In this document: piece after piece, positions 1 through 64,000 of the stretch
Position numbering within the stretch: the first letter of the stretch is position 1
Layout of the letters: each line of letters begins with the position of its first letter
Source of the DNA: Roridomyces roridus
Lineage: Eukaryota > Basidiomycota > Agaricomycetes > Agaricales > Mycenaceae
Direction of reading: 5' to 3'
Assembly (NCBI GenBank): GCA_029378245.1
Contig: JARKIF010000027.1
Location: forward strand, 620,001-684,000
Length of the DNA: 64,000 nt
The notes under the pieces: model-generated
What the model saw: only the letters and a program-made list of their open reading frames with translations
Told to the model about the DNA's origin: nothing
Databases searched by the model: none
Program-made: the position numbers and the translations under genes

Positions 1-1300
1 GAGAATCGCAGTTGCAATTTAGAATTGCGTATAAGATGAATGTGCAAGGCAACGAACGGCCCGCATGCCTGAAATCGAGGAAGGAAGCAAGCCTGAGGAA
101 GATTGAACTGGTCTGGCAAGGGATTAGGAAGGGCGAGGTGAAGGGTAGGTGCGCAGCCTGGGCCGGCGTGACAATGAGAGCGAAGCCCATGAAGTCAGAA
201 TATGCCCTGACATCGAGGAGAGCCAGAGAGTCAGGAATAGGAACCAATTGGGCCATATATGGAAGCAGTGACCCAGGATAAATCGATGACGAGTGAGTGA
301 TAGGGGACTGTGGAGGACAACTCCAAGGAAGGAACACAATAAAGATTCGAGAATGTGAATGCCCGTGTCAGATAAATCATAACAGAGCGAGCCGACGTCG
401 GAAAGAATGAGGGACGTGATCCAATCGCAGAACACTAGTCAGACGCGCCAGGACAGACAGCAGTCCAGGCATATGTTTTTGTATATGATGACGCTCGGGT
501 TGGAATACTCGTGGAGACGAACCCGATGCAGCTTGGAGACGGATGGCGGGAAGCAGCTTGGAGTGCAATGGGTCGGATGTGTCGAATGTGGATGGAGATG
601 GCCGCGGGATGAACGCCAATCGAATGGGCTCCGCAATAGTGGATGTAGAATCACCTGATTCCCTTGCCGTGTGGTGCGCGATGGTGCACCCATCCACAAC
701 AAGGCCGCCGAAAATCCCAACCAATAAAGGCAAGAACGGTGAGGGTAGTAGTGCAGCCAAGCGCTGTTGCAAACGTGCAACGTGAAAACATAAGTAAATC
801 AATCACAGAGGTGGTATCAAAGATAGACGCGACCCTTTGAAGGACGAAGGGTGCGCGATCACATTCGAGTCCGAAGTCAACGTGCCCTGACAGGAATGAG
901 AGTGGAAAGAAAATGGAGTGAGGACTTGGAGGTATCTCAAGAGTGGACAGAAGGCGAGGAAGAAAGATAGACCCGACTGGGTCGAGTTACTATGTTGACA
1001 GTAATGGCTAGACCCGGAAAGTTTGAGAGGAGGATTAAAGGTGAGATGATGTGCAGTGAGACCGAGCGGTTGTGGAACAAGGGACACGTATGTCGGAGGA
1101 GCTGGCAGCCCAATTCCCAAGCGTTGTATGCGGCTGAAATCAGGCTAAATCCAGAATGAGGGTACTGGCAGCGGAACAGGACTTGATGACGATGATGCCC
1201 CCAAATGTGAGGGAGTCTATGAAAAGTGGTAAAGTGGATATGCAACGGAAGTGTGTGTGCGAGAGGAGTACGCGTTCCGAGCGCGTGAACGAATGCTGAT
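1..1300. other. No gene recognised
   Basis: The top strand is purine-rich and has many overlapping open frames on both strands. None shows a recognisable domain, a plausible exon-intron pattern or a partner elsewhere in the window. From about 1,220 onward the sequence grades into the degenerate repeat described next. I see nothing else supportable here. Confidence 0.6.
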
Positions 1301-1319
1301 TGCAGCGGAATAACTCGAA

Positions 1320-2535
1320 CAAGGCCCAAATTGAATGAGCACCGCATCGCAACAGAAAGGCTCGCGAGATGCGAAGAGGCCAATACAGGATTTGAGGTTG
1401 GCAAGCACGCGCATTGGGACGGAACGATGCCGAGACAGGCTGAAGAGGCGAATACAGACCGCGAGGAAGTAGCGATTGGCCGCCGTGCCCGATTGAATGA
1501 GAACATGGAGCACCGTAAAGCAGAGAGAACAACAAGGTCCAAATAGCATGAATGTCGGCGCACTAAACCCTAAGCATCGAGACGGAAAGATGCCCAGACA
1601 GGCTGCCACAGGCGCAAAGGAGCGAGTACAGGCCGTGAGGAGAACGTAAACAATGGCGACTGAAGTGCGCCAAGTGAGTGCAGGGGCTAAGCAGGGAAAG
1701 GAGGTACATGTTCTTGAGGAGCAGCGTAAAGCAGAGGAGAAGAAGAACAAGGCCCGGATTGAATGAAGTTGCGAGGAGTATCATAGAGAAAAAGTGACGG
1801 AAGCCTGCACGAAATGAGTACAGGCCTTGAACAGTACTGCAAGGGAAGGTGAACGAAGCACACGGATTGGGACGGCAAGATACGCAGAGGGGCACAAAGA
1901 AGAGGGTACAGATTGTGAGGAGCACTACACTCTAGAGAGAGGCAACAGAAATGTGCACAAAATGAGACAGCCTCCGACGAGCACTGAAAGGGAGGGCCGC
2001 GGACACGGACGAGGAATGAGCGCGTGCTTGATCATGGCGAGCACACAAGCACCGTAAGGGGGAGGGCGGCCGGCACATGTATAAGAATGACACACGAGCA
2101 CCGTAACTGAGGGATGGCCGCCCAAGCACACAGGAAGTATGATTAGGTATGGCGGGCTTCATGAGCACACGAGCACCTTGAGTGATGAATGGCGGCCGAA
2201 GCACGCATGAAAGATCAGTACGGGCTTACAACGAGCACCATAACTGAAGGATCGCGGCTGAAGCACGCAGTAAGGATGAGAGGAGTACGGCGGGCTTAAC
2301 AACCACACGAAAACCGTAAGGAGGGCGGCCGAAGCACGCACGAAATGAGTACGGCGGGCTTGACAAGCACACGAAAACCGTAGGAAGGATGGTGGCCGAA
2401 GCACGCATGAAGGATGAGTACGGCGGGCTTGAAAAGCACACGAAAACCGTAAGGAGGGTGGCCGAAGCACATGAAAGATGAGTACGGGCTTGACGAGCAC
2501 ACGAGCACCGTAACTGAAGGGTGCATGCGCACTGT
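1320..2535. repeat. Degenerate ~65-bp minisatellite, block 1
   Basis: From about 2,050 to 2,535 the sequence is a tandem array of roughly seven units of 61-75 bp. Each unit contains GAGCACACGAGCACCGTAA or a close variant, then GGCGGCCGAAGCACGC and ATGAGTACGGGCTTGA. More diverged copies of the GAGCAC...CCGTAA motif continue back to about 1,320. The same unit reappears at 5,215-5,580, so the array has probably been split by about 2.7 kb of other DNA. Apparent open frames here reflect the repeat and are not genes. Confidence 0.8.
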
Positions 2536-3700
2536 GTAAGGTTGTAACGTTTCCGAACCTTGTAAGGTTCACGCATCGTGTAAGGTTGTGCGCGCAGCGC
2601 ACAAGCGAGATCATTTCGTATGGCAGGTATACTGTAGCAAAACCGGACATGATTTTACTGAAAACAACACCACTCTATGCTGAGGAAACGACACAGGTTA
2701 TTCGAAAAGCACAACTTCAGAGGGGATTCAAAGAGAGCTCAACCTCTGCAACATGAATCACACAGGTGTCAGTGCAATCGAAAAATGACACAACCTTGAA
2801 ACATAAAATGACACAACCTCCTCTCGTTGCTGAGCAAACAGCACAACCCTGTGGTCAGAAACAATTTTGCAGCAGGTACACACTGGCATGGCAAGAAACG
2901 ACCCAACCCATGGTCAAATTCCAGGTGCCCATTGCCACAGAGGCGTGACAGACGCGGCAATGCCAATGTCTGATGGATTGATGCTGTATGGTGCCGGCCG
3001 TAGGAATGCCGATACATCTGATAATGAATCATTGTTGAATCAAGCCACCGAGATGATAAAAAATTAGGTATAATTTGAAGTCTCTATCAATCACACTGAC
3101 GACCTGTACACAAGTGCAGAGGGCATGGTATGAGAAGCATAAATGTATCTGCATTAGATTGAATTTACACGACATCCTCTTACTCTTTGATTAGACTTGT
3201 AGCCGGGGACAACCCGGCGGAGGACACCCAATTGGGTAGGAAATCCAGGACAAACTGTGCTGCAACCAGCAGAAAGGCTAAGTCCCTGCGCGGCACCGTA
3301 GGCGCGCCAGAGGGGCAGCCATTCTTTTGCAAGACGCGCTCGGTCCCAACCACGATCCCTGCCCTTCCTCACGTCGTCCTCCCTCACATCGTGTCGCTCA
3401 GCGCAGTGACTGGTCTTAGGGGAATTTGGGGCCCTCGCTGCGTGTCATTCGACATTGTCACTCCCTTTACTTATTCAGGTACGGACATTGAATTCGGTCA
3501 AGTCTTATTCAGGACATTTTGTTGACATTTTGTGTAGCTACAAGTTTGAAGTACGAGTTGAATTTGAATTCTACTGTTGGTGCGTTAGTGTACTCTACTA
3601 CCGGCTCCCGACCCCACCGTTGACATCCTCGGGGTGCGCCAGCGCTTCCTGTAAGTCATTCAGAGCGCTCAAGGCAAAATTAGTAAAATAGAGAACGGCC
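2536..3700. other. Non-coding interval with one end of a TIR element
   Basis: At about 2,619 the sequence reads TATGGCAGG, a gap, then TGTAGCAAAA. This closely matches the terminal repeats of the element at 4,418-5,046, but I find no matching right end near 3,060. It is best read as a decayed or truncated relative. Both regions also contain phrases such as 'gcacaacct'. The remainder (3,070-3,700) shows no gene I can support. Confidence 0.4.
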
Positions 3701-3715
3701 CGGGTGCGTCAAAGC

Positions 3716-4322
3716 TCACCGGATCATATGTACGCGGCAATATCTGACCGGTGTTTCGGCATCCGTTCGCGAATCCCAATCGCGTCCTGTTTCTTCAAGG
3801 CCCTCTTCATCGGACGAGGCATCTACATGCAATCGGATTACTCCACGAGTTGTAGAGCATACGGTCTCACCAGGTGTGCATAGGGAGGGGAGAGAATCAT
3901 CATCGCAAACAATGGAGCGACGACGGCGCGGGAAACGCAAAGGGTTCGGGACCGTGACAGAAACCGGGGTTTCTTGGACAACACATCAGCCAGAAATGCC
4001 AACTGCATGGCAGTTGAACATCACGTACGTACCTTTGGAAGCAGGCCGAATGACGACGGAACTCTTCTCCACAGCGCCCTCGTACTCCAACCCGTCATTC
4101 TTCAACGAAAACGCAAACAGCGAGCTCACCGGGACGCCCGCAACATAATCCACCACATCCACACGCGCCGTCTTGACCTCGGCGTTCGCGAGACGAAACG
4201 ATGCCGGTTCGCCGCCATTTACTGCATCAACGGCCACGTCGACGCGGAGCGGCTGATGATCTGTTTCACCTGGTTAGTCGAGGTTCTGCAGTAAATTGGC
4301 GACACTCACCGGTGAGGGGCAT
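3716..4322 (-). CDS. Small hypothetical protein, three exons
   Basis: I do not recognise this family. Reading leftward from ATG at 4,322, exons 4322-4310, 4269-4033 and 3972-3716 are joined by GT-AG introns (donors GTGAGT and GTACGT). Together they give 507 nt, or 168 aa, with no internal stop. The first half resembles a beta-rich domain (VDVAVDAVNGGEP, VKTARVDVVDY, SSVVIRP). The second half is Arg/Asp/Glu-rich and likely disordered. The last codons overlap another good donor (ATCCGGTGAGC), so a downstream exon may once have existed and been lost. The coherent splice phases support a real gene; function is unknown. Confidence 0.45.
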
Positions 4323-4417
4323 ACGGAGGGCAGAACGGGGAGGGACGTGGTGGGGGGAGAAAAGGCGAATCGGTTGCTGGCAGTCGACTATTTATGCGCC
4401 ACGCGCCAACACGTGCG

Positions 4418-5046
4418 TATGGAAGGATACATGTAGCAAAATTATTTAAGACACCCCTGAAGGACTCACACAGAAAAAAAGCACCACCTCATCAACCAAT
4501 GAGAAAAGAGCACGGCTTAGGGGAAAGAACACCACTGTTCAGAAAATGAACTTATGAGTGACTTTAGAATTGTCTTGATGTGACCCCGGCGCCAATTGAT
4601 CGCAGAATCAATGGTCATGCCACATCATGGCCATCAACCAGATGATGAAAGACGGCCATGCATGATGACAATGATGCCATGGGTTGTTAACACTGATCCA
4701 CTGGCACTCTGTCGAACCTGGAGGGTTAGTGTCAACAGGCCACTCATAGAAAGATCCTTGATTCCAACAGGATTTGAATGGTAGGGCTAAGGTTGCAGCG
4801 GAGACCTGGGAAATTGAACCAAAGTGGATTGTGACAGGTGTGATTGTCAGTCCGGCCGTGATGTTGCCGCACCACGAGAATCATCAATCATTGATGCGTC
4901 AATCAGTCTCCCAGGACCTGTCATGATCTTCAAATTTGTGGAACTCCGAAGGTTGTGCATTTTTTTAAGGTGGTGCTTTTTTGACTCTCAAGGTTGTGTC
5001 ATTTTTGTGATTGGCACAATAATTTTGCTACCTGTATCCTGCCATA
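4418..5046. mobile_element. Non-autonomous TIR element (629 bp)
   Basis: The left end starts TATGGAAGGATACATGTAGC. The right end is its near-perfect inverse, ending GCTACCTGTATCCTGCCATA, and similarity runs about 30 bp inward. A direct repeat CGTGCG lies immediately outside both ends (4412-4417 and 5047-5052), consistent with a 6-bp target duplication. The interior has no coding potential I can support. Superfamily is not assignable from this alone. Confidence 0.65.
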
Positions 5047-5106
5047 CGTGCGGCCTACCATTCTGGGTGCGATCGGCGTGATTGACTGAACCTCACGAGA
5101 TCTTGC

Positions 5107-5190
5107 ATCAACCTTACACTGATGGACATCAACATTACACTGATGGGCATCAACATCACGCTGATGGCGATCAACCTTACAGGAACACTA
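5107..5190. repeat. ~21-bp tandem repeat
   Basis: About 3.5 units of CATCAACCTTACACTGATGG and close variants are followed by further AACCTTACA phrases up to 5,213. The inverse motif (GTGTAAGGTTGT) occurs at 2,535-2,600. The ~2.6 kb that splits the minisatellite is therefore bracketed by inverted copies of this motif. Confidence 0.6.
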
Positions 5191-5214
5191 ACCTTACAAC
5201 CTTACACGTACATG

Positions 5215-5580
5215 TATAACCCGTAACTGAAGGGTCGCGGCTGAAGCACGCAGTAAGGATGAGAGGAGTACGGCGGGCTTGACAAGCACACGAAAACCGT
5301 AACTGAAGGAGGATGGCCGAAGCACATGAAAGATGGGTGCGGCGGGCTTGACCAGCACATGAAAACCGTAAGAAGGATGGCGGTCGAAGCACGCACGAAA
5401 GGTGAGTACAGGCTTGACGAGCACACAAGCAGCGTAAGAGGAACACAGGAAAGATAAGTACGGGTCCAAGAGACACCGTAACAGAGGGATGGCGGCCGCA
5501 GCACGCAGGAAAGATGAATACGGGTTGGAGAAGCACCGTAGCTGAGGGCGGGCGAAGCCCGCGTGAGGTGAGAAGAGGGC
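5215..5580. repeat. Degenerate ~65-bp minisatellite, block 2
   Basis: Five to six units carry the same landmarks as block 1 (CCGTAACTGAAGG, GGCCGAAGCAC, GAGTACGG, GGCTTGAC). The phrase CGTAACTGAAGGGT is present at 2509-2522, where block 1 ends, and again at 5222-5235, where block 2 starts. Confidence 0.75.
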
Positions 5581-6941
5581 GACCAAAGCTCTCTGTACAG
5601 ACACTGCCAGTGCTGTGAAGAAAGAAAGCAAGGTGCGCCGGAGTCGGGAAGGCGTTGAGAGTATCCAAAGCAAGGTATTGTAACCGCCCGTCGGCAGAAA
5701 ATAAGTGTGTTGCGACGGAAATTGGATGCGAAAAAGCCGAGTATGGGACAGAAAAATGTCACTGTAGTCGGCAGGTCTACGTGAATGAATGACAGACAGA
5801 AACACTGTAAGGAATGGTGCGCCGCACGGAGCCCGAGCCGGTGGAAAGGAGGGGACGAGGGTATGCTGAGTGCACGAGAGCGTGTACAAATGACATTGAG
5901 GCAATTGTTGACTGGGGCCGAGGAGTGTACATTAACGGAGTAATGCTCTGTCGAGACAAAGTAAAGAGCGAGTGGATGCCAACTTCAAAGGATGGTGAAA
6001 AGGAAGGGTGACAGGACAAAAAAAAGGTTGCCTGAGCTGCATAAAGGCAGCCGTCAGCGTGGACCGGTGGATCGAAGAAGAGGCCAAAACAGAGTGTGTG
6101 TGTGTGAATGCCAGTGCATAGCAACCCAAGTGGCGTGGCCTTGTGACAGCTTGAGAGCCGATGATGAGGAGACAGTACCCCCTACGCCAGTGGGATGCCC
6201 AAGTTTGAGTCTTTGAGGCCTCGGAATCAGACCAAAGTGGGTACGGTATCGGATGTCGCAAGGATGTCGTGGAAATCGTGACTAGCCAGTGGACGGCCCG
6301 AGGTGGCCAGGAAGCGAGAACGAGAGGAGCGCAGTAGCGTGTGGAAAGGAAAAACGGATAGACAAAGCACCAAAGAGAGAGCCTGCGCAAAAAGAGCAGC
6401 CCTAGCGAGGTGGCGACGGAGGAGAGCCAAAGAGGCTCGTGACCTGTGACAGGTGATGTAGATAAGATATCTCAGAGATCTAATCTACGTGACTGGATAT
6501 CCCGGCGTCCGCCCTTCGCTGCCTTGCCTCTCACTCAGGCTGGCTCGCAAGCTCACCTTGCCTGAGCTTCCACCAGGGGTATTCTCAGAAGTCCTATTGA
6601 TCTGTATCCCAGGTCTTTGAGGGCACGGATACCCTTAACGGCGACCGCTGTGTCATGAAGGTCTTGAAGCCCAGCCACAAAAATCAAGCGCGAGACAAAG
6701 GGTCTACGCAACGTCGCAACCTCGCTGGTGCATCAAACGTCAATGATCAGCGGGCGACTCTTCCTCCTTCCGCTCCTCCTTGCCTCCGCCCACGGTCGTG
6801 CAATTTGGCTCTATATCAACTCTGGATGGCCGCGCTTGCAAACGCTTCCTAACGTGGGAGTCTTTCAAGAAAGCGGGCAAATTATCAAAAAAAATTGGAC
6901 ACGGGACTACGAAAAGAGTGAGATTCCGGACACGGCTAGCG
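5581..6941. other. No gene recognised
   Basis: The first part (to about 6,450) resembles 1-1,300 in base composition, with long purine-rich stretches on the top strand. I find no domain, splice pattern or paralogue for any open frame. 6,450-6,940 is the 3' flank of the minus-strand DUF7918 gene. Confidence 0.6.
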
Positions 6942-8060
6942 TCAAGTCAAGTCTATGACGTCTCCTGGCTCGAAGATCGGTTGCGACTCGGTCTTGAGCT
7001 CCTTCTTCACTGAGGGCTCCTGCTTGACTCGCTTTAGTTTCTTTTTCAATACTCCTACTCGAGCCTAGACGCGTTAAGAATGAAGTAAGTAAGGTGGGAC
7101 AGTGATATCATACCTCGAGTTGCCTGAGCTCCACTTTGGCGTCGTCTTCATCCGTGTCCATGGTCAGATCCAGTATGTCCATTGGTGGCGCGCGCTCCGT
7201 TCTAATTGGAGGCGGTGCGAATCCCTCAGCCTGGAGTAACTCTTGAAAGCATAATTAAATGAGACACTCGTCACTGAATGGGATGAATGGAAGGACTCGT
7301 ACCGATGGGCCGATACTTGAAGACGAAAGTGACAAGTTTCTGGACAGTGGTTGTTTTCAAGTGCGTATTGAGCTTGGATTGAAACTCTGCTCCAAACCTG
7401 TGAAGAATGAGAGCTAGAGTGAACAGCGGGAGAGTGCCGAACAACTTACTGTACCGCATGTCCGACGGCCTTTTTCGATTTTTCGTGCAGGATCTGGGTC
7501 TTGTAATCTTTGCTGTTCGCCGTGCTTAGGCCCGAGAGAGGGTTCTTTTTCACGTGTCGGAGCTCAAGTCTGATGGTGCCGAAATGAGGGGAAATCGACG
7601 CGTTCAAATACTCGTCGTCATCTAGGACGTCGAAGGCTTGGTGAAAGCGTCGGGGAAGACAAAGAAATGCCGACCTGTTAGCGCCTGCTTGCTGAACATC
7701 AGGGGTCTCCGCGTAGTAGCTGAAATCGCAACGCTGTCGCGAGAGGCTTGACTGAAGGTTGGGTGCTGGGAGTCCCTGGGCGCCATGTGCTTGCCTCCGC
7801 ACCGAATCCCGTCAACAGTGAGGCTGCCTGAAATCAAACGCAGCTTGGAGGCTTTGTTGTTCGCCCAATCCACGCGAAAACACTGAAAAATTGTGTCAGT
7901 ATCCGCGGAAGAACCACCTAGTACCAAGTCGTGCCACCTTGTCGTTTTGGGATGGAATCCAGCAAGTGGCTTCAGTCCCGTCGGCCGAGTATTCAGGCGC
8001 GTATTCGGAGAGATTGACGCCGTCGACGGAGACTGACGCTGAGAACTGCCCCAATTGCAT
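6942..8060 (-). CDS. DUF7918 family protein with two SUMO-interaction-type motifs
   Basis: Six exons (8060-7938, 7882-7675, 7621-7450, 7397-7303, 7241-7114, 7064-6942) give 849 nt, or 282 aa. The N-terminal domain starts at the conserved MQLGQFSASVSVDG and continues LSEYAPEY and TEATCWIPS, the hallmark of basidiomycete DUF7918 proteins. A middle block reads DDEYLNASISPHFG; FVFKYRPIG follows. The C-terminal third has ILDLT followed by an acidic run (TMDTDEDD), then a Lys-rich stretch with VKQE and LKTE, and ends VIDLT. The start is chosen by alignment with the paralogues at 8,406-10,440 and 44,264-45,375, which share intron positions. Function is unknown; nuclear action through SUMO is inferred from the motifs. 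Confidence 0.85.
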
Positions 8061-8405
8061 ATTGAAAGGGGAGATGACGGTTAAGGACAAGATGAGCAGG
8101 CCCACGTGACGATTGATCGGCTTGACTAGAACCTCGTGGACGCGTCGCTACATCTACGACGCGGCATGTGGGATGCAGAAAGCTATGGGATTGTGCGTCG
8201 CTATATCTTTGGTCGTCAATTCAGTCTCTCATATCAGCCAGCCCCCCTCGGCGACATCCTCCGCACATCCCGTCCTCCGAAGACTGTCGGCGACAAGACA
8301 CTTTGATAGACGCAGCAAACACGTATACCTTGTGCGGACCCACAGTCATGCATCGCGTCATTTCGGTTGAAAACAAGCAATAGTATATACGTAGATATAA
8401 GTAGA

Positions 8406-10440
8406 TTACAGGGTTAGATCTATCACTTCGACAGGGCGGATGCCCTTCAAGTTAGTCTTACTTTCCGCCTTGACCGAACCAGCAAAAGAATCGCGCTTTA
8501 CTATACGTTCCTTCTTCACTCCAGCAAGTGACGTCTCGCTCTTGATTTCCGTCTTGACTGCCCCAGTAATTTTCTCCTTCTTCTTGGCGGCACTGGAGGC
8601 CATAGACAGCTCGCCTTTTGGTTCTCTCTTCAATCTATCCTGCGACCCGCCGGCACGACACAGAGTCGTCTTCACCTCGCCCATGGAACCGGACCCCTCG
8701 TTCTTGACCTCCTTCTTCACAAGACACGCCTCCGAGTCGCGACTCGGTTGGGTTTTCAACACGTTCCCCGATGACTCCGACTCGTCTTTGATCTCCCTCT
8801 TCACCCCACCCACAGAATCGGGCCTCTGGTGCCCGTGCTTGAGCTTCGTCCTGGCGCTCGTTTCCTTCTGCCGAATAAAACCATCCCCAGCCACCTCGAC
8901 TTTGACTTCCTGCTTTACCGAACCCTCCTCTTTGACCGACAGCGACTTGGCCAATTGCAAGGATGGTTTGAATTCGGGTTTGATCTCCGGCTTCAGCACG
9001 CCTAAGTTGATCTCGGGTTTCGTCCTATCCAACACTGCTGGTTTGATCTTCTCCTTCATCCCGCACGTAGATCTCTGTGGTTTGCCGGCGTTTGGCGCCG
9101 CAGAGGCTATGAGCTGCTGGGCGCTCCTCCTCAGATTACGTCGCCCAGTCGGCTCAGGGTCGAGTCGCTGCCTCTTTCTCGGCGATTGCTCGGGTGAAGG
9201 CTGGCACTGTTGCATATAGATAAGGGTGGACACTAACAAACGGGGTTTGCAACGTACCTTGATCTCAAATCCCTCTTTGACCTCCTCTTCCTCCGTGACC
9301 ATCGTCTCCGTCAACGGACCAGAGATTCCGTACGATTCGAGTTTCGGGCCCGGACTAGTATTCATGAGCGGCTCGGAGTTCACGCTCTTCTTCTTCGTCT
9401 TCTTCAGCGATGCAGGTTCGGGCGTAGGTCGGAGCTGAGACTGTTGAAGATGAGCGGAAGCACCAACGGCCGGGTTTGCTCTGAACGTACCTCAATCTCC
9501 ATCATGTCAAATTTCTCGTTGTCTACGTCCTCCTCGTCCGTGTCCATCGTCAAATCCAGGATCTCGATCGGCAAGTTCGACGCGGGTTGTACTCTCGGGA
9601 CGATCCCTTCAGCTTGCAGGAATTCTGAATTGACGGGTGAAAAATCTTAGATGAGACAGCGAGTAAGAATACTCACCGAAAGGCCGATACTTGAAAACGA
9701 AAGTAACCAACCTCCTCACGATGCTCGTAGTCGTCTTTCTATTAAACCTCCCCGTTGTCTCAGCTCCGAAGCTACCGTCGCAGATTCGTCAGTTGCAATA
9801 GGACTTGATTACGAGGAACGGGCTCACTGGACCGAATGAGGAACTCCCGTCTTCAATTTCTCGTGTATGACGCTAACTTCGGCGGGGTTGTCCGTTGTAC
9901 GACGCACCGGGGGCCGGTCATACCTGACCTCGTAGATCCCCAGGCTGATGGTCCCGAGATGGGGTGAAACGACCGCGTTCAGATACTTGTCGACATCTTC
10001 CCGAAGAGTGAGTGACGGCCAATCTCCAGTGAAACGGAGGTAACACCAACCAGTGAGTGAAATGGTATCGAAAACAAAAGGCCTTCTCGTCGTCGTGGAC
10101 GTGGATACACTATCCCGGAACGCCATCGTGAAGCTCGGCTTCTGCGCATTGGGCGGCTTCATAACTTTGCCTAGACACTTGACACCATCGACGTTGAGAA
10201 GCCCAGAGATCGGGGTAGTTTCAGAGGCTTGAGAGTTTGCCCACTCGACGCGAAAGTGCTTTGAAAGTCGAAAACGAGATGGGATTTCCGGATGACGTTA
10301 ACCAAAGAGTAGCCCACCTTGTCCCTCTCAGAAGCGATCCAGCAGCTGGCCTCGAGCCCATCATCCGAGCGTTCCAGGGCGTACTCTGCTAACGGGACAC
10401 CATCCACAGACACGTAGGCCGAGAACTGGCCGATTCGCAT
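8406..10440 (-). CDS. DUF7918 family protein with expanded SUMO-acceptor-like tail
   Basis: Seven exons (10440-10318, 10258-10051, 9996-9828, 9771-9677, 9624-9491, 9440-9258, 9206-8406) sum to 1,713 nt, or 570 aa. The first five introns match those of the neighbouring paralogue. The N-terminus is MRIGQFSAYVSVDG with EASCWIAS. A central EILDLT precedes the acidic TMDTDEED. The extra 266-residue final exon is Lys/Glu-rich and contains 14 copies of the pattern (V/I/L)-K-x-E, the classical SUMO-conjugation consensus, and ends VEVIDLTL. The exon lies in frame with the rest and has no internal stop. The antisense frame at 8,440-9,219 is its shadow. Start chosen at the paralogue-conserved Met. Confidence 0.85.
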
Positions 10441-10732
10441 GAGTAATTCGATGTCGTGGTTGCAGACAAAAGGCTTGAGACTCGAGAGCGCCAATCACGC
10501 CGCACTTCGGCCGCCAGGCGGCCAGGCGGCCAACCGCCGGAGGTATCTCAGTTGATGACATCAATCTGCTCTTGCTCTCTCTCCACGACCAAGACTTGAC
10601 CAAGACCATAGGCCTTTTGCTTTTCGTCCAGGGAAGTACCCGATTGAGATGTCCAAAACGCGCGGCAAGAATCGCCGATCGGAATCAGTCCCAATGTCTC
10701 GTTGATGTCTCGCATCCTCCTTCTCCTACTCA

Positions 10733-12932
10733 ATGGCACTCCCACCAACCAGTGAAATCCACTCGCTTCCCGACGAAATACTGTCGAAAATCTTTCTCTC
10801 TGCTACTACTGGGGTTTTTCCCACACTCTTGAAACATCCCATCCCGAATCTGTCCCTAAAGACAGAATTGGAGCGGATCGCCAATGCCCCCCTGCTGTCG
10901 CTCTCCCGGGTGTGCTCGCGATGGCACTCCCTCGCGCTGGAGAGTCCGACGTTGTGGTCCCAGGTCGAGATGCACGGAATCACAGAGCGTGCTCTGGAAC
11001 AGACGGTTTGTTACAGACCATCGCACTCTTGAAGACTCGTCTGGAACGCAGCCGGAATGCGCCACTTCTAGTCCAGTTTAAAGGAGAAACCTTCGATCGC
11101 CATCCTCCCCATCCCCTTCTATTCGATCTACTGGCGGAGTCCTCGCATCGATGGGAAACAGTGAATTTCCTTTGTAAGATAGGCGGAGTCCGCATCCATC
11201 GAGGTGCACGTGATCAAGCGTGACACCCGACGCCCGCCGGTACTGCTCGACGACAACAACAAAATTGAACATTCTAAAATGACTGAAATGTGCATTTGGG
11301 TTGTAGCTAGAGTTCCTTCATTCCGGATTCCCCATTCTAGCCCGTGAAAAAAAGTTTTACCTCATTTTTTGGAAAAGCCTCCAAATGGCATTTGCACCCC
11401 AACGGCACCGACTTGGAGAAAAAGTCCGCCGGATTTCGCGTTTCCCACGGTCACGTGTACAGAAATCAGCACCATATCTATGGACATCCTCACCGTCCCT
11501 GCCATCTTTGGATGTTCTAATGTGTATAGGATACATTTATCATGCAGTAGCTGCAAGAAAAATAAGCAGCTGAGGTCTTTTTTCACGAATGTGGCTTGCG
11601 TTGATTGCCATCATAAGATGATGGCACCGGCCAAGGTCTCGGCAACCCGACCACCTGCCAAATCAAGCTCCGATTGGGGTGATCTTAGCTTACTCCTGGC
11701 TCACACGTGCTCACACCAGACTCACACACACCTTTCCATGTATGACCCACTCATCCCTGCACATGAATAAAAAATCGAATTTTTTCCGATTTTTTTTTCT
11801 GAGTGTTTCTCGTCAATTGGGACAGTTTTCACTTTTGACCTCCAGGATTTCGCGTTTCCCACGCCACAGTCACGCGTGACAGTCACTGATGTCACGGTCG
11901 ATGGATGCGGACTGCGCCTATCTTACCTTGACGGGCGTTGACACGTCGGGCTTGCGAGGCCGATTGCCCCGTCTCAGAGATTTCCAGGTCATTTGCGATG
12001 TTCGTCTCGAGCACTGCAAACCTGTCACACCGCTCGACTTTCTCGAGACAGCCCCCTTTTTGAACAAGATCAGGCTTCCTACGCCATTGCTGCGCTCGGA
12101 GGCCTTGAGGACGATTTCCAAGCAACTCGCCGATCTCTCACTCATCGTGATGCCGCATCGCGATGAACTGCACACCGTACTACGTTTACTGCCCGAAATG
12201 TCCGTTGGAGCGGGATTCTACCTCGCATTGGACCTTGACCCCACAATTCTGCCACGAAACTGGGAAATGGAGCTATACCTCCCCTCGATTACAGCCTCCC
12301 TACGCTGTCTGGCATGCAAAGTCTGTTCAGCCGGTGTGCAGGCGGATGCACACCAATTGACCTCCACATTCAGCCAGCTAGCTATTCACGAGCCTCGCTT
12401 TACCGACCTTGGACACACTCATTGTGGGATACGAGTGTTATCCACAGGAGATGCTGGGTTGGGTACACTCGGCATTCGTCGGTCTATGCCGTCGGTCCTC
12501 TCTCGGACGCTGCCTGAAAAGGCTACGCATATGTTCCAAGTGCGAATTTCGGAGTAGCAGTTGATGGAAATACTGTTTCTCCTCGGGACGCTGGAGCGCC
12601 TCGAGATCGGTGACCCGCCCATGAGCCACGAAATACCCCTCATCACCGACAGCTTTCTGTGCGCCATGACGCAGGATGAGTCGGGCCATCAAGTTGCGCC
12701 CAGACTCGCGCACCTCGTTTGTCATTCGAGGCTTGCATTCACCCCTGAATGTTTCTCGGAATTCGTCTTGTCCCGATTGACCCATGGACCTCCCGCCTCG
12801 CAACTCTTGGTTTGTATACGCCCTGCTCCGAACAATGACCCAGATATCTTTCGCCAGTCGACGGTGCACACGCTGTTGCGTCAACTCGCGGTTACAAATC
12901 GTCGTTTTTCTTATTTGTCGAGGAATATATAG
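10733..12932 (+). pseudogene. F-box protein pseudogene, interrupted
   Basis: This is a paralogue of the intact F-box gene at 19,955-21,391. It opens MALPPTSEIHSLPDEILSKI, an F-box-like start, followed by NLSLKTELERIANAPLL and SRVCSRWHSLALESPTLW. It is broken three ways. A 14-nt insertion after EQT (about 11,007) shifts the frame. A 747-bp TIR element (11,177-11,923) splits it. An in-frame TAG occurs near 12,558, just before QLMEIL. Homology resumes at GVDTSGLRGRLPRL and runs to LSRNI. It cannot make a full-length protein. Confidence 0.85.
11177..11923. mobile_element. TIR element inserted in the F-box pseudogene
   Basis: The left end reads AGATAGGCGGAGTCCGCATC and the right end is its inverse with one difference, ending ...GACTGCGCCTATCT. 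The terminal repeats are about 26 bp. TA flanks both sides (11175-11176 and 11924-11925), as for Tc1/mariner-type insertion. Removing the element and one TA joins the F-box homology. The interior has no transposase that I can see. A phrase GGATTTCGCGTTTCCCACG occurs twice, at about 11,431 and 11,848. Confidence 0.65.
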
Positions 12933-12989
12933 TCGTTTTGGTGTAAATTCCAATAATAGTGGTGGCACAATTCAATCCGAGTGTCGGAT

Positions 12990-13380
12990 GCACTAAACCT
13001 CATACTGGAACAAGTCGCTCCTCCTGTGCTCAATCCACGCCGGCCGTATTGACCATCGTCCCACCACGAGGATTTGTACGATCGCACCCGAAGTTTCAGA
13101 TCAAATGTAAGAGTACCATAAAAAAGAAGCTTGATTCCAGCGCGAATACATGATAATTCGTCTGCGATTGCCAACAAGATCTGCGCTCCATATAAAACTC
13201 GCTCGACGTCCGATTACTTCCAAACCTGACCGAATGGATGCCGAGCGCGTTGGCCATTAGCGGGGAACGATAGCAGTTCCCGAGATCTAGATGTTCAAGT
13301 GTTCGCGATTGTATGCTCGATAACTCCGACAATGAGATCAAGATGAGATCAAGATGAGATGCGATTTTTGGGCACTGCAT
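12990..13380. repeat. 3' flank shared by three F-box copies
   Basis: About 13,147-13,320 matches 21,490-21,650 and 30,600-30,780, each downstream of an F-box gene or relic. Shared landmarks are AAACTCGCTCGACGT, GGCGGGGAACGATA (here TAGCGGGGAACGATA) and GTGTTCGCGAT. The similarity is non-coding and shows the duplicated unit includes downstream DNA. A short GAGATCAAGAT tandem lies at about 13,333-13,357. Confidence 0.6.
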
Positions 13381-13542
13381 TAGCTAAGCTCGAGAAATTT
13401 CCGTCCTGACTCTTGCTTGACTCCTCCCTTTACATGGTCCAACGATTGCTCACTGAGGCCGACCAGCACGAATTCGCTTCCTCTAGATTCTGACGCGTGA
13501 TCCCCGATGGATTGATCTCCCAACCCGTGGCGACCCCTTCTG

Positions 13543-13894
13543 TGTCGGAAAAAGCCTTTTTTAATTATAATCCAATTATAATCAATTATACACCAATTAT
13601 AAACAAATAATATCATAATCAAAACAGCCTTTTATAATTGAATTATAATTGAGGAGAATCTATGAACAAGTGGGCTGGATTTCCCAATCTCGGTGGTAAT
13701 CTGGTTCACTGAGGCTGCTGTGTGACCTGTGCACTTTCCGGATAGAGCGTGACGTGACCAGCATGTCCCCAGCGCAGTTTGATTGATTGTTGGCTTTCTC
13801 GCATGTTGATCAAAATTGATCACAATCTATTACAATCGCTTATCATCCCATAATAGCCACGTCCAATTATAATTCGGATCACGTTTTTCCGACA
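13543..13894. mobile_element. AT-rich MITE-like element
   Basis: The ends are inverted copies of TGTCGGAAAAA, with AATTATAATT motifs just inside each end and repeated through the interior. About 350 bp, no coding capacity. I could not find a convincing target duplication, so the exact ends are uncertain. Confidence 0.4.
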
Positions 13895-13990
13895 TGTGGC
13901 ATCCGTCCTGCGTCCTCGAATATTGGCGGATTGTGTCTTTCGACAATGCCACCGTCAACGCAATCGCGCGTCATCGTCCTCTTTCGGCGT

Positions 13991-14563
13991 TAGTGATGTA
14001 AAAGGCTCGGCCTGGGCCGCCAGGCCCGACCAAGCCGGGCCGGGGCTTAGTGAAGCCGAGCCGGGCCCTGTGTCGGGCTTGGGTGGGCCTAGGGCTCGGG
14101 CTTCGACAATCTCAGGCCCTGCGGAGCCCGCCAGGCCCGGGCCTGGCTGCCGGTACTGATATTTGATGCAACTGGTGTCAGAGTTGTCTGCCGAGTACCG
14201 CATATCATACTGATATCAATGCCTGCCGTGTCAACATTGCAGATTTGTGAAATCGCACCTCGGCAAGATCCGGTCATATCGTGCAAGCAAAGAGATGTTC
14301 GTTTAAGACAATTACAAGGCAACAAGTGCTCGAATTCTGCTCTTACCATTATTTCTGACAAATACAAATCAGGACACGGAAAAATCTGACGGCACCGCGG
14401 GTTTTTGTTGACGGTTGTGCCAAGCCCGGGCTCAGGCCGCGGCTTGGGGCCTGGCTCGGCTTGTCGACGGCTCGGGCTCGGGCCTGGAGAATTTGGAGCC
14501 CGAGCCCACCCAAGCCGGGCCCAAGCCCGGGCTTTCAGCTGAGCCGGGCCCGTTACATCACTA
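13991..14563. mobile_element. Non-autonomous hAT-like element 1 (573 bp)
   Basis: The terminal inverted repeat is TAGTGATGTAA (right end TTACATCACTA). It is flanked by a perfect 8-bp direct repeat TTCGGCGT at 13983-13990 and 14564-14571, the target-duplication length of the hAT superfamily. Both subterminal regions are packed with GC-rich direct and inverted motifs such as GGGCTCGGGC and GCCCGGGC. There is no transposase. It sits about 100 bp upstream of the GATA-finger gene, probably in its promoter. Confidence 0.85.
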
Positions 14564-14667
14564 TTCGGCGTTCGTGATCGAACTTGATGCTTCCGCGTTT
14601 TCGCGATCGAGGGTGATGACAGTCTTGGGCATAGACCCCTGACAAACACACTCTTTCATTTCTACCC

Positions 14668-16230
14668 ATGAACACCAACTATCTGAACACCCGCGAGAGC
14701 CACGAGCGCACGGACATTGGGGACGGTGGTGGGTACTTCATGCACGCCGGCGAGCTAGACTGACATCTCCTCAGATCTCGACGAGGAGTCGACGTCGTCG
14801 ACGGTGCCTGCGGTGCCTCCGCCCGCCCCGCCCGCCCCGGCTCACCTAGTCGACCCTCTTCCGCTTGTGATAGCCTATACCCCGCACATTGAACAACAAT
14901 TTCGCCGACGCCAATCGCTCGTTGCCCACTGGGCGAGTCGCTCAGGAAACAGACCCCTCACCGGCGAGTCTGCCCCGTTGCGCTACGGTCGTCACGATCG
15001 CGACTCTTGGCCTTTATCCACAGACCTAGACAGCAGCGAGTCTTTCCCGTCGTCGAGCCGGTGGCCTGTCACACCGCCCTCGTCTGACCAGCCCGCCACT
15101 GGCTACTGGGACGTGCCTGTAGCATCCACACGCCGCGAACCATCTTCTTTCCACTACAGTCCGGGGTCCCTCCCCACCGCCATTCTCCACCCCTCGCCCA
15201 GGATTCTCGCATCCCACCGTCGAATCTGTCCCGTCGTCGAGCCGGTGGCCTGTCACACCGCCCTCGTCTGACCAGCCCGCCACTGGCTACTGGGACGCGC
15301 CTGTATCATCCACACGCCACAAACCATCTTCTTTCCACTACAGTCCCTCCCCACCGCCGTTCTCCACCCCTCGCCCAGGATTCTCGCATCCCACCGTCGA
15401 ATCTGTCCCGTCGTCGAGCCGGTGGCCTGTCACACCAGCCACGCCTGGCCAGCTAGACACCGCGTACTTGTACGCGCCTCCTGCCCCACCTGGAGGATCG
15501 TCGACATATCAGCGCTACGATTTCTCACCCGTGCAGCAGTGGATGCCCCCACCTCCTGACCACAACTACTTTCGAATGCCCACGTTGTCCTTCTCGGAAG
15601 GAAACAGTTACTCCGCGGAGACGCTGCCACCGCCAGTCACCTACGATCACGGTCACGCTGGCGCTCCCGTCGTCCATGGGGGGCCAGTCGAGTACACCGA
15701 CGACGCGGCCGTCAAACAGAGTGACCGAATGCACCGCAGGTGCCACAACTGCGGAGCCACGGTACGAGATCGCCACTACTGACGAGTGTTCCTTGACTGA
15801 CCATCGACGACGGCAGGAGCGTCCTGTCTGGCGAAGGAGTAAACTTGTGAAGGGCAAAGTGGTGCGTCCTAAATCTCAATCTTGTCACAAGTATCCACAT
15901 TGATCGGCTTATTAGGTCTGTGATACGTGCGGCAAATATGAGATTGCCTACGGACGCCCGCGCCCAGACGAATTACAGAACCGTGCCGCGGCAAGGCGAG
16001 GTAGAGGAGCTGGACGGGGTCGGCAACGGAATGTCGGGAGGATTGCCGGTGCCGGTGAAGAGGACGACTCTATCGGGAATGGAGGGCAGGTGTATGGGGG
16101 TGGGAGTCCTGGTGTCCCTGTGCCAACAAATTTCGTGGCGGCGGACGAGTCGAGGGACGGGGGCATGCCCAGTGAAGAAGCACTAGAGTCTGAGTCTGAG
16201 GCGACGGATGGAGACGTGGACCCATGGTGA
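14668..16230 (+). CDS. GATA-type zinc finger protein, frame broken in a repeat
   Basis: Exon 1 (14668-14728, MNTNYLNTRESHE) joins across intron 14729-14774 to a Pro/Ser-rich region. A finger follows, split by two introns: CHNCGAT at about 15,741, then ERPVWRRSKLVKGKV, then VCDTCGKYE at about 15,917. The finger reads C-x2-C, W-R-R, C-x2-C, as in GATA factors, with a loop of 18 or 19 residues depending on the second splice site. The tail is acidic and ends at TGA 16,228-16,230, or reads on if GTGAGC there is a donor. In the region upstream of the finger, a 7-bp difference between two tandem units (15,045 and 15,229) puts the frame into a stop at 15,271. The gene is therefore either a recent pseudogene, mis-assembled at the repeat, or spliced in a way I did not find. 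Confidence 0.55.
15045..15420 (+). repeat. ~180-bp tandem repeat inside the GATA gene
   Basis: Units start at TCCCGTCGTCGAGCCGGTGG at 15,045, 15,229 and (partial) 15,406. Unit 1 is 184 bp and unit 2 is 177 bp. The 7-bp difference is an extra GGGGTCC near 15,167. The encoded Ser/Pro-rich unit contains SSSRWPVTPPSSDQPATGYW. Confidence 0.8.
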
Positions 16231-17857
16231 GCAGCAGCTTCTTTCCTTTTGCTCTCGATCCGCGACTGATGATTCGTGGGGATACAGAAATTCCGATTCC
16301 GCTTGCCTTGCGAGGACATTCTACCATACAGCTCCCTGTCGTACTATTCCTATCACTCGTTTCTGTTTGGTCTCTTGTGTTTCAGGCTGGGGTGCCGGCG
16401 GCTCGAGGCAGCGTATACCTGTTGCTACCGAGAGCTGTTGCGTATTCAGGGCAACTATATACATTATAAGTACCAAATTTGCTTGCCTTCGAACCCAACG
16501 CGCACTGAACACGCGTCTCTGGTACTGCCAGGACAAATGGCGGCAGCAGTTTCAAGCAGGGATTGGAGGGACGGGAGCGTCCATGTCCGGGCAGTTGCAC
16601 CTGCAGCGAAAATTGGGACTGGCAAACAGTGGTCTTCGCAGTAGTGCAAGTCTTGCCATCGGGAGGGAGAAGAAGGTTCTCCCGCAGCAAGTGTCCGTCG
16701 TCTTCTGAGCTCTGCCGCGCGTCTCCTTCCCTCTGCTGTTCTAGGCTTTTCCCATGGGCCACCACTCCGGCCTTCTCTCCGTGTTTCTTCCTTCCCCTTG
16801 ACCATTCTGTTACTGGATAACTGAATGTAGCCATTCAGATGAGATTCGTACTACAATGATCCCCGGAATCATTGTGCATCTGCTATGTTCAAATAGGCGA
16901 TGTTCAACGAAGAACTCACTGCTCTGAGCTCACTCTCGACCCTCTACGCTACCTGGCACCCTTCCAGCCGGTTGCGTCGTTATTGAAAATGTCGAGAACG
17001 CCGTGCTGTTCATCCGAACCACCGGGAAAATGTGGAAGTTGTTAACATTGTGCTTCTCTGACGCACAGACATCCCCAGTATTCATGTAAGAGTCGAGCTT
17101 CGAAAAAAAAAAAGCAGATTTGAACGACTTGAAGAAGGGGTTGAAGCCTCGGGCCACAATTTACCAAGCTGCCAGCCGACACGCCTGTAGAGGAAACTCT
17201 GAAACTCACCCCAACGAGGAATATGATAGTAGAAAATATTGCGCCGCGCGTTATGAGGGTGCGAGGCCAAGATACACACGAGGGGTGTCGCATAGTCTCC
17301 GAATGTCAGACTCGGATCAATAAAAAAATATGATAGTCGAATTTTTTTACTGTTGATCTATTATAGAGGCGTCGCCGCGTCGCAGGAGAGAGAGAGAGTA
17401 AATTAAGGCTGAGCGGTCCCCCGATAACTCCCACATTGCTCGCCTATCTGAGCTCATAGTGCAATTCAACCGCTGGTACGAGGTCGACACCCTCCCGTCC
17501 CATTGAGGAACAACAGCCCACCGTAGTCCTACGTACAACCGCCTCATAAGTACGCCTACGGTCATCTACAGACTAAGTACTTACAGGGTGTCTCTTTTGT
17601 CCATAACCATCATTGTCCAATTCTGAGCAAATTCTGAGTGACTGTCTGAGTCGGAAAGGAAACCGTTGAGTCCCAACCGACTCGAGATGTTAAATTATAT
17701 TTCGGGATCATACTCGTTGGATACTCGTGGAGTAAGGACCCGATCGTTGAGGTTTTTTTTTCAGGATAAACTCCTCAGTATCCCAGGTCCCTGTAAAGAG
17801 GAGTTCCAAGTCTATTAATATTATGGGAGGTCCCGTGCGGCGGATCATTCGGTGGAG
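16231..17857. other. No gene recognised
   Basis: 16,231-16,850 is the 3' flank of the GATA gene and may include further spliced or untranslated sequence. On the minus strand, 17,080-17,290 has an exon-like frame (HNARRNIFYYHIPRWG) that I cannot place in a family. An A-run lies at 17,103. Nothing else is supportable. Confidence 0.5.
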
Positions 17858-19162
17858 TACACTGACTCGGAAAAAGTAATGGATCACCAAATCTTGAAAA
17901 TTGGATGCGGTGTCAAGCCCGATGGAGGGACATTGGAAACTGGTTGTGGGGTGTAGTAGGAGCACTAGGAGGGCTATTATCAGCAGGTACAAATCGGAGT
18001 CTGAAATCGGCTTTGTTCGGCTTCGGTGGTGTGTCAAACGCGAACATGTGATCCATTTGTTATTCTGCATTTGGTTGACCCACGCTATTTGGCGTGAAAC
18101 ACTGCAACGACTGGCCCAAATGAGCTAAAATGTTGTACAACTCCTCTTCACTATCCCATCTTCCATCTGTGACCCAAAGCAGTGCACTTCCGGCCTGCTC
18201 AGGGACTGAGAAACATCAAATGAAGAAATCAGTAAAATAATCCTCCCGTGTGCCCAGGACCACTTAACTGTATGGTATAACTTGTCAGTGGGAGCTCATG
18301 GATGCCAGAAAAGCTTAGTTGTCCTCAAAAAGTGGAAATTCAATGTGCAGAGTCTTCCATTCAATTTTCATGGCCAAGCTGAACATTGGGTTGAAAGTTC
18401 AGCACCTGTTCTCAGGTGTCGTGAGTGTCAATGCCATACAGAAACTGACCAGGATGAAGCCTAGGATACTCTACTCCATTAATCCAATCTCCCAGGTACA
18501 GGAACAGAGCTCCATATATGCCCTGACACCAGACAGTGTTGTTTTTCAGCATTGATCTGTGGCCGGATTTTCCCATAGGGTCAACCATCACACCATCGAG
18601 TCTGTGCATCTTCTAGGCATCTCATAGGATCCCAAAGAGCACAACTGATCAATCAAGACCCAGAAATATGGCTTACAGGGGCTGTTGGGAGGCTCCTTGC
18701 TCAGGCTGTATATACAGATCATGCAAAAATCAACATCAGGCAACCACCCACCATGCACGTCTGCATGAGTTGCCTTTCTTACACTCTAAGTGTAATTCAG
18801 TGACCCGCATCTACTGTTTTCAGCCGGATTTTCACACCGTGCAAGGCCCTATTTCAATATCAAGGCCACCAAAGGGCCGTGGCCAAACGGTGGTTGAAGT
18901 TCTTCGACCCTGATAGGGTGTGAGGTGGTCACAGTCACTTTGCCTGTGTAATTGGGGCACTCCTTAGTATTGGGAGAGTTGCCTTATACATGCTTGAGAC
19001 CTCTCATTAAAGACTACTGGTGGGGCCATGGGCACCTTTGCCGGATTAGTGGTCACCACTTCATTGACCAAGGGCTTCACAACCAACCCACTTGAGAGCG
19101 GATTTTTGGGCCCAGAATTGCTCCACAGACATCAAATCATCATCCAATCCAATCTCCAGTTG

Positions 19163-19648
19163 TGTTACATCCGTGCATTTTTGGCATATGTGTTTCAGCT
19201 TTGACACATTAATTCCCATTCAAGGTTTATTCTACTATTTCCCATTCAAGCCTTATTCCACTATATCCCATTCAAGCCTTATTCCACTATTTCCCATTCA
19301 AGCCTTATTCCACTATTTCCCATTCAAGCTTTCCACTAAACCTAATTCTGTCTAAATTCCAATTACACTCAGGTGTTTCACATATACTTCATGTTTCCAA
19401 ATGTAGATACATTCCCATGGCCTTTGTATATAAACCTAGGTTCACTTTCATGTATCTTCAGTTGATAATTAACGTTGCTTGGTATTCCTCACCTTGCGCT
19501 GTCTGACATCCTCCCTGCTCCCTCTCCCGTTGACCAGGGTAGTCTCACTCACCCTAAACCTCTGTGGTGTAGTGATCTCTGTTGTTCCGGTCACCAATCC
19601 CTCTTGGTATCCTTCCGGTTCCATTTCCCGCCGGCTCAGCATTTAACA
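19163..19648 (+). mobile_element. Solo LTR (486 bp)
   Basis: It begins TGTTACATCC and ends AGCATTTAACA, with inverted TGTTA/TAACA termini. It is flanked by a perfect 5-bp direct repeat AGTTG at 19158-19162 and 19649-19653. A TATA-like TATATAAA lies at 19427-19434, as expected for an LTR promoter. There is no internal retrotransposon, so it is a solo LTR left by recombination. The orientation is inferred from the TATA box. Confidence 0.8.
19213..19335 (+). repeat. 25-bp tandem repeat in the LTR
   Basis: About five copies of TTCCCATTCAAGCCTTATTC followed by CACTA lie in the 5' part of the solo LTR, with one or two changes between units. Confidence 0.85.
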
Positions 19649-19954
19649 AGTTGCACCTGCCCCATTGAGTCCAGGTAAAAGATCAAACACATGGATTTGA
19701 CAGAAACCAGATTTTAAAATGGATCACTTTCATTTTTGTGATCGCTCTGCTACAGCAAGGAGAGGGTCAGGCAACTCAATATTTTACGGGTATATACTAG
19801 ACCCTGTAAGCTTCCTTCGGAGACCTTAACATTGCCCAGAAGTGGCGTGGCTGTGAAGCAATGCATCAAACAATTTCGAACCACGCGTGATCCATTACTT
19901 TTTCCGAGTCAGTGTATTTAGTGTGACTCCGACTCGAGGCACACACCCACCTCA

Positions 19955-21391
19955 ATGCCTCCAACGAGTGGGATTCGCTCTCTTCCCAACGAAACTCTGT
20001 TGAATATCTTTCTGTGTGCTATTGCCGGCGTCTTCCCCACACTCCTAGCACATCCCATCCCGAATTTGTCGCTACAGACAGAGTTGGAGCGACTTGCAAA
20101 CGCCCCGCTACTGTTGCTCTCTCGGGTGTGCTCACAATGGCACACGATCGCGCTTGGGACTCCTACGTTGTGGGCCCACCTCGAGATGCACGGAATCACA
20201 GAGGGCGCTCTGGAACAGACAATCGCGCTTTTAAAAACTCATCTCGAACGCAGCCGGGAAGCGCCACTCTGGATCCGGTTCAGAGGAGAAACTTATGACC
20301 GCCATCCTCCTCATCCCCGCATATTCGATCTACTAGCAGAGTACTCGCACCGATGGGAGACCGTGCATTTCGTATGCTCCTTGAAAGGCGTGGACACATC
20401 GGCCTTGCGAGGCCGATTGCCTCGCCTCAAGGATTTCGAGGTCAATGGCGAAGTTCGGCTCAAACACTGCAAACCTGTTACGCCCTTCGATTTTCTCGCG
20501 GTGGCTCCGTGCTTGCGCAGGATATTGGTTGCTGCGCCACTGCTGCACGTGGACACCTTTGGAACCATTCGCAGGCAAATCAACGATCTTTCGTGCATAG
20601 TGACACCGCTTCACAACGAACTCCACACCTTATTACGATTGCTGCCCGAACTGTCCGATGGCGCCGGATTCTACTTCATATTTGACCTCGACCCCTCGAT
20701 TTTGCCACAAAATTGGGACCCTGCTCTGTGCCTCCCTTTGATCACTGCCGCCTCCCTGGACACCCTGGGACTCAGAGCGGTTGTATGTGGCCCACCGGAT
20801 CCACACCACGTGGCCTCGGTATTCACACAGGTATTCTCGAGCCTCACTCTACCCAACTTGACGAAAGTACTTCTGGGATACGATGGGCATCCCAAGGTCG
20901 CGTTGGGTTGGCCGCCCGCCCAACACCTGGCATTCCTCGGTCTATCCGAGCGTTCTGCCTTCGGACGTTGTCTGAAAACACTGCGAGTGTTCCAGGTGAA
21001 TATCGCGGAGAACCAGTTGATGGAGATCCTCTCTGTTCTGGAGGCCCTCGAGAGCCTTGAAATCGGAGATCAGGGGATGAACAACGACAGTTTTCTGTGC
21101 GCCATGACACGGGAGGATTCAGGCCATCAAGTGGCGCCCCGACTCGCCCATCTGATGTGCCATTCGAGGCTTGCTTTCGCCCCCGAACTCTTCTCAGATT
21201 TCGTCTTGTCCAGGTTGACGTATGGGCCTCCCGCCTCAAAGTTTCAGATCTCTGTACACCCCGCTCCGAGCAGTGACCCAGACATATTCCGCCAATCGCC
21301 GGTGCACACGCTGTTGCGCCAACTCGCGGTTGAACATTGTCGTTTTCGTTATTTGTCAGGGGAGACATGGGTGTCTTACGCTAAATTGTAA
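19955..21391 (+). CDS. F-box/LRR-like protein (intact, 478 aa)
   Basis: A single uninterrupted frame with an N-terminal F-box-like segment (SGIRSLPNETLLNIFL, then SRVCSQWHTIALGTPTLW). A long Leu-rich C-terminal region follows, with blocks such as LRGRLPRLKDFEV, SLETLEIGD-like repeats and LTLPNLTKVLL, typical of Agaricomycete F-box proteins. Such proteins usually act as substrate adaptors of SCF ubiquitin ligases; the substrate is unknown. Relatives here are the pseudogenes at 10,733-12,932 and 30,836-31,811 and the diverged intact gene at 42,031-43,476. It forms the outer part of the left arm of an inverted duplication. The long antisense frame at 20,844-21,368 is a shadow. Confidence 0.85.
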   Translation: MPPTSGIRSLPNETLLNIFLCAIAGVFPTLLAHPIPNLSLQTELERLANAPLLLLSRVCSQWHTIALGTPTLWAHLEMHGITEGALEQTIALLKTHLERSREAPLWIRFRGETYDRHPPHPRIFDLLAEYSHRWETVHFVCSLKGVDTSALRGRLPRLKDFEVNGEVRLKHCKPVTPFDFLAVAPCLRRILVAAPLLHVDTFGTIRRQINDLSCIVTPLHNELHTLLRLLPELSDGAGFYFIFDLDPSILPQNWDPALCLPLITAASLDTLGLRAVVCGPPDPHHVASVFTQVFSSLTLPNLTKVLLGYDGHPKVALGWPPAQHLAFLGLSERSAFGRCLKTLRVFQVNIAENQLMEILSVLEALESLEIGDQGMNNDSFLCAMTREDSGHQVAPRLAHLMCHSRLAFAPELFSDFVLSRLTYGPPASKFQISVHPAPSSDPDIFRQSPVHTLLRQLAVEHCRFRYLSGETWVSYAKL

Positions 21392-21702
21392 TACTATCTG
21401 CTAATAATTCAACCCGAGTGGAATGCACGGAGTTTGTACGATTGCTCCCGAAGTTTCAGCCCAATTGCATGGCTACGACAAGAAAGAAGCTCGATTCTAG
21501 CACGGCTACATGATAAATTACCACCGAAATCTGCTCTCCATAAAACTCGCTCGACGTTTGGATTTGATTCGAATGGAGGCCGGGCGTGCTCGCCATTGGC
21601 GGGGAACGATAACAATCCCTGAGATATTGGAGTGTTCGCGATGGGATGACCACTGTGCCCATGCATGAGAAAGGATACATCGGAAAATAAATATGAACGA
21701 AC

Positions 21703-22002
21703 CTAGATGTGTGGAGCCTTCGCAGGTGCAGCGATGGTGCCGCCGAGTCCAAATTGCGAGGACAAGGCACCAAAGGCGGACGCGTAGTCCTTCTTCGCTG
21801 GAGCCGCGCTCTGTGGTGGCACATATGCGGGAGTGGTGGTCATCGACGGCTTCTTCTTGGAAGGGAGGCAAGGCCCCGATCCACCGAGGCCGTACGACGA
21901 TTGGAGAGCCGCGAAAGCAGCTTGGTAGTCTTTCGACTGAGAGGATGTGGATGAGGTGGACGCGAGGAGCGACGCGGTGGAGGAGTTGGGAGAAGTAGAC
22001 AT
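21703..22002 (-). CDS. Small Ser/Thr-rich protein with a duplicated ~20-aa motif
   Basis: A 99-aa single-exon protein starting MSTSPNSS. The Ser/Thr-rich head is followed by two copies of a motif, DYQAAFAALQSSYGLGG and DYASAFGALSSQFGLGG, separated by a Lys/Pro linker; it ends APHI. There is no signal peptide or membrane segment. A second copy at 30,236-30,535 has the same length with eight amino-acid differences, all in the linker or second half. That favours the Met at 22,002 over the upstream Met at 22,053. It is divergently transcribed from the Cys-rich gene 540 bp away, and the pair was duplicated as a unit. Function unknown. Confidence 0.75.
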   Translation of the reverse strand: MSTSPNSSTASLLASTSSTSSQSKDYQAAFAALQSSYGLGGSGPCLPSKKKPSMTTTPAYVPPQSAAPAKKDYASAFGALSSQFGLGGTIAAPAKAPHI

Positions 22003-22542
22003 TGTTTTAGTAGTACTAGTAGAGGACTGGTGGCTCGGAGGAGGCTCGGTCATAGATTCGCCGTCTGAGGAGCGCCGGTTTTATGGATGTCGGTCATGGC
22101 TGCGGCTGCGGTGAGGATGGATACGCAGTTCAGGAACGAGTCCAGGGTGAGAGTCTCTTGACCGCTGCGCACTGCGCTGGGAGCCGACCGACTGGGCAGT
22201 CGGGATGGTCTGATGTCATCGGTCAGAGTCGGGGCTTGAAGACCAGAAGCTGCAGAGAGTTTTGACACCTCAATGTGAGGAGCTTGGGAAACGCAGGAGC
22301 TGAGAGCTGGGTATTGAGGAAACGATGATGAAGGGCAAGAGAGAGAAATTTGACATCACTGATGGCATCCGACCTCGCTCCCTTCGCCATGACCACTTGC
22401 TTCAAAGCTCTTCGTTTTCCCTGGCAACTCATAGTTATTTTTTGCACCGCAGTGTACAATGCGCAACGTCTCATTCGGAGCGGCTGACTTGAACAAGCGT
22501 GCCGAAAGTGGCTGACATCGTACACCCTTCTCTCCTCGCACC

Positions 22543-23649
22543 ATGCTATTCACCCTCCTCCTCCCTGCCCTTACTCTATCCACCCTCGTCTCTGCCTCCG
22601 TATCAGTACAAGTCGGCCACTGCTCCTCGGACAACAACCGCCTCGACCCCGCCTCCAAGATATTCCTATCCGACTGCTCCGACCAAACCTTCTGCTCCGG
22701 ACGAGACCCTACCACCTCCATCTGCGTCCCCCGCCAATGCAGACGGGATGAATTTCCATTTGGGATCGCAGCTGGCGAGGACGTACCACCACTTTGCCTG
22801 CGCGGCTCTACGTTCTGTCCGGATGAAGGAAGTGGGTGTCGGGCTCTCGTGCCTGCTGGTAATGCGTGTGAGTTGAATCGGGACGAGCAGTGTGAGGCGC
22901 CGCAGGATTGGAGGGACCTTGTGAGTGAGCAGAATTTCAATGGGTCAATTTGCTTGCGTCAGCTTTGCATGTGCGTGTTTTTCTTTCTTTCCTTGACTTG
23001 AATTCGATAATTAATGATGTCCATAGGTACGCGAATGCGACTCTCGGCGACAGATGCGTCACAGACAACACCACGTACATCGACGTCGATTTTGACGGGG
23101 AGCAGATCAACAGCGCCGTCACCCGGGATAACTGCCAGTCGCCCCAGCTGTACTGCAACCCAACCGACCTGGTCTGCGAGCCTACGTTGCCGTTGAACGC
23201 GCCGTGTCAAGGCGACAGACAATGCTCCTCGGTGAGTCTGGACTCTACTATCGTTCCTCGACTTATCTTGCTTTAGTTGACTTGCAGCGCTGGCAAGTGC
23301 GTCAATCCGCCCGAGACGCCACTCCGCATCGCACCCTGGCAGTCTGCGCTGACGGCCGCAGCTACACTCGGAGGTTCGTTCTTCCTTTCGCTCCCCTCGA
23401 GTCCTGTGACTGATTGGGTCAAATAGCGATGCTAGCCACCTGCATTCTGCTCAACCTGCTGCACAAACGGCATCGTCTAGACCGGACGCGGGAGCTGCGC
23501 GACTATTACTACGAGCAAACTAGGTCGGTTTCAATTGATCGTCTTGAGGATGACGACTGATTCCATTCCACAGTCTGCGCCGTTCCATTATCGCCTTGCA
23601 TACAGCCGCGGCGGACAAGTACGTGGATGAAAAGACATCTCGGTATTAG
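22543..23649 (+). CDS. Secreted Cys-rich single-pass membrane protein, copy 1
   Basis: Five exons (22543-22970, 23027-23231, 23277-23373, 23427-23523, 23574-23649) sum to 903 nt, or 300 aa. A signal peptide (MLFTLLLPALTLSTLVSA) leads a Cys-rich ectodomain of about 200 residues with motifs such as CSDQTFCSG, CVPRQC, CRALVPAGNAC, CNPTDLVCE and CSAGKC. The pattern resembles the Dickkopf-like Cys-rich proteins of fungi, a tentative assignment. A hydrophobic stretch (LTAAATLGAMLATCILLNLL) and a basic/tyrosine tail (HKRHRL, DYYYEQ) follow, giving type I topology at the surface or in the secretory path. Copy 2 at 28,664-29,758 keeps every splice site. Confidence 0.85.
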
Positions 23650-23732
23650 ATGCTACATAACAAGGTACATTAGTGCGAATTCGAATGTCCGGACGTGCGG
23701 TAATAATGTTATCATGAAGAGGATGATGCGTC

Positions 23733-24220
23733 TCAATGCGAGGATCGTTTCTTGATATTTTCCATCGAATCCATTTCCCCCTCTATCCCATTCACGTCGA
23801 CGCGCATGTCGTTGAGCATTTGTTTAAGGCCGTTGACGCGCTTGATGAGGGCGTCGAAAGGTGATTTCGATGCTGTCCACGCGGGTGTTGAGGCTTTCGC
23901 TGCCGCAAATGTATCAGCATTGTGGGAGAAGAGAGGAGCTGCCAGACAAACGCACCTCTTCGGCTCCCCCCGTTCATCGCCGTCAAGCTCTTCTTGCACT
24001 CTGATATCCTCAGTTAAGTACACCTTCAATTCAGCGAGAAAAGATAGGAGGGCACGCACGGGGAGAGTCTGCCTAAAGGCGTGAGTGGCGCCGACCCACA
24101 TATCGAGTACGTCGGCGTCACTGCAAGGCGCGGGGATGGTTCCGGAGTGGTATCGCTATCGAGCTCGAAGATGGTCTGCATCGGTGATGAGCTCAAGGAC
24201 CGTGTTGGGCTAGAGGCCAT
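23733..24220 (-). CDS. Small predicted coiled-coil protein (model incomplete)
   Basis: The C-terminal exon is clear: DALIKRVNGLKQMLNDMRVDVNGIEGEMDSMENIKKRSSH, given here as two adjoining pieces of one helix, ends at 23,733 and looks like a short coiled coil. Upstream, DMWVGATHAFRQTLPVRALL and SFLAELKVYLTEDIRVQEEL form a helical region. An N-terminal Ser/Pro exon starts MASSPTRSLSS at 24,220. I could not settle the splice that joins the first exon, nor the intron near 23,950. The last 40 bp reappear, inverted, at 28,577-28,616, so this is the source of the inner end of the inverted repeat. Family not recognised. Confidence 0.5.
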
Positions 24221-24644
24221 TCTTAGGGGGCGGCTGGGTGGAAGAAGAAGGGTGAGGGACGTACGAGTTGCGGACTGCGGAATCGTACTCGGAGGCGGGG
24301 TAGAGGCCTGGAGGCAGGAGAGGCGTGGGCCGCGTCCGGGGTGGCATTGGAACGAGTGAGCGGAAGAGGGAGAAGCAGGGAAGAATGAGGGAAGAGAGAG
24401 GGAAGAGGGAGAGCTGTCGCCTTCAGGGACATGCATAAGGCTTGACCCTGGTACCTATCAAATGATGCGAAGAATCCTCCTGTCACCAGATCGGGAAATG
24501 CAATTGCCAGATTTGTGTCGGGTGAGGCGATTAGGAGATAGGAAAGAAATTACAAATGGACGCAGTTCGGATTCGCAGCTCGAGGATAAATATTCCTGCA
24601 AAGGCCAGAAACAGGAACTCGAACTTGAAAGGCATCGCGGTTCA

Positions 24645-24785
24645 CCGTCATGATGAACGATCCCCGGGTTCAACTCATCATACTCCCCTTCGAAAGCGGC
24701 ATATTCTCAAACGTAAGCGAAGCGAGAATCGAGCCATCTGAGCTGCTTACCTCCGCCGACGACCACCTTGGGGGCGAAAGAGGAA
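24645..24785 (-). pseudogene. Degraded actin 3' end
   Basis: The minus strand reads GSILASLTFENMPLSKG and then, after a frame change, EYDELNPGIVHHDG. These match the actin C-terminus ([23 protein letters not shown]). It lies about 160 bp downstream of the intact actin and on the same strand, the remains of a tandem second actin copy. It has no stop in the right place and no upstream exons. Confidence 0.7.
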
Positions 24786-24941
24786 GCAAGAAACAGAGTG
24801 CGACAGAATGAACAGGATTGGCATGAAGAAGGCGCGAAAAGGTTCTGTTATTGCAAAGGCGCGACAAGTAGGCATATGAACGAGCCTACAATACCACATC
24901 CAACAAACCTCGACCGCACAAAAGTATCAACACAATCTCGC

Positions 24942-26271
24942 TCAGAAACACTCTACAAAATCAGTCAGCCACTGTGCGTCGAAAGGCAAAAAGATCATCC
25001 ACACTCACTCCGATGCACAATCCCCGGCCCCGACTCATCATACTCCTGCTTCGAAATCCACAAATTCTGGAACGTACTCAACGAAGCGAGGATGGAGCCT
25101 CCAATCCACACCGAATACTTTCTCTCGGGGGGCGCGACGACCTTGACCTTGATGCTCGTCGCGGCCATGGATACCAGCTCTTTATTCATCCTGTCGGCGA
25201 TCCCGGGGAACATGGTGGTGCCGCCGGAGAGGACGACGTTGGTGAAGAGCTCGCGGCGGACGTCGAGGTCGCATTTTTGGATTGAGGTGAATGTCGTTTC
25301 GTGGATGCCGGCTGCTTCCATGCCGAGCATCGAGGGATCGAAGAGCGCTTCGGGGGTTCGGAATCTGCGAGACATTAGAATCAAACACGGTATGAAGGAG
25401 ACACCACTCACCGCTCGTTACCCATGGTAATGACATTCCCATCCGGCAACTCGTAGCTCTTCTCCAACGAAGACGACTCTGCCGCAGTGCGCAACTCCTG
25501 CTCGAAATCCATCGCCACATAGCAGAGCTTCTCCTTGATGTCGCGGACGACCTCGTGCTCCGCGGTAGTGACGAACTTGTACCCGCGCTCACCGAGCTGT
25601 TTGACGAGCAGCGAAGTCAAATCACGCCCAGCGAGGTCGAGCCGCATGATTGCGTGCGGGAGCGAAAAGCCTTCGTAGATGGGCACGGTATGCGAAACGC
25701 CGTCGCCCGAGTCGAGGACGATCCCAGTCGTGCGACCCGAAGCGTATAGAGAGAGCACGGCTTGGACTTGGACGTAGAACGCCGGCGCGTTGAAAGTCTC
25801 GAACATGATTTGAGTCATCTTCTCTCTGTTGGATTTGGGGTTCATCGGGGCTTCGGTGAGGAGGATGGGGTGCTCGTCTGGGGCGACGCGTAGCTCGTTG
25901 AAGAAGGTGTGGTGCCAGATCTTCTCCATGTCGTCCCAGTTGGTGACGATGCCGTGCTCGATCGGGTACTTGAGAGAAAGGATGCCGCGTTTGGCTTGGG
26001 CTTCGTCGCTGGAGAGCGGTGAGTGGACTAGTCGATGATAGTAAAGAAGACGAACCCAATGTACGAGTCCTTATTCCCAAATCCCACCATGACACCCTGT
26101 TGACGAGGGCGTCCGACGATGGAAGGAAAGACAGCACGGGGCGCATCGTCGCCGGCAACTAGAAACACGATGAGCGGATGGTTCCAGTAGCGAAAAGAAA
26201 GACGACACACATCCAGCTTTGCACATTCCGGAGCCATTGTCAATGACCAGCGCTGCGACTTCGTCTTCCAT
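24942..26271 (-). CDS. Actin (divergent paralogue)
   Basis: Five exons (26271-26211, 26158-26056, 26008-25412, 25364-25009, 24952-24942) give exactly 375 aa, the canonical actin length. It begins [20 protein letters not shown] and ends GPGIVHRKCF; the final exon is only 11 nt and supplies the last three residues and stop. Nucleotide-binding motifs ([34 protein letters not shown]) and the hydrophobic core are intact. Many positions that are nearly invariant in fungal actin differ: the D-loop reads [17 protein letters not shown], and elsewhere TAEHEVVRD and [15 protein letters not shown]. The gene is probably functional but not the main cytoplasmic actin. It is divergent to the epimerase with a 476-bp shared upstream region. 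Confidence 0.93.
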
Positions 26272-26747
26272 GATTCAAAAGGAGTGAAAATGTTGTATGA
26301 ACTCACGTCCTGAGCGTCCAGGTTATATACGCCAGCATACGATCGGCTGCGACCTGCGGGAGTGCCAAGAGAGCTCGGTCGCAGGCGGCGGCGCAGTTTG
26401 GAGGTTACGCCCGTAGTTGCCGCAGTATGGTTTGCTCCAGAAAATTCAAGTGGGACGCGCTTTGACTCGACCAAGAGGGTAGGCCTGCGCAACTTCAAGT
26501 TCATGGGAGGAGGAAGAGGTCATGACACGGATCTGGATGCCTGCGGCCTGTCTGCCTTGTCAAACCGTCCGAGCCATATCCTCCGGTCTTGAAGCTTGAA
26601 CTTGAATGGGTCCGACGTCGGTCGTGGGCTCTGCAAAGCCTCTCGGGGAAACCCAGGAAAATCCCTGGGGCGCGTGCTCCGTCGGCCCGGGGCATTGCGC
26701 CATCCCGCCAAACTTTATCTCGACTTCCTCCTTCCCCATCTCCCCAC

Positions 26748-28495
26748 ATGTCGGAATTCAAGCCAGTCCTCCTTGCCCTGCCTTCTCTCACTCCGTCGTT
26801 GGCATTGGAGGTCAGTCACTTTACACCGCGTGCTTGGCCGACCTGATCCTCACCAGGTCCTCCCGCATGGCCTCACCATCCACCGGCTCTTCGTCCAGGC
26901 AGACGGACGGGTAAATCCACATCGAGCTCATCCCCATCCCCACTGACGCCTCTGGCAGACACACGACATCGTAATCGGGCCTGAATCGCCCGAGGACCAC
27001 TCATCGAACAAGTATGTCAACACCGTCATCGGGAGGTACTCGAATCGCGTCCCCGTCGGTACGCACAAGGTGGAGAGGAATGGTGTCGTCAGCGAGATCA
27101 CGGCTATCGCCAACGGTACGCTATCCTTCTTTTCATTCTTTGCTTTGACATCTCATCGCTGCGAATCTAGAGGGTCCGCGTGTATCTCTTCACGGTGGTC
27201 CAACGGGCTTCGACTTTGTTCCATGGACGCTCCTCACGCCTGAAGACCCGCCGACGCTCTTCAGCCCCAAGGAGCTCTCGCAGATCCCACTCTCGGCCTC
27301 CCCATCGTCCTACGCCGTCTTCCGTCTTGTTTCTGAGGACGGCGACCAAGGCTACCCGGGGAAGCTCGTCACCGAGGCCCTCATCGCGCTCATCGAGCCT
27401 GGAGACCAGGAGCGCAAGTACCGCAAGCCTGGCGATGCCACGCAGAATGCCGAGTACGATCTTGGGAGTGTGGTGCTTGTGTATCGGGCCCAGCTCGTGG
27501 GGGATAGCAAGACTGTGACGCCGGTCAACCTCACCCAGCACTGGGGCTTCAATCTCGAGGGTTCGCAGAAGGAGAATCAGGGCGGGGCGGAGCCGTTGTC
27601 GGTCAAGGGGCACACACTGACGATCAAGGCGCGCCCATATCCGCTTGAGTGGGACCAGCTATATCGCTCACCCTTTTTCAGGCAGACCGGATCGTCAAGC
27701 GCGACGCTGACAGCCTCGCAACGGGCTTCATCCCGAGCGCAGGCACGCCTCACGAGCACCAGTCCAAGATCATCGGCAAGCAATACCCCGAGATGGGATA
27801 CGGTGTGTCCTCCATCCCTTCCTTTCCGCAAGAATAGAACCTGAATCGACCCCAAGACGACTACTACGCCTTCTCGCCGTTCGAGAAGGCCCCGACGCGC
27901 CTCCCACTGGCCTCCCTGCCCCATGTCGACTTTCTCTCCGACGTCCTCCGCCCGTCGAGCGGCCCTTCCGCCTCTCGTGGCACGCGCTCGGACCCCGTCG
28001 TCGAGCTCTCCTCGGACAAGTCGGGGCTCAAGCTTGTCTTTGATACTAACCGTGCGTCCTCCTCCCATACCACTTAGCTCCACGAAACTGACGAATGGAA
28101 CAGAGGCGGGCGTGATGTTCTACTCCAATGCATGGACGACACCGGATCGGGGAGCGCGCAAGAAGATCCATGGCGGGTCGGGGTTGACGGGTAAGGGGGA
28201 TTCGTACGGGCCTGGGAGTACGTTTTTTCATCTCTTTTCTTATCTACTGGATTTGATGCTGACATTTTCGTTTTTACAAAGCTGCGGCGTTCCTCGAGTT
28301 CCATGACGTGCGTCCCTTCCTCCTTCCTCTTTTTTATTTGCGATTAGTATACTGACTATGACCACCGGACAGCCCCTCGCTGCGTTCCTCGACCCTGCGA
28401 ACAAGGACAAGGAGGATACGTTGGTCACTTCGGATGAGGTGTATCATAATTATGTGCGGTGCGATGTTAGGTTCAAGGAGCCGACGAAGGAGTGA
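26748..28495 (+). CDS. Aldose 1-epimerase (galactose mutarotase) family
   Basis: Nine exons (26748-26810, 26857-26910, 26959-27115, 27171-27628, 27682-27802, 27857-28051, 28104-28217, 28282-28307, 28373-28495) sum to 1,311 nt, or 436 aa. Family motifs are HDIVIGPESPEDH, NTVIGRYSNRV, SLHGGPTGFDFVPW and VNLTQHWGFNL. Members interconvert the alpha and beta anomers of aldoses such as galactose or glucose. HGG and TQHW contain the expected catalytic His region, and the final exon has the usual place for the catalytic Glu. The fourth intron (27629-27681) appears to use a GC donor; only that splice keeps the frame with ADRIVKRD. No signal peptide. The C-terminal half is longer than in minimal epimerases. 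The 3' end abuts the inner end of the right inverted arm. Confidence 0.9.
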
Positions 28496-28663
28496 AGCGG
28501 TAGTGGAATGAATTTGTAATGTACCGAAATCCGATTTGTATCTTCTCTGTAATTGAATGCAAGCAGCTCGGAAGATGGATTCGATGGAAGATAGCAAGAA
28601 ACGATCCTCGCATTGAGAAATACCAGACATTCGCACTAATGTATGTACTTTGTCATGTAGCAT

Positions 28664-29758
28664 CTAATACGGAGATGTCTTTTCGTCCACGGACTTGTCC
28701 GCTGCGGCTGTATGCAAGGCGATGATGGAACGGCGCAGACTGTAGAGCTCGAGTCAATCGTCATCCTCAACACACTCAATTGAAACGAACCTAGTTTGAT
28801 CGTAGTAATAGTCGCGCAGCTCCCGCGTCCGGTCCAGACGATGCCGTTTGTCCAGGAGGTTGAGCAGAATGCAAGTGGTCAGCATCGCTATTTTACGCAG
28901 TCAGCTAACGGACTCGAGGGGAGCGAAAGGAAGAACAAACCTCCGAGTATGGCTGCAGCCGTCAGCGCGGATTGCCAGGGTGCGATGCGGAGTGGCGTCT
29001 CGGGTGGATTGGCGCACTTGCCAGCGGCGCAAGTCAACTACCCAAGATGAGTCGGTAGACAATTGAAAGACACTCCACTCACCGAGGAACATTGTCTGTC
29101 GCCCCGACAAGGCGCGTTCAATGGCAACGTCGGCTCGCAGACCAGGTCGGTTGGGTTGCAGTACAGCTGGGGCGACTGGCAGTTATCCCGGGTGACGGCG
29201 CTGCTGATCTGTTCCCCGCCAAAATCGACGTCGATGTACGTGGTGTTGTCCGTGACGCATCTGTCGCCGAGGGTCGCATTCGCGTACCTGTGGATATTAA
29301 ATAAATCAAAGTCAAGGAAAGAGAAACACGCACATGCAAAGCTGGCGCAAGCAAATCGACCCATTGAAATTCTGCTCACTCGCAAGATCTCTCCAATCCG
29401 GCGGCGCCCCACACTGTTCATCCCGATTCAACTCACACGCACTACCAGCAGGGACGAGAGTCCGACACCCACTTCCGTCGTCCGGACAAAATGGGCCGCG
29501 CTGGCAAAGCGGTGGTACGTCCTCGCCGGCTGCGATCCCAAATGGAAATTCATCGCGTCTGCATTGACGGGGGACGCAGATGGAGGTGGTAGGGTCTCGC
29601 CCGGAGCAGAAGGTTTGGTCGGAGCAGTCGGATACGAAGTTCTTGGAGGCGGGGTCGAGGCGGTTGTTGTCCGAGGAGCAGTGGCCGACTTGTACTGATA
29701 CGGAGGCAGAGACGAGGGTGGATAGAGTAAGGACAGGGAGGAGGAGGGTGAATAGCAT
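28664..29758 (-). CDS. Secreted Cys-rich single-pass membrane protein, copy 2
   Basis: Inverted paralogue of 22,543-23,649 with the same five-exon structure: signal peptide MLFTLLLPVLTLSTLVSA, Cys-rich ectodomain, one hydrophobic segment and a short tail ending KTSPY. Cysteines and all splice sites are retained. Differences are scattered substitutions (for example QRGPFCPDD for RGSTFCPDE, with one residue fewer). I see no stop or frameshift, so both copies appear functional. Expected at the cell surface or in the secretory pathway; ligand or role unknown. Confidence 0.8.
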
Positions 29759-30235
29759 GGTGCGAGGAGAGAAGGGTGTACGATGTCAGCCACTTTCGCG
29801 ACGCTTGTTCAAGTCAGCCGCTCCGAATGAGACGTTGCGCATTGTACACCGCGGCGCAAGAACTATGAGTTGCCAGGGAAAAGGAAGGGCTTTGAAGCAA
29901 AAAGGCACTTTGGCGCAACCTGGTCATGGCGAAGGGAAAGAGGTCGTTGATGCAATCAGTGATGTTAAATCTCTCTCTCTTGCCCTTCATCATCGTTTCC
30001 TCAATACTCAGCTCTCAGCTCCGGCGTTTCCCAAAAGCTCTGTCCACACATCGAGGCGTCAATAAGCTCTGCAGCTTCTGGTCTTCAAGCCCCGGCTCTG
30101 ACCGATGACATCACACCAAGTATCCCGACTGCGCAGTCGGTCGGCTGCCAGCGCAGCGCGCAGCGGTCAAGAGAACGACGAATTTATAACCAAGGCCTCC
30201 TCCTCTTCCGAGCCATCAGTCCTACTGCCAAGACA

Positions 30236-30535
30236 ATGTCTACTTCACCCAACTCTTCCACCGCGTCGCTCCTCGCGTCTACTTCATCCACATCCTCCCA
30301 GTCGAAAGACTATCAAGCTGCTTTCGCGGCTCTGCAATCGTCGTACGGCCTCGGCGGATCGGCACCTTGCATGCCTTCCAAGAAGAAGCCGTCGATGACC
30401 ACGAATCCGGCATATGCTCCTCCCAAGACCGTAGCTCCAGCGAAGAAGGACTACGCGTCTGCCTTCGGTACCTTGTCCTCGCAATTTGGACTCGGCGGCA
30501 CCATCGCTGCACCTGCGAAGGCTCCACACATCTAG
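30236..30535 (+). CDS. Small Ser/Thr-rich protein, copy 2
   Basis: A 99-aa copy of the protein at 21,703-22,002, with the first 40 residues identical and eight substitutions later (such as GSAPCMPS for GSGPCLPS). Both DY-x-(A/S)AF repeats are preserved. The purifying pattern suggests both copies are used. It is divergent to the Cys-rich copy 2, mirroring the left arm. Confidence 0.75.
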   Translation: MSTSPNSSTASLLASTSSTSSQSKDYQAAFAALQSSYGLGGSAPCMPSKKKPSMTTNPAYAPPKTVAPAKKDYASAFGTLSSQFGLGGTIAAPAKAPHI

Positions 30536-30835
30536 GTTCGTTCATATTTATTTTCCGACGTAGCTTTTCTCATATGTTCGCACAGTGGTCATACAATCGC
30601 GAACACTCGAACATCTCGGGAACTGCTATCGTTCCCCACCAAATGGCGAGCACGCCCGGCCTCCATTCGAATCCAATCCAAACGTCGAGCGAGTTTTATG
30701 GAGAGCAGATTTCGGTGGTAATTTATCATGTAGCCGTGCTAGAATCGAGCTTCTTTCTTGTACAGCTGGAATATCAGGAGCTATCGTACAAACTCTGTGC
30801 ATTCGACACTCGGGTTGAATTATTAGCAGATAGTA

Positions 30836-31811
30836 TTACAATTTAGCGTAAGACACCCATGTCTCCCCTGACAAATAACGAAAACGACGATGTTCAACCG
30901 CGAGCTGGCGCAACAGCGTGTGCACCGTCGATTGGCGAACAATACCTGGGTCCCTGCTCGGAGCAGGGTGCAGAGAGACCTGAAACTCTGAAGCGGGTGG
31001 CCCATGCGTCAACCTGGACAAGACGAAATCGGAGAAGAGTTCGGGGGCGAAAGCAAGCCTCGAATGACAAATCAGATGGGCCAGTCGGGGCGCCACTTGA
31101 TGGCCTGAATCCTCCCGTGTCATGGCGCGCAGAAAACTGTCGTTGTTCATCCCCTGATCTCCGATTTCAAGGCTCTCGAGCACCTCGAGAACAGAGAGGA
31201 TCTCCATCAACTGGTTCTCCGCGATATTCACCTGGGACACTCGCAGTGTTTTCAGACAACGTCCGAAGGCAGAACGCTCGGATAGACCGAGGAATGCCAA
31301 GTGTTGGGCCGGCGGCCAACCCAACGCGACCTTGGGATACCCATCGTATCCCAGAAGTACTGTCGCCAAGTTGGGTAGAGTGAGGCTCGAGAATACCTGG
31401 GTGAATACCGAGGCCACGTGGTGTGGATCCGGTGGGCCAGATACAGCCGCTCTGAGCCCCAGAGTTTCCTGGGAGGCGGCAGTGATCAAAGGGAGGGATA
31501 GCGCAGGGTCCCAATTGTGTGGCAAAATCGAGGGGTCGAGGTCAATTATAAACTTAAAGTAGAATTCGGCGCCGTCGGACAGTTCGGGCAGCAATCGTAA
31601 TAGGGTGTGGAGTTCGTTGTGAAGCGGTGTCACTAAACACGAAAGATCGTTGATTTACCTGCGAATGGTGCCAAAGGTGTCCACGTGCAGCAGCGGCGCA
31701 GCAACCAATATCCTGCGCAAGCACGGAGCCACCGCGAGAAAATCGAAGGGTGGAACAGGTTTGCGGTGGTAGAGGCGAACTTCGCCGTTGACCTCGAAAT
31801 CCTTGAGACGA
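30836..31811 (-). pseudogene. Truncated F-box copy in the right arm
   Basis: Matches the C-terminal two thirds of the intact gene at 19,955-21,391, from LKDFEVNGEVRL to the C-terminus VSYAKL. Everything upstream, including the F-box, is replaced by the palindrome at 31,804. There is also an in-frame TAA at 31,657-31,655 where the intact copy has a Gln codon, and a 6-nt insertion (YFKFIIDLD for YFIFDLD). It cannot act as an F-box adaptor. Confidence 0.85.
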
Positions 31812-31953
31812 GAAGATGTCTCAGACAATGGCGTCTGGCATTCGGCCAGCCGGAGAGACGAACGCAAGGTACGGATCAATGTGGTCCGTCAGTCGGTCGC
31901 GTTTTGCAGTGAGGTTGTCGACCAGGAGCTGCAACCGAGCGATTTCTTCCGCC
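31810..31953 (-). pseudogene. F-box N-terminal relic in the left arm
   Basis: Read on the minus strand, the phrases EEIARLQLLVDNLTAKRDRL, then TDHIDPYLAFVSPAGRMPDT match the start of another common Agaricomycete F-box subfamily (coiled-coil, then LPDDIVREIF). Stops lie before it and inside the F-box core (TIV-stop-DIF). An identical inverted copy lies at 38,515-38,658. Confidence 0.6.
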
Positions 31954-32059
31954 AATCATGCAGCCTCGGCCCTCGAGCGACGACGAGCTCCGTCGTTGTG
32001 GTTCCGGTCAAGTCGATCAGTTGTCACGTGGGCCTGCCAATCTTGCATCTTCCCTCATA

Positions 32060-32205
32060 CAACTGGACAGTTCTCGGCGTCAGTCTTCGTCGACGGCGTC
32101 ACTCTCTCGGACGGTTGGTTGACGGGATTCAGTGCCCAGGCAAGCCCATGGTGCCGAGGATCCCCTCCGATGGTCCCCCAAAGGTTTACGCGGGTGGTTG
32201 AATTG
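32060..32205 (+). pseudogene. DUF7918 relic in the left arm
   Basis: TGQFSASVFVDGVTLSD matches the DUF7918 N-terminus. Shortly after, in another frame, DGIQCPGKPMVPR matches the paralogue motif DGIRCGGKHMAPR. The intervening exon is missing, so this is a deleted and frameshifted fragment. The mirror copy is at 38,263-38,408. Confidence 0.6.
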
Positions 32206-33345
32206 TGCCCTCATACGTCCAAGGGAAATTATAATTGAATCCGCACGACGATCTGACCGACTACTCACTGCCTCGAGCGTCTCAATCCAATGACTAGCGC
32301 CCGGCAGCTGAGCGCTTGTTTGCACTTGAGGGGAGTGAGTCGCGCTTCGCGCGGATGTGTCGCACATCAGAGCTGTGTACGTCGCGTCTGTTCAAGCCCG
32401 GGCCCACGCTTGGGGACCCGGAATATATTGATGCTCGATTTGCACGGCACATCCGCCAAGTCTCGAACGGCACGGATGCTTGTACATATATCTCACGTTG
32501 CGAGTCCCCGATCTTGACCACAGATCTAGATCTTCAAACTGTATTTCCAAATTGGGATGTCGTGAACGGTGTACCGTGACAGTTAGGCGCTTACTGTATT
32601 TAGAACTGACAGAGCTCCGGAGTCCTCACGGCATTCCAAGCTTATAATATACTTACACCGCCTAAGAGCTGTCACTTCCACCTCCGCTCCTTCACAGCGC
32701 CGCTCTCTGACGACTACAAGATCCTCCCCAAGGACATCTCCCTCAGGCTAATTTCTTGCTCTGGCGCCCTTCTCAAGTCCGACCTGTTCTCGTCCCGATT
32801 ACCCAATCTTTCATGCCCGTGCCTTGTTGGATGGGGCGGATACTGCTGGACTCCTGTAGGTTGACGATGTTACTCTACTGGCTCGCAGACTGACTTGGCC
32901 GCCGCCCAACTTTGACTGCCAAGTTCCAACTGACTCGACACTAGCGCCAATCCGTTCTTGTCGACAAGCCAAGAGGCGGAAAGAAAAACTGCCCAATTTC
33001 AAGGCTCTGAAAAGGGACCGACCGACGAAATAGGGCAGGAAGTTCCCAGGCTGGTTCGGGTTGATGGGATCAGTGATCTCCGACCCTCAGAACAACTGCT
33101 GGCATTGCTTCATCAACCCCCTCGAGTATTGAATTTTCCGCTGTTCAACTACAACTGATCCGTTGATGGACAGACCGTTGCTGTCAACTCGCACCCGAAA
33201 AGAGCAAACAGGCCGGCAATGGCCTTCCCCATCGGAACCGCCGTGGTAGCACTTCTGGAAGCTGGAATCGGTCACTTAACGATGCCCCGGATCTTCCAGG
33301 TCTCCACACAACCCTCACCACTGAAAAAAAGAAGAGAATGAGGCT

Positions 33346-33535
33346 CTAGGGTGTGGTTTTTAATTCCTGGAGGATTAAAAACAGGTTTATAAACTTGGTT
33401 TACAAAGCGGGGGTGATGGCATCGATGCCTCCCCTTGTGAAAAGCTCTTGCTTTTCCAGCGTGATGAGCTAGGGTGTGGTTTTTAATTCCTGGAGGATTA
33501 AAAACAGGTTTATAAACTTGGTTTACAAACCGGGC
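33346..33535. repeat. Pair of 66-bp direct repeats in the arm
   Basis: Two copies (33346-33411 and 33470-33535) begin CTAGGGTGTGGTTTTTAATT and end near GGTTTACAAA(G/C)CGGG. They contain the palindrome GTTTATAAAC, which recurs again at about 33,568. The mirror copies are at 36,933-37,122. Confidence 0.85.
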
Positions 33536-34862
33536 TGTTCATAAACTGGTTCACAAATTGGGCTGTTTATAAACTGGTTTGTAAACCAAGAGTTTCGTGA
33601 AACCCCTTGTCGCACTGCCTTAGAAAGCGCAAAAACAGCTTCTAGGATAAATTTTTCTCTCCTGGCCTCTCCCCACTCCCTCCTGCATGTCTTCTGTGGA
33701 CATTGGACCTTCATTTTGTACGAAATCAGCTCTCAATATCCATTGGCCCTCTCCGCATCAACGTCAGACGGTGATCGATCAGGCCCTGATCAAGCTCGGT
33801 TTGGACTGCTGCAAGATGTCCACACAGAGTATTTTGGTCCCTCTCTCTAATTTCCTCTCAGACTTGGACAGAATGCAGGTGAATAGATGGTGAAAATCAT
33901 TGATTTCCTCAAACACATTATGCAAGCACATTCAAAAACTGATGAAAAACCAGGTTTATCAATGCCGGTTAATGAACCGGCTCACAAACCAGAGTCAAAA
34001 ATGACACCCTACCGGCTTCACGGTCACTGTCACAAGAAAACCTCCTCGGTGCATTGCCCCGGCCATCTGTCAACCGGCTGCAGCTGCTTCCATTACCGGG
34101 GTTCTCTACAGCTGTTTGACAAGAGTCTTGTTCACTTCTGAAACATCTGTTCTGGTGTCGCTCAGAGCTGTCTCCGTGCTTCCTCTCTCTCTCAAATCTC
34201 CCTTGACAATCGTGGTAGTGCTACTCGAGCACACTCCCGCTTCCCATCTCCCCTTCGGCGGATTGCGAGAATGTTCCAATTTCCACAGCCCCCTGTTCAG
34301 TTATGGAGTGCCTGCTGCGCCGTTACTCACCGATTTCTCACCACCTCCGCCGTCTCTCAAACTTCTCCTTGACAATCGTGGAATGCTCCTAATGGCTCCC
34401 GGATACCGGCTTACTCGCGTTGTAGAAAAGCGAATGCAGCTGTCCTCCAATCCACCAAGCCCGAACCCAAGGACTAGAAAACCCTTCTTGATCTCTGCAT
34501 CCCTTGTCGCCGTTTATCTTGTGTATATACAAATTTGCCAATCCAATGGCAACATCATCCACTGCTTCTGGAAGCTTCGATCCTCCTCGTTCAACAGCCT
34601 AGCAATCGGGATCATAATGTCTATTTGTAAGTTCAAGTTGTAGGTTGTATTTCTTCCCAGCCATTTGTATGGCCCTGCTTCGCAGTCTGACTGTGTGCTG
34701 GCTCTTGAACCATCGCTTGAAAAAATCGGCTTCAGTGCGGCACATCCATCGGATCACGAGATGTCTCTTGGAATGAGTAACCTCTATTCTGGTCTTTCTT
34801 CACGTAAAACACACCTTTACACTTAGGTTTTCTACCACTCTCGACCCGACTGTCTCCAAGTT

Positions 34863-35850
34863 ATGCCCAAATCATCGAGCGAACTATACCGCAGGCTGGC
34901 GTCCCAAAAGCACGGGATACCCCAATTCACGCCTGAACCGAACGACAACCTGCCGGTGGAGTACAAGAAAGTCGGCGTCAGCATCGGGGACATTGGGATA
35001 TGGTCCGACGACTCTTTTGATGTCCTCTTCAATACATGCTGGCCGGCAGAGCATTCCATTAATGGAGTCCACGGCGTTCCCAAGGATTTCATACCTTTCC
35101 CTCTCAACACTCGCGACATCTCGAGGCGGCCCTATCACTCTGCTGGCTCCGTTATTGCGAGTGCCAAGGTGGCGGAGGTTAACTTGGCCGTTGGGGCGTC
35201 GTCAACCGTTTCCCCGTGCGTGCCCTTATCACTGTTCACTGAAACGCACACCAACGTACTGCAGCTTTGTTCCAGCCACTCTGGGGAGCAGCCTGAGCTT
35301 CACAATCCAGTCAAAGCAGGGTGCAATCCTGGTCTTGCCTGAGGGCGCAACTCGCGAGAATCTTCTCCCAGTTGAAGCCTTTCGGGCACACGTCAGGAAG
35401 TCTTCCGCGCAGTGGTACAATTTCGCACGGGACCGCCTACCAATGTCCGGTTCGCTCTTCGTCGTAACAGGTTGCGATAAAACAGCGTCGTGGGGCATTG
35501 CGACCGTGTCGGAAACGCGCGGAACCATTGGATTTTCTCTCAACTTCACGGTGGCAGGCGTTGCGGAAGGAACATTGGTGCCGCGGTACGAGTGGCGGGA
35601 CTTTGGTTCGGCCACGGTTCGCACTTCACCTCAGTATGGGCTACCTCGGATGGAGAATCAGTGTGTTTTCATTCGTGGATTTTTCGTACCCCGAGAGATA
35701 CTTCTGCTGACTTACATGATGGATAAGTTTTTATCCCGTGGGTTGCAGCGATATCTCAAGGAGCGAAGAGATACGAAAGATGGAGAGTCCCATATGAAGA
35801 AAACCTCAAAGCAAGGCGGGCCAGAGCTTGTGCGTGTTAAACCACTTTGA
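34863..35850 (+). CDS. Hypothetical Agaricomycete protein in the palindrome spacer
   Basis: Two exons (34863-35215, 35265-35850) give 312 aa. It is clearly related to the N-terminal half of the protein at 50,022-52,341. Shared motifs include LPVEYKKVGVSIGDIG (against LPAEYGYRGVSIGDVG), FDVLFNTCWPAEHSIN (against FDFFFNIYLPADHPIN), the GAILVLPEGA/GAVLALPLGS strand and GSLFVVTGCDKTASWGIA/GSLYLITGWEKARAWGIA. No domain with known function is recognised. The C-terminus is basic and the long acidic tail of the relative is absent. This is the only gene in the single-copy spacer between the palindrome arms. Confidence 0.75.
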
Positions 35851-36087
35851 ATGTAAATGTTATTCATGACATGCGCACCTTACAGACTGGGTGATAATGC
35901 ATGTTGCAGTCAGGACAATATCTCCTACTCGGACCCAATCCTTCTACATATGTAACGTCTTTTTGAAATGTGTTGCCGACCAAGAGGTCAGATTATTGAG
36001 AGGGCGATCCGCTAAAACAAATGAAATCAACGAACGAAATCCAACAAGTCTTCTGTGCGATAACGGGGGATTGATCTTGCTCCGTAG

Positions 36088-38664
36088 CACGATTGTCAAG
36101 GAGAAGTTTGAGAGACGGCGGAGGTGGTGAGAAATCGGTGAGTAACGGCGCAGCAGGCACTCCATAACTGAACAGGGGGCTGTGGAAATTGGAACATTCT
36201 CGCAATCCGCCGAAGGGGAGATGGGAAGCGGGAGTGTGCTCGAGTAGCACTACCACGATTGTCAAGGGAGATTTGAGAGAGAGAGGAAGCACGGAGACAG
36301 CTCTGAGCGACACCAGAACAGATGTTTCAGAAGTGAACAAGACTCTTGTCAAACAGCTGTAGAGAACCCCGGTAATGGAAGCAGCTGCAGCCGGTTGACA
36401 GATGGCCGGGGCAATGCACCGAGGAGGTTTTCTTGTGACAGTGACCGTGAAGCCGGTAGGGTGTCATTTTTGACTCTGGTTTGTGAGCCGGTTCATTAAC
36501 CGGCATTGATAAACCTGGTTTTTCATCAGTTTTTGAATGTGCTTGCATAATGTGTTTGAGGAAATCAATGATTTTCACCATCTATTCACCTGCATTCTGT
36601 CCAAGTCTGAGAGGAAATTAGAGAGAGGGACCAAAATACTCTGTGTGGACATCTTGCAGCAGTCCAAACCGAGCTTGATCAGGGCCTGATCGATCACCGT
36701 CTGACGTTGATGCGGAGAGGGCCAATGGATATTGAGAGCTGATTTCGTACAAAATGAAGGTCCAATGTCCACAGAAGACATGCAGGAGGGAGTGGGGAGA
36801 GGCCAGGAGAGAAAAATTTATCCTAGAAGCTGTTTTTGCGCTTTCTAAGGCAGTGCGACAAGGGGTTTCACGAAACTCTTGGTTTACAAACCAGTTTATA
36901 AACAGCCCAATTTGTGAACCAGTTTATGAACAGCCCGGTTTGTAAACCAAGTTTATAAACCTGTTTTTAATCCTCCAGGAATTAAAAACCACACCCTAGC
37001 TCATCACGCTGGAAAAGCAAGAGCTTTTCACAAGGGGAGGCATCGATGCCATCACCCCCGCTTTGTAAACCAAGTTTATAAACCTGTTTTTAATCCTCCA
37101 GGAATTAAAAACCACACCCTAGAGCCTCATTCTCTTCTTTTTTTCAGTGGTGAGGGTTGTGTGGAGACCTGGAAGATCCGGGGCATCGTTAAGTGACCGA
37201 TTCCAGCTTCCAGAAGTGCTACCACGGCGGTTCCGATGGGGAAGGCCATTGCCGGCCTGTTTGCTCTTTTCGGGTGCGAGTTGACAGCAACGGTCTGTCC
37301 ATCAACGGATCAGTTGTAGTTGAACAGCGGAAAATTCAATACTCGAGGGGGTTGATGAAGCAATGCCAGCAGTTGTTCTGAGGGTCGGAGATCACTGATC
37401 CCATCAACCCGAACCAGCCTGGGAACTTCCTGCCCTATTTCGTCGGTCGGTCCCTTTTCAGAGCCTTGAAATTGGGCAGTTTTTCTTTCCGCCTCTTGGC
37501 TTGTCGACAAGAACGGATTGGCGCTAGTGTCGAGTCAGTTGGAACTTGGCAGTCAAAGTTGGGCGGCGGCCAAGTCAGTCTGCGAGCCAGTAGAGTAACA
37601 TCGTCAACCTACAGGAGTCCAGCAGTATCCGCCCCATCCAACAAGGCACGGGCATGAAAGATTGGGTAATCGGGACGAGAACAGGTCGGACTTGAGAAGG
37701 GCGCCAGAGCAAGAAATTAGCCTGAGGGAGATGTCCTTGGGGAGGATCTTGTAGTCGTCAGAGAGCGGCGCTGTGAAGGAGCGGAGGTGGAAGTGACAGC
37801 TCTTAGGCGGTGTAAGTATATTATAAGCTTGGAATGCCGTGAGGACTCCGGAGCTCTGTCAGTTCTAAATACAGTAAGCGCCTAACTGTCACGGTACACC
37901 GTTCACGACATCCCAATTTGGAAATACAGTTTGAAGATCTAGATCTGTGGTCAAGATCGGGGACTCGCAACGTGAGATATATGTACAAGCATCCGTGCCG
38001 TTCGAGACTTGGCGGATGTGCCGTGCAAATCGAGCATCAATATATTCCGGGTCCCCAAGCGTGGGCCCGGGCTTGAACAGACGCGACGTACACAGCTCTG
38101 ATGTGCGACACATCCGCGCGAAGCGCGACTCACTCCCCTCAAGTGCAAACAAGCGCTCAGCTGCTGGGCGCTAGTCATTGGATTGAGACGCTCGAGGCAG
38201 TGAGTAGTCGGTCAGATCGTCGTGCGGATTCAATTATAATTTCCCTTGGACGTATGAGGGCACAATTCAACCACCCGCGTAAACCTTTGGGGGACCATCG
38301 GAGGGGATCCTCGGCACCATGGGCTTGCCTGGGCACTGAATCCCGTCAACCAACCGTCCGAGAGAGTGACGCCGTCGACGAAGACTGACGCCGAGAACTG
38401 TCCAGTTGTATGAGGGAAGATGCAAGATTGGCAGGCCCACGTGACAACTGATCGACTTGACCGGAACCACAACGACGGAGCTCGTCGTCGCTCGAGGGCC
38501 GAGGCTGCATGATTGGCGGAAGAAATCGCTCGGTTGCAGCTCCTGGTCGACAACCTCACTGCAAAACGCGACCGACTGACGGACCACATTGATCCGTACC
38601 TTGCGTTCGTCTCTCCGGCTGGCCGAATGCCAGACACCATTGTCTGAGACATCTTCTCGTCTCA
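36088..38664. repeat. Right arm of the near-perfect inverted repeat
   Basis: Reverse complement of 31,804-34,380. The inner boundary is at CACGATTGTC (36,088) and the outer boundary at TCGTCTCA (38,664). Its outer end falls inside a gene resembling RCE1. It carries mirror copies of the relics and repeats described in the left arm. Confidence 0.95.
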
Positions 38665-39111
38665 CCACCCAGCTAACGAAAGTCTCCACGAAATGATACT
38701 TGAAAGAGACTTCCTTTGTCCTGGAAGTGCCGATGCGAGGTAGTGTCCGTATATGGGACCAATGAAGAGCAAGGGCGTCTGCAGACAAGACAGGACGCTA
38801 GGAGACCATTGAACGCTTAGTAGCCGCATAGTCATCGTGATCGGGTCTTGTGTCTTCATTCTGAGCTTCAATGTAGGAAAATACGCACCTCCGCAGCTAA
38901 GCACACACGCGATCGTCACCGCCGTCAAGTGCGCTCGGATCACAGCAGGATCGTCCCTGCCGACAGGCTGGAACTTGAGTCGCGCATCGTACGCGCTGAA
39001 GCGGATTCGGGCGTTCTTTGCCACGTATAAAGAGCCGACGTAGGAGATTGAGAGGCCGAAAGCGAGGAGGTGGGCTGTGTGCATGGAGAGCGGCGGATTG
39101 GAGGAGGCCAT
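38665..39111 (-). pseudogene. RCE1: 5' part of a CAAX protease (RCE1-like), truncated
   Basis: From ATG at 39,111 the minus strand reads HLLAFGLSISYVGSLYVAKN, then RDDPAVIRAHLTAV, and after a further segment TPLLFIGPIYGHYLASALPG and FKYHFVETFVSW. This matches the N-terminal membrane region of fungal RCE1, the ER membrane protease that removes -aaX from prenylated proteins. The conserved continuation (RNYLVGPITEE, with the catalytic Glu pair) is missing because the palindrome arm begins right after W-V. It is therefore an inactive fragment. Family assignment is from motif memory and moderately sure. Confidence 0.6.
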
Positions 39112-39370
39112 GCCAAGCGCGTTCAGAGACAGAGATACAGCACAAGAAACTTGACCGAGACGAGAGCAAGACGAGTCGGAGGGACGATGATCGTTCTGGA
39201 CAAAAGAGACTGATGGGTCCGAACAAAAACTCATTGATTGCCGGCATTCACGGTCATGTGAGACACGCGGTCGATCACGTCGCCATGTACGCTTTTGCAA
39301 GGACTTGGGTTCTGTTTAAATATCCGACCCGCACGTGCAGCCTGAGTGGATCATTGGTACAAGTATCGTG

Positions 39371-40694
39371 CTACTCGGCTGCGACATGCCGCTCATTGTC
39401 ATGCATTGTGGCAATAATCAAACCGAGATATAATGTTCCTAATGCAAATATCGAACTTGTGATAACTTGCGGGCGGATTGCTTTCACCAAAAATGGACCG
39501 GTTTTAATTGTGGTATTTGGCTCGCTGGTATCAGCGGCTGAGCGCCAAAGAAACGCCAGAACCAGGAGGGCAAAGTAGAACACGCCCCTGTAGTTTCCTC
39601 TGAGTCAACAATAAAACACTGATGAGTAGGACTGGACCTCTCACCATATTATCCACGCAAGGGGCATAGACAACGCAATCCACGGGTTCCAAAAACCATT
39701 TGATGTCCCATGTAGCACCAATTCAAACCTCTCTCGTTCGCAGATGACTCGTCCGAATCTGATCGAGAACAGCAAAGCGAAGAGGGCACCAAAGAAGAGG
39801 CAGACCATCGAAAGTTGTACAAGGATGCGGACCACAGGGTCATATGAGGCGCCAGGCAGTTGCAGTATAGTGAACAGCAGGCTATGATAGGGGGTGGTTA
39901 GTACATGGTCGCTCATTCTCAAATATGACGCAGAGAAACTGACCCGAAGAGTATGCCTGCGGCCGTTCCCATCTGATTCCATTCAGCTATCCAGCGCTGA
40001 TACGTTTGGTAGGCTTTTTCAGTATTCCCAGGCAATATTTCAACGTGCCGCATATCCTGGCGATATCGAACCGGAAGGCCGAGCAACGTGAACATGTATA
40101 TGAGCCGAATGGCCCTGAAAAAAGTGGAGACACTGTGCGTGCAGCTGAGGAAAGTGTTATGAGACAGCGACAAATTAACATAAGTACAAATACTCACATG
40201 CGAAAGGTAGAAACCGAAAGAGTTTCCAGAGCATCCGGGGTAGCGTAGCCAACAGGAATACTGGGGACCGGTGGCATATTGGACGGAGGATAGCGAAAAG
40301 TATCGGTTTGCGTCAGTGATTCTGGGATCGATGGGCTGTTCGTAAAAGAGTCAGTTTGCGACATCTGTACTGGTTGGCTGCTCTTTGAAAGGCTGTTCAC
40401 AAAGGGTTGCTGCGCTGTACGGCTGCTCCCTGCAACATATTTACACTCTACACCTTTCCTCTCGCAGCGTGCGCAGGGATGATCCACCGATTCAGTAAGG
40501 CACTATAAAACTCAGTGGAGAAATGAGGTCTGTAACGAAAGCGGTTGACCTTGATCTTGCGCATCCGACAATTGGTGCATGCCACAGGAATCCGGCGTTG
40601 TATCAGCCTTTCGAGTGATTCCTGCTTATTGTTTTGTGGTCAAAACCCCAGAGGAATCTTGTGACTATGAGACGGTTACCGCTGTGTCTGCCAT
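39371..40694 (-). CDS. Zn2Cys6 domain fused to a multi-pass membrane region
   Basis: Six exons (40694-40680, 40624-40550, 40502-40198, 40114-39944, 39881-39645, 39587-39371) sum to 1,020 nt, or 339 aa. Residues ~20-50 form a fungal binuclear zinc cluster: ACTNCRMRKIK then CLTESVDHPCARCERKG and VECKY, with all six Cys present. A Ser/Thr/Pro linker follows. Four hydrophobic segments then appear: IRLIYMFTLLGLPV; AAGILFGLLFTILQL; LVQLSMVCLFFGALFALLF; and a C-terminal pair around LAWIIWGVFYFALLVLAFLW and IFALGTLYLGLIIA. Zn2Cys6 proteins normally bind DNA in the nucleus; membrane anchoring suggests regulated release or a non-DNA role. The RCE1 fragment lies 260 bp beyond its 3' end. Confidence 0.8.
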
Positions 40695-40699
40695 CTGTG

Positions 40700-42030
40700 G
40701 TTTGAGCTAGACAGGCATTGCACGGATTAAATGTTGGAAGGAAGGCTGTTGAGCACAGCCGATTGAGATACATGACATAGCACATGACGACAGGATGTGT
40801 GAAGGAACGAAGATTTAAACGCCGAAACGACGTTATATTTTGAGACGATCTACAGCTTTTTTGGCGCGCGTATACAGCTGCAATGGGAGGCAAGGGGAGA
40901 GGCACTCGCCGCTCACCGGGAGGAGACGCCACACGAGATTTTACGACCTCCCACACCATCCCAGGCACCGGCGAACACGTCGTCGTCGGGGATCTCGACG
41001 ATGTTGACTTCGCGCGCGAGTTTGGCTCCTGGCAGCCTGCTAGGTGCTCCAGAAATGCAAGGGCTATATCGTGGCATAATCACATAAAAATAGGGAATAT
41101 TCACACCTGCATGCAGAAACGCCCGAACTCGACACATTTCCGTTGACGACCCACCGCCCCTTGTATCTTTGGGAGTGTCAGCCGCAGCCCGCTTCCTGTA
41201 CACGTCTTTCCAATCGCACACGGACTCCAAGTCCGAGTCTGCAGCCACGCACCGCCATGAGATTAGAGAACGCCTCCGACAAGACATCCGTTATGGAAAG
41301 CTGCAGCACTCCACTGCAAACTGAGAGAATGTCTTGGCGTTTGGGCGTTTGTCGCCTGTGCGCGCATGAGGTTGATTTCCTCCTTTGACGTGCGGTCCAT
41401 CAGGGCGGGGACCTAGTACAGGATGTCGTAGATGTGTACTGCGGGGCCATGTCCTCGGCGTACGCTATTGCGTCGAGTTGCCCTTATGTCGCTCAGGCGG
41501 GGCCGGCGACGGAGACGATCGGGTCGAGTGTCAGGCCAGGTGGTCAAAGACAAAGACGTCGTAAGAGATGAGAACCCCTGGGCGAAGAGGCGGGAGGCGC
41601 GCATGGAGAGGGTTGGATCGGTGGTGGTTCAGGCCATTTCAATTGTATTCAGAATCGTGTCCCCAGAGATACCACAGAAGAGCTTTACCGAGTCCAAACC
41701 GAGTCAGCGATCGTTCTGGAGAAAAGAGACTGATGGGTCCGAACAAAAGCTGATGGCGGCGTTAGTATTCACGGTCATGTGACGCACGTGGTCGAACTAC
41801 GCAGCCGCCTTCGGTAGCCTTTCTTTCGGTTCGGTACGGTGTCTCTATGGCGACCTTTCCTTCCACGTTATTTAGTGTATATCATTTTCGTTCAGCAGCC
41901 GAGCCTACTGTGTTGTACACTGTACTTCAACTCAACGCAATTGACGCCCGTCGCCCGACGACACCCAGTAGTTTGTAATTAAATTGTAGCCGTGTAGTGT
42001 ACTGGATTCTCTATATTATGTTGTTTGAAA
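40700..42030. other. No gene recognised; contains a copy of RCE1 upstream DNA
   Basis: About 41,700-41,790 matches 39,175-39,270, the region just upstream of the RCE1-like start (landmarks GATCGTTCTGGA, AGAGACTGATGGGTCCGAAC, ATTCACGGTCATGTGA). Another minus-strand open frame at 40,913-41,287 has no recognisable domain. The rest is flank of the F-box gene. Confidence 0.5.
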
Positions 42031-43476
42031 CTACGACGACGACCACCTCGGTGGACGAAAATCGTCCCACTTGTACGAAAAATGTGTGTGATCCACCTCG
42101 AGCTGGCGCAGCGTTGCATGCGCTGGGGAATCAAGGTAGCGATTTGAGTCGCAGTTTGGGACAAGATACAGACGTACTTTGAATTCCGACTTGACGAACG
42201 CCGATGCCACACGCGGCAATCTGGACATGACGAAGTCCAGGAAAATCTCGGGAGTGAATGCGCGTCGAGAAACGCACGCAAAGTAGGAGAGTCGGGGTAC
42301 AACCGTCGACGTCATGCGACGCAGGAAGCTGTCGGTGACAAGCGGCAGTGGGTCGTCCTTGGGAGAGTCCCCGACTCGCAGGCGCTCGAGCGCCCCAAGG
42401 GCAGAAAGAATCTCCAGCACTTGATCCTCTGAGATGGCCAGCTCCTCTAGCGTGAGCGTTTTCAGACAGCGGCTGAAAGCGGAACGGTCACATAGACCGA
42501 GGAATGACGAGTGCTGGCCTGACGACCAGGCAAGCGTCGACTTTGGATACTCTTCAAATATGAGAAAGAGGATCTCCAAACTGGGCAGAGTGAGGCAACC
42601 GAAGAGCTGGCTCAGCGCTAGGGTCAAGTGGTGCGGACGAACCCGAGCAGTGATTCTGCACCCGAAAGTAGCCAGCGAAGCCGTTATGGGCGGAAGGGAT
42701 AGGACCAAGTCGCGATCCTCGTGTACAACAAAGCGGTCTAGGTCGAGAGTGAGGTGGAATCCGGCTGCGTCGGGCAGTTGGGGCACCAAGTGTAGGATGG
42801 ATTGGAGTTCATTGTGAAGCGGCACCACCAAGCATACAAAAGTCCTGAGTTGCTTGCAGAGGGTCGTGACGTTTTTCATGGGTAGTAGAGGGGCAGGAAT
42901 GAGGAGGTGGGTCAAGGCCGGGGCGACTTCGAGAAAGTCGAGCGGAGCAACAGGTTTGCTGTGCTCAACACGAACTTCCGAGTGCATCTCCAACCTGGTG
43001 AGACGCGGCAATCGGCCCCGCAGTGCCGATGTATCCAAGCCTTTGAAGGAACACGCGAAATGGATGGTTTCCCATCGATGCGAGTGCTGCGCCAGTAGAT
43101 CAAATATGCGGGGATGAGGTGAATGGCGGTCGAACGTTTTTGCTCGGAACAGCACTGAGAGTGGTGCATCACGGCTGCGAGCCAGACAGGCCTTCAGGAG
43201 GCTGAGCGTCTGCTCGAGAGCGCCCTCTGTTATCCCATGAATTTCGATATTCGACCACAACGTAGGAGTCTCGAGAGCAATTCCGTGCCACCTCGAGCAG
43301 ACTCGGGAGAGAGATAGCAGAGGAGAATTTGCGACCCGCTCCAACTCCGTCTGTAGCGACAGATTCGGGATGCGCGAATCCAAGAGGTCCGGAAAGACCT
43401 CGGCGATCGCAGAGAGGAAAATGTTTGCGAGTGTTTCATTGGAAAGAGAGTGAATACGACTCGTTAGGTGTGCCAT
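42031..43476 (-). CDS. F-box/LRR-like protein (intact, 481 aa)
   Basis: A single exon from ATG at 43,476. The N-terminal F-box-like segment is SRIHSLSNETLANIFLS then SRVCSRWHGIALETPTLW. Leu-rich repeats follow with SALRGRLPRLTRLEM and LERLRVGDSPKD. It is a diverged paralogue of the 19,955-21,391 family, collinear over its whole length. Expected role: SCF substrate adaptor; substrate unknown. Frame and length are intact, unlike two of its three relatives here. Confidence 0.85.
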   Translation of the reverse strand: MAHLTSRIHSLSNETLANIFLSAIAEVFPDLLDSRIPNLSLQTELERVANSPLLSLSRVCSRWHGIALETPTLWSNIEIHGITEGALEQTLSLLKACLARSRDAPLSVLFRAKTFDRHSPHPRIFDLLAQHSHRWETIHFACSFKGLDTSALRGRLPRLTRLEMHSEVRVEHSKPVAPLDFLEVAPALTHLLIPAPLLPMKNVTTLCKQLRTFVCLVVPLHNELQSILHLVPQLPDAAGFHLTLDLDRFVVHEDRDLVLSLPPITASLATFGCRITARVRPHHLTLALSQLFGCLTLPSLEILFLIFEEYPKSTLAWSSGQHSSFLGLCDRSAFSRCLKTLTLEELAISEDQVLEILSALGALERLRVGDSPKDDPLPLVTDSFLRRMTSTVVPRLSYFACVSRRAFTPEIFLDFVMSRLPRVASAFVKSEFKVRLYLVPNCDSNRYLDSPAHATLRQLEVDHTHFSYKWDDFRPPRWSSS

Positions 43477-43619
43477 TGGTGAATCTGACTCAGATTCGGC
43501 GTCCCCTTATACATACCCTCGCTCAGATGATCGATCAGGCCAGGATCCACCGCACAGCAAAGTCTCCTAAAGTGCTCGGCTTCTTCTAGGGGCATTTATT
43601 CAACGTCACGGTTTCAAGT

Positions 43620-43790
43620 CTTTGGGAGAGGGAAGAAAGCACCGACCCATAAGTAATTCCGAAATCCCAACCAACTGCAGAAAGTCTCCACGAAATGATA
43701 CTTGAAAAAGTAGTTCCTTTGTCCTGGGAGCATCGATGCGAGGTAGCCACTGTATATCGGACCAATGAAGAGCAAGGAACGAGAACGCAC
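43620..43790 (-). pseudogene. RCE1-like fragment 2
   Basis: The minus strand reads LLFIGPIYSGYLASMLPGQ and then FKYHFVETFCSWLGFRNYL, equivalent to the segment near 38,670-38,780, and extends a little further into the conserved RNYL. It is then interrupted. No start or catalytic part is present. Confidence 0.55.
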
Positions 43791-44263
43791 GCCATCGAGC
43801 GCGGTTCGCGTATCAGAGTGCGAAGTGGGCACTGGGCGGCGGAGTAAGTAGATCAGCTGGTAAGTGACCCAGAGACCCGCAATTCGCAGTAGTTGAAACA
43901 GAATAAGTACTGGGGCCTGTACGTGGGGCACCAGCGTTGAATATCGTGTCGTCGAGACGGAAAGAAGCGTGCCACCCGGGCCTCCCGGGTGCCGGGCCCT
44001 TGCGAAGAAATTGTGCTCCAGCCGGGCAACAAACTCCTGTCATTCCAAAGACTTCTTCTACCCATGACGAGTCATGCAGCTAATAGAACACGTTGCCAAG
44101 ACTGAAGAGCTTCGAGTGCCCTGTGTGCCAGGATCTTGAGGGACAGAAGCAAGGAGCAAGAGGCTGCGCGGGTGTCAGGTGACATCGGCGATCAATGACA
44201 CATTCGCACGCATACGTAATCTATCTTCTTTGTCTTTCACCACCACGTAGTTATCGCGTCGTG

Positions 44264-45375
44264 ATGCAACTGGGACAGTTCTCGGCCTCAGTTTCCGTCG
44301 ATGGCATACCTCTCCCCGAGTACGCGCCGGAGTACTCGACCGCTGGAACGGAAGCCACCTGCTGGATACCATCCGAGAACGGCAAGGTGAGCCCGACGGC
44401 CGCCAACGGTCCCCTAGTCAACGCGAGCCCAGAACTTCAAAGTCGAATGGACTAACGACCAAGCATCTCCGACATGTCTCATCTCCGGCCACCTCTGGGT
44501 CGACGGCATTCATTGTTCCGGCAGGCTCATGAAGGCGACGGACAACCCCACATTCAGTACCGGATCACGCGATAGTGTCGCCTCCTCAAGCAGCGCGCGC
44601 CGGCCGCTCGTTTTTAGCAAACAGGCGTTGACGGGTCGGTTTTTCTACTCATCCATGAAAGGCACTGATTGAGCATGCTACAGATGACGACCAATATCTG
44701 AACGCGTCAATCTCTCCCAACCTCGGTATGATTCGTCTACGGATCCGCCAAGTTCGACGCGATGGGCAGCGCCCACGGGTTGCGTTAGCCGAAGACCGCA
44801 CATTCGACACCCAAATGTTGCATGAAAGGACTAAGAAGGCTGTTGGGCACTCGGTGCAGTGAGTCTTCCAGCTTTATCTCAGGGGGTTGGCGGTGAAGAT
44901 TTGTATAGATTTGGAGCCGAATTTGCTTCGTCCAAGCCGAATAAGTCGTTCAGCACGCGCGTCGTTCAAGAGCTTGTTACCTTTGTGTTCAGATATCGGC
45001 CTATGGGTATGTGCTTCGTCCGCCACCTTCCTTGTTTTCCAAATCTTAGTGTCTTTCAGATCTGCTCCAGGCCGAGGGTATTGCCCCACCCCCCGTTAAG
45101 AAGGAACTTGCGTCCTCGTCGGAAGACGTCCTCGACCTGACTGTATATGACGACGATGAAGCCGACGAAGCGGAGATCCAGAAACTCGAGGTAAGACCTT
45201 TCCTCCTAGTTTTAAATATTAGGCACCAACACATGTCATGCAGGCTCGACTCGGGGCGTTGAAGAACAAACGGAAGCGGGTCAAACGCGAGCAGTCCTCG
45301 GATCGGGTGAAGAAGGAGATCAAGACCGAGTCCAGTTTCGATTTTAAGCCCGGGGAGGTGATTGACTTGACTTGA
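44264..45375 (+). CDS. DUF7918 family protein with SUMO-interaction-type motifs
   Basis: Six exons (44264-44386, 44433-44634, 44684-44858, 44909-45006, 45060-45190, 45244-45375) sum to 861 nt, or 286 aa. Order of features: MQLGQFSASVSVDG with TEATCWIPS; DGIHCSGRLMKA; DDQYLNASISPNLG; FGAEFASS; ELVTFVFRYRP; then VLDLT followed by the acidic VYDDDEADEAE; a basic stretch with VKKE, VKRE, VKKE and IKTE; and final VIDLT. Splice positions match the two paralogues at 6.9-10.4 kb. Upstream, GC-rich palindromic sequence lies at about 43,975-44,000. Confidence 0.87.
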
Positions 45376-45613
45376 TCCTGTGTCGACTTGGGTTGTATCT
45401 CTCTTTACTGTTTGTTGTCTTTATTGTTTGATATCTTGGGCGGCTCTCCAAGTGCAAAGTCTCGATGAATCTCGGTCTATCTCGACCAACGATCCTTGAT
45501 CCGGTTCTGTGCGCAATGACGGCTAATGACGGCCGACTGTGGGAAGGAATCCGTCAATAACGTCCACGCAGCTTCAAGCTTCAAGCTTGCTCCCAAACCC
45601 TTTTCTCCGATCT

Positions 45614-46447
45614 ATGGATCCACACAGTATCGGAGCTGTAAGTTTCCATCAACTGTCTCTGGCCGAAGTTGACTTGCATGCGGGTCACCAGTCCCCCTTC
45701 TCCGAGATTCTCCATACAAACTACAGGACAAGTCTACCCATCGTTCCAATCTTCTCGCACTCGACAATGCTCAACTCCCTTGTTCTCAGTGTCCCTGAGA
45801 TGTCCATGCATGCACTCGTGGAAACATTACAGGCCGCTTCTTCCTCAGTTCGAAGAGCTGACGATAAAATATGAACCGTCGTACCCCACTGGAGCACTTT
45901 CTTGAACTCATGACTCCTTCGAGGGTTGTCCCCGCCTTCGGACTTCGGAGTATAACCCTTCCAGTCTGCTTCCCGTGACGTACTACTGAGCATTTCCAGG
46001 ACAGTCATATTTGCCGCGCCGTTTTCAATATCGAACAATCGTTTACCGCTGATCGCCAGGGTGGATACTAATTAGGAGAGAGGGGCATAGTATGAAAGCG
46101 AGACACTCGGGCCCTTTTCTTCCTCAGGACTCAGGAGAGATGAGACTTGCATGCGACACGGTCGCGTCGACCGAAATCATGCTACCTAACAGCACGAGGT
46201 TTTTTTCCCCCTAAAGCTCGCTTGGCACGTTTTCAAAGCTGAGGATCTGACATTCTGTTTTTCAACAGCGATCCAACCGCGATCAGTGGCGCTTCGTCGG
46301 ATCACCTTGGACAGCGGATCACGATCACTTCTGCCGGAGCCATATATTTACGTGCCGCCTTCGCCGAAGCTCGAGCCGTATCTCGTCGAAGACGAGAACG
46401 AGGTGTGCAGGAGATGGGATTCTGAAGTGAATTTGGGGAATTTGTAG
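45614..46447 (+). pseudogene. F-box/LRR gene relic
   Basis: Begins MDPHSIGA followed by a splice-like GTAAGTTTCC and a second exon with LSVPEMSMHALVETLQAA and LEHFLELM. Frames then change. A terminal piece, VALRRITLDSGSRSLLPEPY, resembles the C-terminus of F-box/LRR proteins and ends at a stop near 46,447. A second, independently decayed copy of the first part is at 55,725-56,232. The segment upstream (from about 45,290, the DUF7918 tail) is also shared, showing the duplicated block. Confidence 0.5.
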
Positions 46448-46484
46448 AAGTTGTCTAGTTGTGAATGAATCTACGAAGCCTCGG

Positions 46485-46812
46485 TAGTGTTCACCACGGG
46501 TTTGGCAACCCGGTCCGGGTCGCGGGTACGGGTTGCCCGGGTACGGGCTCGGGTCACTGTTGAACAACCCGTAACCCGTGCGGGTCAGACTCAAGCCATC
46601 AATTCGCGTCGGAACTCGATGGAGAGGTTACTGTGCAGTGTTTTGAGGGCATAAGACCTTGCTTACCGCTTAAAAGAGCACTCCAGAGCGTCTTCCAGGC
46701 ACCAGCGTCGCAGAATACGCCCCAAAACCCGTCAAATTACGGGTCGGGTTTGTCGCGGGTACGGGTGCGGGTCGTCGTCTGACTACCCGCGGGTGACCCG
46801 TGGTGAACACTA
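46485..46812. mobile_element. Non-autonomous hAT-like element 2 (328 bp)
   Basis: Terminal repeat TAGTGTTCACCACGGGT, inverted at the right end (ACCCGTGGTGAACACTA). Perfect 8-bp target duplication AGCCTCGG at 46477-46484 and 46813-46820. Inside both ends are many copies of CGGGTACGGG-type motifs in both orientations. No transposase. Confidence 0.88.
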
Positions 46813-46820
46813 AGCCTCGG

Positions 46821-47682
46821 ACTTTGACAATTAGTTACCCGCACGACTTTGGCCAAAACACGCGACATGGAGGGCCTGGCGCACTCGACCTTGGAATTCG
46901 GTGGGTTTCGAGACGAATGCAGGGATCGATGTGTTCAGTGGAACATGCGGATCGTAGTAGGCTCGGATCTGCAGAACGAAAGGTCAGATAATGCCAGTGA
47001 CGCGCAGAAAGACTTACTCATCATTTTGAGGTCGGGGAGGAGACATTTCCAATGCCAAATTGTGACCAGAGGCTACCGAACGCGCCTGGGTATTAGTCCT
47101 TCGCGGAGTTCGACGCACTCAAGGTAGGCGTTCAGAGCGAGACATGGATCCCATGTCGATGGGCGTGTTAACCAGTAAGCCCATAAGCTTTGAGGAAGGA
47201 TGCGAGAACAGAAACGGCGGCGGTCGTGGTGCTGAAATGTTTGCACATGTCCGAGTCGTCGACGCTGGGATCTTACTCCGCGTTGTTACTGCTCGGAATT
47301 TCAAGGCACGCAAGGGCCGCCTGTGTCTGAGAGGATCTATGCGTTGACGTAGATCTGGACTCTGGAGCAGTTGAAGGTGGTATGATAACTTGTAGACCGT
47401 GACTTCGAGGGATGGGCCGCGACCGCGGGCGAAAAACACGGTTGGAAGCTCGGACTCGGCCAATGTTCACTCGTCGATATCGAGGCCTGAGATCTGATAC
47501 GCTGAGGCAGGGCGCCAGGAGGCGTCGCTCGAAAACGGAGAGAGCAGGACAGTGAAGAGATGGTGGTCGAGGTCAAGTCCCGGATCATATCATGATGGAT
47601 ACAGTGCGCGATCACTTTGGCAGTATTTGCGCGTGACTTGCTACCGCCATCTCAAAAATTTCACACCACTGGCATCGCAACC
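46821..47682. other. No gene recognised
   Basis: Several overlapping open frames on both strands, none with a recognisable domain or coherent splice pattern. The last ~80 bp is the 5' flank of the F-box-like gene. Confidence 0.5.
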
Positions 47683-49025
47683 ATGCTAGTTCCACAGGAA
47701 CTCGTCAATCTCATCGTATGCAATCTCGCGGGCGACGCGCCTAGTCTCAGATCCTGCTCACTCGCCGCACGCACCTTCGTCCATCCCTCCCAGAGTCTCC
47801 TCTTCAAAAGAATTGACATCCTCCCTCCTACGCGGAGCGGAGATGATCCATGCCAGAAATTTCACCAAACAATTATATCGTCTCCTCATCTGGCGTCCCT
47901 GGTCCAGGACTTGCGCCTCGTATTGGCGGTTGGGGACCAAGACGAGCCGAGTGCGGCGGGTGACCCGCGTCCTTCCTGGATTCTGTCTGGGAAGACGCTG
48001 TCTCTGATGCTTCCACTCCTCAGGCTAAAACACATATCCCTCATCGACAACGCACGTCGTTACGCATCCACCAATCGGGCGACAGCCGGTTTGAATTGGA
48101 GCCAACTAGGCCGCTCCCTTCAATCCGCCCTGATCGCCGCCTTTTGCTCGCCAAGTTTGCCGTCTGTTCGCTTAAAATGGGTCGCATTCTCTTCACCCCG
48201 AGAACTGCTGTCCCTTTTCTGCGACGCAACTTCCCTCAAGTTGCTACACCTCTCGTGTATCGCTTTTGATCTCACGCACAAAGGCGACTCCTGGCCGCAG
48301 TCGCGCGCTTGGCGACCCAAACTCACCTCCATCTATTGCTTTGAACTAGAGGGCGACACGTTCCACCCGTATTTCCGGAATCCCCAAATCGACTTGTCTG
48401 GCCTTACCACGCTTACCATATTTGCTTCAAGCATGAACGAATGGAGTTTTAGACCGCATGTGATCCCAGCGCTTGAAAATCTAATGCTTTATGTGCCTCA
48501 CTGTAAGTGATGTCATCCTCCAAGTCTTCACACCGCATGAATCTCCCAACTGATTTGGCTTCAGCTTTGGATTTCAAATCCCTTGTAACGCCCCGCCTCC
48601 GTTCACTTCAGGCGTTCACATCGGACTGGAGTGAAGACCTGCTCCAGTTTTGTCGAGTCTGCCCCAGAAATGCGCTACTCGAGGTACTCTCGCTCGATGG
48701 AGCTCGGACACACTGTACCGTCGATTTGGCCGTGCTCAACGATGCGGTGGAATCTCTCCTCTCCGATCTGCCCTCTTTTGAAATGGTGGAATTTCGGGTT
48801 TTGGAGACACGTGGTGCCGACCACCAGGCTTTCCTCGACTGGTCGGAGGAGGTTCGAGCATCATTGTATTCGTTGGAAAGCCGTCATTTGCTGGTTTTCA
48901 CCAAACTTTTGGGTTCGTCGCTAACTTTGCCTCGTGTGGAAATTGAACTGATTGCTTTGCAGGCAGCTACATGCAATAGCAAGATTTTTTGGGAACACTC
49001 TTTTTTGCAACATTGCGACAGTTGA
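47683..49025 (+). CDS. F-box-like/LRR protein (426 aa)
   Basis: Two exons (47683-48502, 48565-49025) total 1,281 nt. The N-terminus LVPQELVNLIVCNLAGDAPS, then LRSCSLAARTFVHPSQSLLF is typical of the Agaricomycete F-box-like proteins that start LPxELVxxIV. The remainder is Leu-rich (LKHISLIDN, LKLLHLSC, LSGLTTLTIF, ALENLMLYVP). It is a different subfamily from the 478- and 481-residue proteins. Probable ubiquitin-ligase adaptor. The ATG at 47,683 is preferred over the in-frame one at 47,617 because the F-box motif follows it directly. The very end may contain one more small intron. Confidence 0.75.
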
Positions 49026-49099
49026 AAAGTGATGCCGGTCTGAGCTACGTGGCTGACCGATTCCTCGCGTACATACCTTCATCTTGGGAACATAAATGA

Positions 49100-49260
49100 T
49101 GCGAGTACATATCCTTTAGCGGAAGGAGCGCGAAATTCTCCTTCTGTATGTCCGATACCAGACTTGTTTGAGGACTTTGTTTACAGTATACAGAATTTCT
49201 CGGACTGGAATGCTGTACAACTTTTGCAGCGGGCTTGTCAAGGATTGAACGTGCGAGAAC
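49100..49260 (+). pseudogene. Relic of the 50-kb gene family
   Basis: GARNSPS, a GTATGTC donor, a TATACAG acceptor and then FSDWNAVQLLQRACQGLN match the last intron and following exon of the gene at 50,022-52,341 (SDWDALQLLQRACQGLN). Only this short part is left, 0.8 kb upstream of the intact paralogue. Confidence 0.7.
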
Positions 49261-49269
49261 AAACGGCCT

Positions 49270-50021
49270 CGCTATTTTCAACCTCCAGGGAGAACCCGGG
49301 CGGCACCGGCATGGTCCATAATGGTCCATTTATAACTGCACATGCAGGGAGGACCATTTCTTCGACGAACTCCCGCAAACCGGGTCGAGGTCCGAAAGGC
49401 CGATCAGATGGGAACTGCCACCGACTCGGAGACAATGACGCTTCGTCCTTGTTTGGTTCTTGTCTTCCCACCACGACCACGACGGACCACGACTCCAATC
49501 TGGCCCTTCGCCAGAGGGCAGACAACCACGACTCTGGTCGTGGCAGTTCGTCAAGGGTCTGCTGAGTGCTCTTGGTTCCTGGTAAAAACCCCCTCTCCCT
49601 GGTCCATTTTTCTGTTGGTCGAAGAATCCGAAGACACTTACCCAAACGATCTCCCGGACAACGCAAAGTCCGTGCGCTGCACTTCAAGCCGTCAACGTTT
49701 GCGACAGGGAATCCCACGATCAAAAACGACTCGAGTCTCCCACCATCCGTCATGCGACCAGATTCTGATTCATCGTCTCGGCACACGCAAATAGCCACAG
49801 TGGGCTGTGCATGCGCACAGCACCGACCACCTCATCTTTGCCTCGTCTCTGCTGGAACTGCTGCTTCCCGGTGCGTACCACTACAACACATTATTAGGGG
49901 GAATGGAGCCGGCCGCTGGACTCGGGGCGCCCTTGAATCCTCCGAGGTATGTCGGACCAGTGACCAGTGACTCGGCTGGAATCTGAATGCGAACGGTTCC
50001 CCATGGTCCAGGACCGCGCAG
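49270..50021. other. No gene recognised
   Basis: A stretch with several GGTCCA phrases and a CGACCAGAGTCGTGG-type hairpin (49,490-49,550), followed by the 5' flank of the next gene. I looked for terminal repeats and a target duplication and did not find a convincing pair. Confidence 0.5.
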
Positions 50022-52341
50022 ATGTTCACTGATACTAGCCGTTTGGACTTCCATGGGTCTCAATTCACCAATGTTTTGGGAGATATGAACGTTACCTATA
50101 ATCGAGAGGAGCCGTCTGCGGGTAAGTTTCATCTTGCGCATAAAGCTGTCTGCTCATCGGGATGCAGTGCGAGAACCGCCAACTCGACCCTTGGTGCATC
50201 TGAATCCGCCGGAACGCCTCTACTCCGACAGCGAAAGCTACTGCAACCAACTTCTTCGTCACGGCCGCGGCTTTCCGCTGTACATCCCAGCTCCGCGCGG
50301 TAATCTTCCTGCAGAGTACGGCTATCGCGGTGTCTCCATCGGAGACGTCGGTAGGGTCACTCCGGAGGGAATTTTCGACTTCTTTTTCAACATCTACCTC
50401 CCCGCGGACCACCCAATCAACGACAACGACGTGCCTGAAAATTTTTCGCCGTTGGCGCTGTACGACTCGAAGAATGTGCTGCCGATTGAATATCTGCCGG
50501 GCCAGCATGTCTCGACATCCGCTGTTCTCAAGGTCGATTTAGAGCTCTCTGAGGGGTATGTGGTTTCCATTCCACCCACGTGCATGTATCTGATTATCCA
50601 AGTCGCGGGGACTCCGGAGAATTCGTCTTTGATTGTCTGGGGCCCCGGGGTGCAGTACTTGCTCTGCCCCTCGGGTCGCACATCGAAAGACTGGATAACT
50701 TCGGAGACATGCTGCAATATACGCGGCAGAACGCCGAAAACTGGTACAAATACGTCAACGGTGCTCGCGGACGCCAACTTTCCAACGGCTCGTTGTATCT
50801 CATCACTGGGTGGGAGAAGGCCCGCGCTTGGGGCATAGCTGCATTCCAGGAAATCCCTCAGACCCGCTACCCGTTTCGAATCTCTTTTGGATCGGCTTTC
50901 GTCAACTCGGGGCAGAAATACTACCGATGGAATACATCAGGCCCGACTCGGACGAAAAGCTCGGGGCCTGTTCCCATGGACCAAACGCCTCTCAATGAGA
51001 CCGTGTTCATACATGGATTCTCCATTTCGCTTGGAACGAGCATATGGTCCAGATTATTCGGAACGGTCGAGGTTGCTCCGATAGTTGACGCCCAACTTGG
51101 ACGGAGTAGCAAAGAATACATCCCATACGGGGCGCAGGGATTCAGCAATTCCAGCTGGGGTTTTGACTCGTTCTGGGGTAGTGGAGGAGCAGGGCTGCAT
51201 GATTCTGGCGTCACTCTGTCCGATATCTCACCCGCACAGAATGTGAGTTTCTTCTCGAATGATAATGACACTCGATGTGACACAACTCTTCAGCTATTCC
51301 ATCCTTCACAAGTAATGAACACGTATCTTCTCGGCATGGTGAGTATTTCCTCTCCTTGTTGCGTGTGCTCTAACCCGAGTCAAATAAGTTTCCCGATGCA
51401 ACGGTCGTCATGACCCACGACGACGATTGGCGGGAAATTCTTCGAGGTGGACACATTCCTTCTGTATGTCTGATCGCACACTTGCCTCTGAGGTCTTTAC
51501 TTACGGTATACAGGGCTCTTCGGACTGGGATGCCCTGCAGCTGTTGCAGCGCGCTTGTCAAGGATTGAACGCCGTGCTGGAAGAAAACGGCCTCGCCATG
51601 TTCAGCCGCTCAACTTCCAGGAATTCCCCTCGATACTCGGGACCCCCAGAAGTGCTATTGCGTGACCCTTGGCGGCACGTACAAGACATTGGGCCTGCAA
51701 ACGTTTCGTCCCCTTCCAGATGGATGATTTCTCACTCACAGACGTCCCGCAAAGTTTCAGCAACCTCGAGACCTTTGATTGCGAGAAGCCGCCGTGCTGG
51801 AGCAACACGGACACGTCGAACATATGAGGATCACAACAATTTTTTGGCGTCCAGCCCATACCTCCAACCAGGACTCGCTCGCTACAGGTCAAAACCTCAA
51901 CCTAGAGATCTTGCCGACGAGTCCGAGTTCCTATTCGGAGCCGGTGGCGCTGGGATCAACTACGACCCGTGGATGGCGCCGAATGATCCCACATTTACGA
52001 CGCCGCAGCCGGACTGGTGGGACGACCTGGTTATGGCGTCTCCGGATCTCCCGGCCTTCGATGACGCGGGCACCAGTGACGATCCATATCTGCCGCCAAA
52101 TCCTTTCGTGTCTCCTGAACCCTCCGAGAGGGACATTGTCGCTTTGGGAGGCGGTGATGATGCCCTGGCATTGGACCAATATTCACTAGTACTGCCCGCA
52201 TATTTGGAGAGCCTCCAGCCCCTGGACGAAGATGCTGCGAGCCTCGCTGGGCCTGTGTCTCAGGACTCCCCGCCAACGCCCGCGGTACCTCATCCGGAGA
52301 AGGATGAAGACCAGGCTCCCCCGGAGGAAGAGTCCAATTGA
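50022..52341 (+). CDS. Large hypothetical Agaricomycete protein with acidic tail (708 aa)
   Basis: Five exons (50022-50121, 50168-50555, 50603-51338, 51389-51463, 51514-52341) give 2,127 nt. The N-terminus has DFHGSQFTNVLGDMNV, a short Gly/Asn/Phe motif that I associate with N-termini of many Agaricomycete proteins, including NLR-like ones. Next is the shared core with the 34,863 gene: LPAEYGYRGVSIGDVG, FDFFFNIYLPADHPIN, GAVLALPLGS, NGSLYLITGWEKARAWGIAA. The SDWDALQLLQRACQGLN helix follows, then a long low-complexity acidic/Pro C-terminus (DDWVMA-type and PHPEKDEDQAPPEEES). No catalytic motif is recognised. Start could lie further upstream in another exon. The tail frame after ~51,620 is the least certain part. 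Confidence 0.72.
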
Positions 52342-53023
52342 ACGATTAGTTTTTGTAAGCAACATGTTCTCCTCTACTTACCTACGGCGCCGTCTAATGT
52401 ACTTGCAGGTACTATTTAATATTGCTCTGTGGGTTTTGCTGTCCGTGACTCGACCGAATTACCTTTCTACTATCCCTTTCGGTTTCCTCCATCCGGATCG
52501 TGTTCAATATACGTAGCGTCAGTCGGTACTAGTATCACATTGACTCCTCTATTTATGCCTTTACTCCGGCATTCCTTGGCAAGAGTCCTACGGATTCGAC
52601 GTTGAAGATTCAACTTCAACTTGCTCATACCTCATTCAGCGCAGAAGTTTCACAGTTCACGGACCACTTCCGTTGAACTTCCGTCTTAGAGTGACGACAG
52701 AATGTACTTGGTACAAGTTGTATACCTGTTTTCCCCCTATATTTTGAGGTGTTCGGTAGATGGTGTATTCTTACTGTTAGCATTAATGGGCTTAGTGGTC
52801 GCTGCCATCGTAGAAGCGACAGACTTTCTCGACCCGCCGCCCCTTTACCCGTTTTTTGGCCTGCCTCTTTCGTTTTCGTCGGCTGATCTCTTCTTTCACG
52901 GATCGCCCTGCCTTCCCCCAAGTCCCGGCCATTCTTCTCTAGTCGTCTCTCTTGGCACACTCCTCTCTTTCGACAACACGAGCCGACCCGAGCGCCTGCA
53001 CGTCTCTTTTGGGCAACGCCGAG
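52342..53023. other. Intergenic; no gene recognised
   Basis: 3' flank of the large hypothetical gene and 5' flank of the DUF2828 gene. One open frame (52,702-53,424, plus strand) overlaps the next gene in another phase and is a shadow. Confidence 0.5.
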
Positions 53024-55392
53024 ATGGCGCTCCCACGCTCCTCTCTCCTCCGTCCATTTCGACAGCTACTCCGCCGCGCCCACAGGTCAGCGAGGGCCGG
53101 AGGTTTCCATGTCACACGTACGCGGTCTTGCCAGAACCCCGCCCTCCCGTCGATCCCGGAACTCTTCGACCCCGACTTTTTGGACGCTCTCATCCCGCCT
53201 TCCCCTGCCGATCCGCAGACCCATGCTTGCGCGCAGAATCCGATAGGCGTCTCAAACACTCCTTCGCAACAGACGCTGACGGAGAATGGCTCACCTCCGT
53301 CCAGCTCGAAGCTATCCGCCACGCACGATGCCTTCTGGGAGCTGACTTATTATACTTGGGGAAACAAGATCGGAGCTCTTCTGGACAAGGTGTGTCACCT
53401 CCGCTTCAGTCTCGATGTGGCTGAAACGTGCTAGGCATGGGCGGAGGACCCTCTGCTGGCGCTCAAGCTGATATGGAATGTACGCAGCATCCATGAGGGA
53501 AAGGCGCAGAAGAAGGTTTTTTATCGGTGCGTGCTTGATCTTGGCATCTAGTCCGCTGCTCATCGTGCTCCAGGGCCTTTGGCTGGCTCTACGACAACCA
53601 TCCTCGTACCGCTATAGCTAATCTTCATCTGCTCGTCACCCCCGTGTGCGGCAAAGGAGGCAAGCACGCGCATGGATACTGGAAAGACCTCCTCAATATC
53701 TTGACGCTTGCCACCGTCGACAAGCTGAGCAACGTCCACGAGTACCCCAGCAAGTTCCTCACGCCATGGGGCCTCAAGCGTAGCGGCGCGCGCCGCGTCA
53801 TCATACCACCAGGCGACGACTTGAAGAACGTTGTCAAGGCACGCCGTGCCGTTGTCGGTGGAGCAAATCATGCTCGTGTAGAACTCAAGCTGGCGGATCC
53901 CAAATACAGGGCTCTCTTCATCGGCGTCGCACGTCTCTTCTCCGCCCGACTCCTCGCCGACTGGGGCCTCTTTTACTCGGGCCAAGACCGCGATATCTCA
54001 CTTGCGCCAAAGTGGGCCCCAAGCCCTCTTGCTACACACGACCGGCACACTAACATCTCCACCGCCATTGCCCGCCTCGTCTACCACAACGGTCCCGGGC
54101 TTGCGCTCCCTGACGTGCGTTTCCCCTCAGCCCTGAAGGACCTCCCGCTCGAGTCACCCGAGGCGACCGACATCCTCCGCTCGTACTACCGACGCTGGAT
54201 CCTCACCCCTCTCCGGGCAGTGACGGGCGTCACGGTGACCTTCATGTCTGCCAAGCGGTGGGCTGACATTCCGTACAACCGAGTCAGCAAGGTCTGCATG
54301 AAGAACAACGAGGAGCGTTTCTTCCGGCACGATCCCGAGGGCTTCCAGCAACACCTCATCTCACTCGAGAGGGAGCGGTCGATCAGCTGCACCACCCTCC
54401 AGCCGCACGAGCTCCTTCAGCAATTGGCAGCGCTGAAATCAAAGTACACCGAGTATCCCGAGCTGAAGAAGCATCGCAAGGCGCGGCTCGAGGCAAATCG
54501 GCGGGTGATTGACGCGCAGTGGGAGGTGGTTGTCGAGAGGCTGCGCAGGTCGGGGACGATTGAGAATTCTATCGCTGTGTGCGATGTCTCGGGCTCGATG
54601 GGCAGCTTGCTGCCGACGGGGAACTTGTGGTCGATCAAGGACTTGGAATCCAGCCCGATATTCCCCGCCGTGTCGCTCTCTCTGCTCCTCGCTCAGCTCT
54701 CCAAGCCGCCATTCGATGCTGGTTTCATCACCTTCTCGCAGAATCCCCGATTAGTGAGGGTGGATATGGGCAAGGGACTGTATGAGACCGTCAAGGAAAT
54801 ATCGACGTCCAAGGCCCCGTGGAGAGCATCCACGAATCTCTACGCTGTCTTGATGCGTCTCATACTCCCAATGGCGATCGAGAACAAGGTCAAGCCCGAG
54901 GATATGATCAAGCGAGTGTTTGTGTTCTCGAATCGGCAGTTTGACGATTGTGTCGTGAGCTTCGACGAGTCAGAGTCCGAGTCGGATTCGTGGTCAGGGA
55001 AGGGCCGCCACACGGTCAAAACGAAGGGTAGGCGGGCGCGGGGATTCTTGCGCGACGAGAGGGGGCGGAGGCACAGGTCGACGAATTACGAGGTGATTAC
55101 GAAGGCGTTCGAGACTGCGGGGTATGGGGTGCCTGAGATTGTGTTTTGGGACTTGCGGCATGGGGAGAAGACGGAGGTGACCGAGGGTCGGGTGGGTGTG
55201 ACGTTGATGCGTGGATTTTCGCCTGCGATGCTTAAAGTGGTTATGGGAGAGGAGGAGGGCCACAGCGAGACTGATGTGGAGGAGGGAGAGGAGGTCGTCG
55301 AGGAGGAGCCCATACGGTTGTATCGTCCTCGCAGTATCGTGGGGAAGGCGCTGGCGAAGGAGTGTTACGACGGGCTGGTTGTCGTGGACTGA
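53024..55392 (+). CDS. DUF2828 / von Willebrand A-type protein (758 aa)
   Basis: Three exons (53024-53389, 53435-53526, 53574-55392) sum to 2,277 nt. The N-terminus is basic and may be a targeting peptide (MALPRSSLLRPFRQLLRRAH). The helical DUF2828 region contains LKLIWNVRSIHEGKAQKKVF, GKHAHGYWKDLLNIL, WGLFYSGQDRDISLAPKW and ILRSYYRRWILTPLRAV. The vWA-like domain has the MIDAS motif AVCDVSGSMGS (D-x-S-x-S), the STNLYAVLMRLI segment and VFVFSNRQFDDC. The family is related to Ro60/TROVE proteins, which bind small RNAs; that role here is inference. At the position where relatives commonly have SDMQFD this protein reads SNRQFD. An upstream in-frame Met at 52,952 is possible. Confidence 0.88.
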
Positions 55393-55479
55393 GAGGAGGA
55401 TTGAAGGACGCATTACATTAATCATAAGTTATGAACCCCCCGCAATGTATCATTAACTCAGCTCACATCTCACCATAGA

Positions 55480-56232
55480 AGGAGATCAAGACCGAGTCGC
55501 AGTTCAGTTTCGATTCCAAGCCTGAGGAGGTGATTGATTTGACTTGACTTTGTGTTGGCTGGGGTTGTATTTTCCTTCCGCGTACAAAGTGCAAAGTCTC
55601 GATGAATCTCGGTTCATCTCGACCAATTATCCTTGCGCAATGAATTAATGACGCCCAACTGTGGGAGAGGGAATGTGTCAAGAACGTCAACGCAGCTTGT
55701 TCCCAAACCCTTCTTCTCCGATCCATGGCTCCACAGCGTATCGAATCTGTAAGTTTCCATCCAGTGTCTCTGCATCCGGGTCACCAGTCACCCTTCTCTG
55801 ATACTCTCCATACAAACTACAGGACAAGTCTACCCATCCTCCCAATCTTCACCCACTCGACAATGCTCAAATCCCTTGTTATCAGTGTCCCTGAGATGTC
55901 CATGCGTGCACTCGTGGAAGTATTACAGGCCGCTTCTTCCTCAGATCTCGGAGCTGACGATAAAATACGAATCGTCGTCGGGCAATGATACCCCACTGGA
56001 GCACTTTCTTGAACTCTTGACTCCTTCGACAACATATGAACCTCTGTGTCCCCGACTTCGCAGTATAACCCTTCTGAATTTCCGCAAGCTCTCCGACGAT
56101 GCTCTCCTGCAGTTCATCCTTGCCCGCACGGACCCTCAATTCATGAATCTCATACATCTTCTCCAGGTCAACGTCCTCCCCAATCGCGGTGTCCACACAC
56201 CTCGATATGAACATCCCCAACGTGGGTGACAT
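55480..56232 (+). pseudogene. DUF7918 tail plus F-box/LRR relic (direct copy of 45.3-46.0 kb)
   Basis: 55,480-55,547 encodes KEIKTESQFSFDSKPEEVID then LT and stop, the C-terminus of a DUF7918 gene whose other exons are absent. From 55,725, MAPQRIES then a splice-like GTAAGTTTCC, LLPQISELTIKYESSS, and CPRLRSITLLNFRKLSDDAL match F-box/LRR C-terminal sequence. The intervening DNA also matches 45,430-45,610 (CAAAGTCTCGATGAATCTCG). Confidence 0.65.
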
Positions 56233-56864
56233 TCACGGCGCCGCCTCCAGCCTGAGGTCCCGCCGCGCTGTTTGCGGGCCTCTGCATCATGCTCTCAAGG
56301 TATACAAGTTCAACGCCCATAAAACATAAAACCAAGAAAGACCTTCTGCTAGAAACCTGCGCTTCAGACACCGACCAGCCTCCGCCGTCCGGCAACTCCA
56401 GATCCTCGCGTTCCCTGTCCGAGCCCCGCTGAGAGGACCTGGAGCATGAACATAATGTCCGTATCCCCCATCAAGGGTTTGCCACTTTGTCTCCTGGTCG
56501 GAGGTCCGGAGCGCAATCGGCGAGGTTGGCGAAAAGCCGCAACACCAAAATAGTGAGGTACTCGCGCAAGGACACATGGTAAGCTGAATTCCGCATTGGG
56601 GATGCTAACGAAATCAACGGATAAGTTACGGACGCGATTCAGATGAAGAACTGTGTTGCAGCTGCAAGGAGGCACTGATTCGGTCCGGGGAAGACCATGA
56701 TGACGGCGCTTTGGGACTATGCAGAGGCATCTTCGCAGCCAGGGCGTTCGCAAGATCTGTTGGACAAGTCTGCCAAAAGCGCTCGCCATTGCACTATTTG
56801 CCACACATAGCTCCTGAGTGGAGCGAAGCAGGAGGCCTAATGCGAACTGGTCGGCGCGTGCGCG
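56233..56864. other. No gene recognised
   Basis: The minus-strand open frame running through this interval has no recognisable domain and continues into the hAT-like element, so I do not accept it. Confidence 0.5.
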
Positions 56865-57499
56865 TAGTGATGTCAAAGTTCGGTTCGGTTCGAGTTCGGA
56901 GGCCCTTCCTCTGAACTCTGAACCTGAACTTCGGGTTCGGTTCGGCAAGATCATGAACTCCGAACCTGAACTTGGGTTCAGGTTTATTTCAGGTTCGGAC
57001 CGAGTTCGAACCTCCTGCGTTTCACCAACTTCAACCAAGGTTCAAAGCAAGTTTGGCGGTCAAATATTGTTCAAGAAAGCATATGGTAAGTATATCTAGC
57101 TTCACGAAATGCCTGCACGCCTTCTGAGCCAGTTACAAGCCCCAACTTGGTTGAATCAATGGGACAACAATGGGATCACAAGCCCATCAATTGTTGATGG
57201 CCCCATTTGCACTGGGACCAACAGTCTCAGGCAAGATGCTGTTTTATTTTCTCTACTCTGAGGGTCAGTACAATCAAAATCTATTCAAAAAGTTGGCAAA
57301 ATCGTGAGAAAATGATCAATAACAGTGGGTTTCGGGTTCAAGTTCGGTTCGGGTTCAAACTTCCCTGCGATGGCTGAACTTCGAACCTGAACTTCAGGTT
57401 CGGTTCGACCATGCGCTGACCTTTGAACCTGAACTTCGCATTCAGTTCGGTTCGGTTCGGGTTCGAACCATTTACTCGAACCGGACTTTGACAACACTA
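56865..57499. mobile_element. Non-autonomous hAT-like element 3 (635 bp)
   Basis: Left end TAGTGATGTCAAAGTTCGG; right end CCGGACTTTGACAACACTA. Perfect 8-bp target duplication CGTGCGCG at 56857-56864 and 57500-57507. The interior near both ends is built of GGTTCGGTTCGGGTTC / GAACCTGAACTTCG motifs. No transposase. Confidence 0.88.
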
Positions 57500-57835
57500 C
57501 GTGCGCGTCGAGCAGTGAAGCTTTAGGCCGACCCTAGTCATATATACATAATAAGTAAATCTCGATGCTCTTGTCGTAGTACCTTTGGTTCTATTTTTCT
57601 GGAAGCCTATCGGCCGGATAGGAAACACTAAGTGAGAAACTCGCACCGAGATCAATAAGACCACGATATATTCGACGAACGAAGCGAGGAGGTACAACAG
57701 ACGTGGAGAACGACAAGGAGCTACTGATTATGTGATCGATGATGTAATGTAAACAGGCGGGTTTACATTTTCACGCCGCTCGGAATACCAATAGTGGGGG
57801 GAAAAAAGATCAAGCTACGGTAAGTAGCCGCGAGA

Positions 57836-58215
57836 TAGTGCTGGGGATGTATTGATTACGTATGATACCAAGTGGTATGATACACGATTCGATACATACG
57901 ATACATGGCCAGGATGAAGGACTGCCGTGTATCAAATGTATCAGATACCTCTGGGTTCCGGTTCGACCATGCAGAGAGAAGAGAACAGGGAGAAATCATC
58001 GGGAGCTGGATCATTTGGCATGTATTCCGCTCCGAATCTGGGCGTTTGAGACGGAAAAAAATCACGCCGAGCGCCGGCAGAGCGAAAATTACCATATTAG
58101 GCGGTGGCTGTACGCCATCAATACGCGATCAATACATACGATATATACGATACGGGAGGCCCGGGGGCTTTGATACATACCATACAGAGCCAAATCGAAC
58201 CCATCCCCAGCACTA
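57836..58215. mobile_element. Non-autonomous hAT-like element 4 (380 bp)
   Basis: Terminal repeat TAGTGCTGGGGATG, inverse at the right end. Perfect 8-bp target duplication CCGCGAGA at 57828-57835 and 58216-58223. Subterminal parts are rich in GATACATACGATACAT motifs. No coding capacity. Confidence 0.88.
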
Positions 58216-58223
58216 CCGCGAGA

Positions 58224-59299
58224 CCTGCCAATGTGACATAGCGGGCACTGCCGCGAAGCGGGCTACACAAATCATTGGATCAACAGTCGCCACGTTTCTC
58301 GCTTTCGCACCACCATCTGAATCTCAAGCAAGAAATCGCCGCACACACAGCGGCCAACGCTGCGGCGAATCACCGTGGATTTTGGGCGCAATGCCGCAAA
58401 ATCAACGCCCTCGCAGAGGCGTCCGCTATGCTCCCATTTCCTAGCCTCTGACAGTATGTGCAGGATGCATGGAATGCACGCTGGCGTCCGAAGTGTACAA
58501 CGCGGATCTTATCGAGCCACGATTGAGCGCTGAGCTTGAGCTCAAATCAAAGCCCCACAGGAGTCTACACGCGTAATGGAAGTAAGATGCTCAATTTCCG
58601 AGTCGGATACATACAAGCTTTCACCGACTCGATGGCCCCATCACCGCCGCTCATACTGACAGTGCCTTTTAAAGCGGTACGAGTCCGCCTCAACTACATC
58701 GGTACCCATGATGTTCTTCGCGAAACCTCGATCCCGATTTCTAGTCCCCATGCTGCTGTCGTGGCTGACGGCTGGGAGTGTTGGAATGCCGTCCGGCTCC
58801 GTGGCTCGCCCTTCCCAGGTATTTTACAGTGAGCATTGGCGCTCATCGCGCTTCACTCAAACCCACTCACCTTGTTCGCAGCCGGATCGGGGGCGGCTTA
58901 CTGGCCCAACGGTTCCACGTCGCCGTCGGTCCTGCTCCGCCGCCGCGACAGCACTTGACTAGCAACACTAGAGAGCTGGTGGAGAGGCAGTGTGAGCGAG
59001 GCTTTGCCGCGGTTTTCGTTCGATCTCACATGCTGGGACTCGTCAGGGTCTGAAATTTATTGCTATGATTCTGGGACGGCGGTGCGAGTTGTGCCTCTCT
59101 AGACTGTTGATCCAAGAACGTTGACCCACCCGCAGGTCGACCAGGTGTGGGCCGATGGGTGTGTGGAGGACTACTGTGGGTGCGTGCCGGTTTTCGCCAT
59201 GATTCTTGTCCATGCCGACCGCTACATTTTCTCTTCTCATTAGAACGATTCAAGGCGTGCAAGTCATCGGCGGAGGCGATCTCTCTGTGCGTCGGCTGG
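58224..59299. other. Exon-like frames without recognised family
   Basis: A frame at 58,590-58,832 (VRVRLNYIGTHDVLRETSIP, then DGWECWNAVRL) ends at a possible GTATTTTACAG splice. A later intron-like GTGAGC...TTCGCAG at 58,829-58,882 can be drawn, but I could not assemble a full gene. It may be the 5' part of the gene whose 3' part lies at 59,300-59,720. Confidence 0.35.
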
Positions 59300-59720
59300 T
59301 CATCTGTCCATGTGCTCTACTCACCCACCAACGCCAGATGCACTGCCAGGTGAAAGACGGCATGTCCGTCCTCATGTCCGTCACCGCAGATTCTGGGTAA
59401 CACCGTCTTCTCCCGTCGTCTCCCGATTATAATCATTCCTGCAGCTGCTCGTTCAACATCTCTACGGCTGATATTTGCATCTACAACTTCGAACAGCCGA
59501 TCAAGGAATGTAATATTGGGATGGAGAAACAGGTATCTGATTTCTGACATATCCCTCGTTTTCATTCTACTGACCCGTTGTAGGGAGGGGTATACTCCAT
59601 CCCTGGCTCTCAGTGGCGTACCGACCCTGGGAGCTGGTTCGGGAACAAGACCGATGTGTGAGGCAAGGCATGCGTGGGATTATGGATTTCGAAGTACAGA
59701 CTAAGTCGAACAAAATTACA
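59300..59720 (+). repeat. Direct duplication, upstream copy
   Basis: Matches 62,255-62,720. Shared coding-like phrases are KDGMSVLMSVTA, SCSFNISTADICIYNFEQPI (downstream copy SCSFNIPTVDLFIYNFEQPL) and, after an intron-like gap, GGVYSIPGSQWRTDPG with a stop at the same position. They look like 3' ends of two paralogues of an unknown gene, one on each side of the protease. Confidence 0.7.
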
Positions 59721-59834
59721 AGCGTTCAAACCAACAAGAAAACACCCCTTCAAGGTTGTACACCTGTCCCCTGGACCGAGGCCTTACTACTATGAACGCG
59801 TTTCCCAATCACCCGCTTCTGACAAAGTCGCCGT

Positions 59835-60093
59835 CTATCCCACGCAAGACAGCCCATCTGCTCATTTTCAAGGGGTGATGCAAATGATCGGATGTTGTCC
59901 CAGCGGCTGCCATCCCTGGTCCAACTACTTACCTGCTTACGCTCTCTGCCGACCTTCCAGCGCTCTTCAATCTTCCGGAGCTATCCGAGATTGGTCACTG
60001 GCATATTCGTTCGATACACCCGCTTCTATCCCACGCAAGACCGTCCATCTGCTCACTTTCAAGGGGTGATCGGCAAATGATCGGATGTTGTCC
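59835..60093 (+). repeat. Two ~67-bp direct repeats upstream of the protease
   Basis: 59835-59900 and 60026-60093 share CTATCCCACGCAAGAC, CATCTGCTCA, TTTCAAGGGGTGAT and ATGATCGGATGTTGTCC. Spacing is 191 bp. They lie 130-390 bp before the protease ATG and could duplicate promoter sites. Confidence 0.7.
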
Positions 60094-60222
60094 AAGACTC
60101 CAAGCGGTTGCCGTGCCTCGTCCAGCTAGAGATAAAATAGGTATCTGCAGTACCCCTGCTCGGCATCCTGTTCTCCCGCATTTCTTTTCTTCCCTTCCGG
60201 CTTTCTCCCCTTTCATTCGACC

Positions 60223-62077
60223 ATGATGTGGCCCTCCCTGCTGGCAATGGCCCTTTTCTTCTTTGCGAATGTCATTCCTTACTCCATCGGACTTGTCGTG
60301 CAGCGCACGTCAACGCCGTTACCGCCCGTTCTCGCTCGAGCCCAAGGCGCTGGAATCACGTTCGAGGCGGTGGCGAACACGACCGTGTCGGTGTCGGCGG
60401 ATGCTGTGGATCTCCGAGTGAGTGCCGCATGCCTATCTTCAACTCTTGTTCTCAATTTACTCAGTATGCTACAAATATAACGGTCAACGGGAGAGGCGGG
60501 TGTCGTTCTCTGCGGCTTCCTCCCGTCTCACATTTCTTGCAGATTTCAGGGTCATGGTTGATACTGGAAGCGTGGATCTTTGGTACCATCAACTCTCTGG
60601 ATCTTAATATCTGCGACGCTAAATTCATCGTTCCTAGGCTGGTTACTCCACCCGACTTTGAGTTCCAGGACACCGGGATCCCCGTATCGAACGGATACAG
60701 CGGAGGTTTCGTCAATGGTATTATCGGGTTGGCAACCGTGCAACTTGGGCCATACAGCGTTGCTCAACAGGGTATGTGTTAACACAATCAACCATGCTGT
60801 CGGAAAGGACTGACTCAATTGCGATGCAAAGCCTTCAACAACGCCAAATCAGTGGGCATCCCTGGAACCAAACCATGCTAAATCGTCTCGCATTCATCGC
60901 AGGTAACCCTCGCGTTGGTTCTCGACCTCGGGCTAGACGGTCTCATCGGGATGTCCTTTGCCGGCCAAGGCGACATCTCCAGCACAGGCGACACGCTACA
61001 GGGAAATCCCAACTTTCCCGAAGACGCCGGCCGGGCCTTCATCTTGAATGTAGTCGACCAGACGCCCACTCAGAACAGCTTCATCGCTTTCTCCCTCTCG
61101 CGGACGGACGACCAGGAAGGCACATCCGATGCGTCATTCACGATCAACGATGTGGATCCCAAGTACGCTGCCGTGCAGAACGCGCCGATCTTACCTTTGT
61201 TTCCCGGCAATATCGGCGAGTGGGGTTTCATTTTCGGCGGATTTACTGTCGACGGCAAACCGGTGAAGTTGCCCCCGTCCAATGTGGATGGTGTGCCTCC
61301 GGGTCAGATGGTGTTGAGACTTGACACGGGCACACCGTTCACGTTTATGCCCCCGGCTCTCATCGATGGGATCTACTCCCTCATTCCGGGTGCGCAGAAC
61401 CAACAGCTGCACTTCTTCGGTCCGAATAAGGTTTGGACGGTCCCGTGTAATACGACGGCGATCTTATCGCTGCAGATTGGGTACGTCCACACCTAGAATC
61501 TTCTCGCGGATTACTCACAATGGTGATGCGAACTACAGGGGACAAGAATTCCCGATCCATCCCTTGGATCTCTCCGAGGTTGTCGTGGACCCGTCCATGA
61601 ATCTCCCTCTATGCGTGACTCCCTTCGCCACGTTTACTCCAGCGTTCGGGATGGATATCTTTGCAGGCGACTCGTTCATGCGGAATTTTTACTCCGTGTA
61701 CGTTTCTCTCCCATACTCACTTGGCTCCTCACGGTACCTAATGACGCAGGTTCAACTTTGGCGTCGAGAACCCACAGAGTGTGGCCGATGCACCTTCCGT
61801 CCAACTCCTGGCGCAGACGAACGCACAGTCGGCCAGTCAGGACGCTGTGAAAGTGCGTGCTTCGCTGTTGGCCCAAATTGCGCCTGCGCAGAAAGTGGCC
61901 ACGCAGGCGCCGACGTCGACGCAGACGCAGACTCGGGGTGGGATCGCAACGGGAACTGGGACTGCCAATGCCAATTCAGCGCCTACAGGGAAGAAGAATG
62001 GGGAGGTATGCCCCATTTGTGGATCGGTATTTTATTCGTGGGGATTGGGTTGCTTGGGTAAATTAGGACCAGGGTAA
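60223..62077 (+). CDS. Secreted pepsin-like aspartic protease (A1 family, 494 aa)
   Basis: Eight exons (60223-60417, 60465-60495, 60543-60582, 60638-60771, 60832-60851, 60903-61480, 61539-61697, 61750-62077) give 1,485 nt. A signal peptide (MMWPSLLAMALFFFANVIPY) is followed by the first catalytic motif FRVMVDTGSVDLW, the LDGLIGMSFAGQGDISSTGD segment and the second motif VLRLDTGTPFTFMP, the two active-site Asp of A1 peptidases. WGFIFGGFTVDGKP is also family-typical. The C-terminus is Ala/Gln/Thr-rich (low complexity) and ends in a short CPICG-containing stretch. The second intron needs either a GC donor or alternative GT/AG sites one codon apart. Extracellular or wall-associated proteolysis is expected. 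Confidence 0.85.
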
Positions 62078-62254
62078 TCTAGCTTCAAACTTTCGTCGAA
62101 AAAATTTCAATACCGTGTGGTGATTGGCCTCCAAGCAAAACTAGCGCATCGAACGCGACAAGGCTATGAGGGAATGGAAATAAAATAAAATTGAAGAATC
62201 AAGCTTGCTCGGGCAGACTTGAGAAAATTATTCTTAAGCTCGGCTTTATCCGTC

Positions 62255-62735
62255 TGTCCAGGTGTTCTGCTCACCCACAAACGCCCGAAGCACTGTCAGG
62301 TTAAAAACGGCATGTCCGTCCTCATGTCCGTCACCGCATTCTGAGTAATTATAACCGTTTCTCCCCTCCCCCTGTCTACTTTGACATATCATTTCTGCAG
62401 CTGCTCGTTCAACATCCCTACGGTTGACCTTTTCATCTACAACTTCGAACAGCCGCTCAAGAATGTAACATTGGGATGGAGAAACAGGTATTTAAATTCT
62501 GACATTTCCCAGTTTTCCCTCGCCTTCATGCTATTGACGCGGTGTAGGGAGGGGTATACTCCATCCCTGGCTCTCAGTGGCGTACCGACCCTGGGAACTG
62601 GTTCGAGACCAAGAGCGATGTGTGAGGGAAGGCATGCTTGGGATCACGGAATTCGAAATACAGACCAAGCGGAACGCAATTACAAAACATTCAAACCAAC
62701 GTTAACAAGAAAACCCCCCTTTAAACCTTACTAGT
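62255..62735 (+). repeat. Direct duplication, downstream copy
   Basis: Partner of 59,300-59,720. It retains KNGMSVLMSVTAF (stop following), SCSFNIPTVDLFIYNFEQPL, KNVTLGW and GGVYSIPGSQWRTDPGN. The upstream exons of this gene are not present. Confidence 0.7.
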
Positions 62736-62854
62736 GTGAACACGCTTCCCAATCTTGCGCGCCCTGTTCCGGCGAAGATCACCCTTGCTCTTGAACGCCT
62801 CCGTGATTTCCGCATCCAACCGCTGATGTATGTGCTCAAAACCTACTATAGAAA

Positions 62855-63916
62855 TCAACCAACTCGAAACAACAAGACTAGATGAGTCTCGATACAGACG
62901 AATCTATATCTAAACACATCCTCTCCCTCGTCAGTGCCTCCACAACAGCCATCATCCTGCTGTCCTGAGTCCTGAGCTGGGGAAGCCATATGAGGACACT
63001 CCCGAAGATTTTGGCTGAGTGTCTGAATCGATCCCTCCAACGTTGATTTGACACGCCGGAGTGTATCGTCAAACTTCTTTGCCTGGATCTGACTCTGAGC
63101 TTTTACAGACAGGATCTCCCTAGCCATACCCCCCAACTGAGCCTCAATTCCCTCCGCAAAGCTGCCATTGTCCATGTATCTAACCATCTGATTGATTGGA
63201 TGACCAAAGACTTGGCCCATAGGTGCACTCGGGAATACCGAAGCATCCAACATCCTCATTGCTCTCCTGCCGGACCAGCTATCTGCGATGGTATCCGCAA
63301 TTCTGAAAACTGTGGAGTAAAGCACTTTATCACCACGCCGGTTGCCTGTAACAGGACTGACCCCCTGCACTGGTTGGACTGGTTGCGGACCAAACATAGC
63401 CCATAAAGCTTGTTGGTTCATAGCTTGTTCCACTTCCAGCGCAAATGGGTCATCCAATACAGCTAGTATCATGTCTACTAGCGCGTGGTTGGTAACCAAC
63501 GCCGAACCCTGCATGAGTTTTGAAGCTTCAAAGGTAAAAGAGTTCTCAAAACGACGCAATTTCCCGAGTTCGGAGCGGGAAATTGGTGTATTTGCAGTAC
63601 AAATCTCCTTGAGCCTGCTAAGAGATCCCAGAGCCATATCCTCAACTTCAGGATATAGACTCAAGATCTCGTCTTTCCACTCAGCAAAGATTCCCGGGTC
63701 CGGATACCCGCTCAACATCTTCCACTGATCTCGGATGTTCTCATCGTCAACATAGTCCAGCATCAGCCCTTTCTTTCTTCCTTCATCCGTAATATTTCCA
63801 TTGGTGAAGACCGTATCGCAATGCCTGATGAAAACTCTCAGGTCACTGGGCGACTCCCCTTTGAAATGTGGACGGTTAACATCATACGACGCTGGTATTT
63901 TGAATGTGGTAGTCAT
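62855..63916 (-). CDS. Retrotransposon Gag-like protein (353 aa)
   Basis: A single frame from ATG at 63,916. The N-terminal part (PHFKGESPSDLRVFIRHCDT, NITDEGRKKGLMLDYVDDEN, then FAEWKDEILSLYPEVED) resembles the Gag capsid region of basidiomycete LTR retrotransposons. I see no zinc knuckle; the C-terminus has a Cys/Asp/Gly cluster (DSGQQDDGCCGGTDEGED) instead. Downstream protease/polymerase, if any, would lie leftward, where I see none. So this is either a solo gag relic or a domesticated gag-derived gene. The window ends 84 bp beyond the start. Confidence 0.7.
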   Translation of the reverse strand: MTTTFKIPASYDVNRPHFKGESPSDLRVFIRHCDTVFTNGNITDEGRKKGLMLDYVDDENIRDQWKMLSGYPDPGIFAEWKDEILSLYPEVEDMALGSLSRLKEICTANTPISRSELGKLRRFENSFTFEASKLMQGSALVTNHALVDMILAVLDDPFALEVEQAMNQQALWAMFGPQPVQPVQGVSPVTGNRRGDKVLYSTVFRIADTIADSWSGRRAMRMLDASVFPSAPMGQVFGHPINQMVRYMDNGSFAEGIEAQLGGMAREILSVKAQSQIQAKKFDDTLRRVKSTLEGSIQTLSQNLRECPHMASPAQDSGQQDDGCCGGTDEGEDVFRYRFVCIETHLVLLFRVG

Positions 63917-64000
63917 ATTTGACTTTTTGGTATCCGAGCAAAGCTCAGATGTGCAACAATGCGCAACCTCAACGGGTCAAGATGAGATTTTATCACAATA

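Follow-up and report, generated by a model that had tools for sequence, protein, structure and literature searches.

A spaced palindrome at two loci of the Roridomyces roridus nuclear genome, probably old and with arms that probably evolve in concert

The window analyzed here, a stretch of 64,000 nucleotides on contig C190 of the nuclear genome of Roridomyces roridus, bears a palindrome whose long arms are almost the same, and the question is how two arms came to be so alike. A protein match assigned the window to R. roridus. The original prediction named three possible answers: a very recent duplication, continuing gene conversion, or an assembly fold-back. Our evidence, which consists of sequence comparison in one genome assembly, points with high probability to an old spaced palindrome that occupies two loci and whose arms evolve in concert.

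Geometry and flanks of the window palindrome

The palindrome was delimited by an inverted-repeat search and a base-by-base comparison of the arms.

31804..34380, + strand: left arm of the palindrome
34381..36087, no strand: spacer; the first ~550 bp are 83-88% identical to C101, and the rest is single copy
36088..38664, - strand: right arm, the reverse complement of the left arm with 2 mismatches

Each arm is 2577 nt long, and 1707 nt separate the arms. The mismatches number exactly 2/2577, at 31832/38636 and 32303/38165, so that the arm coordinates and both mismatch positions given by the original prediction were reproduced exactly. Its gene-bearing spacer was also borne out, by a 312-aa gene at 34863-35215 and 35265-35850. 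Chance is ruled out as the source of the 2575/2577 arm identity, and the locus has extended, nearly identical arms on either side of a unique spacer, as expected of a conversion-maintained palindrome. An adjoining inverted repeat in the window (20430-23680 versus 28629-31803) differs at 245 of 3,122 ungapped columns and is only 88-90% identical, unlike the palindrome arms. Two mismatches are fewer than the 6.8 expected from one haplotype yardstick (46 in 17,494; p 0.035) and are not clearly below the other yardstick (3 in 2,522). GC enrichment of the arms was not seen (arm 0.517, spacer 0.506, window 0.530), as compared without a proper neutral control. A search of the 64-kb window found no tRNA, and ten further ORFs in it gave no Pfam matches.

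A near-perfect palindrome is a typical assembly artefact, in which a fold-back or mis-join gives one real arm a mirror copy from chimeric reads or consensus building. In a search for a second allele, the haplotype-like contig C286 matched window 1-2522 and 5221-22732 and then ended, short of the palindrome, leaving no independent copy. However, the window arms differ at two places and enclose a single-copy spacer. Their outer flanks are unlike each other, and the homologues of these flanks lie close together at another site.

30839..31810, - strand: left flank, an F-box-type gene that is truncated at the palindrome edge and lacks codons 1 to 156
38665..40101, no strand: right flank, with homologues on the upstream side of F-box genes (window 43667-43777; C190:708081-709590)

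In another F-box locus, which holds no palindrome there, ~570 bp separate the homologues of these outer flanks. The unit probably took the place of ~0.6 kb on the 5' side of an F-box gene when it came to the window locus, by end joining at a short microhomology. A near-identical second copy of the right flank was not found in the genome.

The same edges bear on the idea of a host-gene-carrying transposon bounded by very long terminal inverted repeats: both arm ends abut flank DNA, and the unit has the look of an insertion in an F-box gene. Such an element is most improbable: the outer edges (31803/31804 and 38664/38665) show no target-site duplication, ~570 bp of the target were seemingly lost, and the spacer gene is host-type by homology and is not a transposase. 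In addition, once a MITE-like block and a single 316-bp repeat are set aside, the window arms match only one other locus, which lies on C101 and is diverged.

A homologous palindrome on C101

The C101 locus bears a homologous palindrome, and its inner turning point agrees within 1 bp with that of the window palindrome. The spacers of both palindromes hold the same gene start. At their right-hand edges the two spacers do not correspond. A global alignment of the entire window arm with the C101 arm was meaningless beyond the collinear blocks, and local alignments and two block alignments were substituted. In the resulting four-arm comparison, the arm blocks within a locus were 100% identical (369/369, 319/319, 385/385 and 346/346). 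Between the loci the blocks agreed at 319/363 (88%) and 233/313 (74%), with identical values for all left/right pairings; these counts cover the 688/2,577 arm bases taken in by the two block alignments. From these sequences the mirror structure appears to be older than the 12-26% divergence that separates the two loci, and a very recent duplication is therefore not supported as the whole story.

The left arm of the C101 palindrome is split by an insertion. Inside the insertion 1,008/1,008 bases agree, with 0 mismatches, and beyond it the mirror homology persists at 263/278 and 257/278 (15 and 21 substitutions, plus indels). The drop in identity from inside to outside gave Fisher p values of 8e-11 and 6e-15. 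The outer arms differ by substitution at 5-8% of positions, and insertions interrupt them. For C101, homogenisation was found to be confined to uninterrupted homology. The GC content of the C101 inner arm (0.536) and of the outer arm parts (0.571 and 0.567), compared without a proper neutral control, did not point to GC-biased conversion.

If each locus had held one arm and a spacer and had lately been mirrored on its own, two independent inverted duplications could also have produced arms that are near-perfect at both loci. The inner edge at C101 bears a tandem unit, in which 640842-640961 is a repeat of 641009-641128 at 92%; this unit could be a preferred break point, and breakage may have recurred at it. 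However, the turning points of the window and C101 palindromes coincide to within 1 bp, and mirror homology at C101 continues past the insertion, so the C101 palindrome is not recent; two separate duplications are quite unlikely. A fold-back is very unlikely as well, because it would not yield the same architecture at C101 with diverged, insertion-split outer arms, and because the window flanks differ and have homologues close together elsewhere.

The content of the arms distinguishes the two loci further. The original prediction saw only decayed gene relics in the window arms; the feature identified in them here is a MITE-like block.

33347..34011, + strand: MITE-like block in the left arm, with ends TAGGGTGT...ACACCCTA; the terminal motifs are missing in both C101 arms
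36457..37121, - strand: MITE-like block in the right arm, the mirror of the left-arm block, from the arm comparison

The block is present in both window arms and has relatives elsewhere, and its end motifs occur in 0 of the two C101 arms. It is an insertion-type difference common to both arms of the window locus. A clean empty site for the block was sought at C101, and none was seen on the left side of the block. Five other loci that match pieces of the arms (C158, two on C57, C334 and C368) were fetched, and the matching part was not palindromic. For an F-box relic within the arms, alignment with F-box proteins gave no convincing match.

Upkeep of the arms

We infer from the sequence pattern that the homogenising process is arm-to-arm gene conversion, blocked at the interrupting insertion. 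Damage to one arm, whether a break or a stalled fork, would be mended with the mirror arm of the same molecule or of the sister chromatid as template, and conversion tracts would end where homology ends or at a large insertion. Among the three explanations offered by the original prediction, gene conversion is the one favored, since C101 holds the same structure in a different sequence and identity falls at the insertion. The prediction also held that persistence of such a palindrome would be unusual; this view suits instability of the yeast type, but C. elegans, primates and willow provide known cases that persist (PMC1803023, PMC3723533, PMC7023750). The C101 copy of the spacer gene is truncated after 24 codons, so the palindrome seemingly persists without this gene and does not seem to need it.

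Selection for hairpin RNA or another structure is a further way to keep arms alike, in which a long hairpin transcript would be processed to small RNAs. The genome holds 44 exon-level Piwi-domain matches, the MITE-like block in the arms has relatives elsewhere, and selection for structure was proposed in C. elegans (PMC1803023). However, the C101 palindrome persists without the terminal motifs of the block, and conversion alone accounts for the pattern, although both processes are compatible. We consider such selection unlikely.

Conversion-homogenised palindromes are discussed mostly for sex chromosomes. In the primate Y and X palindromes, arm identity above 99% is ascribed to conversion (PMC3723533); in comparison with these, no sex-chromosomal location is known for the mushroom palindrome, its arms measure kilobases, its conversion is deduced from sequence comparison, and its arms gave no sign of GC bias. 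The mirrored arms of the willow W chromosome palindromes also undergo conversion, a likeness to the process proposed for the mushroom, but they lie in a 200-kb sex-chromosome region with several genes (PMC7023750). The large palindrome on chromosome 14 of Zymoseptoria tritici is likewise in a fungal nuclear genome, but is much larger and lies in an accessory-chromosome insertion flanked by retroelement remnants (PMC3681731).

The long intergenic inverted repeats of Caenorhabditis keep their structure more than their sequence, and gene conversion was proposed for them (PMC1803023). They resemble the mushroom palindrome: the long arms are near-identical (in one case 2,207 bp, 99.7%), and homologous copies share the mirror arrangement but not the sequence. 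The Caenorhabditis cases concern comparisons between species and paralogous gene pairs, with short spacers, whereas the mushroom case concerns two loci of one genome, a 1.7-kb gene-bearing spacer, and an insertion that marks the end of homogenisation (PMC1803023). Among titles in the palindrome, conversion and fungal literature (including PMC12510652 and PMC3681731, which were available in part, and with subscription journals thinly covered), none on a conversion-kept palindrome in a mushroom was found.

The present loci would thus represent two small conversion-type palindromes in a mushroom nuclear genome, with the arm insertion as a natural control for the limit of homogenisation. As homogenisation ends at this insertion, a single genome may tell how old the structure is and how far conversion extends, and conversion and inversion rates would become measurable in a fungus.

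The spacer gene

The spacer gene is intact and encodes 312 aa, with one 49-nt intron.

34863..35215, + strand: exon 1 of the gene model, annotated as partial protein P0001
35265..35850, + strand: exon 2 of the gene model, including the stop; predicted gasdermin-like fold

The protein belongs to a large family, mainly of Mycenaceae. Structure prediction gave it a gasdermin-like fold that agrees with the gasdermin N-domain. At the sequence level, none of the aligned family members (30/30) had a Pfam match at E 0.1, and no gasdermin was found among the PDB profile matches. A sequence-profile link to the fungal gasdermin-like proteins RCD-1 and HET-Q1 was also not found (PMC12881547, PMC10989679). 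About 80% of fungal gasdermin genes are reported to lie near a protease gene, a frequent though not an obligatory arrangement (PMC12881547, PMC10989679). Unlike these, the spacer gene lies on a contig without an S8, CHAT or C14 protease match: a six-frame search, whose counts are lower bounds (at least 23, at least 38 and at least 11, respectively), placed 0/23, 0/38 and 0/11 of the matches on C190.

The palindrome might be imagined as a cassette around a gasdermin-type self/non-self gene, in which conversion would keep the arms fit for recombination. Crossovers would then invert the spacer, and either this inversion or hairpin RNA made from the arms would switch a cell-death gene between nuclei or strains. 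Such an inversion-based allorecognition switch is a highly speculative idea, to which we give hardly any credence. The gasdermin fold, if true, would link the spacer gene to fungal cell death.

Palindromes at two loci

An inverted repeat had been described at 31804-34380 and 36088-38664, and it was borne out as two arms of 2577 bp with 1707 bp between them; the two arm mismatches claimed for it (31832/38636 and 32303/38165) were likewise recovered. The protein of the spacer gene matches a partial protein annotated in Roridomyces roridus. The left arm was used as a query against the assembly (90.8 Mb, 501 contigs), in which the window occupies C190:620001-684000, and gave 50 matches. Apart from a MITE-like block and one 316-bp repeat, which recurs at 71% in four more places, the arm matched just one other region, 639-642 kb of contig C101, which aligns with it in several parts in mirror order and forms a second palindrome.

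Features of the two palindromes
C101, 639170-640190 vs 640891-641911: second palindrome, 1021-bp arms, 3 mismatches, 700-bp spacer
Window, 33347-34011, mirrored at 36457-37121: MITE-like block in both arms, ends TAGGGTGT...ACACCCTA

The homology of the two loci runs through arm and spacer, with window 34012-34617 matching C101 at 83% and 34623-34933 at 88%. In the window the mirror relation stops after ...GACAATCGTG; in C101 it extends one base further. The C101 spacer has the same gene start as the window spacer gene, and its annotated ORF P0065 diverges from the spacer-gene family after 24 codons. Two observations complicate this picture: the two palindromes differ at their right-hand spacer edges, and a tandem unit of the C101 arm lies at that edge (640842-640961, repeated at 641009-641128, 92%).

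Arm identity within and between loci

Two blocks could be aligned across the four arms and were compared, covering 688 of the 2577 arm bases; the rest of the window arm is absent from C101 or too different, with weak matches at 31928-32111. Left and right arms were identical at 369/369 and 319/319 bases in the window and at 385/385 and 346/346 bases in C101, and window and C101 arms at 319/363 and 233/313, equally for every pairing. Without homogenisation, arms would be expected to be about as close between loci as within them; instead, the aligned arms cluster by locus.

An insertion of ~2.05 kb, which has inverted ends (TAGGGCTGGGCACCG...) and is flanked by an imperfect 8-bp duplication (GACTGAAG/GACTGAAT), splits the left C101 arm before 639170; the right arm retains the uninterrupted site. 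We take this insertion to resemble a hAT element. Past it, mirror homology resumes (636832-637115 with 641903-642198), and again past a further 26 kb that has TTTCTT on its flanks (610293-610580 with 642193-642478). These outer parts are identical at 263/278 and 257/278 aligned bases, plus indels (88% each with gaps), vs 1008/1008 at 639180-640187, on the spacer side of the insertion (Fisher p 8e-11 and 6e-15, sites treated as independent); of the three mismatches in the 1021-bp arms, the duplicated target accounts for two and the inner edge for one. A search with the 397-bp outer right part recovered that part itself, the two left-arm parts (88%, 92%) and eight further matches at C190, the contig of the window, and C286 (71-92% over 36-180 bp), four of them within the window palindrome. 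From these 11 matches, its closest relatives are therefore the left-arm parts. Full identity up to the insertion and 5-8% substitutions past it is the pattern that would be expected of conversion tracts blocked by heterology.

The MITE-like block gave 39 matches, including its own two places, and a related element at contig C368 has ATCAAGTC on each side. Its terminal motifs were found in neither C101 arm, and the window-C101 match restarts at 34012, directly past the block; on the other (left) side, no clean empty site was present at C101. Either a gain in the window or a loss from C101 would imply that the change spread from arm to arm.

The adjoining inverted repeat (20430-23680 vs 28629-31803, ~4.9 kb unrepeated middle) is only 88-90% identical, so uniformity is not the default state of inverted repeats here. 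This repeat of ~3.2 kb carries F-box-type genes and abuts the palindrome. Contig C286 (25,337 bp), which looks like the other haplotype, stops short of the palindrome and is without window 2523-5220. It differs from the window at 46 of 17,494 ungapped columns over 5221-22732 and at 3 of 2522 over 1-2522; the two arm mismatches in 2577 bp are fewer than expected at the first rate (6.8, p 0.035) and not clearly fewer at the second. A 582-aa ORF at 53644-55392, with DUF2828 and DUF7788 matches, has a 71% DNA match within C286:1603-3506.

Probable arm conversion, structure and the spacer gene

For these two loci of one genome, arm-to-arm conversion has the best support and is also the ordinary process. 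Rival explanations weighed against it were an assembly artefact, independent duplication and a long-TIR transposon. PMC1803023 describes Caenorhabditis inverted repeats whose structure is better preserved than their sequence, a signature common to the R. roridus palindromes, and makes a case for structural selection as well. Such selection may also act here. With 44 Piwi-domain matches in the genome, the palindrome may also have a hairpin-RNA role. The spacer gene is probably not what maintains the palindrome, because at C101 the palindrome has survived with no intact copy of the gene.

The family of the spacer gene (window 34863-35850) gave 99 exon-level matches genome-wide, with many copies on C190, C101 and the contigs C1 and C30. 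It is large, occurs mostly in Mycena, has a predicted gasdermin-like fold and has no Pfam family. A Peptidase_C14 (caspase-like) match lies ~1.8 kb from a member on another contig (G000:C24:509982-513043); fungal gasdermins are reported to have protease neighbours of this kind.

Probable arrival at the F-box locus

On its left, the window palindrome is flanked by an F-box-type gene (its paralogue is F-box-like by Pfam) that lacks the first 156 codons, and the match of this gene to the 478-aa paralogue begins at residue 157, position 31810. The right flank, from 38665-38667 onward, matches sequence upstream of F-box genes, both at window 43667 and at C190:709590. The flank homologues at C190 are 570 bp apart, and therefore the palindrome seems to have replaced ~0.6 kb. 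No target duplication was seen at the palindrome edges, and the left edge has ~8-10 bp (TGAGACGA) that resemble the F-box gene at that place; the palindrome may have arrived by microhomology end joining. Each arm ends at the flank junction in a small hairpin of 20 bp (31804-31823 and 38645-38664; TGAGAC, 8 nt, GTCTCA).
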